Positions 1 through 45,374 of a stretch of 45,374 nt of DNA are shown here, one piece after another. The DNA is taken from positions 1-45,374 of the forward strand of contig JANQFB010000333.1 of assembly GCA_028278085.1 (NCBI GenBank), read 5' to 3'. The first letter of the stretch is position 1, and each line of letters begins with the position of its first letter. The translations under genes were made by a program, and so were the position numbers. Under the pieces are notes generated by a model that saw only the letters and a list, made by a program, of their open reading frames with translations, had not been told where the DNA came from and did no database searches. This stretch comes from Chitinophagales bacterium (GTDB lineage Bacteria; Bacteroidota; Bacteroidia; Chitinophagales; JANQFB01).

Positions 1-195
1 ATGTCAACTGATTTGCCAAAAGATGTATTCGAAGAAGTGAAACAGATATTGGATTCAATTAAAACAAGTCCTCAATCAGAAGCATATACTGTGGAAAGTA
101 TCGATTCTTTAGACACAGAGTCAGGCTTCAATACTTTGAAATGCAGGGGTTGTTTTGGAGACAAGGAAGTAGAATTAACGATTCAAGAATGCTGA
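1..195 (+). CDS. Small hypothetical protein, probable gene-cassette ORF (possibly 5'-truncated)
   Basis: A 64-residue acidic reading frame that begins with ATG at the very first base of the window, so the true start may lie upstream. I do not recognise the family. It has no signal peptide or membrane segment, and two cysteines sit close together in the C-terminal half (motif CRGC). Its stop codon is only about 10 bp before an attC-like folded site (205-307). That is the position expected for the single gene of an integron cassette, whose recombination site follows the ORF. The DNA is more AT-rich than the rest of the window, which also fits acquisition. Coding status is moderately supported by position; function is unknown. 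Confidence 0.5.
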   Translation: MSTDLPKDVFEEVKQILDSIKTSPQSEAYTVESIDSLDTESGFNTLKCRGCFGDKEVELTIQEC

Positions 196-204
196 TAAGT
201 AAAA

Positions 205-307
205 TATCAACAAAATGCCCAGCCCCTAGCATTGTGTAAAAAAACATAGCTGTCCTATCGGCCAGCAACGTTTTTTACACTGATCCGCTAGCAGCCATTT
301 GTTATAT
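205..307 (+). mobile_element. attC-like integron recombination site 1
   Basis: An imperfect palindrome with the layout of an integron attC site. The outer left box TATCAAC (205-211) pairs with an outer right box GTTATAT (301-307). An inner box CTAGC (226-230) pairs with GCTAG (287-291). A central arm GTGTAAAAAA (234-243) pairs exactly with TTTTTTACAC (271-280). Boxes of type RYYYAAC and GTTRRRY are the family hallmark; this copy fits loosely at the R/Y positions but keeps the AAC and GTT cores. It lies directly after a small ORF, as attC sites do. By analogy, recombination would fall between G301 and T302. No integrase gene is in the window. Confidence 0.6.
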
Positions 308-1032
308 CAAGAGAGAATCACGACATTCACTCGATCTATAATAACGGACTCCAAAGCCGCAAGATTTTGACTTTGATCAAAATTGAAACATGGGAAAAAC
401 AGGAATTATTATCGGAATCATTGGTCTAGTGCTCTCATTTACTGCAATTGTTGCTACAGTAACTGTCCCAGAAATCAGAAGTTTGGTTGGACTTGAAAAG
501 AGTGATACCGATCCAGATTCAACCAATTTGCCTGACCAAGACGATTCTAAGACATTTAACATACCTACATTCGTACTTAATGTAAAAGGAGTTGAAAAAG
601 AACATCAAGCAAAGACTGAGGTGAGAAAACTTCGACAGTCGGGATATCAAGCTGATTTCTTATGGATTCCCGATTATGAGTCATTAAGTGGAGTAAGCCT
701 CTATTGCGTTTTTATTGGGCCTTTTAGCAATCAAAAGGAATGTGAATTTGCTACCGAGAAATACAGACGAGAGGTAGACCCCAAAGCCTACGGAATTTGG
801 GTCGGACACGAAAACAAAAGAATTGAAATTAGGGGCATTGGGAAGGTAAAAGTTATTGAAAATTATCACCCATAAGAACTTGACATAAATAGCAAAAGTG
901 AATGGAATAAGCGGTTACCAACTAAGGCTAAGCAACAATGCGCCAATGCCCCACCAGGAAAAAAAGTGATCTTTCTTTGGGTCTGGACGGCTATCTCCTC
1001 CGAACTGACAGCCCGGACTGCTTAGCTAAATG
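302..1032 (+). mobile_element. Putative integron gene cassette (SPOR-like protein)
   Basis: The interval runs from the predicted cleavage point of the first attC-like site to that of the second. It is about 730 bp, holds one ORF in the same orientation as the sites and ends in its own attC-like structure, which is the canonical cassette design. The promoterless look (a short leader with no clear -7 TAnnTTTG) is also typical. The integrase and attI are not visible, so this is either the distal end of an array or a cluster lacking its integrase (CALIN). It is inferred from structure alone. Confidence 0.5.
390..875 (+). CDS. Membrane-anchored SPOR-like domain protein
   Basis: A 161-residue protein. 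Residues 4-28 form one hydrophobic N-terminal helix (GIIIGIIGLVLSFTAIVATV), probably a signal anchor. A Ser/Asp/Pro-rich linker follows to about residue 52, then a region of about 75 residues resembling SPOR (septal peptidoglycan-binding) domains. In that region FVLNVKGVEKEHQAKTEVRK leads to the pattern YCVFIGPFSNQKECEFATEK, the usual 'V.vGPF....A......' signature. SPOR domains bind denuded glycan strands in the periplasm, so the protein may sit at the division site or simply in the wall. The gene is the only one in a putative integron cassette and is followed by the second attC-like site. The SPOR call is from pattern only and the biological role is unknown. Confidence 0.65.
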   Translation: MGKTGIIIGIIGLVLSFTAIVATVTVPEIRSLVGLEKSDTDPDSTNLPDQDDSKTFNIPTFVLNVKGVEKEHQAKTEVRKLRQSGYQADFLWIPDYESLSGVSLYCVFIGPFSNQKECEFATEKYRREVDPKAYGIWVGHENKRIEIRGIGKVKVIENYHP

Positions 1033-1038
1033 TTAGTG
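916..1038 (+). mobile_element. attC-like integron recombination site 2
   Basis: Outer boxes TACCAAC (916-922) and GTTAGTG (1032-1038) face each other. The inner boxes GCTAAGCA (927-934) and TGCTTAGC (1019-1026) are perfectly complementary over 8 bp. The spacers between outer and inner boxes differ in length (4 versus 5 bases), the asymmetry that gives folded attC sites their strand polarity. The central part is about 80 nt. The site lies about 40 bp after the stop of the SPOR-like ORF. No further attC-like site was seen downstream, so this is probably the last cassette in the array. Confidence 0.65.
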
Positions 1039-1155
1039 AAAAATACTCGCCTACAATAAGCACAATAATCCACAAAATTTTTTGGAAAAACATATTATTA
1101 TAAAAACTGAACGAATAAATCTCACCACTCAAAACAAATGCAGGAGAAAACAAAA

Positions 1156-3780
1156 ATGAAAAACACAAAAAACTTAATAATCATACTCGCAACATGTTCC
1201 ATATCCTTTATCACAAACCTGTCATTGTTGGCACAAAGCAGCAGTAGCAAAAGTTCTAAAAGTAGTGATGATCATGTGATCCTTGTACCGGCAGGCGGTT
1301 CGGAAAATGTTGGGATCGGTACCAATAACCCCTCTGAAAAATTAGAAATTGTTGGCCATGCGAAAATCAATGGTACTTTGTATGCGGATACCATCCTGAC
1401 TGATTCCATTCATTCAAGGATAATCAGGGTAGGCAGCGGTTCTTTAATCCTTGGGGGTGTTACACAAACCGGAACCAACGATATTTCAACAACTGCAGGA
1501 ACGGGTGCCTTATCGCTGCAAGGTGCCTCCATGCAAGGAACATATATTAATCCCATCGGCGGCAATGTGGGAATTGGCACCACAACACCACAAACTTTGC
1601 TCTCTTTGAAAAAATGTCCGAGTTGCTTCCCGGTAGGCATAGCACAAGCTTATGGCAATGTTGGAGGGGCTACCGGAGCCATGATCCTCACCACTGATGA
1701 TGGCAATACATTACAAACACCTCGAATAGTCATGAGAGGCAATACAACTGACGCCAATATCCTGATCCTGAAAGGTTCTTTCCAGGCTCCGGAAACCATG
1801 ATGTTTTTGGATGCCCAACAGGGGGGAAATGTTGGGATTGGTAATATCTTCGGGGATTATTCGGCAAACCTTGAACCGCCAACCTGTAAATTAGATATTG
1901 ATGGCGATCTAAGAATTAGAGATGTCGCGGAAGATCAAATTGGAACTTTTGAGCATGTCTTGGTGAATGACCAGGTTAATTCTTCAAATATTGGTAAAGT
2001 TTATTACAGACCACTCGGTCCGGATATTTGGGATGGAGATGATGACACACAATACAGTGCAGGAGCGGGATTGACCCTCACAGGCACAACCTTTTCACAT
2101 ACTGCGCATACAGGGGATGCTACCGGAATAACTTCTTTGACCGTTAAGGGTATACAAGGCAGACCGATCTCAACAGCAATCCCTCAGACAAACCAGGCAT
2201 TAATATGGGATGGTAGTCAATGGGAGCCATCTTATGTTAATGATTTTTGGAGAAGTGTATCACTAGGCTTACCAGGTGATGAAACAGATAACATACAAAG
2301 AGAAGGACACGTGTCCATTGGGTCATCAGCTTTGGGTAGTAACAGTGTCTTGCAACTAACGAGTACCTCATCAACTGACGGACAAGAGCGTATATTAAAA
2401 GCCCAATCAGGCCTGGGAGGTAATACAAGAAACATTCTTGAGGTACTCAATTCCGGTACCATTATTGCAGGGCATGGAGATCTGCCTGTTACTGCACAAG
2501 CAGGAGGAAGTGGCGGGCCTACTATACAAATAAAAGCTAAAAATCATTTTGGTAAAACAGACAGTACAGCCAACACCATTGAAGCCCGCACTGATGCAGG
2601 GACATTCTTTGCCCTGAACAATTTTGCCAAAATGTCCCTGGGCAGTGTCGCTACGGGAAGTACAGGAAGATTGAGCGTAAACCAGTCCATCGGAAACGCA
2701 GTCGCCTCCTTTTCAGGTAACGATCCTAACCGTGTGGTAGTGGCTTTGTTCAACCAGGATGCACGTGGGGGTAATGGAAATCAAATTCATATTGAAGCGA
2801 TGAGTGGTGACAACATTCATGGTGTCCTGGCCAATGGCCTGAGAATTGCCTTCAGTGGTTTTCATAATTATCCCATACTATCCGCCTCCGGTGGCGCTGC
2901 AGGCATGCCTGTTCCCAATGTCGGGATCGTTAACGATAATCCACAATGTCGCCTGGACGTTGCAGGAGATATTTGCTCAAACGGAAATACGATTATATCT
3001 GATAGTCGATTCAAAAAGAATATCAAGCCCCTGGAAGGAGCGCTGGAAATCGTACAAAAGATGAATGGCGTTTCTTATGATATGGCAAGGGAAGCATTCC
3101 CGGAACGGAATTTTGACGCAGGAAGAGAGATTGGTTTTCTTGCGCAGGACATGGAAAAGGCATTACCGGAAGTGGTCCAAACGTTTGATAACGGCTACAA
3201 GGCCATTGCGTATTCCAAGATCGTTGCTGTTCTTGTTGAAGGGATCAAAGAGCAACAGGTCATGATAGGTGATCTGACAAGCACCATTGAAGATTTGGAC
3301 GCAGAAAAAACTCAACAAGAAAGGGAGATAGAAAACATAAAAATAAACTATAAAACCCAGCAAAAACAAATATTGGATCAACAAGCATTGATTATTCAAA
3401 TGAATAAAAAATTAGAGGATATCAACAAAGCCGTAGGAATAATAGGAAATTGTTGCAGTAATAACCAGCAATATGACACCATTAATTCAACCGTAGAAGA
3501 TGAATTCAAAGATAGCTCAGGTAACGAATTACTGCAAAATCAGCCCAATCCATTTATGGAATCGACCATAATTAGTTATAAAATTGTAAAAGATGGTGCA
3601 GTTGATCTCACTGTATATGGGATGGATGGAAAGGAGGTAGTTAATTTGGTTAGCGCCTATCAACAAAGTGGCGAGTATGCTAAAACATGGATTACGTCGA
3701 ATCTTCCAGCCGGTATATATGTTTATGTGCTGAAATTAGAAGGTGTGGAATTGATAAGAAAGGCCATCCATATTGAATAA
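1156..3780 (+). CDS. Large T9SS-exported fibre protein with S74 chaperone domain
   Basis: A secreted protein of about 874 residues. Numbering here starts at an ATG 18 bp upstream (1138). The ATG at 1156 is preferred because it begins a clean signal peptide (MKNTKNLIIILATCSIS...LLAQ) and has AGGAG about 10 bp upstream. Domain order: Ser-rich linker; many repeats of the type 'NVGIGT..P...L.I.G' common in Bacteroidota fibre/adhesin proteins; an S74-type intramolecular chaperone segment starting near residue 621 (SDSRFKKNIKPL ... EIGFLAQDMEKALPEVV); a coiled coil (about 710-780); and a C-terminal Por-type sorting domain (QNQPNPF ... LPAGIYVYVLKLEG). S74 domains trimerise fibres and often cleave themselves after folding. 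It starts about 120 bp after the last attC-like site. Likely a cell-surface appendage; the ligand is unknown. Confidence 0.85.
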   Translation: MKNTKNLIIILATCSISFITNLSLLAQSSSSKSSKSSDDHVILVPAGGSENVGIGTNNPSEKLEIVGHAKINGTLYADTILTDSIHSRIIRVGSGSLILGGVTQTGTNDISTTAGTGALSLQGASMQGTYINPIGGNVGIGTTTPQTLLSLKKCPSCFPVGIAQAYGNVGGATGAMILTTDDGNTLQTPRIVMRGNTTDANILILKGSFQAPETMMFLDAQQGGNVGIGNIFGDYSANLEPPTCKLDIDGDLRIRDVAEDQIGTFEHVLVNDQVNSSNIGKVYYRPLGPDIWDGDDDTQYSAGAGLTLTGTTFSHTAHTGDATGITSLTVKGIQGRPISTAIPQTNQALIWDGSQWEPSYVNDFWRSVSLGLPGDETDNIQREGHVSIGSSALGSNSVLQLTSTSSTDGQERILKAQSGLGGNTRNILEVLNSGTIIAGHGDLPVTAQAGGSGGPTIQIKAKNHFGKTDSTANTIEARTDAGTFFALNNFAKMSLGSVATGSTGRLSVNQSIGNAVASFSGNDPNRVVVALFNQDARGGNGNQIHIEAMSGDNIHGVLANGLRIAFSGFHNYPILSASGGAAGMPVPNVGIVNDNPQCRLDVAGDICSNGNTIISDSRFKKNIKPLEGALEIVQKMNGVSYDMAREAFPERNFDAGREIGFLAQDMEKALPEVVQTFDNGYKAIAYSKIVAVLVEGIKEQQVMIGDLTSTIEDLDAEKTQQEREIENIKINYKTQQKQILDQQALIIQMNKKLEDINKAVGIIGNCCSNNQQYDTINSTVEDEFKDSSGNELLQNQPNPFMESTIISYKIVKDGAVDLTVYGMDGKEVVNLVSAYQQSGEYAKTWITSNLPAGIYVYVLKLEGVELIRKAIHIE

Positions 3781-3796
3781 CCCTAAAAATAATCCT

Positions 3797-4123
3797 ATGG
3801 CTAAAAAGGCAATGAAAACTATCACCCTCGTGGAGATGAAAGACAAATATATCGGCAAAGTCGGGACCGAGGAGAGAGATACATATGAATATGAATTGCG
3901 GATGGATATTTTGGGAAAAATGATCAAAACTGCCCGCAAAGAACGCAACCTGACCCAGGAACAATTGGGACAATTGGTAGGCGTACAAAAGTCTCAAATT
4001 TCAAAACTTGAAAGCAGCGCCAACAGTGCCACGATCGATACCATCCTTAAAGTCTTTAAAGCGTTAAAAGCCGAGATCAATTTTCATGTGAAACTTGAAG
4101 ATAACTTTGTTAAACTGGCATAA
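3797..4123 (+). CDS. XRE-family HTH protein, HigA-like antitoxin (orphan)
   Basis: About 108 residues. The longer frame opens with TTG at 3773 inside the fibre gene; ATG 3797 is preferred (16 bp after that gene's stop), and ATG 3812 is also possible. The N-terminal part (MKTITLVEMKDKYIGKVGTEERDTYEYELR) has the look of the arm found in Bacteroidota HigA-type antitoxins. A classic helix-turn-helix follows (ARKERNLTQEQLGQLVGVQKSQISKLES), then a short C-terminal strand region (EINFHVKLED). Such antitoxins usually follow a HigB-type RNase gene of about 100-120 codons. None is visible on either side: the upstream neighbour is the fibre gene and the downstream gene is convergent. It could be a solitary antitoxin, a decayed module or a stand-alone repressor. 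Confidence 0.8.
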   Translation: MAKKAMKTITLVEMKDKYIGKVGTEERDTYEYELRMDILGKMIKTARKERNLTQEQLGQLVGVQKSQISKLESSANSATIDTILKVFKALKAEINFHVKLEDNFVKLA

Positions 4124-4286
4124 TTGAGGATTTAACTGAAAACAGGCATTTGCCGGAGCAATCCCGAAAAAAGCCCCCTTTCCTATCCTCCCCTGGGCCC
4201 CAAAAACGACGGAACCTAAACCATCCATCAACGAATTACAAACTCGTCCGTCAGCAATAAGGCTGGCTTTGAGGACATTTTATATG

Positions 4287-6122
4287 TTAACCACCAGTCG
4301 TTCTTTTACTCAGGTGGATGGCCAGATCTACAGCGCCTGATTCAACATAAAAATCCGTAAAGACAATATTGATGGGGTATTGATCATTATAATTATCCTG
4401 GATAAATTTTGGCAATTTGGTATTGGCGGTAGTGGCCAATTTATGTAAATCAGAATGGTGCATAAAAGGGACCACACGGTATTCCAGATCTAGCATGATG
4501 GTGTTAAAATCCGGGGTAAGGGTCCAGGATAAGAGAAACAATTTCTTTCCACTCCCCCCTTTTTGATCCTGGTACTTGGTCAGTTGATCCTTCGCCATCT
4601 CGTCATAGTAGGGCGTGTTGGAATATTCATTATAGATCCTAAAGGCTTCATCCTTGTAAAATCCACCCTCGGGATTGTCTTCTATATAATCGTCCCGGTA
4701 AACCACCAGCACATGAGGGCCATCGGCGATATAATCAGCGACAGGTATCCTTAAAAGATTAGGCAAGCCGGTAACATATAGATAATCACCGATGTATAAT
4801 TTGATCAAATCAACAAACTTCGCATGGTCATCATCGTTAAAATTGCAGAAATGTGAAAGGTCGAGGATGACCAACTCCTTATTCACCGCCTTCATAAACT
4901 GTTGGATATCTCGAAGCATATAAGAAATTAGGGGGCCAAGGAGACCATGATACACATAGAAATCATTATTAAAGGCACATGGGCGGATATCGAAATACCG
5001 GATGCCGCCATCCAGTTGCATGGCAATATTTTCTTCCTGGGCTTCTCCCCAATCCTGGAACACATCCACCATAATCCCATGAGGTATGGCATGCTGCTGA
5101 CACCACGCCAGCGCCTTTTCAAAAATATTATCCTGGCAATTCGACGGTGCAAAGGTATGCCCGAGATGAAAGGTGCCGGCATCATGTGTACCGGGTAGGG
5201 ATGCCTCGAATAATTTTGTATCCCCCCAATCCACTTCCTTTTCCATCCAGGTTTGGCGATCGGCAATCAAACCGGGCGAAAAAAACAAGGTATGATGTTT
5301 TCCGGAGCGGTGCGTTTGAATGGCAAATTCCTCATTGCAGGATACCGCGGGATCTTCCCCGTTATCATATTTGATCGAACGATCGTACGTAACACCATCT
5401 GCTGTCCACATACCGGACCTCGACCACAAAGTATCATGGTTTTGGGATTTATGGACTTCGATCACCGTACCTTCATCATTCAAACCTACGGATGGGGATT
5501 TACCGTTATCATACTGCAAAGCCTTGCTGAAGTTGATCTTGCTCCCATCCACAACACCTGTCCGGCACCAAAGGGTATCATCCTTTTCTGCCTGACGAAC
5601 GAAAACAACATTACCCTGGCTGTCAATGGAGATATCCGGGCAAAGGCCGATATCAAACAATTCACTTTTTCCCCATTTCACCTGTTTATCTTGGATATAT
5701 CCCACCGTATACCACAAGGTATGATTACTGGCCGATTGATGGACTTCCACCACTACCCCGGTATCGTTAATGGCTACGGCAGGCTTGTGTCCGAGATCAT
5801 AGGTTATGGCGGGAAACCAATCAACCCGGTCGCCAGTGATCTGGCCTAAACGACACCACAACTGATCATCTTTGGTGCCTTCATGTACTTCGACGACATA
5901 GGAATTATTATTGACCGCTACATTTGGATGGGTACCGGAATCATATTTTTCAAATGCGCCAAACTCGACATGGTACACGGACGCTTGTCCCACGGCATAC
6001 CACAGGGTATCATGATTTTGGGATTTGTGTACTTCCACAATAATATTGTCGTTACTCAGAGCAACGCTGGTCTGTTCACCATTGGTATAAAACAGGCCTT
6101 TACTGAATCGTACGTCTTTCAT
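4287..6122 (-). CDS. PI-PLC X-domain-like protein with six N-terminal repeats
   Basis: A 611-residue protein. Residues 1-285 hold about six repeats of roughly 46 residues with the core 'a.n....VEVH.s...dtLW...G', resembling a small beta-propeller or lectin-like array. Residues 300-600 resemble the phosphatidylinositol-specific phospholipase C X domain: GTHDAG (His313, Asp314), YFDIRP (Asp378, Arg380) and YHGL (His392) match the catalytic histidines and supporting Asp/Arg of bacterial PI-PLC. Such enzymes cleave phosphoinositides or GPI anchors by general acid-base catalysis. No signal peptide is present, and an in-frame TAA lies 15 bp upstream of the start, so this start is not truncated; export would need another route. 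A good promoter lies at 6161-6191. The true substrate is unknown. Confidence 0.75.
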   Translation of the reverse strand: MKDVRFSKGLFYTNGEQTSVALSNDNIIVEVHKSQNHDTLWYAVGQASVYHVEFGAFEKYDSGTHPNVAVNNNSYVVEVHEGTKDDQLWCRLGQITGDRVDWFPAITYDLGHKPAVAINDTGVVVEVHQSASNHTLWYTVGYIQDKQVKWGKSELFDIGLCPDISIDSQGNVVFVRQAEKDDTLWCRTGVVDGSKINFSKALQYDNGKSPSVGLNDEGTVIEVHKSQNHDTLWSRSGMWTADGVTYDRSIKYDNGEDPAVSCNEEFAIQTHRSGKHHTLFFSPGLIADRQTWMEKEVDWGDTKLFEASLPGTHDAGTFHLGHTFAPSNCQDNIFEKALAWCQQHAIPHGIMVDVFQDWGEAQEENIAMQLDGGIRYFDIRPCAFNNDFYVYHGLLGPLISYMLRDIQQFMKAVNKELVILDLSHFCNFNDDDHAKFVDLIKLYIGDYLYVTGLPNLLRIPVADYIADGPHVLVVYRDDYIEDNPEGGFYKDEAFRIYNEYSNTPYYDEMAKDQLTKYQDQKGGSGKKLFLLSWTLTPDFNTIMLDLEYRVVPFMHHSDLHKLATTANTKLPKFIQDNYNDQYPINIVFTDFYVESGAVDLAIHLSKRTTGG

Positions 6123-6160
6123 TAGGATAGGGGCTTAAAGGTTGTTCCATTAATTGATCC

Positions 6161-6191
6161 TAAATTTAATAATTATGCTTAATTACCCAAA
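6161..6191 (-). promoter_or_regulatory. Bacteroidota-type promoter for the PI-PLC-like gene
   Basis: Read on the minus strand, a -33 TTTG (6188-6191) and a -7 TAAATTTA (6161-6168; one mismatch to TAnnTTTG) are separated by 19 bp, the spacing of the Bacteroidota housekeeping sigma factor. The expected transcription start is near 6155, leaving a leader of about 33 nt before the ATG at 6122. Confidence 0.5.
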
Positions 6192-6337
6192 CGCACACTA
6201 TTCAGCGAATCTCCGCGGACTTCATGGAACCCTAAAATTGATGGTCTTATCCAAAGAGATATCTATGCTCGAGGAGCCGGAGCGGCTTTTGTTTTTGGGG
6301 ATCAGGATATGAACAAACCCTAATCGGTTAACAGGTT

Positions 6338-7552
6338 TTAACGATCCACAACGATTTTCTTGGTATACAGCCTGTTCCCATCAAAACCCCGACAAAAGTA
6401 AATCCCATCAGCCAATCCGGAAATGTCTATGGAGTGAACAGATCCTTTCCCTGTTGGAAAATGATAGCTGGCCAACTTATGACCCAACAAATCAAAGATC
6501 TCCAAACGCAGGTCAAGATCTCTATTGAACCTGATGTTCAATTGATCCCTTGCAGGATTGGGAAAGATCTGTATGGAACCGGATGAAAGCTGCGGCTCCC
6601 CTACTGTCACCAGCGACGAAAATTCTTTCTTTAGCAGGTTTGTTCCGGAGGCCATATAAGCAATATTTTGTGTAAAGGATATGTAACCACCGCTGATCGT
6701 TGTATCCATCGACCAGGTATCTCCTCCATCATCCGTTTCCATCACAAAACCGGACCCGGTAGCAATGCCGACCTGGGTATTGGCAAAACGGATATGGTTC
6801 ACCGATTGCTGTCGGCCGGTGGCATAATGATCCCAACTAGCTCCGCCATCCTGTGTACGGTAGATCCTTTTTTCCGGGGGATTGACATTGCTACCGGCGG
6901 CAAATCCGGTGTTTTCATCCGTAAAATGGATCGTATGCCAGTGCACGGATCCATCAGACGGCATAAAGGTCCAGTTTTGCCCACCATCGATCGACCGTTG
7001 TAAACAACCGTCACCACCAGCGCCGAAAACATGGGTGGAAGAAGGAACGCTGATCTCCCGGAACGTGTTACAAACATCGGTCGATGTCCAGGAATCACCG
7101 CCATCGGTAGTTTTAGCAATGGTGATATCCAGGGATGGTTTTGAAAGGCCAATATACCCCGTATTTTCATCCAGGAATTCCACCTCAAAGAAGGTACAAG
7201 TCCAGGGTGCACAGCCAATGGAGGCCGTATCCATCGGACTCCAGCTTTGGCCGCCATCAGTGGTCTTATATAGCAGGGATTGGGAACCGCTTAGAAAGCC
7301 ATGGTTGGCATCGACAAAATGAATACTATAGATCAAATTAGTTGTATTGATGGAATGATCTGTCCAGGTATCTCCTCCATCGGTGGTCTTCAAGAGCATA
7401 CCATCCTGTCCCCCGATAAAGCCTGTTTCAGGGGAAATAAAAAAAAGACTATAGATCGGTCCGGTTGCGGAAGTGGTGATCGTTTGCCATTGCGCGTGTG
7501 TGGTCGGGATGCATCCTGCCCATATCAGGCAGATGGAAATCAATTTTTTCAT
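6338..7552 (-). CDS. T9SS-exported YCF48/BNR-repeat protein
   Basis: A 404-residue secreted protein with a signal peptide (MKKLISICLIWAGCIPTTHAQ). It has six or more repeats of the form 'GfigG..g.l..TtDGG.tW....', as in YCF48-like and sialidase/BNR beta-propellers (TTDGGDTWTDHS, TTDGGQSW, SIDGGQNWTF, TQDGGASWDHY, ETDDGGDTWS). Residues about 325-404 are a Por-type sorting domain (IQIFPNPARDQLNIRF ... LADGIYFCRGF ... KKIVVDR), so it should cross the outer membrane by the type IX system and be attached to or released from the surface. Propellers of this kind in Bacteroidota are mostly uncharacterised. No catalytic residues can be assigned. It is probably a single-gene unit, the next minus-strand gene being 215 bp downstream. 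Confidence 0.85.
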   Translation of the reverse strand: MKKLISICLIWAGCIPTTHAQWQTITTSATGPIYSLFFISPETGFIGGQDGMLLKTTDGGDTWTDHSINTTNLIYSIHFVDANHGFLSGSQSLLYKTTDGGQSWSPMDTASIGCAPWTCTFFEVEFLDENTGYIGLSKPSLDITIAKTTDGGDSWTSTDVCNTFREISVPSSTHVFGAGGDGCLQRSIDGGQNWTFMPSDGSVHWHTIHFTDENTGFAAGSNVNPPEKRIYRTQDGGASWDHYATGRQQSVNHIRFANTQVGIATGSGFVMETDDGGDTWSMDTTISGGYISFTQNIAYMASGTNLLKKEFSSLVTVGEPQLSSGSIQIFPNPARDQLNIRFNRDLDLRLEIFDLLGHKLASYHFPTGKGSVHSIDISGLADGIYFCRGFDGNRLYTKKIVVDR

Positions 7553-7977
7553 TTTTTTTGATGTTTAGCAAATTAGTAAATATGAACTGCTGAATGGTCC
7601 CTTAAAAAAAATGATGCACAATGTTAAGTGATGGAAATGAGCCTGATATTTTCAGACAATATTTTCATCTACTTGCTCGAAGAATCATCAAAAACTATGC
7701 CAACGAATAGGAAATATTTTTCAAGGTTTTTAGGCGCTCCCGGACAAATGGATTCGGAAAGAAACCGGCACCCGGAGACACCTGTTCCCAAAAGCCGGGG
7801 ACCCGAAAACCTTTTATTATTGGGCAAGTCCGGCCGGTTTCTCGTCTTTTCCCTGTAGCATATATTTTTTAACCGGAAAAGCATAGCTTTGGTTATGGAT
7901 CGATAGCAATCGGGTTTAATTAGCAAGCTTAAATCAATCAATAGCCTGGCAACCCGTTCAATGGTCCGGTATGATAT
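7553..7977. other. Intergenic region with nested inverted repeats, no supported gene
   Basis: There is no convincing gene in this 425-bp gap; short frames on both strands lack family features. Between 7761 and 7841 lie nested inverted repeats: GAAACCGGC (7761-7769) pairs with GCCGGTTTC (7833-7841), and inside it CCCGG (7771-7775) pairs with CCGGG (7795-7799). An RNA from either strand could fold into a long stem here. The region sits between the divergent starts of the YCF48-like gene and the kinase gene, about 140 bp before the latter. Confidence 0.4.
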
Positions 7978-8385
7978 ATGAGAGGCGCCTTAATTATTTT
8001 ATTCCCCTGGATCTCGGGGCGGATCAAAAGCTTTGCCTATGCTTTCAAAGGTATCCGGCTCTTTTTGGCGACACAGCCCAATGCCCGGATCCAGATCGCT
8101 GCGGCCACAGGAGTTATTGGTTTGGGACTTTATATGCAATTGTCTGGGATGGAATGGTTATGCTTATCGGTTGTCATTGGTTTGGTATTTATCGCGGAGA
8201 TCTTCAATACGGCCTTAGAATATTTAGCGGATTTTGTTTCACCTGATTTTAACGAACATATCGGAAAAGTTAAGGATCTTGCCGCGGCCGGTGTTTTGAT
8301 GAGTGCCATCCTATCGCTTGTGGTTGGTGCGCTGATATTTATCCCTAAAATATATCCTTTGCTTAAACAAATGCTTCTGGAATAA
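7978..8385 (+). CDS. dgkA: Diacylglycerol/undecaprenol kinase (DgkA family)
   Basis: A small inner-membrane kinase of 135 residues. The N-terminal amphipathic stretch (IKSFAYAFKGIRLFLATQPN) and the catalytic/Mg-binding core EIFNTALEYLADFV ... HIGKVKDLAAAGVL are diagnostic of the family: EIFNTA carries the metal-binding glutamate, and K.KD.AA is near the active site. Three membrane helices are evident at roughly residues 40-58, 60-75 and 108-128. Family members phosphorylate diacylglycerol or, in most non-proteobacteria, undecaprenol, recycling the peptidoglycan lipid carrier. The start at 7978 gives about ten residues more than typical before the family block. It is probably monocistronic. 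Confidence 0.9.
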   Translation: MRGALIILFPWISGRIKSFAYAFKGIRLFLATQPNARIQIAAATGVIGLGLYMQLSGMEWLCLSVVIGLVFIAEIFNTALEYLADFVSPDFNEHIGKVKDLAAAGVLMSAILSLVVGALIFIPKIYPLLKQMLLE

Positions 8386-8542
8386 CAGCTATAATCCTTT
8401 AATTTACAGATACAATTTAATAAGTATATTATTTCTGGTGAACTTTTCTATCCCTTCATACGTTAAAACGCAACAATAACATCTGACCCAAAAGAAATTT
8501 GCGGTTGTCTGATACTCATCCATTACTTGCCAAATCGATTGT

Positions 8543-10951
8543 ATGAACCTTAAACGCCTGATCTTTGTTCTGATAGGGTTAATGACGGGAACAGACCTAT
8601 ACGCGCAAACCGGATCCATCAAAGGACGTGTTTACAATACCATCAACAATGAAGCGATACCCTTTGCCAATATTGTGATCGACAGTACGATTACCGGGGC
8701 AACCACAGATGTCGACGGCAATTACCGGATCGATGGCCTGGCTCCCGGATCCTACAATGTGATCTGCAAATACGTGGGATTCAAACCGGCCATTTTGTAT
8801 GAGGTGATCGTCAGTTCAGCGCGGCCGACCCTGCTCGATATTCCGATGGTAGAAGAAGCCTCGACCCTGGATGCCGTGGAAGTTGTGGCCACACCTTATA
8901 CCAAAACCGAAGAAAGTCCTGTCAGCCTCCGTACCATCAGCGCTACGGAGATCTACCGGAATCCCGGCGGCAACCGGGATATTTCCAAGGTTATCCAATC
9001 CTTACCGGGCGTGGCAAGCACCCTGTCGTTCCGCAATGATATCATCGTCCGGGGCGGGGCTCCCAATGAAAACCGTTTTTACCTGGATGGTATCGAAGTG
9101 CCTAATATCAATCATTTTGCTACCCAGGGTTCTTCGGGTGGCCCGGTGGGCATGATCAATGTCAATTTTATCCGGGAAGTGGATTTCTATGCTGGCGCTT
9201 TTCCCGCCAACCGGGGCAATGCCATGAGTTCGGTGATGGAATTCAAGCAGATCAGTGGAAATGATGAAAAGCTTTCGGGAACATTTATGGTGGGTTCGAG
9301 TGATATTGGGATTACCCTCAACGGTCCATTAGGCGCTAAATCGACCTACCTGCTTTCAGCCAGGAGATCTTACCTGCAATTCCTGTTCAAAGCGCTTGCG
9401 CTTCCTTTTCTGCCGACCTATAATGATTTCCAATATAAGCATGTTTTTAAGTTTTCCGAAAAGCACCAGTTGACCCTGATCGGGCTCGGCGCTATCGACG
9501 ATTTTGAGTTGAACACTGCGGCAAATGAAGGGCTCGATGATACCAGCCTCATCAACCGGAACAATTATATCCTGGGCAATTTACCGGTTAACACCCAATG
9601 GAACTACGCTGTTGGAGCCAAGTGGACCCATTTCTCGGCTAACAGTTATCAAACCTTGGTACTTAGCCGGAATCACCTGAATAACCAGGCCACCAAGTAC
9701 CAGGATAATATAGAAGACCCCGCTTTCCTGGTGTTGGATTATAATTCACAAGAGATCGAAAACAAACTGAGGCTGGAAAATACCAAACGTAAAAACGGGT
9801 GGAAATGGAATATTGGCGGGGGCTATGAAAATGTTTGGTATACCAATGCCACATTTAATAAAAACATCATAGCAGGCCGTGTGGTCGAGATCGATTTCGA
9901 TTCGAAGCTTAGGGTCCACAAATTTTCCGCCTTTAGCCAACTTAGTAAAGCCATTATGCAAAATCGCTTAACCCTTTCCCTGGGCCTTCGCACGGACTTC
10001 AACGATTATTCGACTGAAATGTCGAACCCGGCCGATCAGTTGAGTCCGCGATTCTCCGCATCTTATGCCCTCCATGAAAAACTCAGCCTCAACTTCAACT
10101 CCGGCCGCTATTACCAATTGCCGGCCTATACAGTGATGGGATACCGGGATCCGGCCAATACGTTGGTGAACCGGGAAAACCAAATTAGCTATATCCAATC
10201 CGATCATGTCGTCGGGGGCCTGGAATACAACCCCACCACTTTTGCCAGGATCTCCCTGGAAGGTTTTTACAAGCGCTATAGCAACTATCCTTTCCTGTTG
10301 GCCGATAGTATTTCCCTGGCAAACCTGGGTGGTGACTTCGGCGTGATCGGGAATGAACCGGTTAGCTCCACTTCTGCCGGCAGAAGCTATGGGCTGGAAG
10401 TATTGATGCAGCAAAAACTAAGTACTTCGATCTATGGTATCTTGTCTTATACATGGGTGAGGAGTGAGTTTGAAGATAAGTCCGGGAATTACAGGCCGTC
10501 TTCCTGGGATAACCGGCATATCCTGAATATTACCGCGGGCAAGCAATTCAAGCGTAATTGGGAATTCGGCATGAAATTCCGATTATTGGGTGGAGCGCCA
10601 TATACACCTTATGATGTCCGGCTTTCTTCGCTGAAATCAGTATGGGATGTTACCGGCCAGGGTATTCCGGATTGGGACCGCTTAAACGAATCCCGCAATG
10701 CTTTGTCGCACGGATTGGATATCCGGATCGATAAAAAATGGTTCTTTAAAAATGCTTCCCTCAACGTTTACCTGGATATCCAGAATGTCTACAATTTCCA
10801 GGTGCAAAGCCAGTCCTTCCTGGATGTGGTGAGAGATGCCAACGGGCACCCGGTCGAAGATACCGACAATCCGCTGGCCTACCGGACGGAAGAGATCGAA
10901 AACTCATCTGGCACGGTCTTGCCCTCGATCGGTCTGATGATCGAATTCTAA
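8543..10951 (+). CDS. TonB-dependent outer-membrane receptor
   Basis: An 802-residue receptor. It has a signal peptide (1-22, ending LYAQ) and a carboxypeptidase-regulatory-like beta-sandwich (25-110, GSIKGRVYNTINNEAIPFAN ... GLAPGSYNV). A plug domain (about 115-235) follows with VIQSLPGVASTLSF, IIVRGGAPNENRFYLDGIEV and INVNFIREVDFYAGAFPA. The beta-barrel ends in an outer-membrane-type C-terminus (IGLMIEF). Such receptors import siderophores, vitamins or oligomers using TonB energy. There is no SusD-like lipoprotein beside it, so it is not a classical SusCD pair, and the substrate cannot be read from the sequence. Its neighbours (DgkA upstream, convergent Kazal protein downstream) give no functional hint. 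Confidence 0.9.
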   Translation: MNLKRLIFVLIGLMTGTDLYAQTGSIKGRVYNTINNEAIPFANIVIDSTITGATTDVDGNYRIDGLAPGSYNVICKYVGFKPAILYEVIVSSARPTLLDIPMVEEASTLDAVEVVATPYTKTEESPVSLRTISATEIYRNPGGNRDISKVIQSLPGVASTLSFRNDIIVRGGAPNENRFYLDGIEVPNINHFATQGSSGGPVGMINVNFIREVDFYAGAFPANRGNAMSSVMEFKQISGNDEKLSGTFMVGSSDIGITLNGPLGAKSTYLLSARRSYLQFLFKALALPFLPTYNDFQYKHVFKFSEKHQLTLIGLGAIDDFELNTAANEGLDDTSLINRNNYILGNLPVNTQWNYAVGAKWTHFSANSYQTLVLSRNHLNNQATKYQDNIEDPAFLVLDYNSQEIENKLRLENTKRKNGWKWNIGGGYENVWYTNATFNKNIIAGRVVEIDFDSKLRVHKFSAFSQLSKAIMQNRLTLSLGLRTDFNDYSTEMSNPADQLSPRFSASYALHEKLSLNFNSGRYYQLPAYTVMGYRDPANTLVNRENQISYIQSDHVVGGLEYNPTTFARISLEGFYKRYSNYPFLLADSISLANLGGDFGVIGNEPVSSTSAGRSYGLEVLMQQKLSTSIYGILSYTWVRSEFEDKSGNYRPSSWDNRHILNITAGKQFKRNWEFGMKFRLLGGAPYTPYDVRLSSLKSVWDVTGQGIPDWDRLNESRNALSHGLDIRIDKKWFFKNASLNVYLDIQNVYNFQVQSQSFLDVVRDANGHPVEDTDNPLAYRTEEIENSSGTVLPSIGLMIEF

Positions 10952-10972
10952 GGTATGGGAAAGCGAGGAATG

Positions 10973-11013
10973 AAAAAACCACCGGACCCGGGAAATCCCG
11001 CGCAGTCCGGTGG
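10973..11013 (-). terminator. Rho-independent terminator of the Kazal-protein gene
   Basis: A perfect 9-bp stem, CCACCGGAC (10979-10987) with GTCCGGTGG (11005-11013), is followed on the minus strand by six T residues (10973-10978). It lies 15 bp beyond the stop of the minus-strand gene at 11028. The convergent receptor gene ends at 10951, so the same stem may also slow transcription from that side. Confidence 0.75.
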
Positions 11014-11027
11014 ATGAATGCAATGAC

Positions 11028-11912
11028 TTACCGGCTTAAGATCAATTTTTGATATTTCAGTTCACCATTGCCGGTCAAATATTTCAACACATAAACGCCA
11101 GCAGGCAGTGTGGTTCCGTCGATCTCGAATTGATAGATATGGTTAGCTTCGGCCATACCTTTGAACAATTCCCTGGAAACCTGACCGTTGACATGCACCA
11201 GGCTAATGGTAACCGGTCCGGCATGGGAAGCGCTATATACGACCTGTGCCCGGCCGGAAAACGGATTCGGGTAAGCTTCAATGGAAGCCTGGCTAACCTG
11301 CTCCCCGGATTGGGGGCCGAGGTTGCTGTTTTTGGGAATGATCACACCGCCGCAACCTTTTCCGGGTGTCCAGGAAGTAACCCCTGAATTGACGGCAAAG
11401 CAGGAATTCTGGTAAGTTACGCCATCACAGCCACAAACCGGTGCGGCTACTGCAGGGCAAATGGGAGTCGGATTGATCTTGTCAGGATCGATACAACCGC
11501 ATACACCCTTGGTAAAGGCCGTAACGCCGCCTCTGTTGATAGCAACACAGGCATTGCCGTAGGTATTACCGTCACAACCGCAAACCGGATCATAAACGGC
11601 AATACAACCAATGTTCGGATCGATCTGATTGGGATCGACGCAATCGGCGTCGCAGGGTCCTAGCGTAGCCCCTTGCGCCAGCAAACGTTGAACTCTACTC
11701 TCTTTGACACAAATGGTCCTGGAACCATTATCATCAGAGCTTGCAGAGGACCCGGATGAATTCGAGTCGGAACCAATGGTGTGGCAGAGCTGAACCTTAT
11801 TCCCTTTTTTCCCGCAGGGGAAATGCTGGTTATAAGATTGTCCGTAGCCGGTTGTCACGTAAATCGTGAAAACAGCGAGCAAAAAAATGCCCTTGTGTAA
11901 TGTTTTTGTCAT
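11028..11912 (-). CDS. T9SS-exported protein with two Kazal-type inhibitor domains
   Basis: A secreted protein of 294 residues. A longer frame starts at TTG 11939, but ATG 11912 opens the signal peptide (MTKTLHKGIFLLAVFTIYVT...GYGQ). After it comes a cysteine-paired segment common in Bacteroidota exoproteins (KVQLCHTIG ... TICVKESRVQRLLAQGATLG). Two Kazal-like domains follow, each with C..VYDPVCGCDGNTYGNAC / C..VAAPVCGCDGVTYQNSC, which in eukaryotes and some bacteria inhibit serine proteases by a substrate-like loop. The C-terminus is a Por sorting domain (YPNPFSGRAQVVYSAS ... LPAGVYVLKYLTGNGELKYQ). It is likely displayed on or shed from the cell surface as a protease inhibitor; the target protease is unknown. 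Confidence 0.85.
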   Translation of the reverse strand: MTKTLHKGIFLLAVFTIYVTTGYGQSYNQHFPCGKKGNKVQLCHTIGSDSNSSGSSASSDDNGSRTICVKESRVQRLLAQGATLGPCDADCVDPNQIDPNIGCIAVYDPVCGCDGNTYGNACVAINRGGVTAFTKGVCGCIDPDKINPTPICPAVAAPVCGCDGVTYQNSCFAVNSGVTSWTPGKGCGGVIIPKNSNLGPQSGEQVSQASIEAYPNPFSGRAQVVYSASHAGPVTISLVHVNGQVSRELFKGMAEANHIYQFEIDGTTLPAGVYVLKYLTGNGELKYQKLILSR

Positions 11913-12060
11913 AACTAGTAGGTTTAAATGACTCCACAAAAGTGTGGATTACCCTAAATATAATAAAATTTATATGATAGGGTATAAAAATCAGATTAAA
12001 ATATATTTTGGCAGGCTTCAAGGCCGGATGGACAAGCACCATCGGAAAATTATCAATACA

Positions 12061-12088
12061 TGATCAATGGCCGGTTATCCATGGATCA
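12061..12088 (-). terminator. Stem-loop overlapping the stop of the YitT-family gene
   Basis: TGATCAATGG (12061-12070) and CCATGGATCA (12079-12088) pair with one mismatch around an 8-nt loop, right at the stop codon of the minus-strand gene. Downstream on that strand the sequence is AT-rich (AATTTTCC) but has no clean T run. It may be a weak terminator or an mRNA 3'-end stabiliser. Confidence 0.35.
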
Positions 12089-12946
12089 TTGTTCTTTGAA
12101 GTGTCTTTTTTTGATCATTCCGCCTTTTAGATCATTCACGCTGTTCATGACGATAAAGGCGTTCGGATCGATCTTTTTGATCTCGGTTTTCATGCGGGTC
12201 AGTTCCAGGCGGGTTACAACGGAAAAAATGATATCGGTGCCATTAAGGTTTTCTCCTCTTTTGCCATAACCTTTCTTTCCATTATAAATGGTCACACCCC
12301 TTCCCATTTTTTCCAGGATCATGATGCGGATATCCTCACTAAATTCTGAAATGATGGTTACGCCGATATATTCTTCCACACCTTCGATGATAAAATCCAC
12401 GGTTTTGGAAGCGGCCAGATAGGTCAGGATGGCATAAAGCGCTGTTTCTATGGATAATAACCAGGCGCCCAGCGAAAATATGATAACATTGAAGATCAGG
12501 ATCAGGTCGCCGATGGTCAAACCTGTTAACCGGCCGAGGTAAACCGCCAATACCTCCGTTCCATCCAGTACACCGCCACCTCTCACCGATAAACCGATGC
12601 CTGCACCCAGGAAAAAACCGCCGAAAACGGCTACCAACAACTTATCGGAGGTGATTATGGGATATTCTATTAGCGCCAGCGCCACGGCCAGTCCGATAAT
12701 AGCCAGCATACTTTTAAAAACAAAAGAAGGTCCGATCTGAAAGTAACCCAGGACGATAAACGGCACGTTGATCACCACGATCAATATAGACAAAGGATAA
12801 TTGGTAATGGCCTGTGCCAGCAGGGAGATCCCGGTTACGCCCCCGTCGATAAATCCATTGGGCAGTAAAAATCCTTTCAGGCCGAAACCTGCGGACAAGA
12901 TCCCGAAAGCAATGAAGGCAAAATCCCTGATCAGACGTAGAACCAT
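12086..12946 (-). CDS. YitT-family membrane protein (DUF161-DUF2179)
   Basis: A 286-residue integral inner-membrane protein. The first 200 residues contain about five or six hydrophobic helices with family motifs GFLLPNGFIDGGVTGISLL and GAGIGLSVRGGGVLDGTEVL. The last 85 residues form a soluble alpha/beta domain of DUF2179 type (VTIISEFSEDIRIMILEKMG.GVT..GK.GY......I.FSVVTRLE). Bacteria often carry several paralogues; the transported compound, if any, is not established. The ATG at 12946 fits the family start. It is monocistronic as far as can be seen, ending in a small stem-loop at 12061-12088. Confidence 0.85.
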   Translation of the reverse strand: MVLRLIRDFAFIAFGILSAGFGLKGFLLPNGFIDGGVTGISLLAQAITNYPLSILIVVINVPFIVLGYFQIGPSFVFKSMLAIIGLAVALALIEYPIITSDKLLVAVFGGFFLGAGIGLSVRGGGVLDGTEVLAVYLGRLTGLTIGDLILIFNVIIFSLGAWLLSIETALYAILTYLAASKTVDFIIEGVEEYIGVTIISEFSEDIRIMILEKMGRGVTIYNGKKGYGKRGENLNGTDIIFSVVTRLELTRMKTEIKKIDPNAFIVMNSVNDLKGGMIKKRHFKEQ

Positions 12947-13038
12947 GGTGTTGACTAACTGAGAATTGTCAAATCGAGCTGTAAATTTCGCAGAATTTCT
13001 GTAACCAATCGGTTGGCCATAGAATTATTTTATTGCCC

Positions 13039-13599
13039 CTAGCGCTGATCGGGCTGTGCCCCTTCGGCATGATGCAAACGGCCGAAAAAAATAACCATGG
13101 TGGTAACCACGAAGATATAGCCGATCCCGATATAGGACTCAGCGATGCCTGTTAATTTAAGACCGGCATAAATGATCATCGCCAGCGCCATCAGGTAGGA
13201 GCCCGAACGGACCTGTCGGTGGATCTTGAAGATCCGGTAGCCCAGGAAAATATAGGCAGCGATACTAAAAAGTGTGGTAAGGACGATCATGGCTTCCCGG
13301 TCGGCAGAGGAAAAATTGATCAGTTCCACGGCAATCGAACGGATGAGATGAATATAGAAAAATGCGAATGCAGCCCGTTGTAGCCAGAGATCTTCGAGCC
13401 GCCGGCTAAATATGATAAAACCATAAGCAAACAAGGTGAACAAAGCAGCGGTAAGTAAGGGAGAGATGACCAGTATCCAATCCAGGTTATTTTCGGCCGC
13501 TTTGGTATGATCCATATTCCGGATCAATTCCTTTGTCGTGAACCATACGATCACATACAGGATCCCGGTATTGCGGTAAAGATCGAATTTGTTGATCAT
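13039..13599 (-). CDS. Hypothetical multi-pass membrane protein
   Basis: A 186-residue protein. The longer frame opens at TTG 13620; ATG 13599 is preferred. There are about five hydrophobic segments (around WILVISPLLTAALFTLFAYG, AAFAFFYIHLIRSIAVELI, AMIVLTTLFSIAAYIFLGY, YLMALAMIIYAGLKLTGIA and IGIGYIFVVTTMVIFFGRL), with basic loops consistent with an inner-membrane location. I do not recognise the family. It is the last of three closely spaced minus-strand genes (14313-13807, 13799-13626 and this one), probably one transcript. The His in FFGRLHH and the Arg in FIHLIRS-like segments lie at helix ends, but no function can be proposed. Confidence 0.6.
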   Translation of the reverse strand: MINKFDLYRNTGILYVIVWFTTKELIRNMDHTKAAENNLDWILVISPLLTAALFTLFAYGFIIFSRRLEDLWLQRAAFAFFYIHLIRSIAVELINFSSADREAMIVLTTLFSIAAYIFLGYRIFKIHRQVRSGSYLMALAMIIYAGLKLTGIAESYIGIGYIFVVTTMVIFFGRLHHAEGAQPDQR

Positions 13600-13625
13600 A
13601 ATTAAGTTAGGGTCTGGCAATTATT

Positions 13626-13799
13626 TCATCCACCCTCCCCGTTTTGCTTGATCACTTCTATTTTTCCTTTGGCCAGCAGGGCTTTTGTTTCTTCCAACTC
13701 AAGGATCTTGTCGTTGATCACTGGCATCTTGGCCCCTTTAGGAAGCGTCATACCCATAATCAGGATCATGTCGTTTGATTTGTTGACAATATAGTTCAT
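13626..13799 (-). CDS. Small 57-residue hypothetical protein
   Basis: A short ORF lying exactly between two genes of the same strand. Its ATG is 7 bp after the stop of the 168-residue gene, and its stop is 26 bp before the ATG of the membrane-protein gene. It encodes 57 residues with a hydrophobic patch (MILIMGMTLPKGAKM), a helical charged segment (INDKILELEETKALLAKGKI) and a glycine-rich end. There is no similarity I can name. The tight packing, ATG start and lack of competing frames support it as a real gene of the three-gene cluster. It may be a small partner of the membrane proteins. Confidence 0.55.
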   Translation of the reverse strand: MNYIVNKSNDMILIMGMTLPKGAKMPVINDKILELEETKALLAKGKIEVIKQNGEGG

Positions 13800-13806
13800 A
13801 CATTTA

Positions 13807-14313
13807 TCATTTATTAATGAGCAGGCTGATTTGATCTTCTATCCGCCGGACTTGCTTCAGAAAATCACTTTTCATGGCCTTAAATTGGTCCAGGTGGGCG
13901 GCATCCGGCTGATAACCGGTTTTCATTTGTTCGAGCAGGTTATGGATCTTATACATTTCCGAAACCAGGGGCTCTTTCAGAAATTGCTTATACTCCCGGA
14001 AAGGCTCCATGATCATGGCATCGGCGGCCCGGATATTTTCAAGCAGATGATCCGAACCTTGATCATCATCTTCGAACAACAGAATATGCGCTTTATACAG
14101 CAGCGGCGTTTGAACGGAAGCATATGCGATCAGCTTATCGTTGATCTTTGCGGTATGTGCCTGCCGGTAGCCTGCCTCTATCCGCTTTAAAGCATTCCTT
14201 TGCTCAAAATATTTCACGATAAACCAACTCAATGCTCCGCATAGCAATAATAGAACGGGCACCCATACAGGTCCGAGTTCCAGGTATTCCAGGAGTTCTT
14301 TCAGGGCATCCAT
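13807..14313 (-). CDS. Hypothetical protein with one N-terminal TM helix
   Basis: 168 residues. A short N-terminus precedes one hydrophobic helix (VWVPVLLLLCGALSWFIVKYF, about 16-36). A long charged, mostly helical cytoplasmic part follows (KRIEAGYRQAHTAKINDK..., LLENIRAADAMIMEPFREYK..., ending in VRRIEDQISLLI). It is probably an anchored coiled-coil protein and is the first gene of a three-gene minus-strand cluster with the 57-residue ORF and the multi-pass membrane protein. I recognise no family and no catalytic motif. The spacing of 7 bp to the next start suggests translational coupling. Confidence 0.65.
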   Translation of the reverse strand: MDALKELLEYLELGPVWVPVLLLLCGALSWFIVKYFEQRNALKRIEAGYRQAHTAKINDKLIAYASVQTPLLYKAHILLFEDDDQGSDHLLENIRAADAMIMEPFREYKQFLKEPLVSEMYKIHNLLEQMKTGYQPDAAHLDQFKAMKSDFLKQVRRIEDQISLLINK

Positions 14314-14703
14314 GCTCGGCTAAATATTATGCAGTTAAAACCTGAAAATATACCGCCCCTGATCTTTTCGGAATGATGGAAAGATAATACTTGGGGTTGT
14401 CTCAACACAATCGTCTTACGGAATTAACCCTTCCAAGGGTTCCAAAACGCTCATCTTTTTACTAACGCCTTCCTGATCCTTCATGCTCACGCCGTTATCC
14501 CCGATCAAATTTTTCAAAATAACAGCAATGATTATATTTAATGATCCGAATAATATACCTCCGGGATAAATTTCCTGTCATCCTGAAAATTCGAACCCAT
14601 CAAACATCCACCTCCTGCCCATGTGCCCATGAATTCGTAGATTTTGTCAAACCCACATTTTCTTTTATCATTGTAACCGGGCAGCCAATCCCGGGAACAA
14701 TTC
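14314..14703. other. Intergenic region upstream of the AraC-type regulator
   Basis: This 390-bp gap separates divergent genes, and I see no supportable gene in it; short frames on both strands are featureless. A perfect 16-bp palindrome-like repeat, AACCCTT (14426-14432) with AAGGGTT (14435-14441), could be a protein-binding site. A weak -7-like TATCATTG lies about 30 bp before the regulator gene. Promoters for both flanking genes must be here, but none matches the consensus well. Confidence 0.3.
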
Positions 14704-15315
14704 ATGAGCGATCCACCGCCATTTGAAGTAACCGCCAGTCTGCAGTTGAAAAATATGGTCAGCAGGAGTTGCATAAAGCTGGTGCAATTGCATTTCAGCG
14801 GTGTAAAAGGTGTCCGTATACTGGAGGCGCATTTGGGCTTTGTAAAATTTTCCTATGAACCCCGGCTGATCAAACCCGCGGAAATTGAACGGCAACTCCG
14901 TGAGCTGGGATTTCCGGAAGTCAAAGATCCGGAAGAAAAGCTGGTGGAAGAGATCAAAATAGCCGCCATCGAACTGATCCATTATGCCTATAATGCCAAT
15001 TCACTGATCCGGAATTCCGATTACCTCAGCCAGAAATTAGGGATGTCATACCCCAAAATGAGTAAAGTTTTCTCGGAAAAAACCGGGGTTACCCTGGAAA
15101 AGTACCTGATCGCCCTGAAGATCGAAAAGGTCAAGGAATTATTGAGCAGTGAAGAATACACCCTGAGTGAGATCGCTTTTATGTTCGGTTATAGCAGCGT
15201 TCAGTATTTGTCCAATCAATTCAAAAAGATCACCGGGTTAACCGTTTCCGAATTCAAACAACAGCCCAAAGCCCACCGCAAGACCATCGAGGAGTTGCTC
15301 CCGGATCTGATCTGA
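14704..15315 (+). CDS. AraC-family regulator with degenerate HMA-like N-terminal domain
   Basis: 203 residues. Residues 12-75 resemble the ferredoxin-like HMA (heavy-metal-associated) fold fused to AraC regulators in Bacteroidota. The usual metal motif (MVCxRC-like) here reads NMVSRSC (residues 17-23), so the first cysteine is serine and thiol-pair metal binding is probably lost. Residues 85-190 are a two-helix-turn-helix AraC DNA-binding domain (SDYLSQKLGMSYPKMSKVFS ... TLSEIAFMFGYSSVQYLSNQ ... ITGLTVSEFK). It probably binds DNA and may sense a ligand other than soft metal ions. It lies 180 bp upstream of, and in line with, the RRE/ATP-grasp operon, so it may control it; this is inference from position. 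Confidence 0.85.
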   Translation: MSDPPPFEVTASLQLKNMVSRSCIKLVQLHFSGVKGVRILEAHLGFVKFSYEPRLIKPAEIERQLRELGFPEVKDPEEKLVEEIKIAAIELIHYAYNANSLIRNSDYLSQKLGMSYPKMSKVFSEKTGVTLEKYLIALKIEKVKELLSSEEYTLSEIAFMFGYSSVQYLSNQFKKITGLTVSEFKQQPKAHRKTIEELLPDLI

Positions 15316-15495
15316 TGCACCGGAATTTGCCTGGAAAAAAGAAAAATGGTAAATTTAGGCCCTTTCTTCTCCCTGCAATCGACTGATTTCCAATTACCTT
15401 TATAATTTCACACATCTAAACCGGAATTTTATACACCCCTGATCCAAACGCCTCCGTAAGAGGATTCATACCGATCGACAATAAATCTTATCGAC

Positions 15496-15744
15496 ATGAA
15501 AGTAAAACGCAATTTGGCACTGAGTGATTCGGGTTTCTTGTTTAATCCTTCCACGGGCGACTCTTTTTCCATCAATCCTATCGGCCAGGAGATCTTTCAC
15601 CTGTTAAAAGAAGGCAAAAGCCAACAAGACATTGAAAAGTATATCCTCGAAAACTATATGACCGATAAAGACACCGTGGAAAAAGATTTCTATGATTTTA
15701 CGGTCATGCTCAAAAACTTCAAGCTGGTAGAAGACAATGAGTAA
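15496..15744 (+). CDS. PqqD-like RiPP recognition element (RRE) protein
   Basis: An 82-residue stand-alone protein of the PqqD fold. The opening strands (NLALSDSGFLFNPSTGDSFS), the turn INPIGQEIFHLLKEGKSQQD, and the closing helices (IEKYILENYM ... VEKDFYDFTVMLKNFKLVE) match the pattern of PqqD/RRE proteins. In known systems these hold a peptide leader as an added beta-strand and deliver it to modifying enzymes. Here it is the first gene of an operon and overlaps the ATP-grasp gene by 8 bp. No separate precursor-peptide gene was found beside it. The third gene's product begins with a leader-like YxxPxI motif and is the obvious candidate ligand. A weak -7-like TACCTTTA lies at 15395-15402. Confidence 0.85.
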   Translation: MKVKRNLALSDSGFLFNPSTGDSFSINPIGQEIFHLLKEGKSQQDIEKYILENYMTDKDTVEKDFYDFTVMLKNFKLVEDNE

Positions 15745-16786
15745 GCCGACATATACCATCGCGGTAACCGGCCTGAATGCTATCGACAGTCCCGGGCCGG
15801 GCCTGGCGGTTATCCGGGCTTTGCATGATGCCGAAAGTTTCCGTGTGAAGATCATAGGCCTTTCCTATGAAGCGCTGGAACCCGGCATTTACATGCACGA
15901 CCTGGTCGACAAAACCTACCAGATCCCTTTGCCGGCGGCAGGATTGGAGATCTTGTACGAGCGGCTGAAATATATCGATTCGGTAGAAAACATAGACTTC
16001 CTGTTCCCGAATTTCGATGCCGAGCTGTATAATTTTATCAAGCTGGAAGAGCGCCTGGCGCAAGAACATGACATCAAAATGGTTATCCCGACCCTCGACC
16101 AGTTTGAATCCCGGCATAAGGTCAACCTCTATGAATTCGGGAAAGAGCATGGCATCCTGGTACCCAAAGCGGATATGATCTTTAACCCCTCCGATATCAG
16201 AACCGCCATGGAAGATTATACCTTCCCGGTGGTGGTCAAAGGAAAATTTTACGACTCCGGCATCGCCTATTCCATAGACCAGGCCACCAACTATTTTAAC
16301 AAGCTCAGCGCCAAATGGGGGGTACCAGTACTGTTGCAGGAATTTGTGCATGGGTCGGAAGTGAATGTATGTGGGGTTGGGGATGGCAAAGGCAATACCC
16401 TCGGAGCAGTACCTATGCGCAAGCTGTATATTACCGACAAGGGGAAAGCCTGGGCCGGTGTGGCGCTGGACGACAAGCAACTTCTGGATATCACTTACAA
16501 ATTGGTGAAATCCACCAACTGGCGCGGACCGTTTGAACTGGAATTCATGAAAACAACCGATGATGACTATTATTTACTGGAAATAAATCCACGGTTTCCG
16601 GCATGGTGCTACCTTACCGTAGGTACCGGCCAAAACCAGGTTGAAACACTTGTCAACATGGGCATGGGTAAGCCGGTGAAAGCCTTTAAGGATTACCAGG
16701 TCGGTAAAATGTTTATCCGCTACAGTTACGATATGGTAGTCGACTTATCGGAATTCGAACAGATCTCCACCATGGGAGAATTATAA
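15737..16786 (+). CDS. ATP-grasp ligase (carbamoyl-phosphate-synthase-like)
   Basis: 349 residues. There is an N-terminal Rossmann-like pre-ATP-grasp domain (YTIAVTGLNAIDSPGPGLAV ... NIDFLFPNFDAE). The ATP-grasp core has nucleotide-binding lysines and glutamate (FPVVVKGKFYDSGIAYSID; PVLLQEFVHGSEVNVCGVGD) and the magnesium-binding segment ELEF ... YLLEINPRFPAW (Glu and Asn ligands). Such enzymes activate a carboxylate as acyl-phosphate and join it to an amine or similar nucleophile; many make peptide bonds. The acceptor cannot be deduced. Translation is coupled to the RRE gene (8-bp overlap), suggesting the two act together on a leader-bearing partner. Confidence 0.9.
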   Translation: MSKPTYTIAVTGLNAIDSPGPGLAVIRALHDAESFRVKIIGLSYEALEPGIYMHDLVDKTYQIPLPAAGLEILYERLKYIDSVENIDFLFPNFDAELYNFIKLEERLAQEHDIKMVIPTLDQFESRHKVNLYEFGKEHGILVPKADMIFNPSDIRTAMEDYTFPVVVKGKFYDSGIAYSIDQATNYFNKLSAKWGVPVLLQEFVHGSEVNVCGVGDGKGNTLGAVPMRKLYITDKGKAWAGVALDDKQLLDITYKLVKSTNWRGPFELEFMKTTDDDYYLLEINPRFPAWCYLTVGTGQNQVETLVNMGMGKPVKAFKDYQVGKMFIRYSYDMVVDLSEFEQISTMGEL

Positions 16787-16864
16787 GATCAAAAAAACAA
16801 GCGCAACAAGGAAGACGCCGCTGTAATGGCAGAAAGTGTCCCCGATACTTAAAAAATTTATGGC

Positions 16865-18220
16865 ATGAAAAGACAATATGAACGTCCGGTTATTCAAAAG
16901 TTAAATACCGGGATCATGAATAAATTCGGCACCCGAACGGAATACGAACCCTATACGCATATCGACGGTGTATCGGTCAAAAGCCTGATCGAGCAATTCG
17001 GATCACCTGTGTTCGTCATGTCCGAACGGACGATCCGGGAGAATTACCGGGACGCGGTCCGGGCTTTTACCACCCGGTATCCGAAAGTACAATTTGCCTG
17101 GTCCTATAAAACCAATTATCTCAATGCCGTATGTGATGTTTTCCACCAGGAAGGATCATGGGCGGAAGTGGTATCGAGATTCGAATATGAAAAAGCGCTG
17201 CATAACGGGGTGCCCGGTAATAAGATCATATTTAACGGACCTGACAAAACGGATGATGATCTGACAGTAGCCATCGAGAACAACTCCCCGATCCATATCG
17301 ACCATCTCGATGAACTGTACCGCCTGACCCAGCTCGCAAGCGACATGGCTAAAAGACCTAATGTGGCCATCCGGATCAATATGGACACGGGCGTGTATCC
17401 CATGTGGGACCGCTTCGGCTTCAATTATGAAAACGGAGCCGCATGGGATGCCATCAACAAGATCATGACCTCCGACCATTTGAACCTGGTAGGTTTGCAT
17501 ACCCATATCGGAACCTATATGTTATCTCCCAGCGCCTATGCGGCTGCGGCCACCAAGATGTGTGACCTGGCCCTGGGTATCCGGAGAAAATACGACAAGG
17601 TGATCGAATACATCGATATGGGCGGAGGATTTGCTTCCAAAAACACTCTGAAAGGCGCCTATTTACGGGGTAGCGATACAGTACCGGGGATCGACGAATT
17701 TGCGGAAGCTATCTCATCGGCTTTCCTGAATGCGGAGTTTAAGAAAGGAGAGCTTCCTTACCTCTACCTGGAAACCGGGAGGGCACTGGTTGACAATGCA
17801 GGCTTTTTGTTGGGGAGTGTTATTTCCAACAAACGGCTTGCAGATGGCCGGAGGGCAACGATCATGGACTTCGGCGTTAACATTTTGTTTACCTCCTTTT
17901 GGTACGACCACAAAATATCGCCGGCACAAGGTTTCGGTACCTATACCGAAGATACCGTGATCTATGGTCCTTTGTGCATGAATATCGACGTGGTGCGGGA
18001 AAACATTTCCCTACCTCCCCTGAAAGCCGGTGATCATGTCGTTGTCCACTATGTCGGCGCTTATAACATCACCCAATCCATGCAATTCATCGCCCTCAGG
18101 CCTCCTGTGGTGATGATCGATATGCAGGGCAAGCCCCATATCATCAAAAAGAAAGAAGTGCTGGCGACCCTCGAAAAAGATGAAGTAACACCCGATTACC
18201 TGAAGGAATTCAAACTCTAG
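16865..18220 (+). CDS. PLP-dependent decarboxylase (Orn/DAP/Arg family) with leader-like N-terminus
   Basis: 451 residues of the alanine-racemase-fold (type III) decarboxylase family. Visible residues: Lys82 (WSYKTN) for PLP; His214 (GLHTHIGTY); GGG at 253-255 for the phosphate; ETGRALVD (about 303-310); Cys371 (YGPLCMNID); and Tyr400 (VGAYN). All main catalytic positions are kept, so it should be active on a basic or diamino acid, but specificity is open. The first 22 residues precede the normal family start and read like a RiPP leader (YERPVI, residues 5-10, then NKFG). An internal ATG (16916) could give a form without that motif. A 78-bp gap separates it from the ATP-grasp gene; the fusion gene follows after 6 bp. 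Confidence 0.9.
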   Translation: MKRQYERPVIQKLNTGIMNKFGTRTEYEPYTHIDGVSVKSLIEQFGSPVFVMSERTIRENYRDAVRAFTTRYPKVQFAWSYKTNYLNAVCDVFHQEGSWAEVVSRFEYEKALHNGVPGNKIIFNGPDKTDDDLTVAIENNSPIHIDHLDELYRLTQLASDMAKRPNVAIRINMDTGVYPMWDRFGFNYENGAAWDAINKIMTSDHLNLVGLHTHIGTYMLSPSAYAAAATKMCDLALGIRRKYDKVIEYIDMGGGFASKNTLKGAYLRGSDTVPGIDEFAEAISSAFLNAEFKKGELPYLYLETGRALVDNAGFLLGSVISNKRLADGRRATIMDFGVNILFTSFWYDHKISPAQGFGTYTEDTVIYGPLCMNIDVVRENISLPPLKAGDHVVVHYVGAYNITQSMQFIALRPPVVMIDMQGKPHIIKKKEVLATLEKDEVTPDYLKEFKL

Positions 18221-18226
18221 GGTTTA

Positions 18227-20416
18227 ATGAAGCTTAGATCTATAGCAGACACCTATGGCCAGGGGCTGTTGCTGAGTTACTCCCAGATCTTCTTTTCCAA
18301 CAGTAAGATCCTGGGCGTGATTTTGCTGGCAGCGACATTTTTCGACATCAATGCCGGGATTGCGGGTATCATCAGCATCATCCTCGCCCAATTGTTCGCT
18401 TCATGGTTCCACTTTGAAAAAGCCTTTATCAAAGATGGCATGTATACCTATAATTGTTTGATGGTCGGTCTGGCCATCGGGGTATACTATGATTTCAATA
18501 TCTCCTTTTTCCTGTTGCTGATCATTGCTGCTTTGATGACTTTCTTTTTGACTATCTGGTTAGCCAATGTAACATCGCGACAGAACCTGCCCTTTCTCAG
18601 CATGCCCTTTTTGATCGGGGTTTGGGCCATTTTGTTGGGGGGCAAGAATTTCTCGGCCCTGAAGCTGAAATTCAGGGGATTTTACACCATTGCCGACCTC
18701 CCCAAGTATCATAATTGGTTCGATCCGCTGGAGAACTGGATCAATGCCCTATCGATCCCCGATCCATTGATCATTTTCCTGAAGTCATTGGGGGCAATAT
18801 TTTTCCAGTATAATATCCTGGCAGGACTGCTGGTGGCCCTCGGCATCCTCATCTATTCCCGGATAGCCTTTGTGCTGGCCTTCACCGGCTTCATCATCGG
18901 CTATGGCTTCTATTTTTATTTCGAAGGGAATTTTTCTCAATTGATCTATTCCTATATCGGCTTCAATTTTATCCTGACAGCCATTGCCCTGGGCGGATTT
19001 TTCGTGGTGCCCTCGAGGAAGTCCTTTTTATTGGTGATCCTGGCCATCCCGATCATTGCCCTGGTCAGCAGTGCCACGCATTCTTTATTAATAACCTTTA
19101 ACCTGCCCCTTTATTCCCTGCCCTTCAACCTGGTTGTATTCCTAGTACTGATGTCATTAGGCTTGCGCACAAGATCCGCCGGTCTCGACCTGGTAGTTCA
19201 ACAGCAATTCTCTCCCGATCAGAATCATTATAAACATTTCATTCGACTGGAACGGTTCAAATCCAATACCTTGTTCCATATCCAGCTCCCTTTCATGGGA
19301 GAATGGTTTGTTTCCCAGGGCCACCAGGGCGATGTAACCCACCGCGGGGAGTGGGCCGAAGCATGGGATTTCGATGTCAGGGATCCAGGGGGAAAATCAT
19401 TCCGTGATCCGGGAACTCAGGTGAAAGACTATTATGCTTATGACCTGCCGGTACTTGCACCCGCCGACGGTCAAGTGGTGGAAGTGCTCGACGGCATTCC
19501 TGACAATCCGGTCGGGGAACAGGATCTCGACAATAACTGGGGGAATACGATCATCATCAAACATGGGGATATGTTGTATAGCAAGATCTCCCATGTTAAG
19601 AATGAAAGCTTCAAAGTCGGTAAAGGGGAAGTGGTCAAAAAAGGGGATGTGATCGGACTATGTGGTAATTCGGGCCGTTCCCCCGAACCCCACCTTCATT
19701 TTCAATTGCAGTCGACTCCCTATATCGGATCGAAAACCCTTTCCTACCCGGTTAGCTATTATCTCTCCCGGAGATCCGGGCAACTGCAATTCCATAGCTT
19801 CGAAGTACCCGAGGCCGGAGAATTTGTTTCAAACATCAGGATCACACCGCTGCTGGAAAAAGCTTTTAAATTCCAGCCCGGGCAGATGTTACACTGGTCA
19901 TGGGATCACCAGGGAAAACAAGAGCAGGTGAGCTGGGAAGTATTTACCGATGCCTATAAATACAATTATATCTATTGCCAGCAGTCAGGATCGTATGCCT
20001 ATTTCATGAACGATCAGACCATGTTTTATTTCACCGATTTTTCCGGCAGCAAGCGCTCCCTGCTCTATCACTTTTACCTGGCAGCCCAAAAGATCTTGTT
20101 GGGCTATTACCCGGAAATTTCCTGGCGGGATAAATTGCTCATCCATGGCTTTTTTAACCCGGTGATCCAGGGGATGCATGATATCACCGCTCCCTTTTTC
20201 CATTATTGCCGGGCGGATTTCGAAGCTTCCTTCACTTCGGTGGATGATTCAAATAATCCAAAAGCCCTAACTTTGAGCACCCTGGCCAGTGCGCGGATAT
20301 TCCATCAAACCGTCAGGGAACTGCAATTCGAAATCGAGCTCGCGCAAGACAGTATTTCCTCACTAAAGATCACGGAATCGGACCGTTCCTCTCTAGCCAC
20401 ATGCGTTATCGCCTGA
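18227..20416 (+). CDS. Urea-transporter-like domain fused to M23 peptidase
   Basis: A 729-residue fusion. Residues 1-320 contain about ten hydrophobic helices with the two pseudo-repeated urea-transporter signatures (MYTYNCLMVGLAIG near 80 and YIGFNFILTAIALGGFF near 250). Residues about 365-500 are a LytM/M23 metallopeptidase domain: His372 and a following WDFD supply the first zinc ligands, and HLH (489-491) the last. In between are VLAPADGQVVEV, WGNTIIIKHG and the serine-rich CGNSGRSPEPH loop. M23 enzymes cut peptidoglycan cross-bridges or similar peptides outside the cytoplasm. The last 230 residues are a soluble domain of unknown type. It is in the middle of the RRE operon, 6 bp after the decarboxylase, and overlaps the next gene by 16 bp. 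Confidence 0.88.
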   Translation: MKLRSIADTYGQGLLLSYSQIFFSNSKILGVILLAATFFDINAGIAGIISIILAQLFASWFHFEKAFIKDGMYTYNCLMVGLAIGVYYDFNISFFLLLIIAALMTFFLTIWLANVTSRQNLPFLSMPFLIGVWAILLGGKNFSALKLKFRGFYTIADLPKYHNWFDPLENWINALSIPDPLIIFLKSLGAIFFQYNILAGLLVALGILIYSRIAFVLAFTGFIIGYGFYFYFEGNFSQLIYSYIGFNFILTAIALGGFFVVPSRKSFLLVILAIPIIALVSSATHSLLITFNLPLYSLPFNLVVFLVLMSLGLRTRSAGLDLVVQQQFSPDQNHYKHFIRLERFKSNTLFHIQLPFMGEWFVSQGHQGDVTHRGEWAEAWDFDVRDPGGKSFRDPGTQVKDYYAYDLPVLAPADGQVVEVLDGIPDNPVGEQDLDNNWGNTIIIKHGDMLYSKISHVKNESFKVGKGEVVKKGDVIGLCGNSGRSPEPHLHFQLQSTPYIGSKTLSYPVSYYLSRRSGQLQFHSFEVPEAGEFVSNIRITPLLEKAFKFQPGQMLHWSWDHQGKQEQVSWEVFTDAYKYNYIYCQQSGSYAYFMNDQTMFYFTDFSGSKRSLLYHFYLAAQKILLGYYPEISWRDKLLIHGFFNPVIQGMHDITAPFFHYCRADFEASFTSVDDSNNPKALTLSTLASARIFHQTVRELQFEIELAQDSISSLKITESDRSSLATCVIA

Positions 20417-21786
20417 TCCTGCTGTTGATACTTTGCACAGGCGCACTATCCGCCCAGGAAGCGCTTACTTTCAAAAAGGTGGATGCCGGTACTTATCAAT
20501 TGTACCTCGATAAAGACTGGACAGGACTGATTACCCTGGGAGAACAGGCCATCGGGCAGGGATTCGATTACCATTACCTGAACCTGAGGATCGGCATCGC
20601 CTATTTCGAGACCCGTCAATATTTCCGGGCCATGGAATATTTTGACCGGGCGCTGGAGCAAAACAGCAGCAGTGAGATCGCCCGCGACTATTTATATTGG
20701 TGCTACCGCTATACCGGCCACCTGTTCAAGTCTTCCCTGTTGTTTGACAAATTACCGGCAACCACCCAAGAGAAGTATCAAAAACCCTATCCCAGGGCGC
20801 TGGATTATTTTTATACCGAAGGCGGTTACAAGATCAGTACTATTCCCGATGAGCAGGGCCATATCACCTACCTGAGCGCCGGCATGGGTCATTATCCCCT
20901 GGCCAGGCTTCATATTCATCATGAGTTTACACATTTGCGCCAGGAGCAATTCTGGGGCAGCTATGCACAAAATCAATATTACATTTCCCCGCAATGGTAT
21001 GCCGGTAAAGGATTCATTATCCAGCCTGCCTTCCATATATTGGGCTTAAAAGGTGATCTAAACCTCGACTTCCCGATCCATTCGGTGAGAGATACCATGG
21101 TAACCGTGGGGAATCCGCCACAGCAAAGAGGGGCAAGGTTCATCGTGGAAGGAGCGGATAAATACAGGGGGGAATTAAAGCAAACAGGTGTGCTGATCAA
21201 CCTGGGCTTTCGCAAACAATGGAAAAGATTTTACATCCACCCCTATTTTTCCCGGTTGAATTACCGCTTTCAGCAAATGGCTAATGTCGAAAGCGTGCAT
21301 AAGCTTACGCTGGATATCGGGAATCCGCCTCATCCGCCGATCATCATTGTACGGGATACAACCTTTCAACATCCGGAACATGCGGATTCCACCAGCACGT
21401 TTACACAGATCGGAATTTCGGCCAGGTATACACCACCCATCTGGCAAGACCGTCTGCAAATTGGGCTGGCTATTCACCGGCAACGCTATGAGCAGGAGAA
21501 TTACCACGCATTTGTGCCGGAATTGGGCTTGCAATTGCATCAAAAGATCAGGATTCTGCTAAAATATTATTCGGGGAATGGTATTTTTGTAGCCGAAGAA
21601 AACGGAGCCTGGATACAAAATACCTTGGAGCCGATCCCGCAAAAAATGACTTTTTTAGTCGATTACCAGATCAAACCGGGGATCAATATTTATGGCGTGT
21701 ATCAACGGGAAACCAGGGATGACATTTCTCAAACATCGACATATCATTTTAATTCATTATTCACCGGTATAAAATTCAGATTATGA
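20401..21786 (+). CDS. TPR plus outer-membrane barrel protein
   Basis: 461 residues. A signal peptide (MRYRLILLLILCTGALSAQ) is followed by about 100 residues of tetratricopeptide-like helices (YHYLNLRIGIAYFETRQYFR, AMEYFDRALEQNSSSEIARD). Then come about 300 residues of alternating short strands rich in aromatic residues, ending FNSLFTGIKFRL, consistent with an outer-membrane beta-barrel. The general plan resembles YaiO-type barrels, but I cannot confirm this. The gene begins inside the last codons of the fusion gene (16-bp overlap) and overlaps the next by 4 bp, so it belongs to the same operon. It would be the outer-membrane part of the system. Confidence 0.75.
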   Translation: MRYRLILLLILCTGALSAQEALTFKKVDAGTYQLYLDKDWTGLITLGEQAIGQGFDYHYLNLRIGIAYFETRQYFRAMEYFDRALEQNSSSEIARDYLYWCYRYTGHLFKSSLLFDKLPATTQEKYQKPYPRALDYFYTEGGYKISTIPDEQGHITYLSAGMGHYPLARLHIHHEFTHLRQEQFWGSYAQNQYYISPQWYAGKGFIIQPAFHILGLKGDLNLDFPIHSVRDTMVTVGNPPQQRGARFIVEGADKYRGELKQTGVLINLGFRKQWKRFYIHPYFSRLNYRFQQMANVESVHKLTLDIGNPPHPPIIIVRDTTFQHPEHADSTSTFTQIGISARYTPPIWQDRLQIGLAIHRQRYEQENYHAFVPELGLQLHQKIRILLKYYSGNGIFVAEENGAWIQNTLEPIPQKMTFLVDYQIKPGINIYGVYQRETRDDISQTSTYHFNSLFTGIKFRL

Positions 21787-22400
21787 AACGATTCGTCTTT
21801 TCCTTACTACTGGCTGCGAGTTTGGGTACTCATGCCTTTGCTCAGGATAATGCCAAAGTGCTGGATGCCTTTATCAAAAGTTTTGGCTACGAACAATATG
21901 AGAATTACCCAAAAGCCATCCAGGTTATGATGGAAGTTTATGATTCCAAAAATTATGTGATGAATCTGAGGATGGGATGGCTGAACCATATGAAAGAAGA
22001 TTTTGTCAAAGCCAAGCAATATTATCAAAAGGCTATCGAGCTACAGCCGAAATCCATCGAGGCCCGCCTGGGTTTCGTTAATCCTGCTGCTGCCCTGGGT
22101 AACTGGGATGAGGTGATCAAGAAATATGACGAGATCCTGGAATTGGATCCCAACAATACCCTGGTCAACTACCGGATGGGATACATTTACAATACCCGTA
22201 AAGATTACCCGACCGCCCGGACCTATGCCCAGAAAGTGCTGGACCTTCACCCCTTCGACTATTCCGCCAATGCTTTGATGGGTTATATAGAGAAAGGATT
22301 GGGCAATACGGCCAAAGCGATCGCCTACCTGGAAATTGCATTACTCTACAATCCGAATGATCAGACGATCAAGGATGAACTGAATAATATCAGGAATTGA
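21783..22400 (+). CDS. Periplasmic TPR protein
   Basis: 205 residues. A signal peptide (MKRFVFSLLLAASLGTHAFAQ) is followed by four to five tetratricopeptide repeats (VMNLRMGWLNHMKEDFVKAK, AIELQPKSIEARLGFVNPAA, EILELDPNNTLVNYRMGYIY, VLDLHPFDYSANALMGYIEK, IALLYNPNDQTIKDELNNIR). TPR arrays bind peptides or partner proteins. It is the last gene of the operon that starts with the RRE gene, translationally coupled to the barrel gene through ATGA. It may form the periplasmic scaffold that joins the M23 domain of the inner-membrane fusion to the barrel; this is inference. Confidence 0.8.
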   Translation: MKRFVFSLLLAASLGTHAFAQDNAKVLDAFIKSFGYEQYENYPKAIQVMMEVYDSKNYVMNLRMGWLNHMKEDFVKAKQYYQKAIELQPKSIEARLGFVNPAAALGNWDEVIKKYDEILELDPNNTLVNYRMGYIYNTRKDYPTARTYAQKVLDLHPFDYSANALMGYIEKGLGNTAKAIAYLEIALLYNPNDQTIKDELNNIRN

Positions 22401-22487
22401 CCTGAAACCGATTTAAGTTTTGGGATTTGGTGAATGAGGTAGTTTCTCGGATGATTGAGCCTGAGCACGGAAATATTGAATGCTGAA

Positions 22488-22530
22488 TGATAAATGATGA
22501 AGGAGGAAGTTCTACCTTCAACATTCATTA
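22488..22530. terminator. Hairpin between convergent operons
   Basis: TGATAAATGATGAAGG (22488-22503) pairs with CCTTCAACATTCATTA (22515-22530) at 13 of 16 positions around an 11-nt loop. It sits between the 3' end of the RRE operon and the 3' end of the glucan operon and may serve both as a transcription stop. Motifs such as TGAATG/GATGAA repeat just upstream (22476-22500), suggesting a short intergenic repeat element. There is no strong T run. Confidence 0.35.
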
Positions 22531-24894
22531 TTACCGCGAGGTCAGGATCTCAAATCCATAAGCCGGCAGGGTTAAATTCACCGATCCTTCGTTGATTGTC
22601 GATTCGGTGCCGAATTGTGCCGTTAACGGGCTTCCGGCAAAACGTGCGGGCAGTAGGAATTCCACCGGCATGGGCTCGGGGGACTTATTAAAGGCCACCA
22701 CGCAGATCCGGTCAAAATATGTCCGGCAATAGACCATCGATAACGGCCGCATCCGGATCCACTCAAAATCCCCGTAAAGCAAGGCCATGTTTTCCTTCCG
22801 GATCCGGATCAGTTTCCGGGCAGTTTCGCGAGTCTTGTTTTCCATCGGTTTGAGATCCCCGAATTGCATCGGCCTCCGGTTGTCCGGATCACCGGCGCCA
22901 GGCATACCGAATTCGTCACCATAATAGATCACCGGTACACCCGGAATAGTTAGCATAAAGGCTGTTAACGCCGAAAGTTTGGCATAGCCGGCCTCATCGA
23001 CAACCTGTATATCCCGGTTCCAGCCGGCTTTTTTATCATCTTCCGCAAAGGTCATACCCCCTCCGGCAAAGGATATAAACCGGGGGATGTCATGATTTCC
23101 GGTGATATTGCCCATCAGGTGATGATAACCGTACCAATCGAGAGATTCCCGGAGGGAACGGGCAAGGTCCGGGAAAGTGCTGTTATCCGAAGCAAAAGCG
23201 GTACGAGCATCGAAATATAAGTTAAAATCGAACTGGCCGTCCATCTGGCCGCTTCCGACATAGCTGCCGATCAACTCACGACTGCCGAAGGTTTCTCCGA
23301 TCTGGAATACCGGACGGTTCTCCGTAACGATGACCTCCTTTTTGAGTTTCAGGGTGAGGGCCCGCCAGAAAGTTTCCGGGATATGCTTGGTGGCATCATG
23401 GCGGAAGCCGTCGAGGCCGAAATGCTTGATCCAGAATAGCGCGGAATCCACTTGGGTTTCGATAACCTCGGGACGCGAAAAATCCAGGCTCGGCAAGAAG
23501 GTATCGAACCAGGTGGTTAATCGTTCTTCCTCCCAGATCCGGATGTTTTTCCGGCCATCAGGCAGATCGAGCGTGGTAGCCCATTCCGGATGTCGGCGGA
23601 AGATGGGATGATCCTCATGGACATGATTCGCCACAAAATCCAGGATGAGGTTCAGGTCCTGATCATGTGCGGTCCGGGTGAGGGTAAGCAGATCCTGGTT
23701 ACTGCCAAACCGGTGATCAACCCTGGATGAGGAGATGGGCCAGTAACCATGATAACCCGAATATTTCCGGTGCGGCGCCGGGAATTCCGTGTAGGCCTTC
23801 AGGGGGTTTTGGGTCAAAGGTGATACCCAAATGGTATTGATCCCTAATTCCCGGAAAAAGCCCTCCTCGATCTTTTGGGTGATACCGGCCAGATCACCGC
23901 CCCAATAATTCGCCTTTTCATGCACCTCCGGATCTTGTACCGGATCATCCAAAGTCTTATCCCCATTATGAAAGCGGTCGATCAACAGAAAATAGAGGAT
24001 GGCCGAAGCCTTGTCATGCCGGGTTAAGGTCGAGGGATCGCGGATCGCCTGTCCGTTTTCCAGGGGAATGAGCAGATCATTCCCAAAACCATGGCTATTA
24101 TGGGCAAATACCCGGATGAATGACCGCCCGATCTGTTTGGCGGCTGCCGGAATATCCAGGCTAATACCTTTTTCAGGGCTGATGCGTACATTTAGCCGGC
24201 TATTGTTCCAGAAAGCGAAAATCGCCTCGGCCGTGAGCTCCTGTCCTAAAATAATCGTCTGCCCGGCTGCTGAGCTGGTAAATAACCTGGGGGCCTTATC
24301 TTCCGAACCGGCGCTCAATACCAGCGAAGAGTTGAACCCACCGATATTATTATCCACGGAATCCGGATTGCCCGGATCGAGCATCCACGTGCCATCCACA
24401 ACCAATTGGTATTGATAGGCACCGGGGTTCAGCTCCAGCATGGCTTGCCATTTTCCGTCGATCAAACGCATGGGGGTCCGGGCGGGATCCCAATCGTTCA
24501 AAGATCCGGCAACGCTAACCGATCGATAGGAATTCCCGGCAGGATCGAATACGAGGGTATGCCTGATCTTTCTCGATCTTTTTAACAGGATGGATGCCGC
24601 CTGCCCCTTGATCCACAGCTTGAGATCGAGTAAGGGAGGGATATCCTGTTCCACCACCAGGGTCAACAATTGTTTATCCGGGCTCCATGACGATCGCAGC
24701 CCGCCGGGAATATCCAGGCTGTCGATCTTATCGACTTCCGGCACAAAATCTTGCATCCAAAGGATAGTGGTGTCCGGCTGCAGGCTAACCGGCATGATCA
24801 GGCCCGGTATCGCATGGATCGGTGCGGGTGAATGGCTCTGCTGACAGGCCCAAAACCCGCCAAGGATGATAAGAAGGAATTGCTTTTTGATCAT
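22531..24894 (-). CDS. GH13 alpha-amylase/neopullulanase-like enzyme, lipoprotein candidate
   Basis: 787 residues. There is an N-terminal signal with a possible lipobox cysteine (FLLIILGGFWACQQ, Cys17; the box is not ideal). A starch-binding E-set/CBM48-like module lies at about 110-195 (VSVAGSLNDWDPARTPM ... YQYQLVVDGTWMLDP). The GH13 barrel spans about 295-700 with the nucleophile Asp500 (GLDGFRHD), the acid/base Glu534 (FQIGETFG) and the stabiliser Asp602 (GNITGNHD), and a C-terminal beta-domain closes the protein. It should hydrolyse alpha-1,4-glucans at the cell surface or in the periplasm. It is the last gene of a four-gene operon, 13 bp after the second GH13 gene. There is no SusC/SusD pair next to it. 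Confidence 0.9.
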   Translation of the reverse strand: MIKKQFLLIILGGFWACQQSHSPAPIHAIPGLIMPVSLQPDTTILWMQDFVPEVDKIDSLDIPGGLRSSWSPDKQLLTLVVEQDIPPLLDLKLWIKGQAASILLKRSRKIRHTLVFDPAGNSYRSVSVAGSLNDWDPARTPMRLIDGKWQAMLELNPGAYQYQLVVDGTWMLDPGNPDSVDNNIGGFNSSLVLSAGSEDKAPRLFTSSAAGQTIILGQELTAEAIFAFWNNSRLNVRISPEKGISLDIPAAAKQIGRSFIRVFAHNSHGFGNDLLIPLENGQAIRDPSTLTRHDKASAILYFLLIDRFHNGDKTLDDPVQDPEVHEKANYWGGDLAGITQKIEEGFFRELGINTIWVSPLTQNPLKAYTEFPAPHRKYSGYHGYWPISSSRVDHRFGSNQDLLTLTRTAHDQDLNLILDFVANHVHEDHPIFRRHPEWATTLDLPDGRKNIRIWEEERLTTWFDTFLPSLDFSRPEVIETQVDSALFWIKHFGLDGFRHDATKHIPETFWRALTLKLKKEVIVTENRPVFQIGETFGSRELIGSYVGSGQMDGQFDFNLYFDARTAFASDNSTFPDLARSLRESLDWYGYHHLMGNITGNHDIPRFISFAGGGMTFAEDDKKAGWNRDIQVVDEAGYAKLSALTAFMLTIPGVPVIYYGDEFGMPGAGDPDNRRPMQFGDLKPMENKTRETARKLIRIRKENMALLYGDFEWIRMRPLSMVYCRTYFDRICVVAFNKSPEPMPVEFLLPARFAGSPLTAQFGTESTINEGSVNLTLPAYGFEILTSR

Positions 24895-24907
24895 AGCCGA
24901 TCTTGGT

Positions 24908-26320
24908 TTAATTGTAGCAAACGATATAGGCCCATGGCCCCAGGTTCAGCCTGGTTTCCGGATGAATGGCCATTTGTGTACCGGTGAAAAGCTCCTGGTA
25001 TTTACCTTCATAACCTTTGGTCTGCAGGGAAACATCTATGCGGTCCTTCGTCAGGTTCAGCAATACCAATACCTTTTTTTCGTGTTTTTGCCGGATAAAG
25101 GCAAACACCGATTCGTCGTCCGAGCTTTTGATCCGTTGGATATCGCCACCATATGATCCGTTCCACATGACCCGGTGCTCTTTTTTGAAAGCCAGCAATT
25201 TCTTGAAAAAATCTGCCATTGGATGGTCCTGCCAATCGATGGGATCTTTTTCGAAAAATTTCAACCTTTTCGGAAGCCCGGCTTCCTGGCCACTATAAAC
25301 CAGGGGCATCCCCGGCAGGGTATGGGTCATTACGGCAAATGCTTTATAGCCCTCCCCGTATCGCTCATATACTGTTCCGTTCCAGGAGTTTTCGTCATGA
25401 TTGGTGGTAAAATACATCCGGTAATCTTTTTTATTGTATTGCTCTTTTTCCTCTTCCAGGTATCGATCGAGTTCCAGCGCCGATCCTTTGCCTTTGGCAA
25501 TTCTATTCATCAAATGCATCATCCGCCAGGTATAGGTCATATCGAAGGCTTTATGATGTAAATTCGGGGATTCTCCTTCGGCCAGCATAAAAACGGGTTT
25601 GATCTTATCCAGGGCCTTCCGGGCCTTATTCCAGAACGCTACCGGCACCATTTCCGCCACGTCACAGCGAAATCCATCGACGTCATACTCCCGGACCCAG
25701 TACGACATGGCATCGATCATATAATCCTGCAAAGCGGGCTTACTGTAGTCCAGGTCGATAACGTCGGACCAATCGGCTACGGGCGGAATAAAATTTCCCA
25801 GGGAATCTTTGGTATACCAGTCCGGATGATCTTTGGTGAGCGGATTATCCCAGGCGGTATGGTTGGCTACCCAATCCAGGATGACGTACATGCCTTGTTC
25901 ATGGATCTGATCCACCAATTGACGGAAATCCGCCCCGGTGCCATGCTCCGGGTTGACGCCCTTATAATCGCGGACCGCATAATAACTGCCTAGGGTCCCT
26001 TTACGCTGCTCATTACCGATCGGGAAGATCGGCATTAACCAAATTATGTCCACTCCCAGCGCTTTTAAACGGGGAAGATGTTCGGCAAAAGCGGAAAAGC
26101 TGCCCGAAGCGCTGTACTGCCGGAGGTTTACCTCGTAAATGCTCAGGTTTTTCGACCAATCGGGTGGTGTTTTGTTGACCGATGGTACTTCCTGGTAAAC
26201 AGGCGGCGGTTCGGATTCGGATTTTTTAATGAACTCACAGCCGGCCAGCAATAGCCAGGAAGAAAGGATCAAAAGCAGTGGGAATGCCGTCCATAATTTT
26301 GAAGAATTGTGTTTAGTCAT
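24908..26320 (-). CDS. GH13 alpha-amylase-family lipoprotein
   Basis: 470 residues. A clear lipoprotein signal is present (LLLILSSWLLLAGCEF, lipid cysteine at 28). The GH13 catalytic machinery is complete: the first conserved region DWVANH (149-154), nucleophile Asp220 (DVDGFRCD), acid/base Glu248 (FMLAEGE) and Asp309 (FTTNHDE). A short C-terminal beta-sheet domain closes the protein. It has no separate starch-binding module, unlike its operon neighbour, so the two probably divide work on long versus short alpha-glucans. It is 42 bp downstream of the GH31 gene and 13 bp upstream of the larger GH13 gene. It probably acts in the periplasm or on the outer membrane. Confidence 0.92.
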   Translation of the reverse strand: MTKHNSSKLWTAFPLLLILSSWLLLAGCEFIKKSESEPPPVYQEVPSVNKTPPDWSKNLSIYEVNLRQYSASGSFSAFAEHLPRLKALGVDIIWLMPIFPIGNEQRKGTLGSYYAVRDYKGVNPEHGTGADFRQLVDQIHEQGMYVILDWVANHTAWDNPLTKDHPDWYTKDSLGNFIPPVADWSDVIDLDYSKPALQDYMIDAMSYWVREYDVDGFRCDVAEMVPVAFWNKARKALDKIKPVFMLAEGESPNLHHKAFDMTYTWRMMHLMNRIAKGKGSALELDRYLEEEKEQYNKKDYRMYFTTNHDENSWNGTVYERYGEGYKAFAVMTHTLPGMPLVYSGQEAGLPKRLKFFEKDPIDWQDHPMADFFKKLLAFKKEHRVMWNGSYGGDIQRIKSSDDESVFAFIRQKHEKKVLVLLNLTKDRIDVSLQTKGYEGKYQELFTGTQMAIHPETRLNLGPWAYIVCYN

Positions 26321-26362
26321 AAATGCCGGTTTTCAGGTAATATAATGAATGAAAGTATCTTT

Positions 26363-28795
26363 TCAGGAAGTCCAGGATAATACGATCTCCCTATCGGAAT
26401 TAGCTATCTGTAGATAGCCGACAGCTTTGATAGACATGTCACTGGCAGCAGGATGCCCCAGGGGATCGACCTCGGGCAAGGCTTCGGTAAACCGGAAGGA
26501 TCCGGTTTCCACACCGACCGATGTTCCGTTGACCCGGATCGTTTTCATAGCCGGGAATCCGTGCAAAATCACCCTGATCGCAGTAAAATGAGAAGGATAG
26601 CTGCCGCTGCACGCTCCGATCACCATTTGTTGCAGGTCAGGATCATAGCGGAAAGATCTTTGACAAAATTGTCCATTTTCATAAGCATATGAATGCCCGT
26701 CGTCTTCATAATAATCGAATGTTTCAGGGGTTTTGCCGTGATAGATATGCAGATCCATTACCGGTTCCGGTTTATCCTGCAAACTGGCCACGGCCGCTTG
26801 CATGGGCAAACAGCTTCCGGCCCGTACAAACAATGGTAATTTTTCCGGCGGACAATTGACGGCCGCCACCTGCTTGCCGGCGTATTTCCGGTCGGTGAAA
26901 AGATCATACCAGTCACCTTCGGGTAAATAAACAAGACAGATCTTTTCCGTACTGGCTACCGGGCAAACCAAAATCGAGGGACCATACAAGTACTGCTGCT
27001 GAAAAGCCGGCTCAAAAATAGTATCATCGGAAGCATAATCGAAGGCCAGGGACCTGGCTACGGGTAAACCGCTCACGGAAGCCTCATAAAAAAGGCTGTA
27101 CAGATAGGGCATTAACCGGTACCTTAATTTGATATAGTTCCTGGCGATCGCTTCGACGGTTTCTCCGAAGGCCCAGGGTTCGGCGCTTTTGGAATTGATC
27201 ATGGAATGCCCCCGGAAAAAAGGACAAAAGGCACCGATGGATATCCAACGGGCAAATAATTCAGGGCTGGGATCTCCGACAAAACCACCGACATCATAGC
27301 CGGCATTGGCAATACCTGTCAAACCCAGGCTATTGACCAGGCGGACGCCGGCAAGCATATGCTCATCCGATGCCACATTATCACCTGTCCAAACGGCTGC
27401 ATATCGCTGTATGCCGCTGAAGCCTGCCCGCGTGAGGATAAAGGGCCTTTGATCACCGGCATGTTTAAGGGCTCCCTCATAGCTGCTCCTGGCCATTTGC
27501 AGGCCATAGATATTCCTGGCTTTTTTATGGGTAGCTCGTTGACCGTCGTAGTCAAATTCGATCAGGTCGGGCATATGCTGGCCCCAGTTGGCCGGCTCGT
27601 TCATATCATTCCAAAATCCCTTGATGCCTTTGTCGGTATAATAGGTTAGCTGATCACCCCACCACTCACGGGTTTTGGCCTGGGTAAAATCGGGGAAATG
27701 GCTCCAACCGGGCCAAACTTGGGCCGTGTAGGGTTCGCCATCGGGATATTTGACGAAATGATCCGCTGCCAGGCCATCGTCGTAAGGAGGATAACCCTTT
27801 TCCTTTTTAATGCCCGGATCGAGGATAAGGGTTACCTCAAATCCCATGGCCTTCAATTCCTTTACCAGTTCTTCCGGCTGTGAAAACCTTTCGGGATCAA
27901 AGGTGAATACCTTGTATTGATCCATATAATGAATATCCAGGTAGATCACATCCGCCGGAATATCCTTTTCCCGGAATTGCCGGGCGATAGACATCACTGC
28001 TGTGTCCGGGTAATAGCTGTACCGGCATTGGTGGTAACCCAGGCTCCACAAAGGTGGCAGCGGCATCCGTCCGGTCAGCACGGTATAGTCCGAAACAATG
28101 CCGGCAATCGTTTCATGATGGATAAAATAATAATCCATCGGGCCATCGGCCGCCGAAAAATAGGCAAAGCGGTCGTTGGAAGCCCCGAAATTAAAAACCG
28201 TTTGATGGCTGTTGTCCAGGTATATGCCATAGGCCAGCCCCTGTCGAAGACCGATATAAAAGGGGGTGGATAAATATAAAGGATCCGCATCGGCGGGGTA
28301 GGCAAAATGATCCGTATTCCAGTTGATGTATGCCTCGCCTCTCCGGTCGAGGTTGCCGGTTTTTTCTCCCAGGCCAATAAACCTTTCCTGGTCCTGCAAC
28401 GTTTTGTAGCAGGTGACCTCATCTCCGATCCAGGATATCCCGAATGCCTCATCATCGGCATTGAGCAATTCCCCGGAAGTGGTATAAAACCGAATACGCA
28501 GGGGCGTTTTTTGCACGACCACCTTCAACCGGCCGGTGGTCAGTTCGATCTGCCGCTCGTTTTCCGAATGCCGGAAGTCTACAACTCCTGCAGCGGCTGT
28601 CACCGCATAGGAAAAATCGCCGAAAGTCAGACCCTTTTTCCAGGCCTTGCACCGGACGATACCAGCCGCAATCAGCTCCAGGGATACAAAAGCTCCGGCC
28701 GTTTCGAGCTTAAAACCGCGGCTGCCAGCTTCAGCAGCGATAAGGTTACCGATACCTTGATGGCTGTGGTAAAAACCGGCTTTATCGTTTTGCAT
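26363..28795 (-). CDS. GH31 alpha-glucosidase
   Basis: 810 residues. A longer frame opens at TTG 28816; ATG 28795 is preferred. It has an N-terminal beta-sandwich (to about 240), a GH31 barrel with nucleophile Asp397 (GFWNDMNEPANW) and acid/base Asp472 (VWTGDN), and a C-terminal beta domain. The enzyme releases glucose from non-reducing ends of alpha-linked oligosaccharides. No signal peptide is seen (MQNDKAGFYHSHQG), so it should act in the cytoplasm on imported malto-oligosaccharides, in contrast to the two exported GH13 enzymes of the same operon. It lies 40 bp after the kinase gene. The substrate linkage (alpha-1,4 or other) cannot be fixed from sequence. Confidence 0.92.
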   Translation of the reverse strand: MQNDKAGFYHSHQGIGNLIAAEAGSRGFKLETAGAFVSLELIAAGIVRCKAWKKGLTFGDFSYAVTAAAGVVDFRHSENERQIELTTGRLKVVVQKTPLRIRFYTTSGELLNADDEAFGISWIGDEVTCYKTLQDQERFIGLGEKTGNLDRRGEAYINWNTDHFAYPADADPLYLSTPFYIGLRQGLAYGIYLDNSHQTVFNFGASNDRFAYFSAADGPMDYYFIHHETIAGIVSDYTVLTGRMPLPPLWSLGYHQCRYSYYPDTAVMSIARQFREKDIPADVIYLDIHYMDQYKVFTFDPERFSQPEELVKELKAMGFEVTLILDPGIKKEKGYPPYDDGLAADHFVKYPDGEPYTAQVWPGWSHFPDFTQAKTREWWGDQLTYYTDKGIKGFWNDMNEPANWGQHMPDLIEFDYDGQRATHKKARNIYGLQMARSSYEGALKHAGDQRPFILTRAGFSGIQRYAAVWTGDNVASDEHMLAGVRLVNSLGLTGIANAGYDVGGFVGDPSPELFARWISIGAFCPFFRGHSMINSKSAEPWAFGETVEAIARNYIKLRYRLMPYLYSLFYEASVSGLPVARSLAFDYASDDTIFEPAFQQQYLYGPSILVCPVASTEKICLVYLPEGDWYDLFTDRKYAGKQVAAVNCPPEKLPLFVRAGSCLPMQAAVASLQDKPEPVMDLHIYHGKTPETFDYYEDDGHSYAYENGQFCQRSFRYDPDLQQMVIGACSGSYPSHFTAIRVILHGFPAMKTIRVNGTSVGVETGSFRFTEALPEVDPLGHPAASDMSIKAVGYLQIANSDREIVLSWTS

Positions 28796-28835
28796 AGAGC
28801 GGAGAAAATGAAACAAGCATTTTTTTCGGTAGGGG

Positions 28836-29693
28836 CTATTCGATCGTCATGAAATATTCCAGGTGATACCGAACCAACCCGTCAATCGGTTTTTTGATAA
28901 TATGGCCCAGGTTCACCTGCAGTTTTGCGGCTGCCGCTCTTAACAGGTTTTCGAAATGGAAGGCCACCGAACCCACAAAATTGGTTTGGATCCGTTCGTA
29001 ATCCTGGTAACAACAGACATGAACTTTCAGGAACTGTTCCATTCCTTCGGAAACCATCTCCACGAATAGCGGCTCATCCCGATGGGCCCCGATGAATTTC
29101 ATAAACGAAGCCAGGTAAACATTGGCATTGGGCTTCATATAAACCTGTTCCATGATGATATCCTTATTCAGCTTAAATTCGGCTTCGAAGGCCGCATGTA
29201 GAGGTGCAGGTAATTGCTTGTATAAATACATGGCCAGCAATTTCTTCCCATAATAGCTGCCGCTTCCTTCATCACCCAGGATATAAGCCAGCGCCGGAAC
29301 TTCTTCATAGATCTCCCGGCCGTCGAAATAACAGGAATTCGATCCCGTTCCCAGGATACAGGCGATCTCCGGAACACCGCAATAGGTGGCATAAGCAGCC
29401 CCATTCAGATCATGGTCGACCAGTATCTCTGCGCCCGGGAAAACTTTCGCCAGGGCTCTGGCAACAATTTCTTTTAACTCCTTGCTCGAACATCCGGCGC
29501 CGTAATAATAGACCTTGCTGACCTGGTTGGCGTATGGCTTCAGCTCGTCATGCCATCGTAAGGTGTTGGCAATTAAGGTTTCATCATGAAAATATGGATT
29601 GAAGCCCATCGAGTGGGTTTGCATGATCATCTCGCCATCCTTCACCAAAGCCCAATCACATTTGGTAGAGCCACTATCAGCTATCAATATCAT
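28836..29693 (-). CDS. BadF/BcrA-type ATPase, N-acetylglucosamine/sugar kinase-like
   Basis: 285 residues of the ASKHA fold. The phosphate-1 motif near the start (LIADSGSTKCDWALV), the central ILGTGSNSCYFDG and ILGDEGSGSYYGKKLL (phosphate-2 and adenosine regions) match the BadF/BadG/BcrA/BcrD ATPase family, which in Bacteroidota is mostly annotated as N-acetylglucosamine kinase-like. It should phosphorylate a free sugar with ATP in the cytoplasm. As the first gene of the glucan operon it may phosphorylate the glucose freed by the GH31 enzyme, although an amino-sugar role is equally possible. A strong promoter lies upstream (29755-29785), and a palindrome at 29836-29852 is shared with the divergent regulator. 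Confidence 0.82.
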   Translation of the reverse strand: MILIADSGSTKCDWALVKDGEMIMQTHSMGFNPYFHDETLIANTLRWHDELKPYANQVSKVYYYGAGCSSKELKEIVARALAKVFPGAEILVDHDLNGAAYATYCGVPEIACILGTGSNSCYFDGREIYEEVPALAYILGDEGSGSYYGKKLLAMYLYKQLPAPLHAAFEAEFKLNKDIIMEQVYMKPNANVYLASFMKFIGAHRDEPLFVEMVSEGMEQFLKVHVCCYQDYERIQTNFVGSVAFHFENLLRAAAAKLQVNLGHIIKKPIDGLVRYHLEYFMTIE

Positions 29694-29754
29694 CTACAAC
29701 GCTTAAGTTTATTTGAATTTAAAATATTTTAATGAATTGCCTGCCCAAAACCGG

Positions 29755-29785
29755 CAAATATAATGCTAATCAGGGGTTTTACCAA
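29755..29785 (-). promoter_or_regulatory. Promoter of the alpha-glucan operon
   Basis: On the minus strand, an exact -7 TATATTTG (29755-29762) lies 20 bp from a -33-like TTGG (29782-29785 region, one or two mismatches from TTTG). Transcription would begin near 29749, giving a leader of about 56 nt with an AT-rich stretch. Confidence 0.5.
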
Positions 29786-29835
29786 GGCATTAGCCATACA
29801 TGTTGGGATAATCACTCGGATAGGAAGGCAAAGTT

Positions 29836-29852
29836 AGTGTTAAAATAACACT
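29836..29852. promoter_or_regulatory. Perfect 17-bp palindrome, candidate operator of the Nudix-type regulator
   Basis: AGTGTTA (29836-29842), AAA, TAACACT (29846-29852) form an exact inverted repeat with a 3-bp spacer. It lies between the divergent promoters of the kinase-led glucan operon and the regulator gene, about 50 bp behind one and 22 bp behind the other. The size and symmetry suit a dimeric winged-helix regulator. Binding by the adjacent NrtR-like protein is inference. Confidence 0.55.
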
Positions 29853-29873
29853 TAGGCAAATGTAAACGACGCA

Positions 29874-29905
29874 TTTTCGGGTTATTTGATCTTTAGCTAT
29901 CTTTG
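29874..29905 (+). promoter_or_regulatory. Promoter of the NrtR-like regulator gene
   Basis: An exact -7 TATCTTTG (29898-29905) lies 20 bp after a -33-like TTTC (29874-29877). Transcription would start near 29911, about 34 nt before the ATG at 29945. Confidence 0.45.
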
Positions 29906-29944
29906 CGGCTTAAAGCCCCTAGGTCATTGCTTTAAAACCTTCCT

Positions 29945-30697
29945 ATGTCAAGCACACCCCAGCTTAATCCGAATGTTTCGGTCGATTGTGTCATTTTCGG
30001 CTTCGATTTTGACGAGCTACGGGTCTTACTGGTGGATAGAAGTATTCCGGAGAGGGCCGGACAGGAAGCTATCCGGGAGCATTTGTTGCTGCCGGGCGAC
30101 CTCATCCGCGACGATGAGAACCTTGACCAGGCAGCCCAACGGGTACTGCATGAACTCACCGGCCTGAAAGACATTTACCTGGAACAATTCAGGGCCTTCG
30201 GTGCACCCGATAGGGCCAGTCAACCCAAGGATGCCGCCTGGCTGAAAGCCATAAGGGCCAAACCCGAGGCAAGGGTGGTAACCGTGGCTTATTATTCCCT
30301 GATCAAATTGGCCGATCTGAGTCCTTCCGCCGGTTCGGCATTTCGGCATGCCACGGTATGGTACCCGATATCTGAGGTTCCGGAATTGGGTTTCGATCAC
30401 AACGAGATCCTCGGCGCAGCCCTGGAAAGCCTTAAAATGAAATTGAGGTTACAACCGATCGGCTTTGAACTGCTGCCTAAAAAGTTCACCCTGGGCCAAT
30501 TACAAAAACTGTATGAATCCATATTGGGATCGGCTATGGATAAGCGGAACTTCCGGCGAAAGATCCTCAACAAGAATATCCTGATCCCTCTTTCCGAGAA
30601 GCAAAAAGGCGTCGCCCACAAACCCGCCCAATATTTCAAATTCGACAAAAAGCGCTACGAGCAGTTAAAATCCGATAATTTCTACTTTGAATTTTAG
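29945..30697 (+). CDS. NrtR/AraR-like regulator with degenerate Nudix domain
   Basis: 250 residues. Residues 10-160 are a Nudix fold, but the Nudix box is broken. Gly51, Glu58 and Arg66 are near their places, yet the segment expected as REUxEExGU reads RVLHELTGL, with Val67 and Leu71 replacing the metal-binding glutamates. Hydrolysis is therefore unlikely. Residues 165-250 form a winged-helix DNA-binding domain (FTLGQLQKLYESILGSAMDKRNFRRKILN ... KGVAHKPAQYFKF), typical of the NrtR family. In Bacteroidota some such proteins sense sugars rather than NAD metabolites. The gene diverges from the glucan operon, with a palindrome between the two promoters, so it probably controls that operon. The effector is unknown. 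Confidence 0.85.
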   Translation: MSSTPQLNPNVSVDCVIFGFDFDELRVLLVDRSIPERAGQEAIREHLLLPGDLIRDDENLDQAAQRVLHELTGLKDIYLEQFRAFGAPDRASQPKDAAWLKAIRAKPEARVVTVAYYSLIKLADLSPSAGSAFRHATVWYPISEVPELGFDHNEILGAALESLKMKLRLQPIGFELLPKKFTLGQLQKLYESILGSAMDKRNFRRKILNKNILIPLSEKQKGVAHKPAQYFKFDKKRYEQLKSDNFYFEF

Positions 30698-30732
30698 CGG
30701 CAAGCTTTTGGAGCACCCGACAATCCGTCCAT

Positions 30733-30776
30733 AAAAAAAAGGCGTTCGCCGGTCTGAGGTCGAACGCCCTTTTTCT
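30733..30776. terminator. Bidirectional Rho-independent terminator
   Basis: GGCGTTCG (30741-30748) pairs perfectly with CGAACGCC (30761-30768). Eight A residues precede the stem (30733-30740) and a T-rich run follows (30770-30776). Each strand thus has a stem followed by T residues, serving both the regulator gene (ends 30697) and the convergent fibre gene (ends 30820). Confidence 0.85.
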
Positions 30777-30819
30777 TCACCAGCATGGCAAAGTCGGCAG
30801 TTATATTTAGGTATTTCCT

Positions 30820-32775
30820 TTACTTCTTCAGTTCCTCTATTTCTTTTTGCAGCGCTTCAATAGTCGCTTGCTGTTCCTGCATACCTTTGATCAATACCGG
30901 TATCAGCGACATATAATTTACGCCTTTGAAATCCAGGTAATCATTCTCAGAATTGCTACCGACTTTTGCATTGTTGGGATGCTTAACCGTAGTAACCATT
31001 GTCGGGAAGATCTGTTCCAGATCCTGGGCTAATAAGCCATACTGCCGCTCTTTAGGAAGGTTTATATTCGCGCCTTCGGGTTTAGCGAAATAGTAGGATT
31101 TGGGAGACAACTGCATGATCTTATCCATCGCTGCTGTCATGGGCTGAACATCGGTTTTGAGATTCATGTCGGATGCGTTGATCAAGGAGCCGGTATAAGC
31201 CAGGTCTCCATCCATGTAACCGGCATAGTTGGTTTCAGCGTTGGAAGCATGGGCAAAAATTCCATAATTCGTTTCGCCGGTTTGGGCATTGGTTACATCA
31301 CAATAAGCGAATACACCCATATTAAACGTACCTTCACCAAAGCTTTCCGCATAAATGCCATAGTTCCGGGTATTACCATCGGAGCCTGCGGAAGTTCTGA
31401 TCCCGAAATTATTTTCACCATTGGATGCCGCAGAGGAAAGGACACCCACGGCTGAACCGCTTCCTGTGGTAACTCCATCAACGGAAGTATTAAATGCCCA
31501 ATTTTCTTCTCCACCCTGCCCGGTTAAGGTGATATCCAACCCTCTGTAAGCCACGGCAGCTAAATTACCGGCGTCAAAATTTCCTAAAATACCCACCAAC
31601 TGGGGGGAGGTTAACTCTCCATAAACATCGAGGTTCGAAACGGGAACGTCATTGCCAATGCCCACATAACCTTTTTTGAAATATATATCGTTACCTGTCT
31701 TGTTCCATATGGTATCAACCGCAGTGGTTTGGATCGTACTGTCGGGGAACATAAAACCACCGGAATTGGAAAATACTTTACCCGAGACTTCCAGTTGCTC
31801 ACTCGGTGTTTTATTGCCGATCCCTACTTTTCCATCCAATGCCATGAAAAGCCGGTCCTGGTTGAAGTTACGCAGCATGAAAGTACCGTTCTGTGCGTCG
31901 AATACCGTTCCGTTGCTACCGACAAAGAAACGTGCATAACGGGTATTGGAAGCATTGATGATCTTCATCCCTGAGAATTTATCGTCGTTGGCCTGCCGTA
32001 AGGTCAATACATGATTATCCGGAACATTCGTTTGACCGATCACCAATCCTTTGGAATTCAGCCTCATCTTGTCGGTATTATTAATTCTGAAGGCCAATCC
32101 CGCACCATCAGTCGTACCGATAAAATTGGTGCTGGGGTTGGTACCGGCATTTCCGTTGATCGTCCAATCGTTGGGATCATCCCTGGATTCTCCGGAAGCA
32201 TTGGGATCTTTGACCAGCGTTCCGACAAAGGTCCAGTTATCATTTTCTTTCTTGAATATGCTTCCGTTGGTACGGTTCATAAAGTAATCATTGTTTTTAC
32301 CCAGATCCTGGGTGGGATCCGACTGGCCGTCGAGCCATAAGGTACCGGCAGCTTCAACACCGCCTACCAGTGATTCGGCTTCTTTGGCCCGAATGGCATA
32401 AGGTACGGATAAGATCGGGGTACTTCCCACCAGCTTGTAATGGTCTCCACCGTTGATATCGATCTCTACTGACAAGTACTGGGTACGTTTGCCCCACTGG
32501 ACTTTTTCGAAGGAACCCTGAACAGCCTCGCCATCACCGATCGGTACATGGAACAAACCGAATTCATCTGTGCTTACCTGGTGGGTTTCCGAATAAATGA
32601 CCATCCCTTCGGCGGAACCATCTTTGATAGAAGTTCTGAGACTGATGTTTTGATTTTTGATCAGATCGCCGCTGGCATCTCTCGCAGCCGCTTGATAATT
32701 AAACGCTTCAGGGGCCTGGGCATATACCGTTGCCGTCAATGCCATTACGACCAAAATAAGTAGTACTTTTTTCAT
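30820..32775 (-). CDS. Secreted fibre protein with C-terminal S74 chaperone domain
   Basis: 651 residues with a signal peptide (MKKVLLILVVMALTATVYAQ). The first 130 residues form a recurrent Bacteroidota N-terminal module (APEAFNYQAAARDASGDLIK ... STPILSVPYAIRAKEAES). A long beta-rich shaft follows, with 'KVGIGNKTPSEQLEVSGKVF' and 'GYVGIGNDVPVSNLDVYGEL' repeats. The end is an S74-type domain (ASDMNLKTDVQPMTAAMDKI ... YGLLAQDLEQIFPTMV) and a short coiled coil (QEQQATIEALQKEIEELKK). There is no T9SS sorting domain, unlike the related protein at 1156-3780, so anchoring differs. It is likely a trimeric surface fibre; the ligand is unknown. Confidence 0.87.
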   Translation of the reverse strand: MKKVLLILVVMALTATVYAQAPEAFNYQAAARDASGDLIKNQNISLRTSIKDGSAEGMVIYSETHQVSTDEFGLFHVPIGDGEAVQGSFEKVQWGKRTQYLSVEIDINGGDHYKLVGSTPILSVPYAIRAKEAESLVGGVEAAGTLWLDGQSDPTQDLGKNNDYFMNRTNGSIFKKENDNWTFVGTLVKDPNASGESRDDPNDWTINGNAGTNPSTNFIGTTDGAGLAFRINNTDKMRLNSKGLVIGQTNVPDNHVLTLRQANDDKFSGMKIINASNTRYARFFVGSNGTVFDAQNGTFMLRNFNQDRLFMALDGKVGIGNKTPSEQLEVSGKVFSNSGGFMFPDSTIQTTAVDTIWNKTGNDIYFKKGYVGIGNDVPVSNLDVYGELTSPQLVGILGNFDAGNLAAVAYRGLDITLTGQGGEENWAFNTSVDGVTTGSGSAVGVLSSAASNGENNFGIRTSAGSDGNTRNYGIYAESFGEGTFNMGVFAYCDVTNAQTGETNYGIFAHASNAETNYAGYMDGDLAYTGSLINASDMNLKTDVQPMTAAMDKIMQLSPKSYYFAKPEGANINLPKERQYGLLAQDLEQIFPTMVTTVKHPNNAKVGSNSENDYLDFKGVNYMSLIPVLIKGMQEQQATIEALQKEIEELKK

Positions 32776-32994
32776 TTGTTTTAAATTTTTGATTCTTAAT
32801 TAATTAGCGTCCGGTACTTAGCCGCACCAAATCCCAAGCCTACATTCCGCTCGGGAACGTATGATCATTGGATTTTCGAAGGATTAAATTACTTATTATT
32901 TTAAGTTTAACAAAAAAAACAGACACTCATTTCATGGATGGTACAAAATAGCCTGTGAAGTGTTAAATATGAGGAGAGAACGGGCCGGATAAGC

Positions 32995-33444
32995 TTAGGG
33001 ATGCCAGGTTTGCAATTCGATGATATTTCCTTCGGGATCTTTGGCATAAACAAAGGTGATCTTTCCGGCTCCTGCGATCATGCGGGTGGTTACCTCTCCC
33101 AAAGCGCTGCCCCCGTTGGCGATGATAAGGCCCAGGTAGTTCCGTACATTATCCACCTGGAAGGCAATATGGGCAAAGCCGGCCTGGTTAACACTGTTTT
33201 CACTGGCTTTTACCTGGTCCATATATTGAAAGATCTCCAGGGTGGGCCCTCCTGCCGTATATCCGGGTAGCGACAGGTGAAGACCTTGGATCCTCGCCCC
33301 CGCCACACCAGTAGCTTTTTCCAGCCAGGCGCCGGCAAGATCTCTTTCGGGAGGGAGGGGTTTACAACCGAACACCCGGATATAGAATTCCGATAAATTC
33401 TTCCAGTCCCGGGCAACCAGGTTTACATGACCGAACTTGACCAT
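32995..33444 (-). CDS. VOC-superfamily protein (glyoxalase/dioxygenase-like)
   Basis: 149 residues forming two beta-alpha-beta-beta-beta modules. The metal-binding residues of the fold are present: His in FGHVNLVA, Glu in TLEIFQYM, His in FAHIAFQV and Glu in GNIIELQTW. VOC enzymes act on small molecules (methylglyoxal adducts, epimerisation, fosfomycin, aromatic rings) with a divalent metal. The short DPEGN motif is typical. Nothing in the neighbourhood points to one substrate. The next minus-strand gene upstream (OM barrel) ends 107 bp away with a hairpin between, so this is probably a separate transcript. Confidence 0.8.
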   Translation of the reverse strand: MVKFGHVNLVARDWKNLSEFYIRVFGCKPLPPERDLAGAWLEKATGVAGARIQGLHLSLPGYTAGGPTLEIFQYMDQVKASENSVNQAGFAHIAFQVDNVRNYLGLIIANGGSALGEVTTRMIAGAGKITFVYAKDPEGNIIELQTWHP

Positions 33445-33472
33445 ACCGGTAGCAATTTAAGGATAAAAGTTC

Positions 33473-33503
33473 GAGGGTGTCTCATAAGGTAGGAGACACC
33501 CTC
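33473..33503 (-). terminator. Stem-loop downstream of the OM-barrel gene
   Basis: GAGGGTGTCTC (33473-33483) and GAGACACCCTC (33493-33503) pair perfectly over 11 bp with a 9-nt loop. The stem lies 49 bp past the stop of the minus-strand gene at 33552. The following minus-strand bases are only modestly T-rich (CGAACTTTTA), so termination may be partial. Confidence 0.5.
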
Positions 33504-33551
33504 AATGAATTGTCTGTCCGTAGTAAACCCGGAATGAAGCCGATGGACGTA

Positions 33552-35018
33552 TCAGAACAGGCTGTATAAAAAGCCGACCTCGATTTCCTGGTAGATCAAG
33601 CGCTCCCGGCTGTCGGTGGGGGCAGCCTCCGGTTCCGATCGTACGGTAAATCGATCATAACGCCACGCGTACCTGCCATTTAACCGGACCCTGGGAGATA
33701 TATAATAATTGACCTGCAGATCCGAAGCCAGTTCCCAACGTTTGTTGATGAGATCGTTCATCCCGACAACCCGGTTTAAACGAACATAATTCCAATAACT
33801 GCCGGTAAGCCCCAGGCTTATGCTGGTCCTCGAATTCGGGTAGAAACCGATCTTCCCGTTGATCTTGCTGAAGATCACTTCCTCATCATTCAACCGGAAA
33901 GGATTGGCGATGATCTGCAACTGATCATCTTCCTGAACCCATTCGTACCCCAGGTCTGCGAAACCGGAAAATTGCCATTTAAGGTTCAGGGGCCGGTGGT
34001 ATTCATAGCGGCCTAAGCCGGTTATGGCAAAGCGGCCTGATTCTTGTTTCCGCAAGCTTTCCAACACCAGGGAATCATTATCCACGTAATAGTTGGTCAT
34101 AAATCTATTGCTGAAATACAGATCGGTGCGGGGTTGTATCCGGAACGACAATCGTCCGCCGGCAAAGCGTGGTGGCCAGGCGGCAAAATCCCAATTGTCA
34201 TAAAGCGTGGTGAAATATACCGCGTCGGCATCGGTTACCGGTACAGTGGATTGTATCAGCGAATCAACGGTTTTGATTTCCCGGATACGTTGGAGCCGGG
34301 CATCGAAAAATCGTCTGTTTTTGATCTCCGACATCCTTTTTGCCAGCAGGAGCACTTCTTCCGTCGACGGTGAACGGGATAACTTGTTATGGCTCATCAG
34401 ATCATCCAGCACATAAACCGCCAATCGGGCATCCGTAACTTCCTCGATGCGGCCATATCCCACACCGAAGGGGATCTCGAGGATACCACGGTGGTTAATA
34501 TCCCTACCCTCTGTCCTCAAAGGGCCCAAGTCCGTCCCCCACTGATTCTGGTAGTTCCGGATATTATGCCCGTAATAGATCGTCGGATCCAGCTCGTAAA
34601 AGAACAACTTCCACACATAAAAGCGATTCGTGCTGTTAATGCGGAGGAAGTTATCGGCAGAAGTATTCCCATTATGGTCGTCCCTTTCGACGAGATCTTT
34701 CCAGTTCCTGTAATTACCGTTGTTACCCAAACTGATGGTGTGAAAGCCCTGGTAGGGCCGGCTATTCCGGTAGAAGGAATAATGGGCGTCGAAATCTGCG
34801 AACAGATTGTGCCGGAGCCCGCCGCGATTCTCATCCGGATCATCCCGGAAAGTCCGGTCATGACGGGTATCGGCAGAAAGATCTATAAAAAAATCCAACT
34901 GGTGGCGGGTAATATCGGGCTGTTTGAACAGGGAAAGGTCGAAGGTATCTAATTGTGCGGAGGCCGAGTTGGCCAGTAAAAAAATAGCCAAGCTAAAGCA
35001 TTTCATTGTTTTGATCAT
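33552..35018 (-). CDS. Hypothetical outer-membrane beta-barrel protein
   Basis: 488 residues. A signal peptide opens at residue 1 or 5 (MIKTMKCFSLAIFLLANSAS...Q; the second ATG, at 35006, is an alternative). The rest consists of short alternating strands with aromatic girdles (YHRPLNLKWQFSGFADLGYE, SRTSISLGLTGSYWNYVRLN, LASDLQVNYYISPRVRLNGR) and ends EVGFLYSLF, an outer-membrane-type terminal strand. I recognise no specific family; a helical insert (around 205-260) may form a plug or periplasmic part. It is divergent from the purine permease gene at 35224, so shared regulation is possible, but no consensus promoter was found in the 200-bp gap. Confidence 0.65.
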   Translation of the reverse strand: MIKTMKCFSLAIFLLANSASAQLDTFDLSLFKQPDITRHQLDFFIDLSADTRHDRTFRDDPDENRGGLRHNLFADFDAHYSFYRNSRPYQGFHTISLGNNGNYRNWKDLVERDDHNGNTSADNFLRINSTNRFYVWKLFFYELDPTIYYGHNIRNYQNQWGTDLGPLRTEGRDINHRGILEIPFGVGYGRIEEVTDARLAVYVLDDLMSHNKLSRSPSTEEVLLLAKRMSEIKNRRFFDARLQRIREIKTVDSLIQSTVPVTDADAVYFTTLYDNWDFAAWPPRFAGGRLSFRIQPRTDLYFSNRFMTNYYVDNDSLVLESLRKQESGRFAITGLGRYEYHRPLNLKWQFSGFADLGYEWVQEDDQLQIIANPFRLNDEEVIFSKINGKIGFYPNSRTSISLGLTGSYWNYVRLNRVVGMNDLINKRWELASDLQVNYYISPRVRLNGRYAWRYDRFTVRSEPEAAPTDSRERLIYQEIEVGFLYSLF

Positions 35019-35223
35019 AATAAATAGTTTATAGTTCGGTTGGCATCATGCCTTCAAACCGTTATTAAGAATAGTTATCCATAGCTGTGGCCGGTCGATT
35101 CAATAGTCAATTAACGGTAAACAATTATTATGCCAAACTACATTTTTTAAATATAAGGATTCTTACCAATAGTAGGCAAGTGAAGCCGGTACCGGCATCT
35201 CCGTAAAATGCCTATATTTGATC

Positions 35224-36513
35224 ATGCTCGCCCGTTTTTTTCCCTTCAAAGAGCGGCAAACGTCCCTGTCGAAGGAGGTTATCGCCGGAGCAACCACTTT
35301 CCTGACCATGTCTTATATCATTTTCGTGAATCCCTCTATCCTGGCGGAAACGGGTATGGACAAGGAAGCCCTGATCGCGGTAACCTGCATCGTGGCAGCC
35401 ATTTCGACTATCCTGATGGGCCTCATCCCAAATGTACCGATAGCCATGGCTCCGGGTATGGGACTCAACGCTTTTTTCACCTATACCATTGTAATCACGG
35501 AAGGCGTAAGCTGGCAGACCGCTTTGGGTATTGTATTTCTGGCGGGTTGTTTTTTTATGATCTTAAGTCTTCTCGGCGCCCGGGAAAAAATTATCCGGGC
35601 CATCCCTCCATCGCTGGTTACCGGAATTGCCGTGGGCATTGGCCTATTCCTGGTTTTTATTGGTTTGAAAAACCTCGGGGTCGTGGTCGATCATCCCGCT
35701 ACCCTGGTTACCCTCGGCCCGATCAACACAGAAGTCTTATTAGGTTTGGCCGGCCTCTTTCTGATCATTGTCTTATATATCCGTAAGATCCACGGCTCCA
35801 TCCTGATCGGTATTTTAGTAACCACTGCACTTGCCCTGGCAACGGGTTCCATTTCCGGCTCCGATGAGCTGATCAGCTCCGAAATTTCCATCGCTCCGGT
35901 CGCCTTTCAATTGGATATTCCCGGGGCCTTGAAATGGAATTTGCTGGGGATCGTTTTTGCTATTTTATACATTGACCTTTTTGATACCCTGGGTACTTTA
36001 GTCGCCTGTTCCCATGAAGCCGGACTGGTCAAAAAAGACGGGACCATTGCCCGGATCTCCCAAATGCTGGGTGTTGATGCGCTGGCAACCATGTTGAGCG
36101 GTTTGCTGGGGACCTCTCCGACCACCAGCTATGTAGAATCGGCCACGGGGATCGCTGCCGGAGGGAAAACAGGATTTACTTCGTTGGTAACGGGCGTGCT
36201 GTTTTTGATAGGCTTGTTATTTATACCCATCATTGGCATCGTTCCTGCCTATGCTACTGCGCCCGCTTTGATCATCGTCGGTTTTTTGATGATCCGGCAG
36301 ATCGTAAAAATAGATTTCCAGGACCTCGAGGAAGCTATTCCGGCCTTGATCACCATGATCGTTATGCCGCTGACCTTTCAGATCTCTACCGGTATAGCAT
36401 TCGGCTTTATTTCATGGGGAGTGATCAAATTGCTGCTGGGAAAATACAAGGAGATCGGATGGGTAATGGCCATTGTCATCATGCTCTCGATCCTGAACCT
36501 GGTGAGCCTTTGA
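35224..36513 (+). CDS. NCS2-family purine permease (adenine/guanine/hypoxanthine type)
   Basis: An inner-membrane transporter of 429 residues. A TTG at 35218 is in frame, but ATG 35224 is the family-like start (MLARFFPFKERQTSLSKEVI). It has AzgA/GhxP-type signatures: GATTFLTMSYIIFVNPSIL, MAPGMGLNAFFTYTIV, LYIDLFDTLGTLVACS and GLLGTSPTTSYVESATGIAA. About a dozen membrane segments span the protein. It should import purine bases with protons. Its place next to urate, allantoin and allantoate degradation genes supports a purine or urate-related substrate. It is not in the same transcript as the urate operon because an antisense gene lies between. Confidence 0.9.
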   Translation: MLARFFPFKERQTSLSKEVIAGATTFLTMSYIIFVNPSILAETGMDKEALIAVTCIVAAISTILMGLIPNVPIAMAPGMGLNAFFTYTIVITEGVSWQTALGIVFLAGCFFMILSLLGAREKIIRAIPPSLVTGIAVGIGLFLVFIGLKNLGVVVDHPATLVTLGPINTEVLLGLAGLFLIIVLYIRKIHGSILIGILVTTALALATGSISGSDELISSEISIAPVAFQLDIPGALKWNLLGIVFAILYIDLFDTLGTLVACSHEAGLVKKDGTIARISQMLGVDALATMLSGLLGTSPTTSYVESATGIAAGGKTGFTSLVTGVLFLIGLLFIPIIGIVPAYATAPALIIVGFLMIRQIVKIDFQDLEEAIPALITMIVMPLTFQISTGIAFGFISWGVIKLLLGKYKEIGWVMAIVIMLSILNLVSL

Positions 36514-36524
36514 AACCGGATGGA

Positions 36525-36911
36525 TTAAGATTTATTCATCTCCCAATCTTCATACAGATCGCTGTTCCCTTCGATGGCATATAATAATCCTTTGATCACG
36601 TGTTCATCTTTGATCACGTAATCCCTAACCCCGTCGTTGATCAGGTCGAGTACCACCTGGCCATCCTCATTCGAGCTCAAAATGATCAAATGAGTATCCG
36701 GGCATTTCTCTTTTAAGATCCGGAACAGTTCCTGCCCGTTCATCCCGGGCATATCGTAATCGATGGTAATGATATCGGGCACCTGCTGATCGATGACCTG
36801 CAATAGATCTTCTCCACTGTAAAATGCCCTGACCTGGAAATGACGCTGCAAGGCTGGCATCAAAAAATCAATATACACCTTATCATCATCGACAATAAAA
36901 AGTGACTTCAT
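36525..36911 (-). CDS. Single-domain response regulator (CheY-like)
   Basis: 128 residues forming only a receiver domain: acidic pocket Asp8-Asp10 (IVDDD), phosphoacceptor Asp51 (TIDYDMPGMNG), Ser79/Ser80 (ILSSNED) and Lys101 (YVIKDE). There is no output domain, so it acts by protein contact like CheY or Spo0F. No histidine kinase gene is nearby. It is transcribed against the purine genes on both sides, and its stop is 11 bp from the permease stop. It is probably a stand-alone element; any link to purine sensing is a guess. Confidence 0.9.
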   Translation of the reverse strand: MKSLFIVDDDKVYIDFLMPALQRHFQVRAFYSGEDLLQVIDQQVPDIITIDYDMPGMNGQELFRILKEKCPDTHLIILSSNEDGQVVLDLINDGVRDYVIKDEHVIKGLLYAIEGNSDLYEDWEMNKS

Positions 36912-37042
36912 AGCGGGAAAATGTAGGTTGCTCGGCTTGAAACGAAATTAATAAATTCCCGGATGAATTGAGAGCCGTCAAAAAACAAATTAGCCCTTTC
37001 TCCCGTTGCGGATAAGCCCTGCAACGGATTCCCATCTTATAG

Positions 37043-37072
37043 TTGATATTGATCCGGTATTTGCTATTTTTG
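37043..37072 (+). promoter_or_regulatory. Promoter of the urate-degradation operon
   Basis: An exact -7 TATTTTTG (37065-37072) lies 19 bp after a -33-like GTTG ending at 37045. Transcription would begin near 37078. This places the upstream in-frame TTG (37006) outside the message and supports a start at ATG 37150 or 37198 for the first gene. Confidence 0.45.
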
Positions 37073-37149
37073 TAACATATTCCCAAGGCAATAATCATAT
37101 CATCCATACCACCCATTTCGACATTCCTGTCTTGAGGTCAATAGCCCAT

Positions 37150-38823
37150 ATGCCCGTTATTTTGTTCAGATCCGACTCTGCTGCCAAATTCCAAAGGATG
37201 GTTATCATGCTATGCACAGCGATGCTTTGCTGGGTAATGCCGGTGCTTGCAGGAACCACATCCGCCGACACTCCGGACAGCCTGACCGGGGATATTAAGG
37301 TGGTCAGTGATAGCGCAGACACCTCCGTTAAAGCTTTGACCGATCCAACAAGTCCAACACCGGATCCGGAACCAGGCTTATGGGAAAAGATAGGGGAAGA
37401 TCCCCATGGTTGGCTGGTGGCATTGCTGGTGGTGATCGCCATTTTTATCATCTACTTATTCCGCAGGGTCAGTGAGGCCCTGAACAGCCAGTCCGGTGAC
37501 AGGGGCTCGAAGCGGCTCCGGGTCGAACTGGGTGAATTGAAAGACGAACTCCAACAAACCTGGGTGGTCTTGCTGGTGCTGCTGCTCGTTTTTGCAGCGA
37601 TATACGTCGGTTATTTTGCCATCCGCGGAACCGGCATGGAAGCCCACATCATAGAATGGCTGAACCTGATCGTCCGCTGGGCGCATGTGGTTGCCGGGAT
37701 CTCCTGGATCGGCGCTTCTTTCTACTTCATCTTCCTGGAAAACAGTCTCAACCGGACGGAAAACCTGCGGGAGGGAATAGCCGGCGATTTGTGGGCCGTG
37801 CATGGCGGTGGGTTCTATTTCCTGGAAAAATACAAGGTCGCGCCTGAAGTACTGCCAAAAAAGCTCCATTGGTTCAAGTACGAAGCCTACTTTACCTGGA
37901 TCACGGGATTTATACTGCTGTATATCGTCTATTATATGAACCCAGGCGCCTACCTGGTCGATCCGGTGATCATGGAACTCGATCCGCAGTTGGCAGTTGG
38001 GATCGGCATCAGCAGCCTGATCGTATCCTGGTTGGTATATGACCTCTTGTGCAAGTCCGAATTAGCCAAAAACAGGAACTTATTTTCCGGTATCGTGATC
38101 GCCTATATTATCGGTATTGCCTTTGTCCTGGCACAATTGTTCAACAGCCGTGCCGCTTATATTCACGTGGGGGCTATCATCGGTACCATCATGGCAGCGA
38201 ATGTATTCTTTGTGATCATCCCTGGCCAAAAAGCCATGGTAAGGGCCGCCAAAACCGGACAACCCCTGGACCCTACCCTGGGTCAAAAGGCGGGTTTAAG
38301 GTCCTTGCACAACAATTATTTCACCTTGCCGGTCATATTTATCATGATCAGCAATCATTTCCCCAGTACCTTCGGACATGAGTGGAATTGGGTGATCCTC
38401 GGAGCGCTCTCCCTGGCAAGCGTCGGGATCAAGCATTTCTGGAATTTGCTGGAAAAGGGCAACCCACCCTATAAGCTGCTGGCCCTTTCGGTAGTTGCCG
38501 TAATTGCCCTGGCTATTGTCACTTCTCCGGTTGTTACCCAATCCGTTAAAGACTCTACCCCTGTCTCCTTTCCGGAAGCCCAGCAGGTGATCAACGACCG
38601 GTGTGTGAGTTGCCATTCGGCATATCCTTCGGATGATGTGAATACGGTTGCACCTAACGGCATTATGTTCGATACGCCCGAACAGATCATCAAACAGGCC
38701 GACCGGATCATGGTCAGGACGGTGGTTACACGAACCATGCCACAAGCTAATAAAACCGGCATGACTCCTGAAGAACGCGATATCCTGAGGAGATGGATCG
38801 AACAGGGCGCTAAACCGGATTAA
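37150..38823 (+). CDS. puuD: Membrane urate oxidase with cytochrome c domain (PuuD type)
   Basis: 557 residues from ATG 37150; ATG 37198 is an alternative, and an upstream frame at 37006 precedes the promoter and is rejected. A hydrophobic leader (MVIMLCTAMLCWVMPVLAG) and about nine membrane helices follow, with the PuuD block (IIEWLNLIVRWAHVVAGISW ... YFIFLENSL ... LWAVHGGGFYFLEKYKV ... LHWFKYEAYFTW). A C-terminal mono-haem cytochrome c domain has Cys485-x-x-Cys488-His489 (RCVSCH) and a likely Met ligand (RTMPQ). PuuD proteins oxidise urate to 5-hydroxyisourate and pass electrons to the respiratory chain, avoiding hydrogen peroxide. It is the first gene of an operon with all the following purine genes; the allantoinase starts 2 bp later. 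Confidence 0.9.
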   Translation: MPVILFRSDSAAKFQRMVIMLCTAMLCWVMPVLAGTTSADTPDSLTGDIKVVSDSADTSVKALTDPTSPTPDPEPGLWEKIGEDPHGWLVALLVVIAIFIIYLFRRVSEALNSQSGDRGSKRLRVELGELKDELQQTWVVLLVLLLVFAAIYVGYFAIRGTGMEAHIIEWLNLIVRWAHVVAGISWIGASFYFIFLENSLNRTENLREGIAGDLWAVHGGGFYFLEKYKVAPEVLPKKLHWFKYEAYFTWITGFILLYIVYYMNPGAYLVDPVIMELDPQLAVGIGISSLIVSWLVYDLLCKSELAKNRNLFSGIVIAYIIGIAFVLAQLFNSRAAYIHVGAIIGTIMAANVFFVIIPGQKAMVRAAKTGQPLDPTLGQKAGLRSLHNNYFTLPVIFIMISNHFPSTFGHEWNWVILGALSLASVGIKHFWNLLEKGNPPYKLLALSVVAVIALAIVTSPVVTQSVKDSTPVSFPEAQQVINDRCVSCHSAYPSDDVNTVAPNGIMFDTPEQIIKQADRIMVRTVVTRTMPQANKTGMTPEERDILRRWIEQGAKPD

Positions 38824-38825
38824 GG

Positions 38826-40172
38826 ATGCAGCAATGGGCCATTCATAGTGAACGGGTGATCACTCCCGAAGGTATACGTCCGGCAACAGTACTGGTAAGA
38901 CAAGACAAGATCCTCGACATCCAGCCCGGCCACTGGACACATCCTGATTTTTTTGGGGAAAGTATGGGGCACCAGGTGATCATGCCCGGATTGATCGATT
39001 CGCATGTTCACATCAATGAACCTGGTCGCACGGATTGGGAAGGCTTTACCACCGCTACAAGGGCTGCAGCGGCCGGGGGTATTACCACCTTGGTGGATAT
39101 GCCGCTTAATTCCAGCCCGGTAACGGTTACACCAGGAGCGTTTGAAGAAAAATTACGTGTCGCCGAAGATCAGCTTTGGGTCAATTGCGGCTTCTGGGGC
39201 GGGATTGTCCCGGAAAACAGCGGAAAGATCGAAGATCTGCTGAAGTCCGGGGTGTTAGGGATCAAAGCCTTCCTGACGCATTCCGGCATTGACGAGTTCC
39301 CCAATGTGGAGGCTTTGGACCTGCGGAAGGCGGCCCCCGTGATCGGCCATTACGAAGTGCCCTTGCTGGCGCATGCCGAGATCGATTCGGCTCATCCGGA
39401 TGCGCATTTTCTGGAAGAAGATCCTACGGCCTACCGGTCTTTCCTGAAGTCAAGGCCCAGATCCTGGGAAGATCAGGCCATAACCTTGCTGATCGACCTT
39501 TGCCGGGAATATCGGCATCGCACTCACATCGTCCACTTGTCGGCGGCTACTTCCATTCCCGCTATCGAAAGCGCCAGAGCCGCAGGTTTGCCGCTCACAG
39601 TCGAAACCTGTCCGCATTATCTATATTTCAAGGCGGAAGATATTCCCGATAAGGATACCCGGTTCAAATGTGCACCCCCGATCCGGGAAGGGGCGAACAA
39701 TGATCAATTATGGGCCGCACTGGCCAGAGGCACCATCGATTTTGTCGTTACGGATCACTCCCCGGCACCCCCGGACATGAAAAAGACCGCTTCGGGGAAT
39801 TTGAAGGAGGCCTGGGGGGGTATTGCCAGCCTGCAATTTCTTTTACCTGTTTTTTGGACGGCCGCACGCAAAAAGGGTTTCGACCTGGTGCAATTGTCTC
39901 GGTTGTTGAGCCGGCAAACCGCCGCTTTCATCGGCCTGGGCGAGCGGAAGGGCCAATTGAAAGCAGGATTCGACGCCGATATTACCGTATGGGATCCCGA
40001 TGCACGTTTCACCATCCATCCCCAAGCCATCCACCACAAACATAAGGTCACGCCTTACCTCGACCATACCCTGGAAGGGCTGGTCACAAGAACCTATGTA
40101 AAGGGCAGAAAAGTTTACGATCAGGGAGAATTCGTATCTTTGCCGACCGGAGATCTGATTTTAAGATCCTGA
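38826..40172 (+). CDS. allB: Allantoinase
   Basis: 448 residues of the cyclic amidohydrolase family. Metal ligands are visible: His60 and His62 (GLIDSHVHINEPG), carboxylated Lys147 (GIKAFLTHSG), His183 (LAHAE), His237 (IVHLSA) and Asp310 (VVTDHSP). The segments RTDWEGFTTATRAAAAGG and TVETCPHYLYF are typical of allantoinases rather than dihydropyrimidinases or dihydroorotases. It hydrolyses allantoin to allantoate. The 2-bp gap to puuD and the allantoicase gene just downstream confirm the pathway. Confidence 0.92.
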   Translation: MQQWAIHSERVITPEGIRPATVLVRQDKILDIQPGHWTHPDFFGESMGHQVIMPGLIDSHVHINEPGRTDWEGFTTATRAAAAGGITTLVDMPLNSSPVTVTPGAFEEKLRVAEDQLWVNCGFWGGIVPENSGKIEDLLKSGVLGIKAFLTHSGIDEFPNVEALDLRKAAPVIGHYEVPLLAHAEIDSAHPDAHFLEEDPTAYRSFLKSRPRSWEDQAITLLIDLCREYRHRTHIVHLSAATSIPAIESARAAGLPLTVETCPHYLYFKAEDIPDKDTRFKCAPPIREGANNDQLWAALARGTIDFVVTDHSPAPPDMKKTASGNLKEAWGGIASLQFLLPVFWTAARKKGFDLVQLSRLLSRQTAAFIGLGERKGQLKAGFDADITVWDPDARFTIHPQAIHHKHKVTPYLDHTLEGLVTRTYVKGRKVYDQGEFVSLPTGDLILRS

Positions 40173-40218
40173 TCAAAACTATCTCTACCGATTGATTGCC
40201 AGTCCTAATACAACTCCT

Positions 40219-41235
40219 ATGACCGAGGGAAAGGAAAAAGTCCCCGATTTTACCAGGCTGACAGACCTGGCAGCCGCCAGGCTCGGCGGTCAAACCCTTG
40301 TTTGCAGCGATGATTTTTTTGCCCCGATGGAAAATCTGCTCAAAGAAGGCAGGGGGATATTTATTGCTGACAAATATACGGATCACGGCAAATGGATGGA
40401 CGGATGGGAATCGCGGCGGAAAAGAACGCCCGGCCATGATTGGTGTATCCTGCAATTGGGAGCTTCGGGGGTGATCAGGGGGGTGGATATCGATACCAAC
40501 CATTTCCTGGGTAATCATCCGCCTCAAGCCTCACTCGAAGGCATTCGCCATGAGGGGGAGATCACGGAACTGGAAGCCTCCTCCTGGACAAGCCTGCTCC
40601 CCAAAGTACCCCTGGAAGCGGGCAGTCATAATTTCTTTGAGATCAGCGACCCCGGCAGGTGGACACATTTGAAACTGAATATCTATCCTGACGGGGGGGT
40701 TGCCCGCTTGAAGGTTTACGGGGAAGTTTTCAAAAACTGGGACCAGGTGGGCCCTGATGAGGTGGTGGATCTGGCCGCGGCGCTGAATGGTGGCCGGGCG
40801 ATTTTGTGCAATGACATGTTTTTCAGCCATATGAACAACCTGATCCTGCCGGGTAAAGGGCTCAATATGGGCGATGGCTGGGAAACCAAGCGCAACCGGA
40901 CACCAGGCAACAAAGATTGGGTAATCCTGAAGCTTGGAGCGCCGGGTGTGATCGAAAAGATCGTCGTAGATACCCATCATTTTAAAGGCAATTATCCCGA
41001 TACCTGTTCACTGGATGCCTGTTATAGCCCTCATGATCTCTTGACAGCAGAAGATCTGGCCACAGCACCGTGGACGGAAATAATAACCCCTCAGAAGCTG
41101 GAAGCGCACCGGGAGCATACCTTTGAACCGGCTGTCAAAAACCCTTTTAATTACGTCCGGTTGAATATTTACCCGGATGGAGGCGTCAGCCGCCTGAGGA
41201 TATGGGGAAGGGTAGCCAAAACCGATCATTCATGA
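40219..41235 (+). CDS. alc: Allantoicase
   Basis: 338 residues. An upstream TTG at 40192 is in frame; ATG 40219 is preferred. It consists of two similar beta-sandwich halves, each with DL..A.LGG..L.C.D.FF.pM.NL...G, W.sRRkRtPGhDW..l.LG..G.I.g..iDT.hF.GN.P, and RW.H..LNIYPDGGVARL / YVRLNIYPDGGVSRLR. This duplicated plan is characteristic of allantoicase, which converts allantoate into ureidoglycolate and urea. It lies 46 bp after allB and overlaps the OHCU decarboxylase start by 4 bp (ATGA). Confidence 0.93.
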   Translation: MTEGKEKVPDFTRLTDLAAARLGGQTLVCSDDFFAPMENLLKEGRGIFIADKYTDHGKWMDGWESRRKRTPGHDWCILQLGASGVIRGVDIDTNHFLGNHPPQASLEGIRHEGEITELEASSWTSLLPKVPLEAGSHNFFEISDPGRWTHLKLNIYPDGGVARLKVYGEVFKNWDQVGPDEVVDLAAALNGGRAILCNDMFFSHMNNLILPGKGLNMGDGWETKRNRTPGNKDWVILKLGAPGVIEKIVVDTHHFKGNYPDTCSLDACYSPHDLLTAEDLATAPWTEIITPQKLEAHREHTFEPAVKNPFNYVRLNIYPDGGVSRLRIWGRVAKTDHS

Positions 41236-41735
41236 CATTAGCGTCTTTAAACGAGCTGAGCCCCGCAGAAGCATCGGAGGCTTTTGAAAAATGCTGTGGT
41301 GCGGCCAATTGGGTGCAGTCAATGGTAGCGGCACGCCCATTTGCAAGTGTGGAAGAGATGCTGACATCTGCCGATGACACCTGGTTGTCGGGCAATGCTT
41401 CGGATTGGAAGGAAGCTTTTAACCATCATCCCAAGATCGGCGACCTGGAAAGCCTGTCCAGGAAATTTGCCAATACCAAAGCATGGGCAGGCGGAGAGCA
41501 GGCCGGTGTTCAAACAGCTTCATCAGACACTTTGCAGCTGCTTGCCGACGGCAACAAGGCCTATGAGCAAAAATTCGGTTATATTTTTATCGTTTGCGCC
41601 ACCGGTAAAAGCGCGGCGGAAATGTTGGATCTATTGCAACAAAGGATCGGAAATGATGAGGAGACTGAATTAAAGATCGCGGCCGGAGAGCAACAAAAGA
41701 TCACCCGGTTAAGATTACAAAAATTATTATCTTGA
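41232..41735 (+). CDS. uraD: OHCU decarboxylase
   Basis: 167 residues from ATG 41232, which overlaps the allantoicase stop (ATGA); a frame from 41202 would overlap more and is rejected. Helical fold with the catalytic His in FNHHPKIGD, the segment WAGGEQAGV, and the C-terminal FGYIFIVCATGKSAAEML ... RIGND.E.E, all typical of 2-oxo-4-hydroxy-4-carboxy-5-ureidoimidazoline decarboxylase. It turns the product of HIU hydrolase into S-allantoin. It acts between puuD/uraH and allB in the pathway; the coupling with its neighbours indicates one operon. Confidence 0.92.
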   Translation: MTLASLNELSPAEASEAFEKCCGAANWVQSMVAARPFASVEEMLTSADDTWLSGNASDWKEAFNHHPKIGDLESLSRKFANTKAWAGGEQAGVQTASSDTLQLLADGNKAYEQKFGYIFIVCATGKSAAEMLDLLQQRIGNDEETELKIAAGEQQKITRLRLQKLLS

Positions 41736-41803
41736 GGAGAAGTGAATAGATTAGCTGTTCCGGCGTTCAACCATTGCCGGACTTCATCAATGATTAAGCA
41801 TAT

Positions 41804-42145
41804 ATGAGTCAAATTACCACACATGTCCTGGATACCGCCCTCGGGCAACCGGCCAAGGGTATCACCATAAGACTGGAAAAACCGGCAGGGATCGATAAAT
41901 GGGAGGTTATTGCTTCCGGTGTTACCAATGATGACGGCAGGATTGCCGATCTGTTAAAAGAAGGGCAGATCCTGATGCCGGGGATCTACCGGATGGTTTT
42001 CGAAACCGGTCCCTACCTGGAGGCGAATCATGTTCCAGGATTTTACCCGGTGGTCCCTGTTATATTTGAAACCAAAGACACTTCGCATTATCACATTCCC
42101 TTATTGTTAAACCCATTTGGCTATAGTACTTACAGGGGTAGCTGA
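41804..42145 (+). CDS. uraH: 5-Hydroxyisourate hydrolase (transthyretin-like)
   Basis: 113 residues. The transthyretin-related signature residues are present: His7 in ITTHVLDTALG, Arg46 in NDDGRI, His in SHYHIPLLLNPFGYSTY, and the C-terminal YRGS tetrapeptide (110-113) that completes the active site of the tetramer. It hydrolyses 5-hydroxyisourate, the unstable product of urate oxidase, to OHCU. There is no signal peptide, so it is cytoplasmic. It is 68 bp after uraD and 2 bp before the aldolase-like gene. Confidence 0.95.
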   Translation: MSQITTHVLDTALGQPAKGITIRLEKPAGIDKWEVIASGVTNDDGRIADLLKEGQILMPGIYRMVFETGPYLEANHVPGFYPVVPVIFETKDTSHYHIPLLLNPFGYSTYRGS

Positions 42146-42147
42146 TA

Positions 42148-43608
42148 ATGGCCGATAAACATAATGCTATGGATCTAAGTATTACCGAAGCTGCAAAAGA
42201 TAAGGTCTTTAACCGGTTACGCCAGGCTAACCTCGCCTTCCAGGACATCTATCCCGGCGACCGGCAGGACCGGCAACCTATTCATACCGTCTATGGAGGC
42301 GCTAATTTATTCCGGTCGGATACGGCTGCAAAAATGGGGGAAATTGCGATGCGTTCCTTAAAGGCCTATGCCCCTGATTTTACCGTATTGGCCAGAGCTT
42401 TAAGGCTCCCGGGCTACCAAAGCCTTCCGACCACCCCCAAGGAAATTGCACGGGTGGAAGAAAAGATGGGACAACTGTCCGATGCAGATCGTAAAAGAGA
42501 ATTTGCCTGGCTGCCTTATACGGTTTACGAAAAACTTTTGCACAAATTAGCCCATGAACCCGTCGAAGATTTCCGGATCGATTTTGAAGATGGTTTTGGC
42601 AACCGCACAGACGAAGAAGAAGATGCCACTGCCCAACAGGCCGCACAAGAAGTAGCCGCCGGTATGAGGGGCGGTACCCTGCCACCTTTTATCGGCATAC
42701 GGATCAAGCCTTTCAACGAAGATCTGAAAGAAAGGGGCGCCCGGACCCTGGATATTTTCCTGACCACTCTGTCAGGATTAACCTCAGGCAAACTACCGGA
42801 TAATTTTGTGGTGATGTTGCCGAAAGTCACCATCCCCGAGCAGGTAACTGCCCTGGTGGAGCTATTCGAGCTGATCGAATCGGCAACGGAGCTGTCGGAA
42901 GGATCACTGAAAATGGAAATGATGGTCGAAACCACCCAGGCCGTTATCGACGCTTCCGGGAATAATCCCCTGAGGTCATTCGTCGAAGCCAGCAAGGGCA
43001 GGATGATCGCCACAGCCTTCGGCACCTACGATTATACGGCTTCCAACAACATTACCGCCAAATACCAGGATATGGGCCATCCGGTCTGCGATTTTGCCCA
43101 TTTCAGCATGCGGCTGGCCCTGGGACATACCGGCATCTGGCTGGCCGACGGCGCCACAAACGTTATGCCCGTAGGTCCGCATCGCGGAGACAACCTGTCG
43201 GGACCGCAACAGCGCGAGAACATGGAGGTGGTGCACCGGGCCTGGCGGTTGATGTATGAGCATATCCGGCACTCCTTGTATAAAGGTTATTTCCAGGGTT
43301 GGGATCTGAATCCGGCGCAATTGCCGATCAGGTATGCCGCCGTCTATACTTTTTTCCTGGAAAGCTATGAAGACGCTGCTGCCAGGCTGCAAAGATTCGT
43401 AGAGTCAGCGGCCCGGGCCACGCTTACCGGTGATATTTTCGATGACGCAGCTACAGGTCAGGGATTGCTGAATTACTTCCTCAGTGCTATGAATTGTGGC
43501 GCGATCGATGAAAAGGATGTTACGGCTACCGGCCTGACCGTCGAGGAGATCCGGACACGGTCGTTCTTGAAAATATTGCAGGGCAGAAGGCAGGTTCAGG
43601 TTTCCTAG
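42148..43608 (+). CDS. DUF6986-like aldolase/citrate-lyase-fold protein
   Basis: 486 residues with features of the phosphoenolpyruvate-binding TIM-barrel superfamily: FRIDFEDGFGNR (acidic pair), VVMLPKVTIPEQV, KMEMMVETTQAV (metal-binding Glu) and ATAFGTYDYTAS. It resembles the DUF6986 'aldolase' family, which I recall beside allantoin genes in other bacteria. Members of the superfamily join or split C2/C3 units such as glyoxylate and acetyl-CoA/malate. At the end of an operon that releases ureidoglycolate (a glyoxylate source), it may handle glyoxylate or ureidoglycolate. The actual reaction is unproven. Its stop is 8 bp from the convergent lgt stop. Confidence 0.75.
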   Translation: MADKHNAMDLSITEAAKDKVFNRLRQANLAFQDIYPGDRQDRQPIHTVYGGANLFRSDTAAKMGEIAMRSLKAYAPDFTVLARALRLPGYQSLPTTPKEIARVEEKMGQLSDADRKREFAWLPYTVYEKLLHKLAHEPVEDFRIDFEDGFGNRTDEEEDATAQQAAQEVAAGMRGGTLPPFIGIRIKPFNEDLKERGARTLDIFLTTLSGLTSGKLPDNFVVMLPKVTIPEQVTALVELFELIESATELSEGSLKMEMMVETTQAVIDASGNNPLRSFVEASKGRMIATAFGTYDYTASNNITAKYQDMGHPVCDFAHFSMRLALGHTGIWLADGATNVMPVGPHRGDNLSGPQQRENMEVVHRAWRLMYEHIRHSLYKGYFQGWDLNPAQLPIRYAAVYTFFLESYEDAAARLQRFVESAARATLTGDIFDDAATGQGLLNYFLSAMNCGAIDEKDVTATGLTVEEIRTRSFLKILQGRRQVQVS

Positions 43609-43616
43609 CCGAAGCA

Positions 43617-44396
43617 TTACTGGAACTTACCCCTGCGGGCCATGATCACCAGCAGGATTCCCAATCCCAGGAAAGGGAGGGATAGTAATTGTCCCATATT
43701 CAACCCGCCCAATACGGTTTCATAAGATTTGAAGAACTCTGCCCCGATCCTGAAAAGGGTCAGCAGGATCAGGAAGATACCGCTTAGCATGCCAAATTTT
43801 TTGCTAAGCTGGCTATACCGGTATAGGGTCATCATGATCCCGAAAATGATCACTAAATAGGCTACCTCATAGAGCTGGACCGGATGGCGGGGCAACGGAT
43901 CCACTGCTAGGAATACAAAAGCCCAGGGAGCTTCCGTTACTTTCCCGTATAATTCCGAGTTCATCAGGTTGCCGATCCGGATCAGCGCCGCCCCGGGCGC
44001 CAGGGCAATCGCCAGACGGTCATAGATCCACCAATACCAGATCTTCCCCAGGTATCGGGCGTACAAATAGACCCCGGCAATCATGCCTACGGCAGCGCCG
44101 TGACTTGCCAGCCCTCCTTCCCAGATCTTGAGAATATACCAGGGCTGCTCCAAAAAATACTGCGGATCATAGAAAATGACATGAGTGAGCCGCGCGCCGA
44201 TCAGCCCGCCAACAAAAATGACGATCAATACGCGATGGAATTCTTTGCCGGGCGCCTGTTCCCGGATGAAGAACCAGCGGGTGATCTGATACCCATACAC
44301 GATGGCCAGGGCAAATAGCAAACTATACCAACGAATGGCGAAAAAATCCCCGATCCGGATAAAGGGATCAATATCCCAGGTGATGTAGGTGAGCAT
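43617..44396 (-). CDS. lgt: Prolipoprotein diacylglyceryl transferase
   Basis: 259 residues with about seven membrane helices and Lgt signatures: IRWYSLLFALAIVYG, GGLIGARLTHVIFYDPQYF, IWEGGLASHGAAVG (catalytic-region His), APGAALIRIGNLMNSELYGK (essential Arg and Asn) and RHPVQLYE. The enzyme moves diacylglycerol from phosphatidylglycerol to the lipobox cysteine of prolipoproteins at the inner membrane. The genes in this window with lipoprotein signals (24908-26320, perhaps 22531-24894) are its likely clients. It starts 8 bp after the end of the upstream oxidoreductase gene, so the two are probably co-transcribed. Confidence 0.95.
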   Translation of the reverse strand: MLTYITWDIDPFIRIGDFFAIRWYSLLFALAIVYGYQITRWFFIREQAPGKEFHRVLIVIFVGGLIGARLTHVIFYDPQYFLEQPWYILKIWEGGLASHGAAVGMIAGVYLYARYLGKIWYWWIYDRLAIALAPGAALIRIGNLMNSELYGKVTEAPWAFVFLAVDPLPRHPVQLYEVAYLVIIFGIMMTLYRYSQLSKKFGMLSGIFLILLTLFRIGAEFFKSYETVLGGLNMGQLLSLPFLGLGILLVIMARRGKFQ

Positions 44397-44404
44397 CTTG
44401 AAGC

Positions 44405-45374
44405 CTAATAAATATACAGGGGCTCATACTGTCCATTGGCATAGCGGAAGCATTTCAGCTTGTCTTTGAAGATCGACGATTTAAAGATCGCGTCACCCCG
44501 GAGCATTCTCACCGCTTCCTGGATACCTTCGATGATAGACGGATGGGGATGGATGAGGTTGGCCAGTTCTTCCACGCCTTTGTCCATGGATATCAGCAGG
44601 GCGACCGCCTGGATGGCGCTGGAGGCATGCTCGCCGACCGCTCGCATACCCAGGATCTTCATGTCTTCATCGTCGGTTACCAAAATTTTGAAAAAGCCCT
44701 GCGTTTTCCGCATCGCTATGGCCCTGGCAATGGTTGAATAATCGAGTTTAACGATCCTGTAGGGAGTCCCCTTTTCCTGTAGCTCCTGCTCATTTTTCCC
44801 CACCCCGGCCACTTCAGGGCTCAAAAACATGATCGTTGAAATATTCTTATAATTAAGCTTTCCGGAGGGCTCATGAAAGATCCGTTCGACCGCAAAACGG
44901 CCTTCGAACTCACCGACATTAACCAACGACATCCTGCGGATCATATCTCCGATAGCATAGATATTTTCCACATTAGTCCTTGTATGATCGTCCTTAATAT
45001 GGCCGCTTTCCAACATCTTTATCCCCACCTCTTCCAGGCCGAGACCTTTGGTATTGGGTACCCTGCCCACGGACACCAGTCCTTTCTCTACCCGGTGCAC
45101 TTCGATCCTGCCGTCGTTATATTTCAGTTCGTACTCCACCTGCCCTTCTTTGATCTCCATACGGACCAATTGCGAGTTCCTATGGATAACCACCCCGTTT
45201 TTCTCCAGGTTTTCCGCTACCAACCCTGCCACGTCGGCATCCTCGAAGGGAAGGATCCGGTCGGCCTTGTCGATCAAAAAGACTTTGGTTTTGCCGAAGT
45301 TGGAAAATATAGTGGCATATTCACAACCGATCACGCCGGCGCCCAGGATCACCATACTCTCCGGGAACCTGGTA
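44405..45374 (-). CDS. Pyridine nucleotide-disulfide oxidoreductase (lipoamide dehydrogenase/transhydrogenase-like), 5' part cut off
   Basis: The visible 323 residues run off the right edge. They begin in the NAD(P)-binding Rossmann motif (ESMVILGAGVIGCEYATIFS; GxGxxGxE/C type), continue through the second FAD contact (NIYAIGDMIRR) and end with the dimerisation domain (LANLIHPHPSIIEGIQEAVR, His-Pro and Glu typical of the catalytic dyad). The N-terminal FAD domain with any redox cysteine pair is outside the window, so a disulfide enzyme and a soluble transhydrogenase cannot be separated here. The frame stays open to the last base; the ATG at 45353-45355 is internal, not the start. It is 8 bp upstream of lgt on the same strand. 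Confidence 0.88.
   Translation of the reverse strand, partial: TRFPESMVILGAGVIGCEYATIFSNFGKTKVFLIDKADRILPFEDADVAGLVAENLEKNGVVIHRNSQLVRMEIKEGQVEYELKYNDGRIEVHRVEKGLVSVGRVPNTKGLGLEEVGIKMLESGHIKDDHTRTNVENIYAIGDMIRRMSLVNVGEFEGRFAVERIFHEPSGKLNYKNISTIMFLSPEVAGVGKNEQELQEKGTPYRIVKLDYSTIARAIAMRKTQGFFKILVTDDEDMKILGMRAVGEHASSAIQAVALLISMDKGVEELANLIHPHPSIIEGIQEAVRMLRGDAIFKSSIFKDKLKCFRYANGQYEPLYIY

Follow-up and report, generated by a model that had tools for sequence, protein, structure and literature searches.

A six-gene operon in the window, a 45,374-nucleotide stretch of DNA from a Chitinophagales bacterium, suggests that lasso-type leader recognition can be applied to an enzyme rather than to a free precursor. 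The leader appears to be the N-terminal tail, predicted to be disordered, of a PLP decarboxylase and not a part of a separate precursor. RiPP gene clusters are located with RREs as beacons; in this operon the evident RRE target is an enzyme.

A conserved operon of six genes

The six genes lie on one strand and together form one conserved operon. Three neighbouring pairs overlap, by 8, 16 and 4 bp, and the other two are 78 and 6 bp apart (Table 1), exactly as the earlier note on this DNA had stated. Among 192 related loci, the decarboxylase was found in all and the RRE in 191, and gene overlaps recurred for the RRE and ATP-grasp (74%), the UT-M23 fusion and barrel gene (90%) and the barrel gene and TPR gene (77%). 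The neighbourhoods in Bacteroidota genomes showed the co-occurrence of the six families that had been expected in the note, and its family assignments held in profile searches, which returned PqqD, ATP-grasp, the N and C domains of Orn/DAP/Arg decarboxylases, UT, M23 and TPR. One identical set of 34 out of 396 Bacteroidota genomes contained the ATP-grasp, decarboxylase and complete UT/M23 fusion, which were present in no others. The prevalence of the family was about 9% of the sampled Bacteroidota genomes and 19% of the sampled genomes in the class of the window, and no relative turned up in a plasmid collection. The open-access literature that we searched gave no description of the gene combination (PqqD, ATP-grasp, decarboxylase, urea transporter and M23), and the main text of a survey of RREs does not mention decarboxylases (PMC12710340).

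A homologue of the upstream AraC-type regulator, on the same strand, is found in 74 of the 192 loci. Its N-terminus in the window carries a degenerate NMVSRSC (motif NM-x-[C/S]-x-[S/C]-C), and multicopper-oxidase inserts were seen in two loci only; this HMA-AraC regulator and the oxidase hint at a copper or metal role. The clusters of neighbouring genes contained no other conserved operon partner, with regulators and RND genes in 14 loci or fewer.

Table 1 Positions of the operon genes, the upstream regulator and the residues discussed
Feature	Position	Strand	Remarks
AraC-type regulator, HMA-like N-terminus	14704-15315	+	upstream of operon; HTH_18 63.9 bits (Pfam)
RRE ORF	15496-15744	+	discrete PqqD family, lasso B1-like; PF05402
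RRE N27	15574-15576	+	counterpart of LppB N33
RRE D64	15685-15687	+	counterpart of LppB D70
ATP-grasp ligase ORF	15737-16786	+	CarB/PRK12767-like
PLP decarboxylase ORF	16865-18220	+	alanine-racemase fold, FslC-like, 451 aa
Leader-like tail, residues 1-24, MKRQYERPVIQKLNTGIMNKFGTR	16865-16936	+	motif and invariant Lys; predicted disorder
Tail YxxPxI motif (YERPxI)	16877-16894	+	
Tail Lys20 codon, invariant	16922-16924	+	
UT-M23 fusion ORF	18227-20416	+	UT, M23 and C-terminal domain
TPR/putative beta-barrel ORF	20401-21786	+	signal peptide, TPR matches; barrel inferred only
Exported TPR protein ORF	21783-22400	+	TPR_2 66 bits; apparent signal peptide

The RRE resembles those of lasso peptide systems

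The RRE matches PF05402 (PqqD) with 33.1 bits against a cut-off of 23.4 and is, by its relatives, of the lasso type. The four best solved relatives, TbiB1, TfuB1, PbaB1 and LppB, each have a crystal structure in complex with a YxxP/WxxP leader peptide. In LppB such YxxP leaders are gripped by N33 and D70, the Asn and Asp holding the Pro and Tyr (PMC13381572). The counterparts in the operon RRE are N27, kept in 190 of 190 sequences, and D64, kept in 178 of 190, and these residues together with the solved relatives support the leader-binding function predicted in the earlier note. A second, genuine lasso-type RRE is encoded elsewhere in the same genome; it has a WETPQL small ORF of its own, so that the contrast with this operon is visible.

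The decarboxylase has a leader-like N-terminal tail

The leader motif and the Lys were present in 189 of 189 family decarboxylases with an intact N-terminus, P8 and K20 being invariant in these sequences (189/189) and position 5 being Y in 178 and F in 11. The distance from the Tyr to the Lys was 15 residues in 184 of 184 tails. The codons of the tail vary synonymously, and all four codons are used for the motif Pro. Lys20, 15 residues past the motif Tyr, lies at about the leader/core border of LPP-type precursors. The strict pattern was found on 181 of 192 decarboxylases, or 186 when Phe was allowed, versus 6 of 585 background proteins. AlphaFold gave the body of the enzyme a pLDDT mostly of about 90 and the tail values below 50 (residues 1-3 and 7-24), and the tail is predicted to be disordered. 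The other decarboxylases found lack the tail, and the paralogues (197 bits or less) align only from position 30 or so (one from 22). When searched alone against NCBIfam, the tail gave no relevant match to a known precursor family. The earlier note had overlooked it.

That note had instead envisaged a separate ribosomal or diamino-acid peptide, processed by M23 in the periplasm and exported through the barrel, and the RRE, M23 and outer-membrane-type parts do share one operon. However, a search of about 110 loci revealed no separate ORF with a YxxP motif at a conserved position, and the genuine lasso-type RRE with its own small ORF lies elsewhere in the genome; we regard a separate peptide as extremely improbable. 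The small ORFs found to carry the motif were rejected as decarboxylase fragments, in-frame pieces of operon genes or chance ORFs at scattered sites.

The tail and the RRE covary at a crystallographic contact

The pairs formed by tail residue 5 and RRE residue 64 were (Y,D) in 175 loci, (F,Y) in 10, (F,H) in one and (Y,N) in one, with no crossed pairs. In the 11 loci where the motif Tyr has become Phe the Tyr-binding D64 was lost every time, and of the 82 RRE columns none but position 64 tracked the Phe loci. The normalised mutual information of the pair was 0.81, the highest of all RRE/tail pairs (the next was 0.40). As this link between D64 and a motif residue tops all RRE/tail column associations, we strongly infer that the small RRE binds YERPxI of the decarboxylase tail. 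The Phe loci are a clade of 10 plus a single locus, L119; the change from Tyr to Phe probably had two origins, and the coupling rests on few evolutionary events.

It is quite improbable that the N-terminal tail of the enzyme has an ordinary structural or regulatory role, with the RRE acting elsewhere and the operon encoding a small-molecule (siderophore-like) pathway. The nearest relative of the decarboxylase, FslC of rhizoferrin synthesis, would suit such a pathway, as would the hints at metals given by the HMA-AraC regulator and by the multicopper oxidase or RND genes that occasionally lie nearby, but the tail is predicted to be disordered and yet is among the most conserved parts of the protein. 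Moreover, it fits the motif of this RRE class, is coupled to the RRE at a crystallographic contact and is absent from the paralogues.

The decarboxylase and ATP-grasp enzymes

The decarboxylase carries the Orn/DAP/Arg decarboxylase N and C domains (Pfam), and K82, H212, E303, R306 and C371-M372 are invariant in the family (C371 and M372 in 115 of 115 aligned sequences). It scored 216.8 bits with TIGR01048 (LysA, cut-off 297.9) and 234.3 bits with NF041039 (FslC, cut-off 500) and hence exceeded the cut-off of neither named equivalog. The nearest solved enzymes were, in order, FslC, LysA and BtrK. The Cys-Met loop of FslC and the Thr of its specificity helix are kept (T343 in 114 of 115 aligned sequences), and C-M-N stands in place of the C-E-S motif of LysA, which is also seen in the 1twi alignment.

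The ATP-grasp protein matched ATPgrasp_Ter and ATP-grasp_3 above the Pfam cut-off as well as PRK12767/CarB-like models, and no graspetide model matched it. Its AlphaFold model (pLDDT 93) had as nearest Foldseek structures 2pn1, biotin carboxylase, CarB, RizA and PurK.

The UT-M23 fusion and the TPR proteins

The fusion protein consists of a UT fold (residues about 8-338), an M23 domain (406-495) and a C-terminal domain of about 230 aa that had no Pfam or NCBIfam match. The UT part scored 200.5 bits (PF03253 cut-off 25), has the complete fold and aligns over its whole length with the bacterial urea transporter 3k3f/3me1. The M23 domain scored 59 bits and has the zinc ligands and catalytic His; H372, D381, H456, H489 and H491 are invariant in the fusion alignment, and the H-to-D spacing is 9 versus the usual 4. 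The termini of characterised urea transporters are cytoplasmic. As the M23 domain follows a complete UT fold and the flanking charges weakly favour a C-in orientation, the periplasmic M23 action assumed in the earlier note is doubtful. In L119, UT and M23 seemed to be naturally separate, but this reading was rejected because the break looked more like a frameshift. For the next protein, which had been described as an outer-membrane TPR barrel, the N-terminal TPR part stood whereas the barrel half matched no family; the character of its sequence, together with a single weak match (E=0.002) to a TonB receptor profile, points to a putative beta-barrel.

The tail could also be a true RiPP precursor fused to an enzyme, modified and cut off to give a short N-terminal peptide as product. 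The leader-like layout, in which an invariant K at the leader/core border is followed by F/Y and G, would suit this, as would the operon M23 peptidase, which the UT topology could put in the cytoplasm; the M23 family often cuts next to Gly. The residues past G22, however, lack core-like conservation and lead straight into the enzyme fold, and each product would cost one enzyme molecule. We consider such a fusion improbable.

A proposed mechanism

In the scheme that we tentatively propose, and hold with somewhat less than even confidence, the RRE, the gene of which overlaps that of the ATP-grasp, would present the bound tail to the ATP-grasp ligase. This enzyme would use ATP to couple the epsilon-amino group of Lys20 to a carboxylic substrate, for which an acidic amino acid, reacting through its side chain, is a candidate. 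The decarboxylase would then act on the group carried by the tail, either in cis or across its own dimer, a step suggested by its resemblance to enzymes that decarboxylate conjugated amino acids. The small product would be released, perhaps by the M23 domain, and would exit via the urea-type channel, and the two TPR proteins would handle it in the periplasm and outer membrane. The scheme is weakened in that the nearest ATP-grasp folds (CarB, biotin carboxylase and PurK) form no amides with lysine, and Lys20 could be conserved for binding of the ATP-grasp, not as an acceptor.

Alternatively, the RRE might only keep the ATP-grasp and decarboxylase close to each other, the ligation product passing between them as a free intermediate and the tail staying chemically unchanged. 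The RRE-tail binding data fit such docking equally, FslA/FslC-type pathways ligate and then decarboxylate via free intermediates (PMC7857480), and a small neutral product would fit a UT channel. Docking accounts for YxxPxI but not for an absolutely invariant Lys20 at a fixed spacing and beyond the RRE-contacting stretch of known complexes, and we consider it rather unlikely.

With a charged lysine in its own tail, the decarboxylase would carry its substrate on a swinging arm. That RRE-guided charging of a tail lysine by an ATP-grasp constitutes a new carrier system, in which RiPP recognition is reused for small-molecule synthesis, is a doubtful but real possibility. If an enzyme is indeed the RRE target, RRE-leader recognition would be of more general use, as a device for docking or charging, and genome-mining pipelines that seek short precursors would miss such systems. 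The chemistry would be directly testable, three of the proteins being predicted to be soluble.

Comparison with known systems

As the earlier note had argued, the enzyme set fits no named RiPP class, at least among the RiPP classes compared here. The operon shares with the lasso/LPP RRE-leader pairs (TbiB1-TbiA, TfuB1-TfuA, PbaB1-PbaA and LppB-LppA) a discrete PqqD-type RRE, recognized as a YxxP-type B1 protein by its TbiB1/TfuB1 profile matches and N27/D64, together with the YxxPx[I/L/V] motif and the Asn/Asp that grip its Pro/Tyr. In those pairs the motif is on a short precursor, whereas in the operon it is on a 451-aa enzyme. No separate short leader/core precursor was found at a conserved position near the operon, and the lasso B2 protease and Asn-synthetase-like cyclase are absent among the six products and conserved neighbours. 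The graspetide pairing of a graspetide-type ATP-grasp with a core-peptide precursor was likewise not seen, no precursor being found.

FslC decarboxylates a conjugated amino acid, and this N-citrylornithine decarboxylase (FslC/FigC; also SbnH and AcsE) is the best solved relative of the operon decarboxylase. Of the FslC residues compared (PMC7857480), K63, C354, M355 and T327 correspond to K82, C371, M372 and T343, whereas T330 is replaced by an invariant Trp, W346. The operon differs from the FslC systems in its leader tail and in having a neighbouring ATP-grasp in place of an NIS synthetase.

In pearlin pathways (3-thiaglutamate, ammosamide) a small molecule is built on a ribosomal recognition peptide, as proposed for the operon. 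The six products include no PEARL (aminoacyl-tRNA ligase), however, and the scaffold would be fused to an enzyme and would use an internal Lys, not the C-terminus. The ligation proposed would resemble that of PylC-type Lys N-epsilon amino-acid ligases, ATP-grasp enzymes that link the side chain of Lys to an amino acid, although the substrate of PylC is free lysine. The logic of BtrJ/BtrK in butirosin synthesis is also alike: BtrJ is an ATP-grasp that attaches an amino acid to a carrier, on which an enzyme of the alanine-racemase fold then decarboxylates the tethered amino acid. The six products include no acyl-carrier protein, and the proposed carrier would be the tail of the decarboxylase itself.

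Layout and distribution of the operon

The earlier note had described a six-gene operon, and all six open reading frames lie where it placed them, on the plus strand; neighbouring frames overlap by 8, 16 and 4 bp or are separated by 78 and 6 bp. Profile searches gave the families it had named (PqqD/RRE, ATP-grasp, group IV PLP decarboxylase, urea transporter plus M23, TPR), including the TPR assignment of the fifth gene (BAR), the barrel part of which is plausible only. The anticipated co-occurrence in the shared order RRE, ATP-grasp, decarboxylase, UT-M23, BAR, TPR was found in loci recovered by scanning contigs and searching 396 Bacteroidota genomes.

Locations of the features discussed
Sequence	Positions	Strand	Feature
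Window	11028-11939	-	Kazal-type inhibitor domain protein with type IX secretion tail
Window	14704-15315		HMA-like AraC regulator
Window	15496-15744	+	RRE
Window	15737-16786	+	ATP-grasp
Window	16865-18220	+	Decarboxylase
Window	16865-16936	+	Decarboxylase tail (residues 1-24)
Window	18227-20416	+	Urea-transporter fold fused to M23 metallopeptidase (UT-M23)
Window	19730-20416	+	Domain 3' of M23
Window	20401-21786	+	BAR
Window	21783-22400	+	TPR
Window	22531-29693	opposite to operon	Glycoside hydrolase block: two GH13-looking genes, one GH31, BadF-type kinase-like gene
Window	35218-40172		Row of xanthine/uracil-type permease, urate oxidase and amidohydrolase genes
L001, contig C92	~4107-4307		Second PqqD
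L036	3759-5456		Multicopper oxidase
L045	8296-9999		Multicopper oxidase
L110	7475-9721 and 15821-16519		Hybrid histidine kinase and LytTR response regulator

The same 34 of the 396 genomes hold the ATP-grasp family (leaving out one distant match, in G370, of 29% identity), the decarboxylase family (>600 bits, with the next paralogue at 197) and the complete UT-M23 fusion. In genome G005 the fusion is split over two frames, probably by a frameshift. Within the class of the window, the operon is present in 76 of 395 genomes. Only one of the 192 related loci (L041) lacks the RRE, and its ATP-grasp gene starts at the contig end; several BAR-less loci encode a barrel-like protein of ~280 aa 3' of the TPR gene. 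The best 80 of 198 relatives are named as Bacteroidota, except one Bifidobacterium-labelled MAG and one 'uncultured bacterium'; the operon may also occur outside this phylum among the others. The public record of L050, labelled a Bifidobacterium breve MAG, bears this operon of Bacteroidota and is probably a mislabelled bin.

The metal motif of the HMA-like AraC regulators 5' of the operon is degenerate, NM-x-C-x-x-C often being reduced to a single Cys. Kinase and response regulator genes like those of L110 lie near some further copies of the operon (clusters of 11 loci each), and in some such loci the HMA-AraC regulator was not found. The multicopper oxidase genes of L036 and L045 lie between RRE and ATP-grasp, and the L036 protein has a type IX sorting tail. 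The gene row at 35218-40172, probably for purine catabolism, did not emerge as conserved next to the operon in relatives.

A conserved N-terminal tail on the decarboxylase

Alignments of the decarboxylase N-terminus gave the pattern M..K..YERPxI..L..G..NKFG. Residue counts are from 189 sequences, three of 192 having no tail in the called ORF; in L057 and L108 the tail is legible just upstream in another reading segment, as after a frameshift, and the third, L163, is truncated at its start in the same way as L057. All tails carry P8 and K20 (189/189), residue 5 is Tyr in 178 tails and Phe in 11, G22 is kept in 188, and the motif Tyr and Lys are 15 apart in all 184 pattern-matched sequences. All four Pro, all four Gly and both Lys codons occur, indicating that selection acts at the protein level. 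AlphaFold gave pLDDT <50 over most of the tail and mostly ~90 in the body; such a conserved, apparently disordered segment is as expected for a recognition motif.

Alignments with paralogous decarboxylases begin only at about position 30 (22 in one), and a tail-type motif lies in the first 30 residues of just 6 of 585 neighbouring proteins. We found no separate small ORF with such a motif recurring at a fixed place in about 110 related loci.

An RRE residue covaries with the tail

In profile searches the RRE matched TbiB1 (E=1.5e-12), TfuB1, PbaB1 and LppB, all crystallised with Y/WxxP leaders; LppB N33 grips the kink at the Pro and D70 the Tyr hydroxyl, and mutation of either weakens binding (PMC13381572). 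In an ungapped alignment these residues are N27 and D64 of the window RRE, present in 190/190 and 178/190 sequences. At the 11 loci with Phe, which lacks the hydroxyl of Tyr, position 64 is Tyr (10) or His (1), residues that occur there at no motif-Tyr locus. One motif-Tyr locus has Asn, which retains a hydrogen-bonding side chain. Position 64 alone among 82 RRE columns tracks the Phe loci, and among all RRE/tail pairs its pairing with tail residue 5 ranks first in normalised mutual information (0.81, the second-ranked pair reaching 0.40). A Fisher test of the association is uncorrected for relatedness of the loci. In a tree of ATP-grasp and decarboxylase body the Phe loci form a clade of 10 with L119 apart, inside a Tyr-keeping group, and would most simply represent two events, one giving Tyr and the other His at position 64. 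Judged from these sequences, the RRE belongs to the kind that binds such a motif, and it very probably binds the decarboxylase tail.

The second PqqD of the source genome (L001) is a lasso-type RRE (NF033536, 98.6 bits; cut-off 80) neighboured by HPr-kinase-like and sulfotransferase-like reading frames and a small ORF with WETPQL, apparently a conventional lasso cluster in contrast to the window operon.

Candidate chemistry and envelope components

In LPP precursors the motif Tyr lies at -16 from the leader/core border (PMC13381572). Tail Lys20 falls at the place of that border, beyond the leader part that contacts the RRE there, and by this analogy would be the natural candidate site of ATP-grasp action. 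The ATP-grasp residues K128, K168, E267, E269, E282 and N284, which we take to be the active-site residues of the fold, are invariant. Its fold neighbours are, in order, a CarB-like protein of unknown function, biotin carboxylase, CarB, a RizA-type L-amino-acid ligase and PurK, which makes amide formation plausible and also allows for carboxylation or carbamoylation.

The nearest decarboxylase relative is FslC, followed by LysA and BtrK; membership tests rejected assignment as either LysA or FslC. The LysA specificity motif is lost, and the FslC Cys-Met and Thr are retained, whereas the second FslC Thr is an invariant Trp. FslC, BtrK and MccE act as decarboxylases on amino acids that are conjugated or bound to a carrier (PMC7857480), and a substrate borne on the tail would fit this pattern.

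The urea transporter is complete, matching urea transporters of bacteria and of animals along its full length, with both LPxx[ST]xPF-type boxes kept. In the M23 domain the ligand and catalytic positions are conserved, and the first His and the Asp stand further apart than usual. This domain may lie on the cytoplasmic side, since characterised UT proteins have both of their termini there and flanking charges are in weak agreement. The ~230-aa C-terminal domain that follows it, with conserved YFTxFxG and DFxAPF, had no match in Pfam or NCBIfam. BAR and TPR have apparent signal peptides.

Comparison with known systems

The earlier note placed the operon in no named RiPP class, and membership tests for lasso peptides and graspetides agreed in excluding both. 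The open-access literature yielded no description of this gene set, and subscription papers or preprints on it may exist. RRE recognition and the logic of a ligase followed by a decarboxylase are each already known, separately; placement of the leader on an enzyme is, as far as can be told, new. If Lys20 is charged, the operon would possibly encode a categorically new carrier system.
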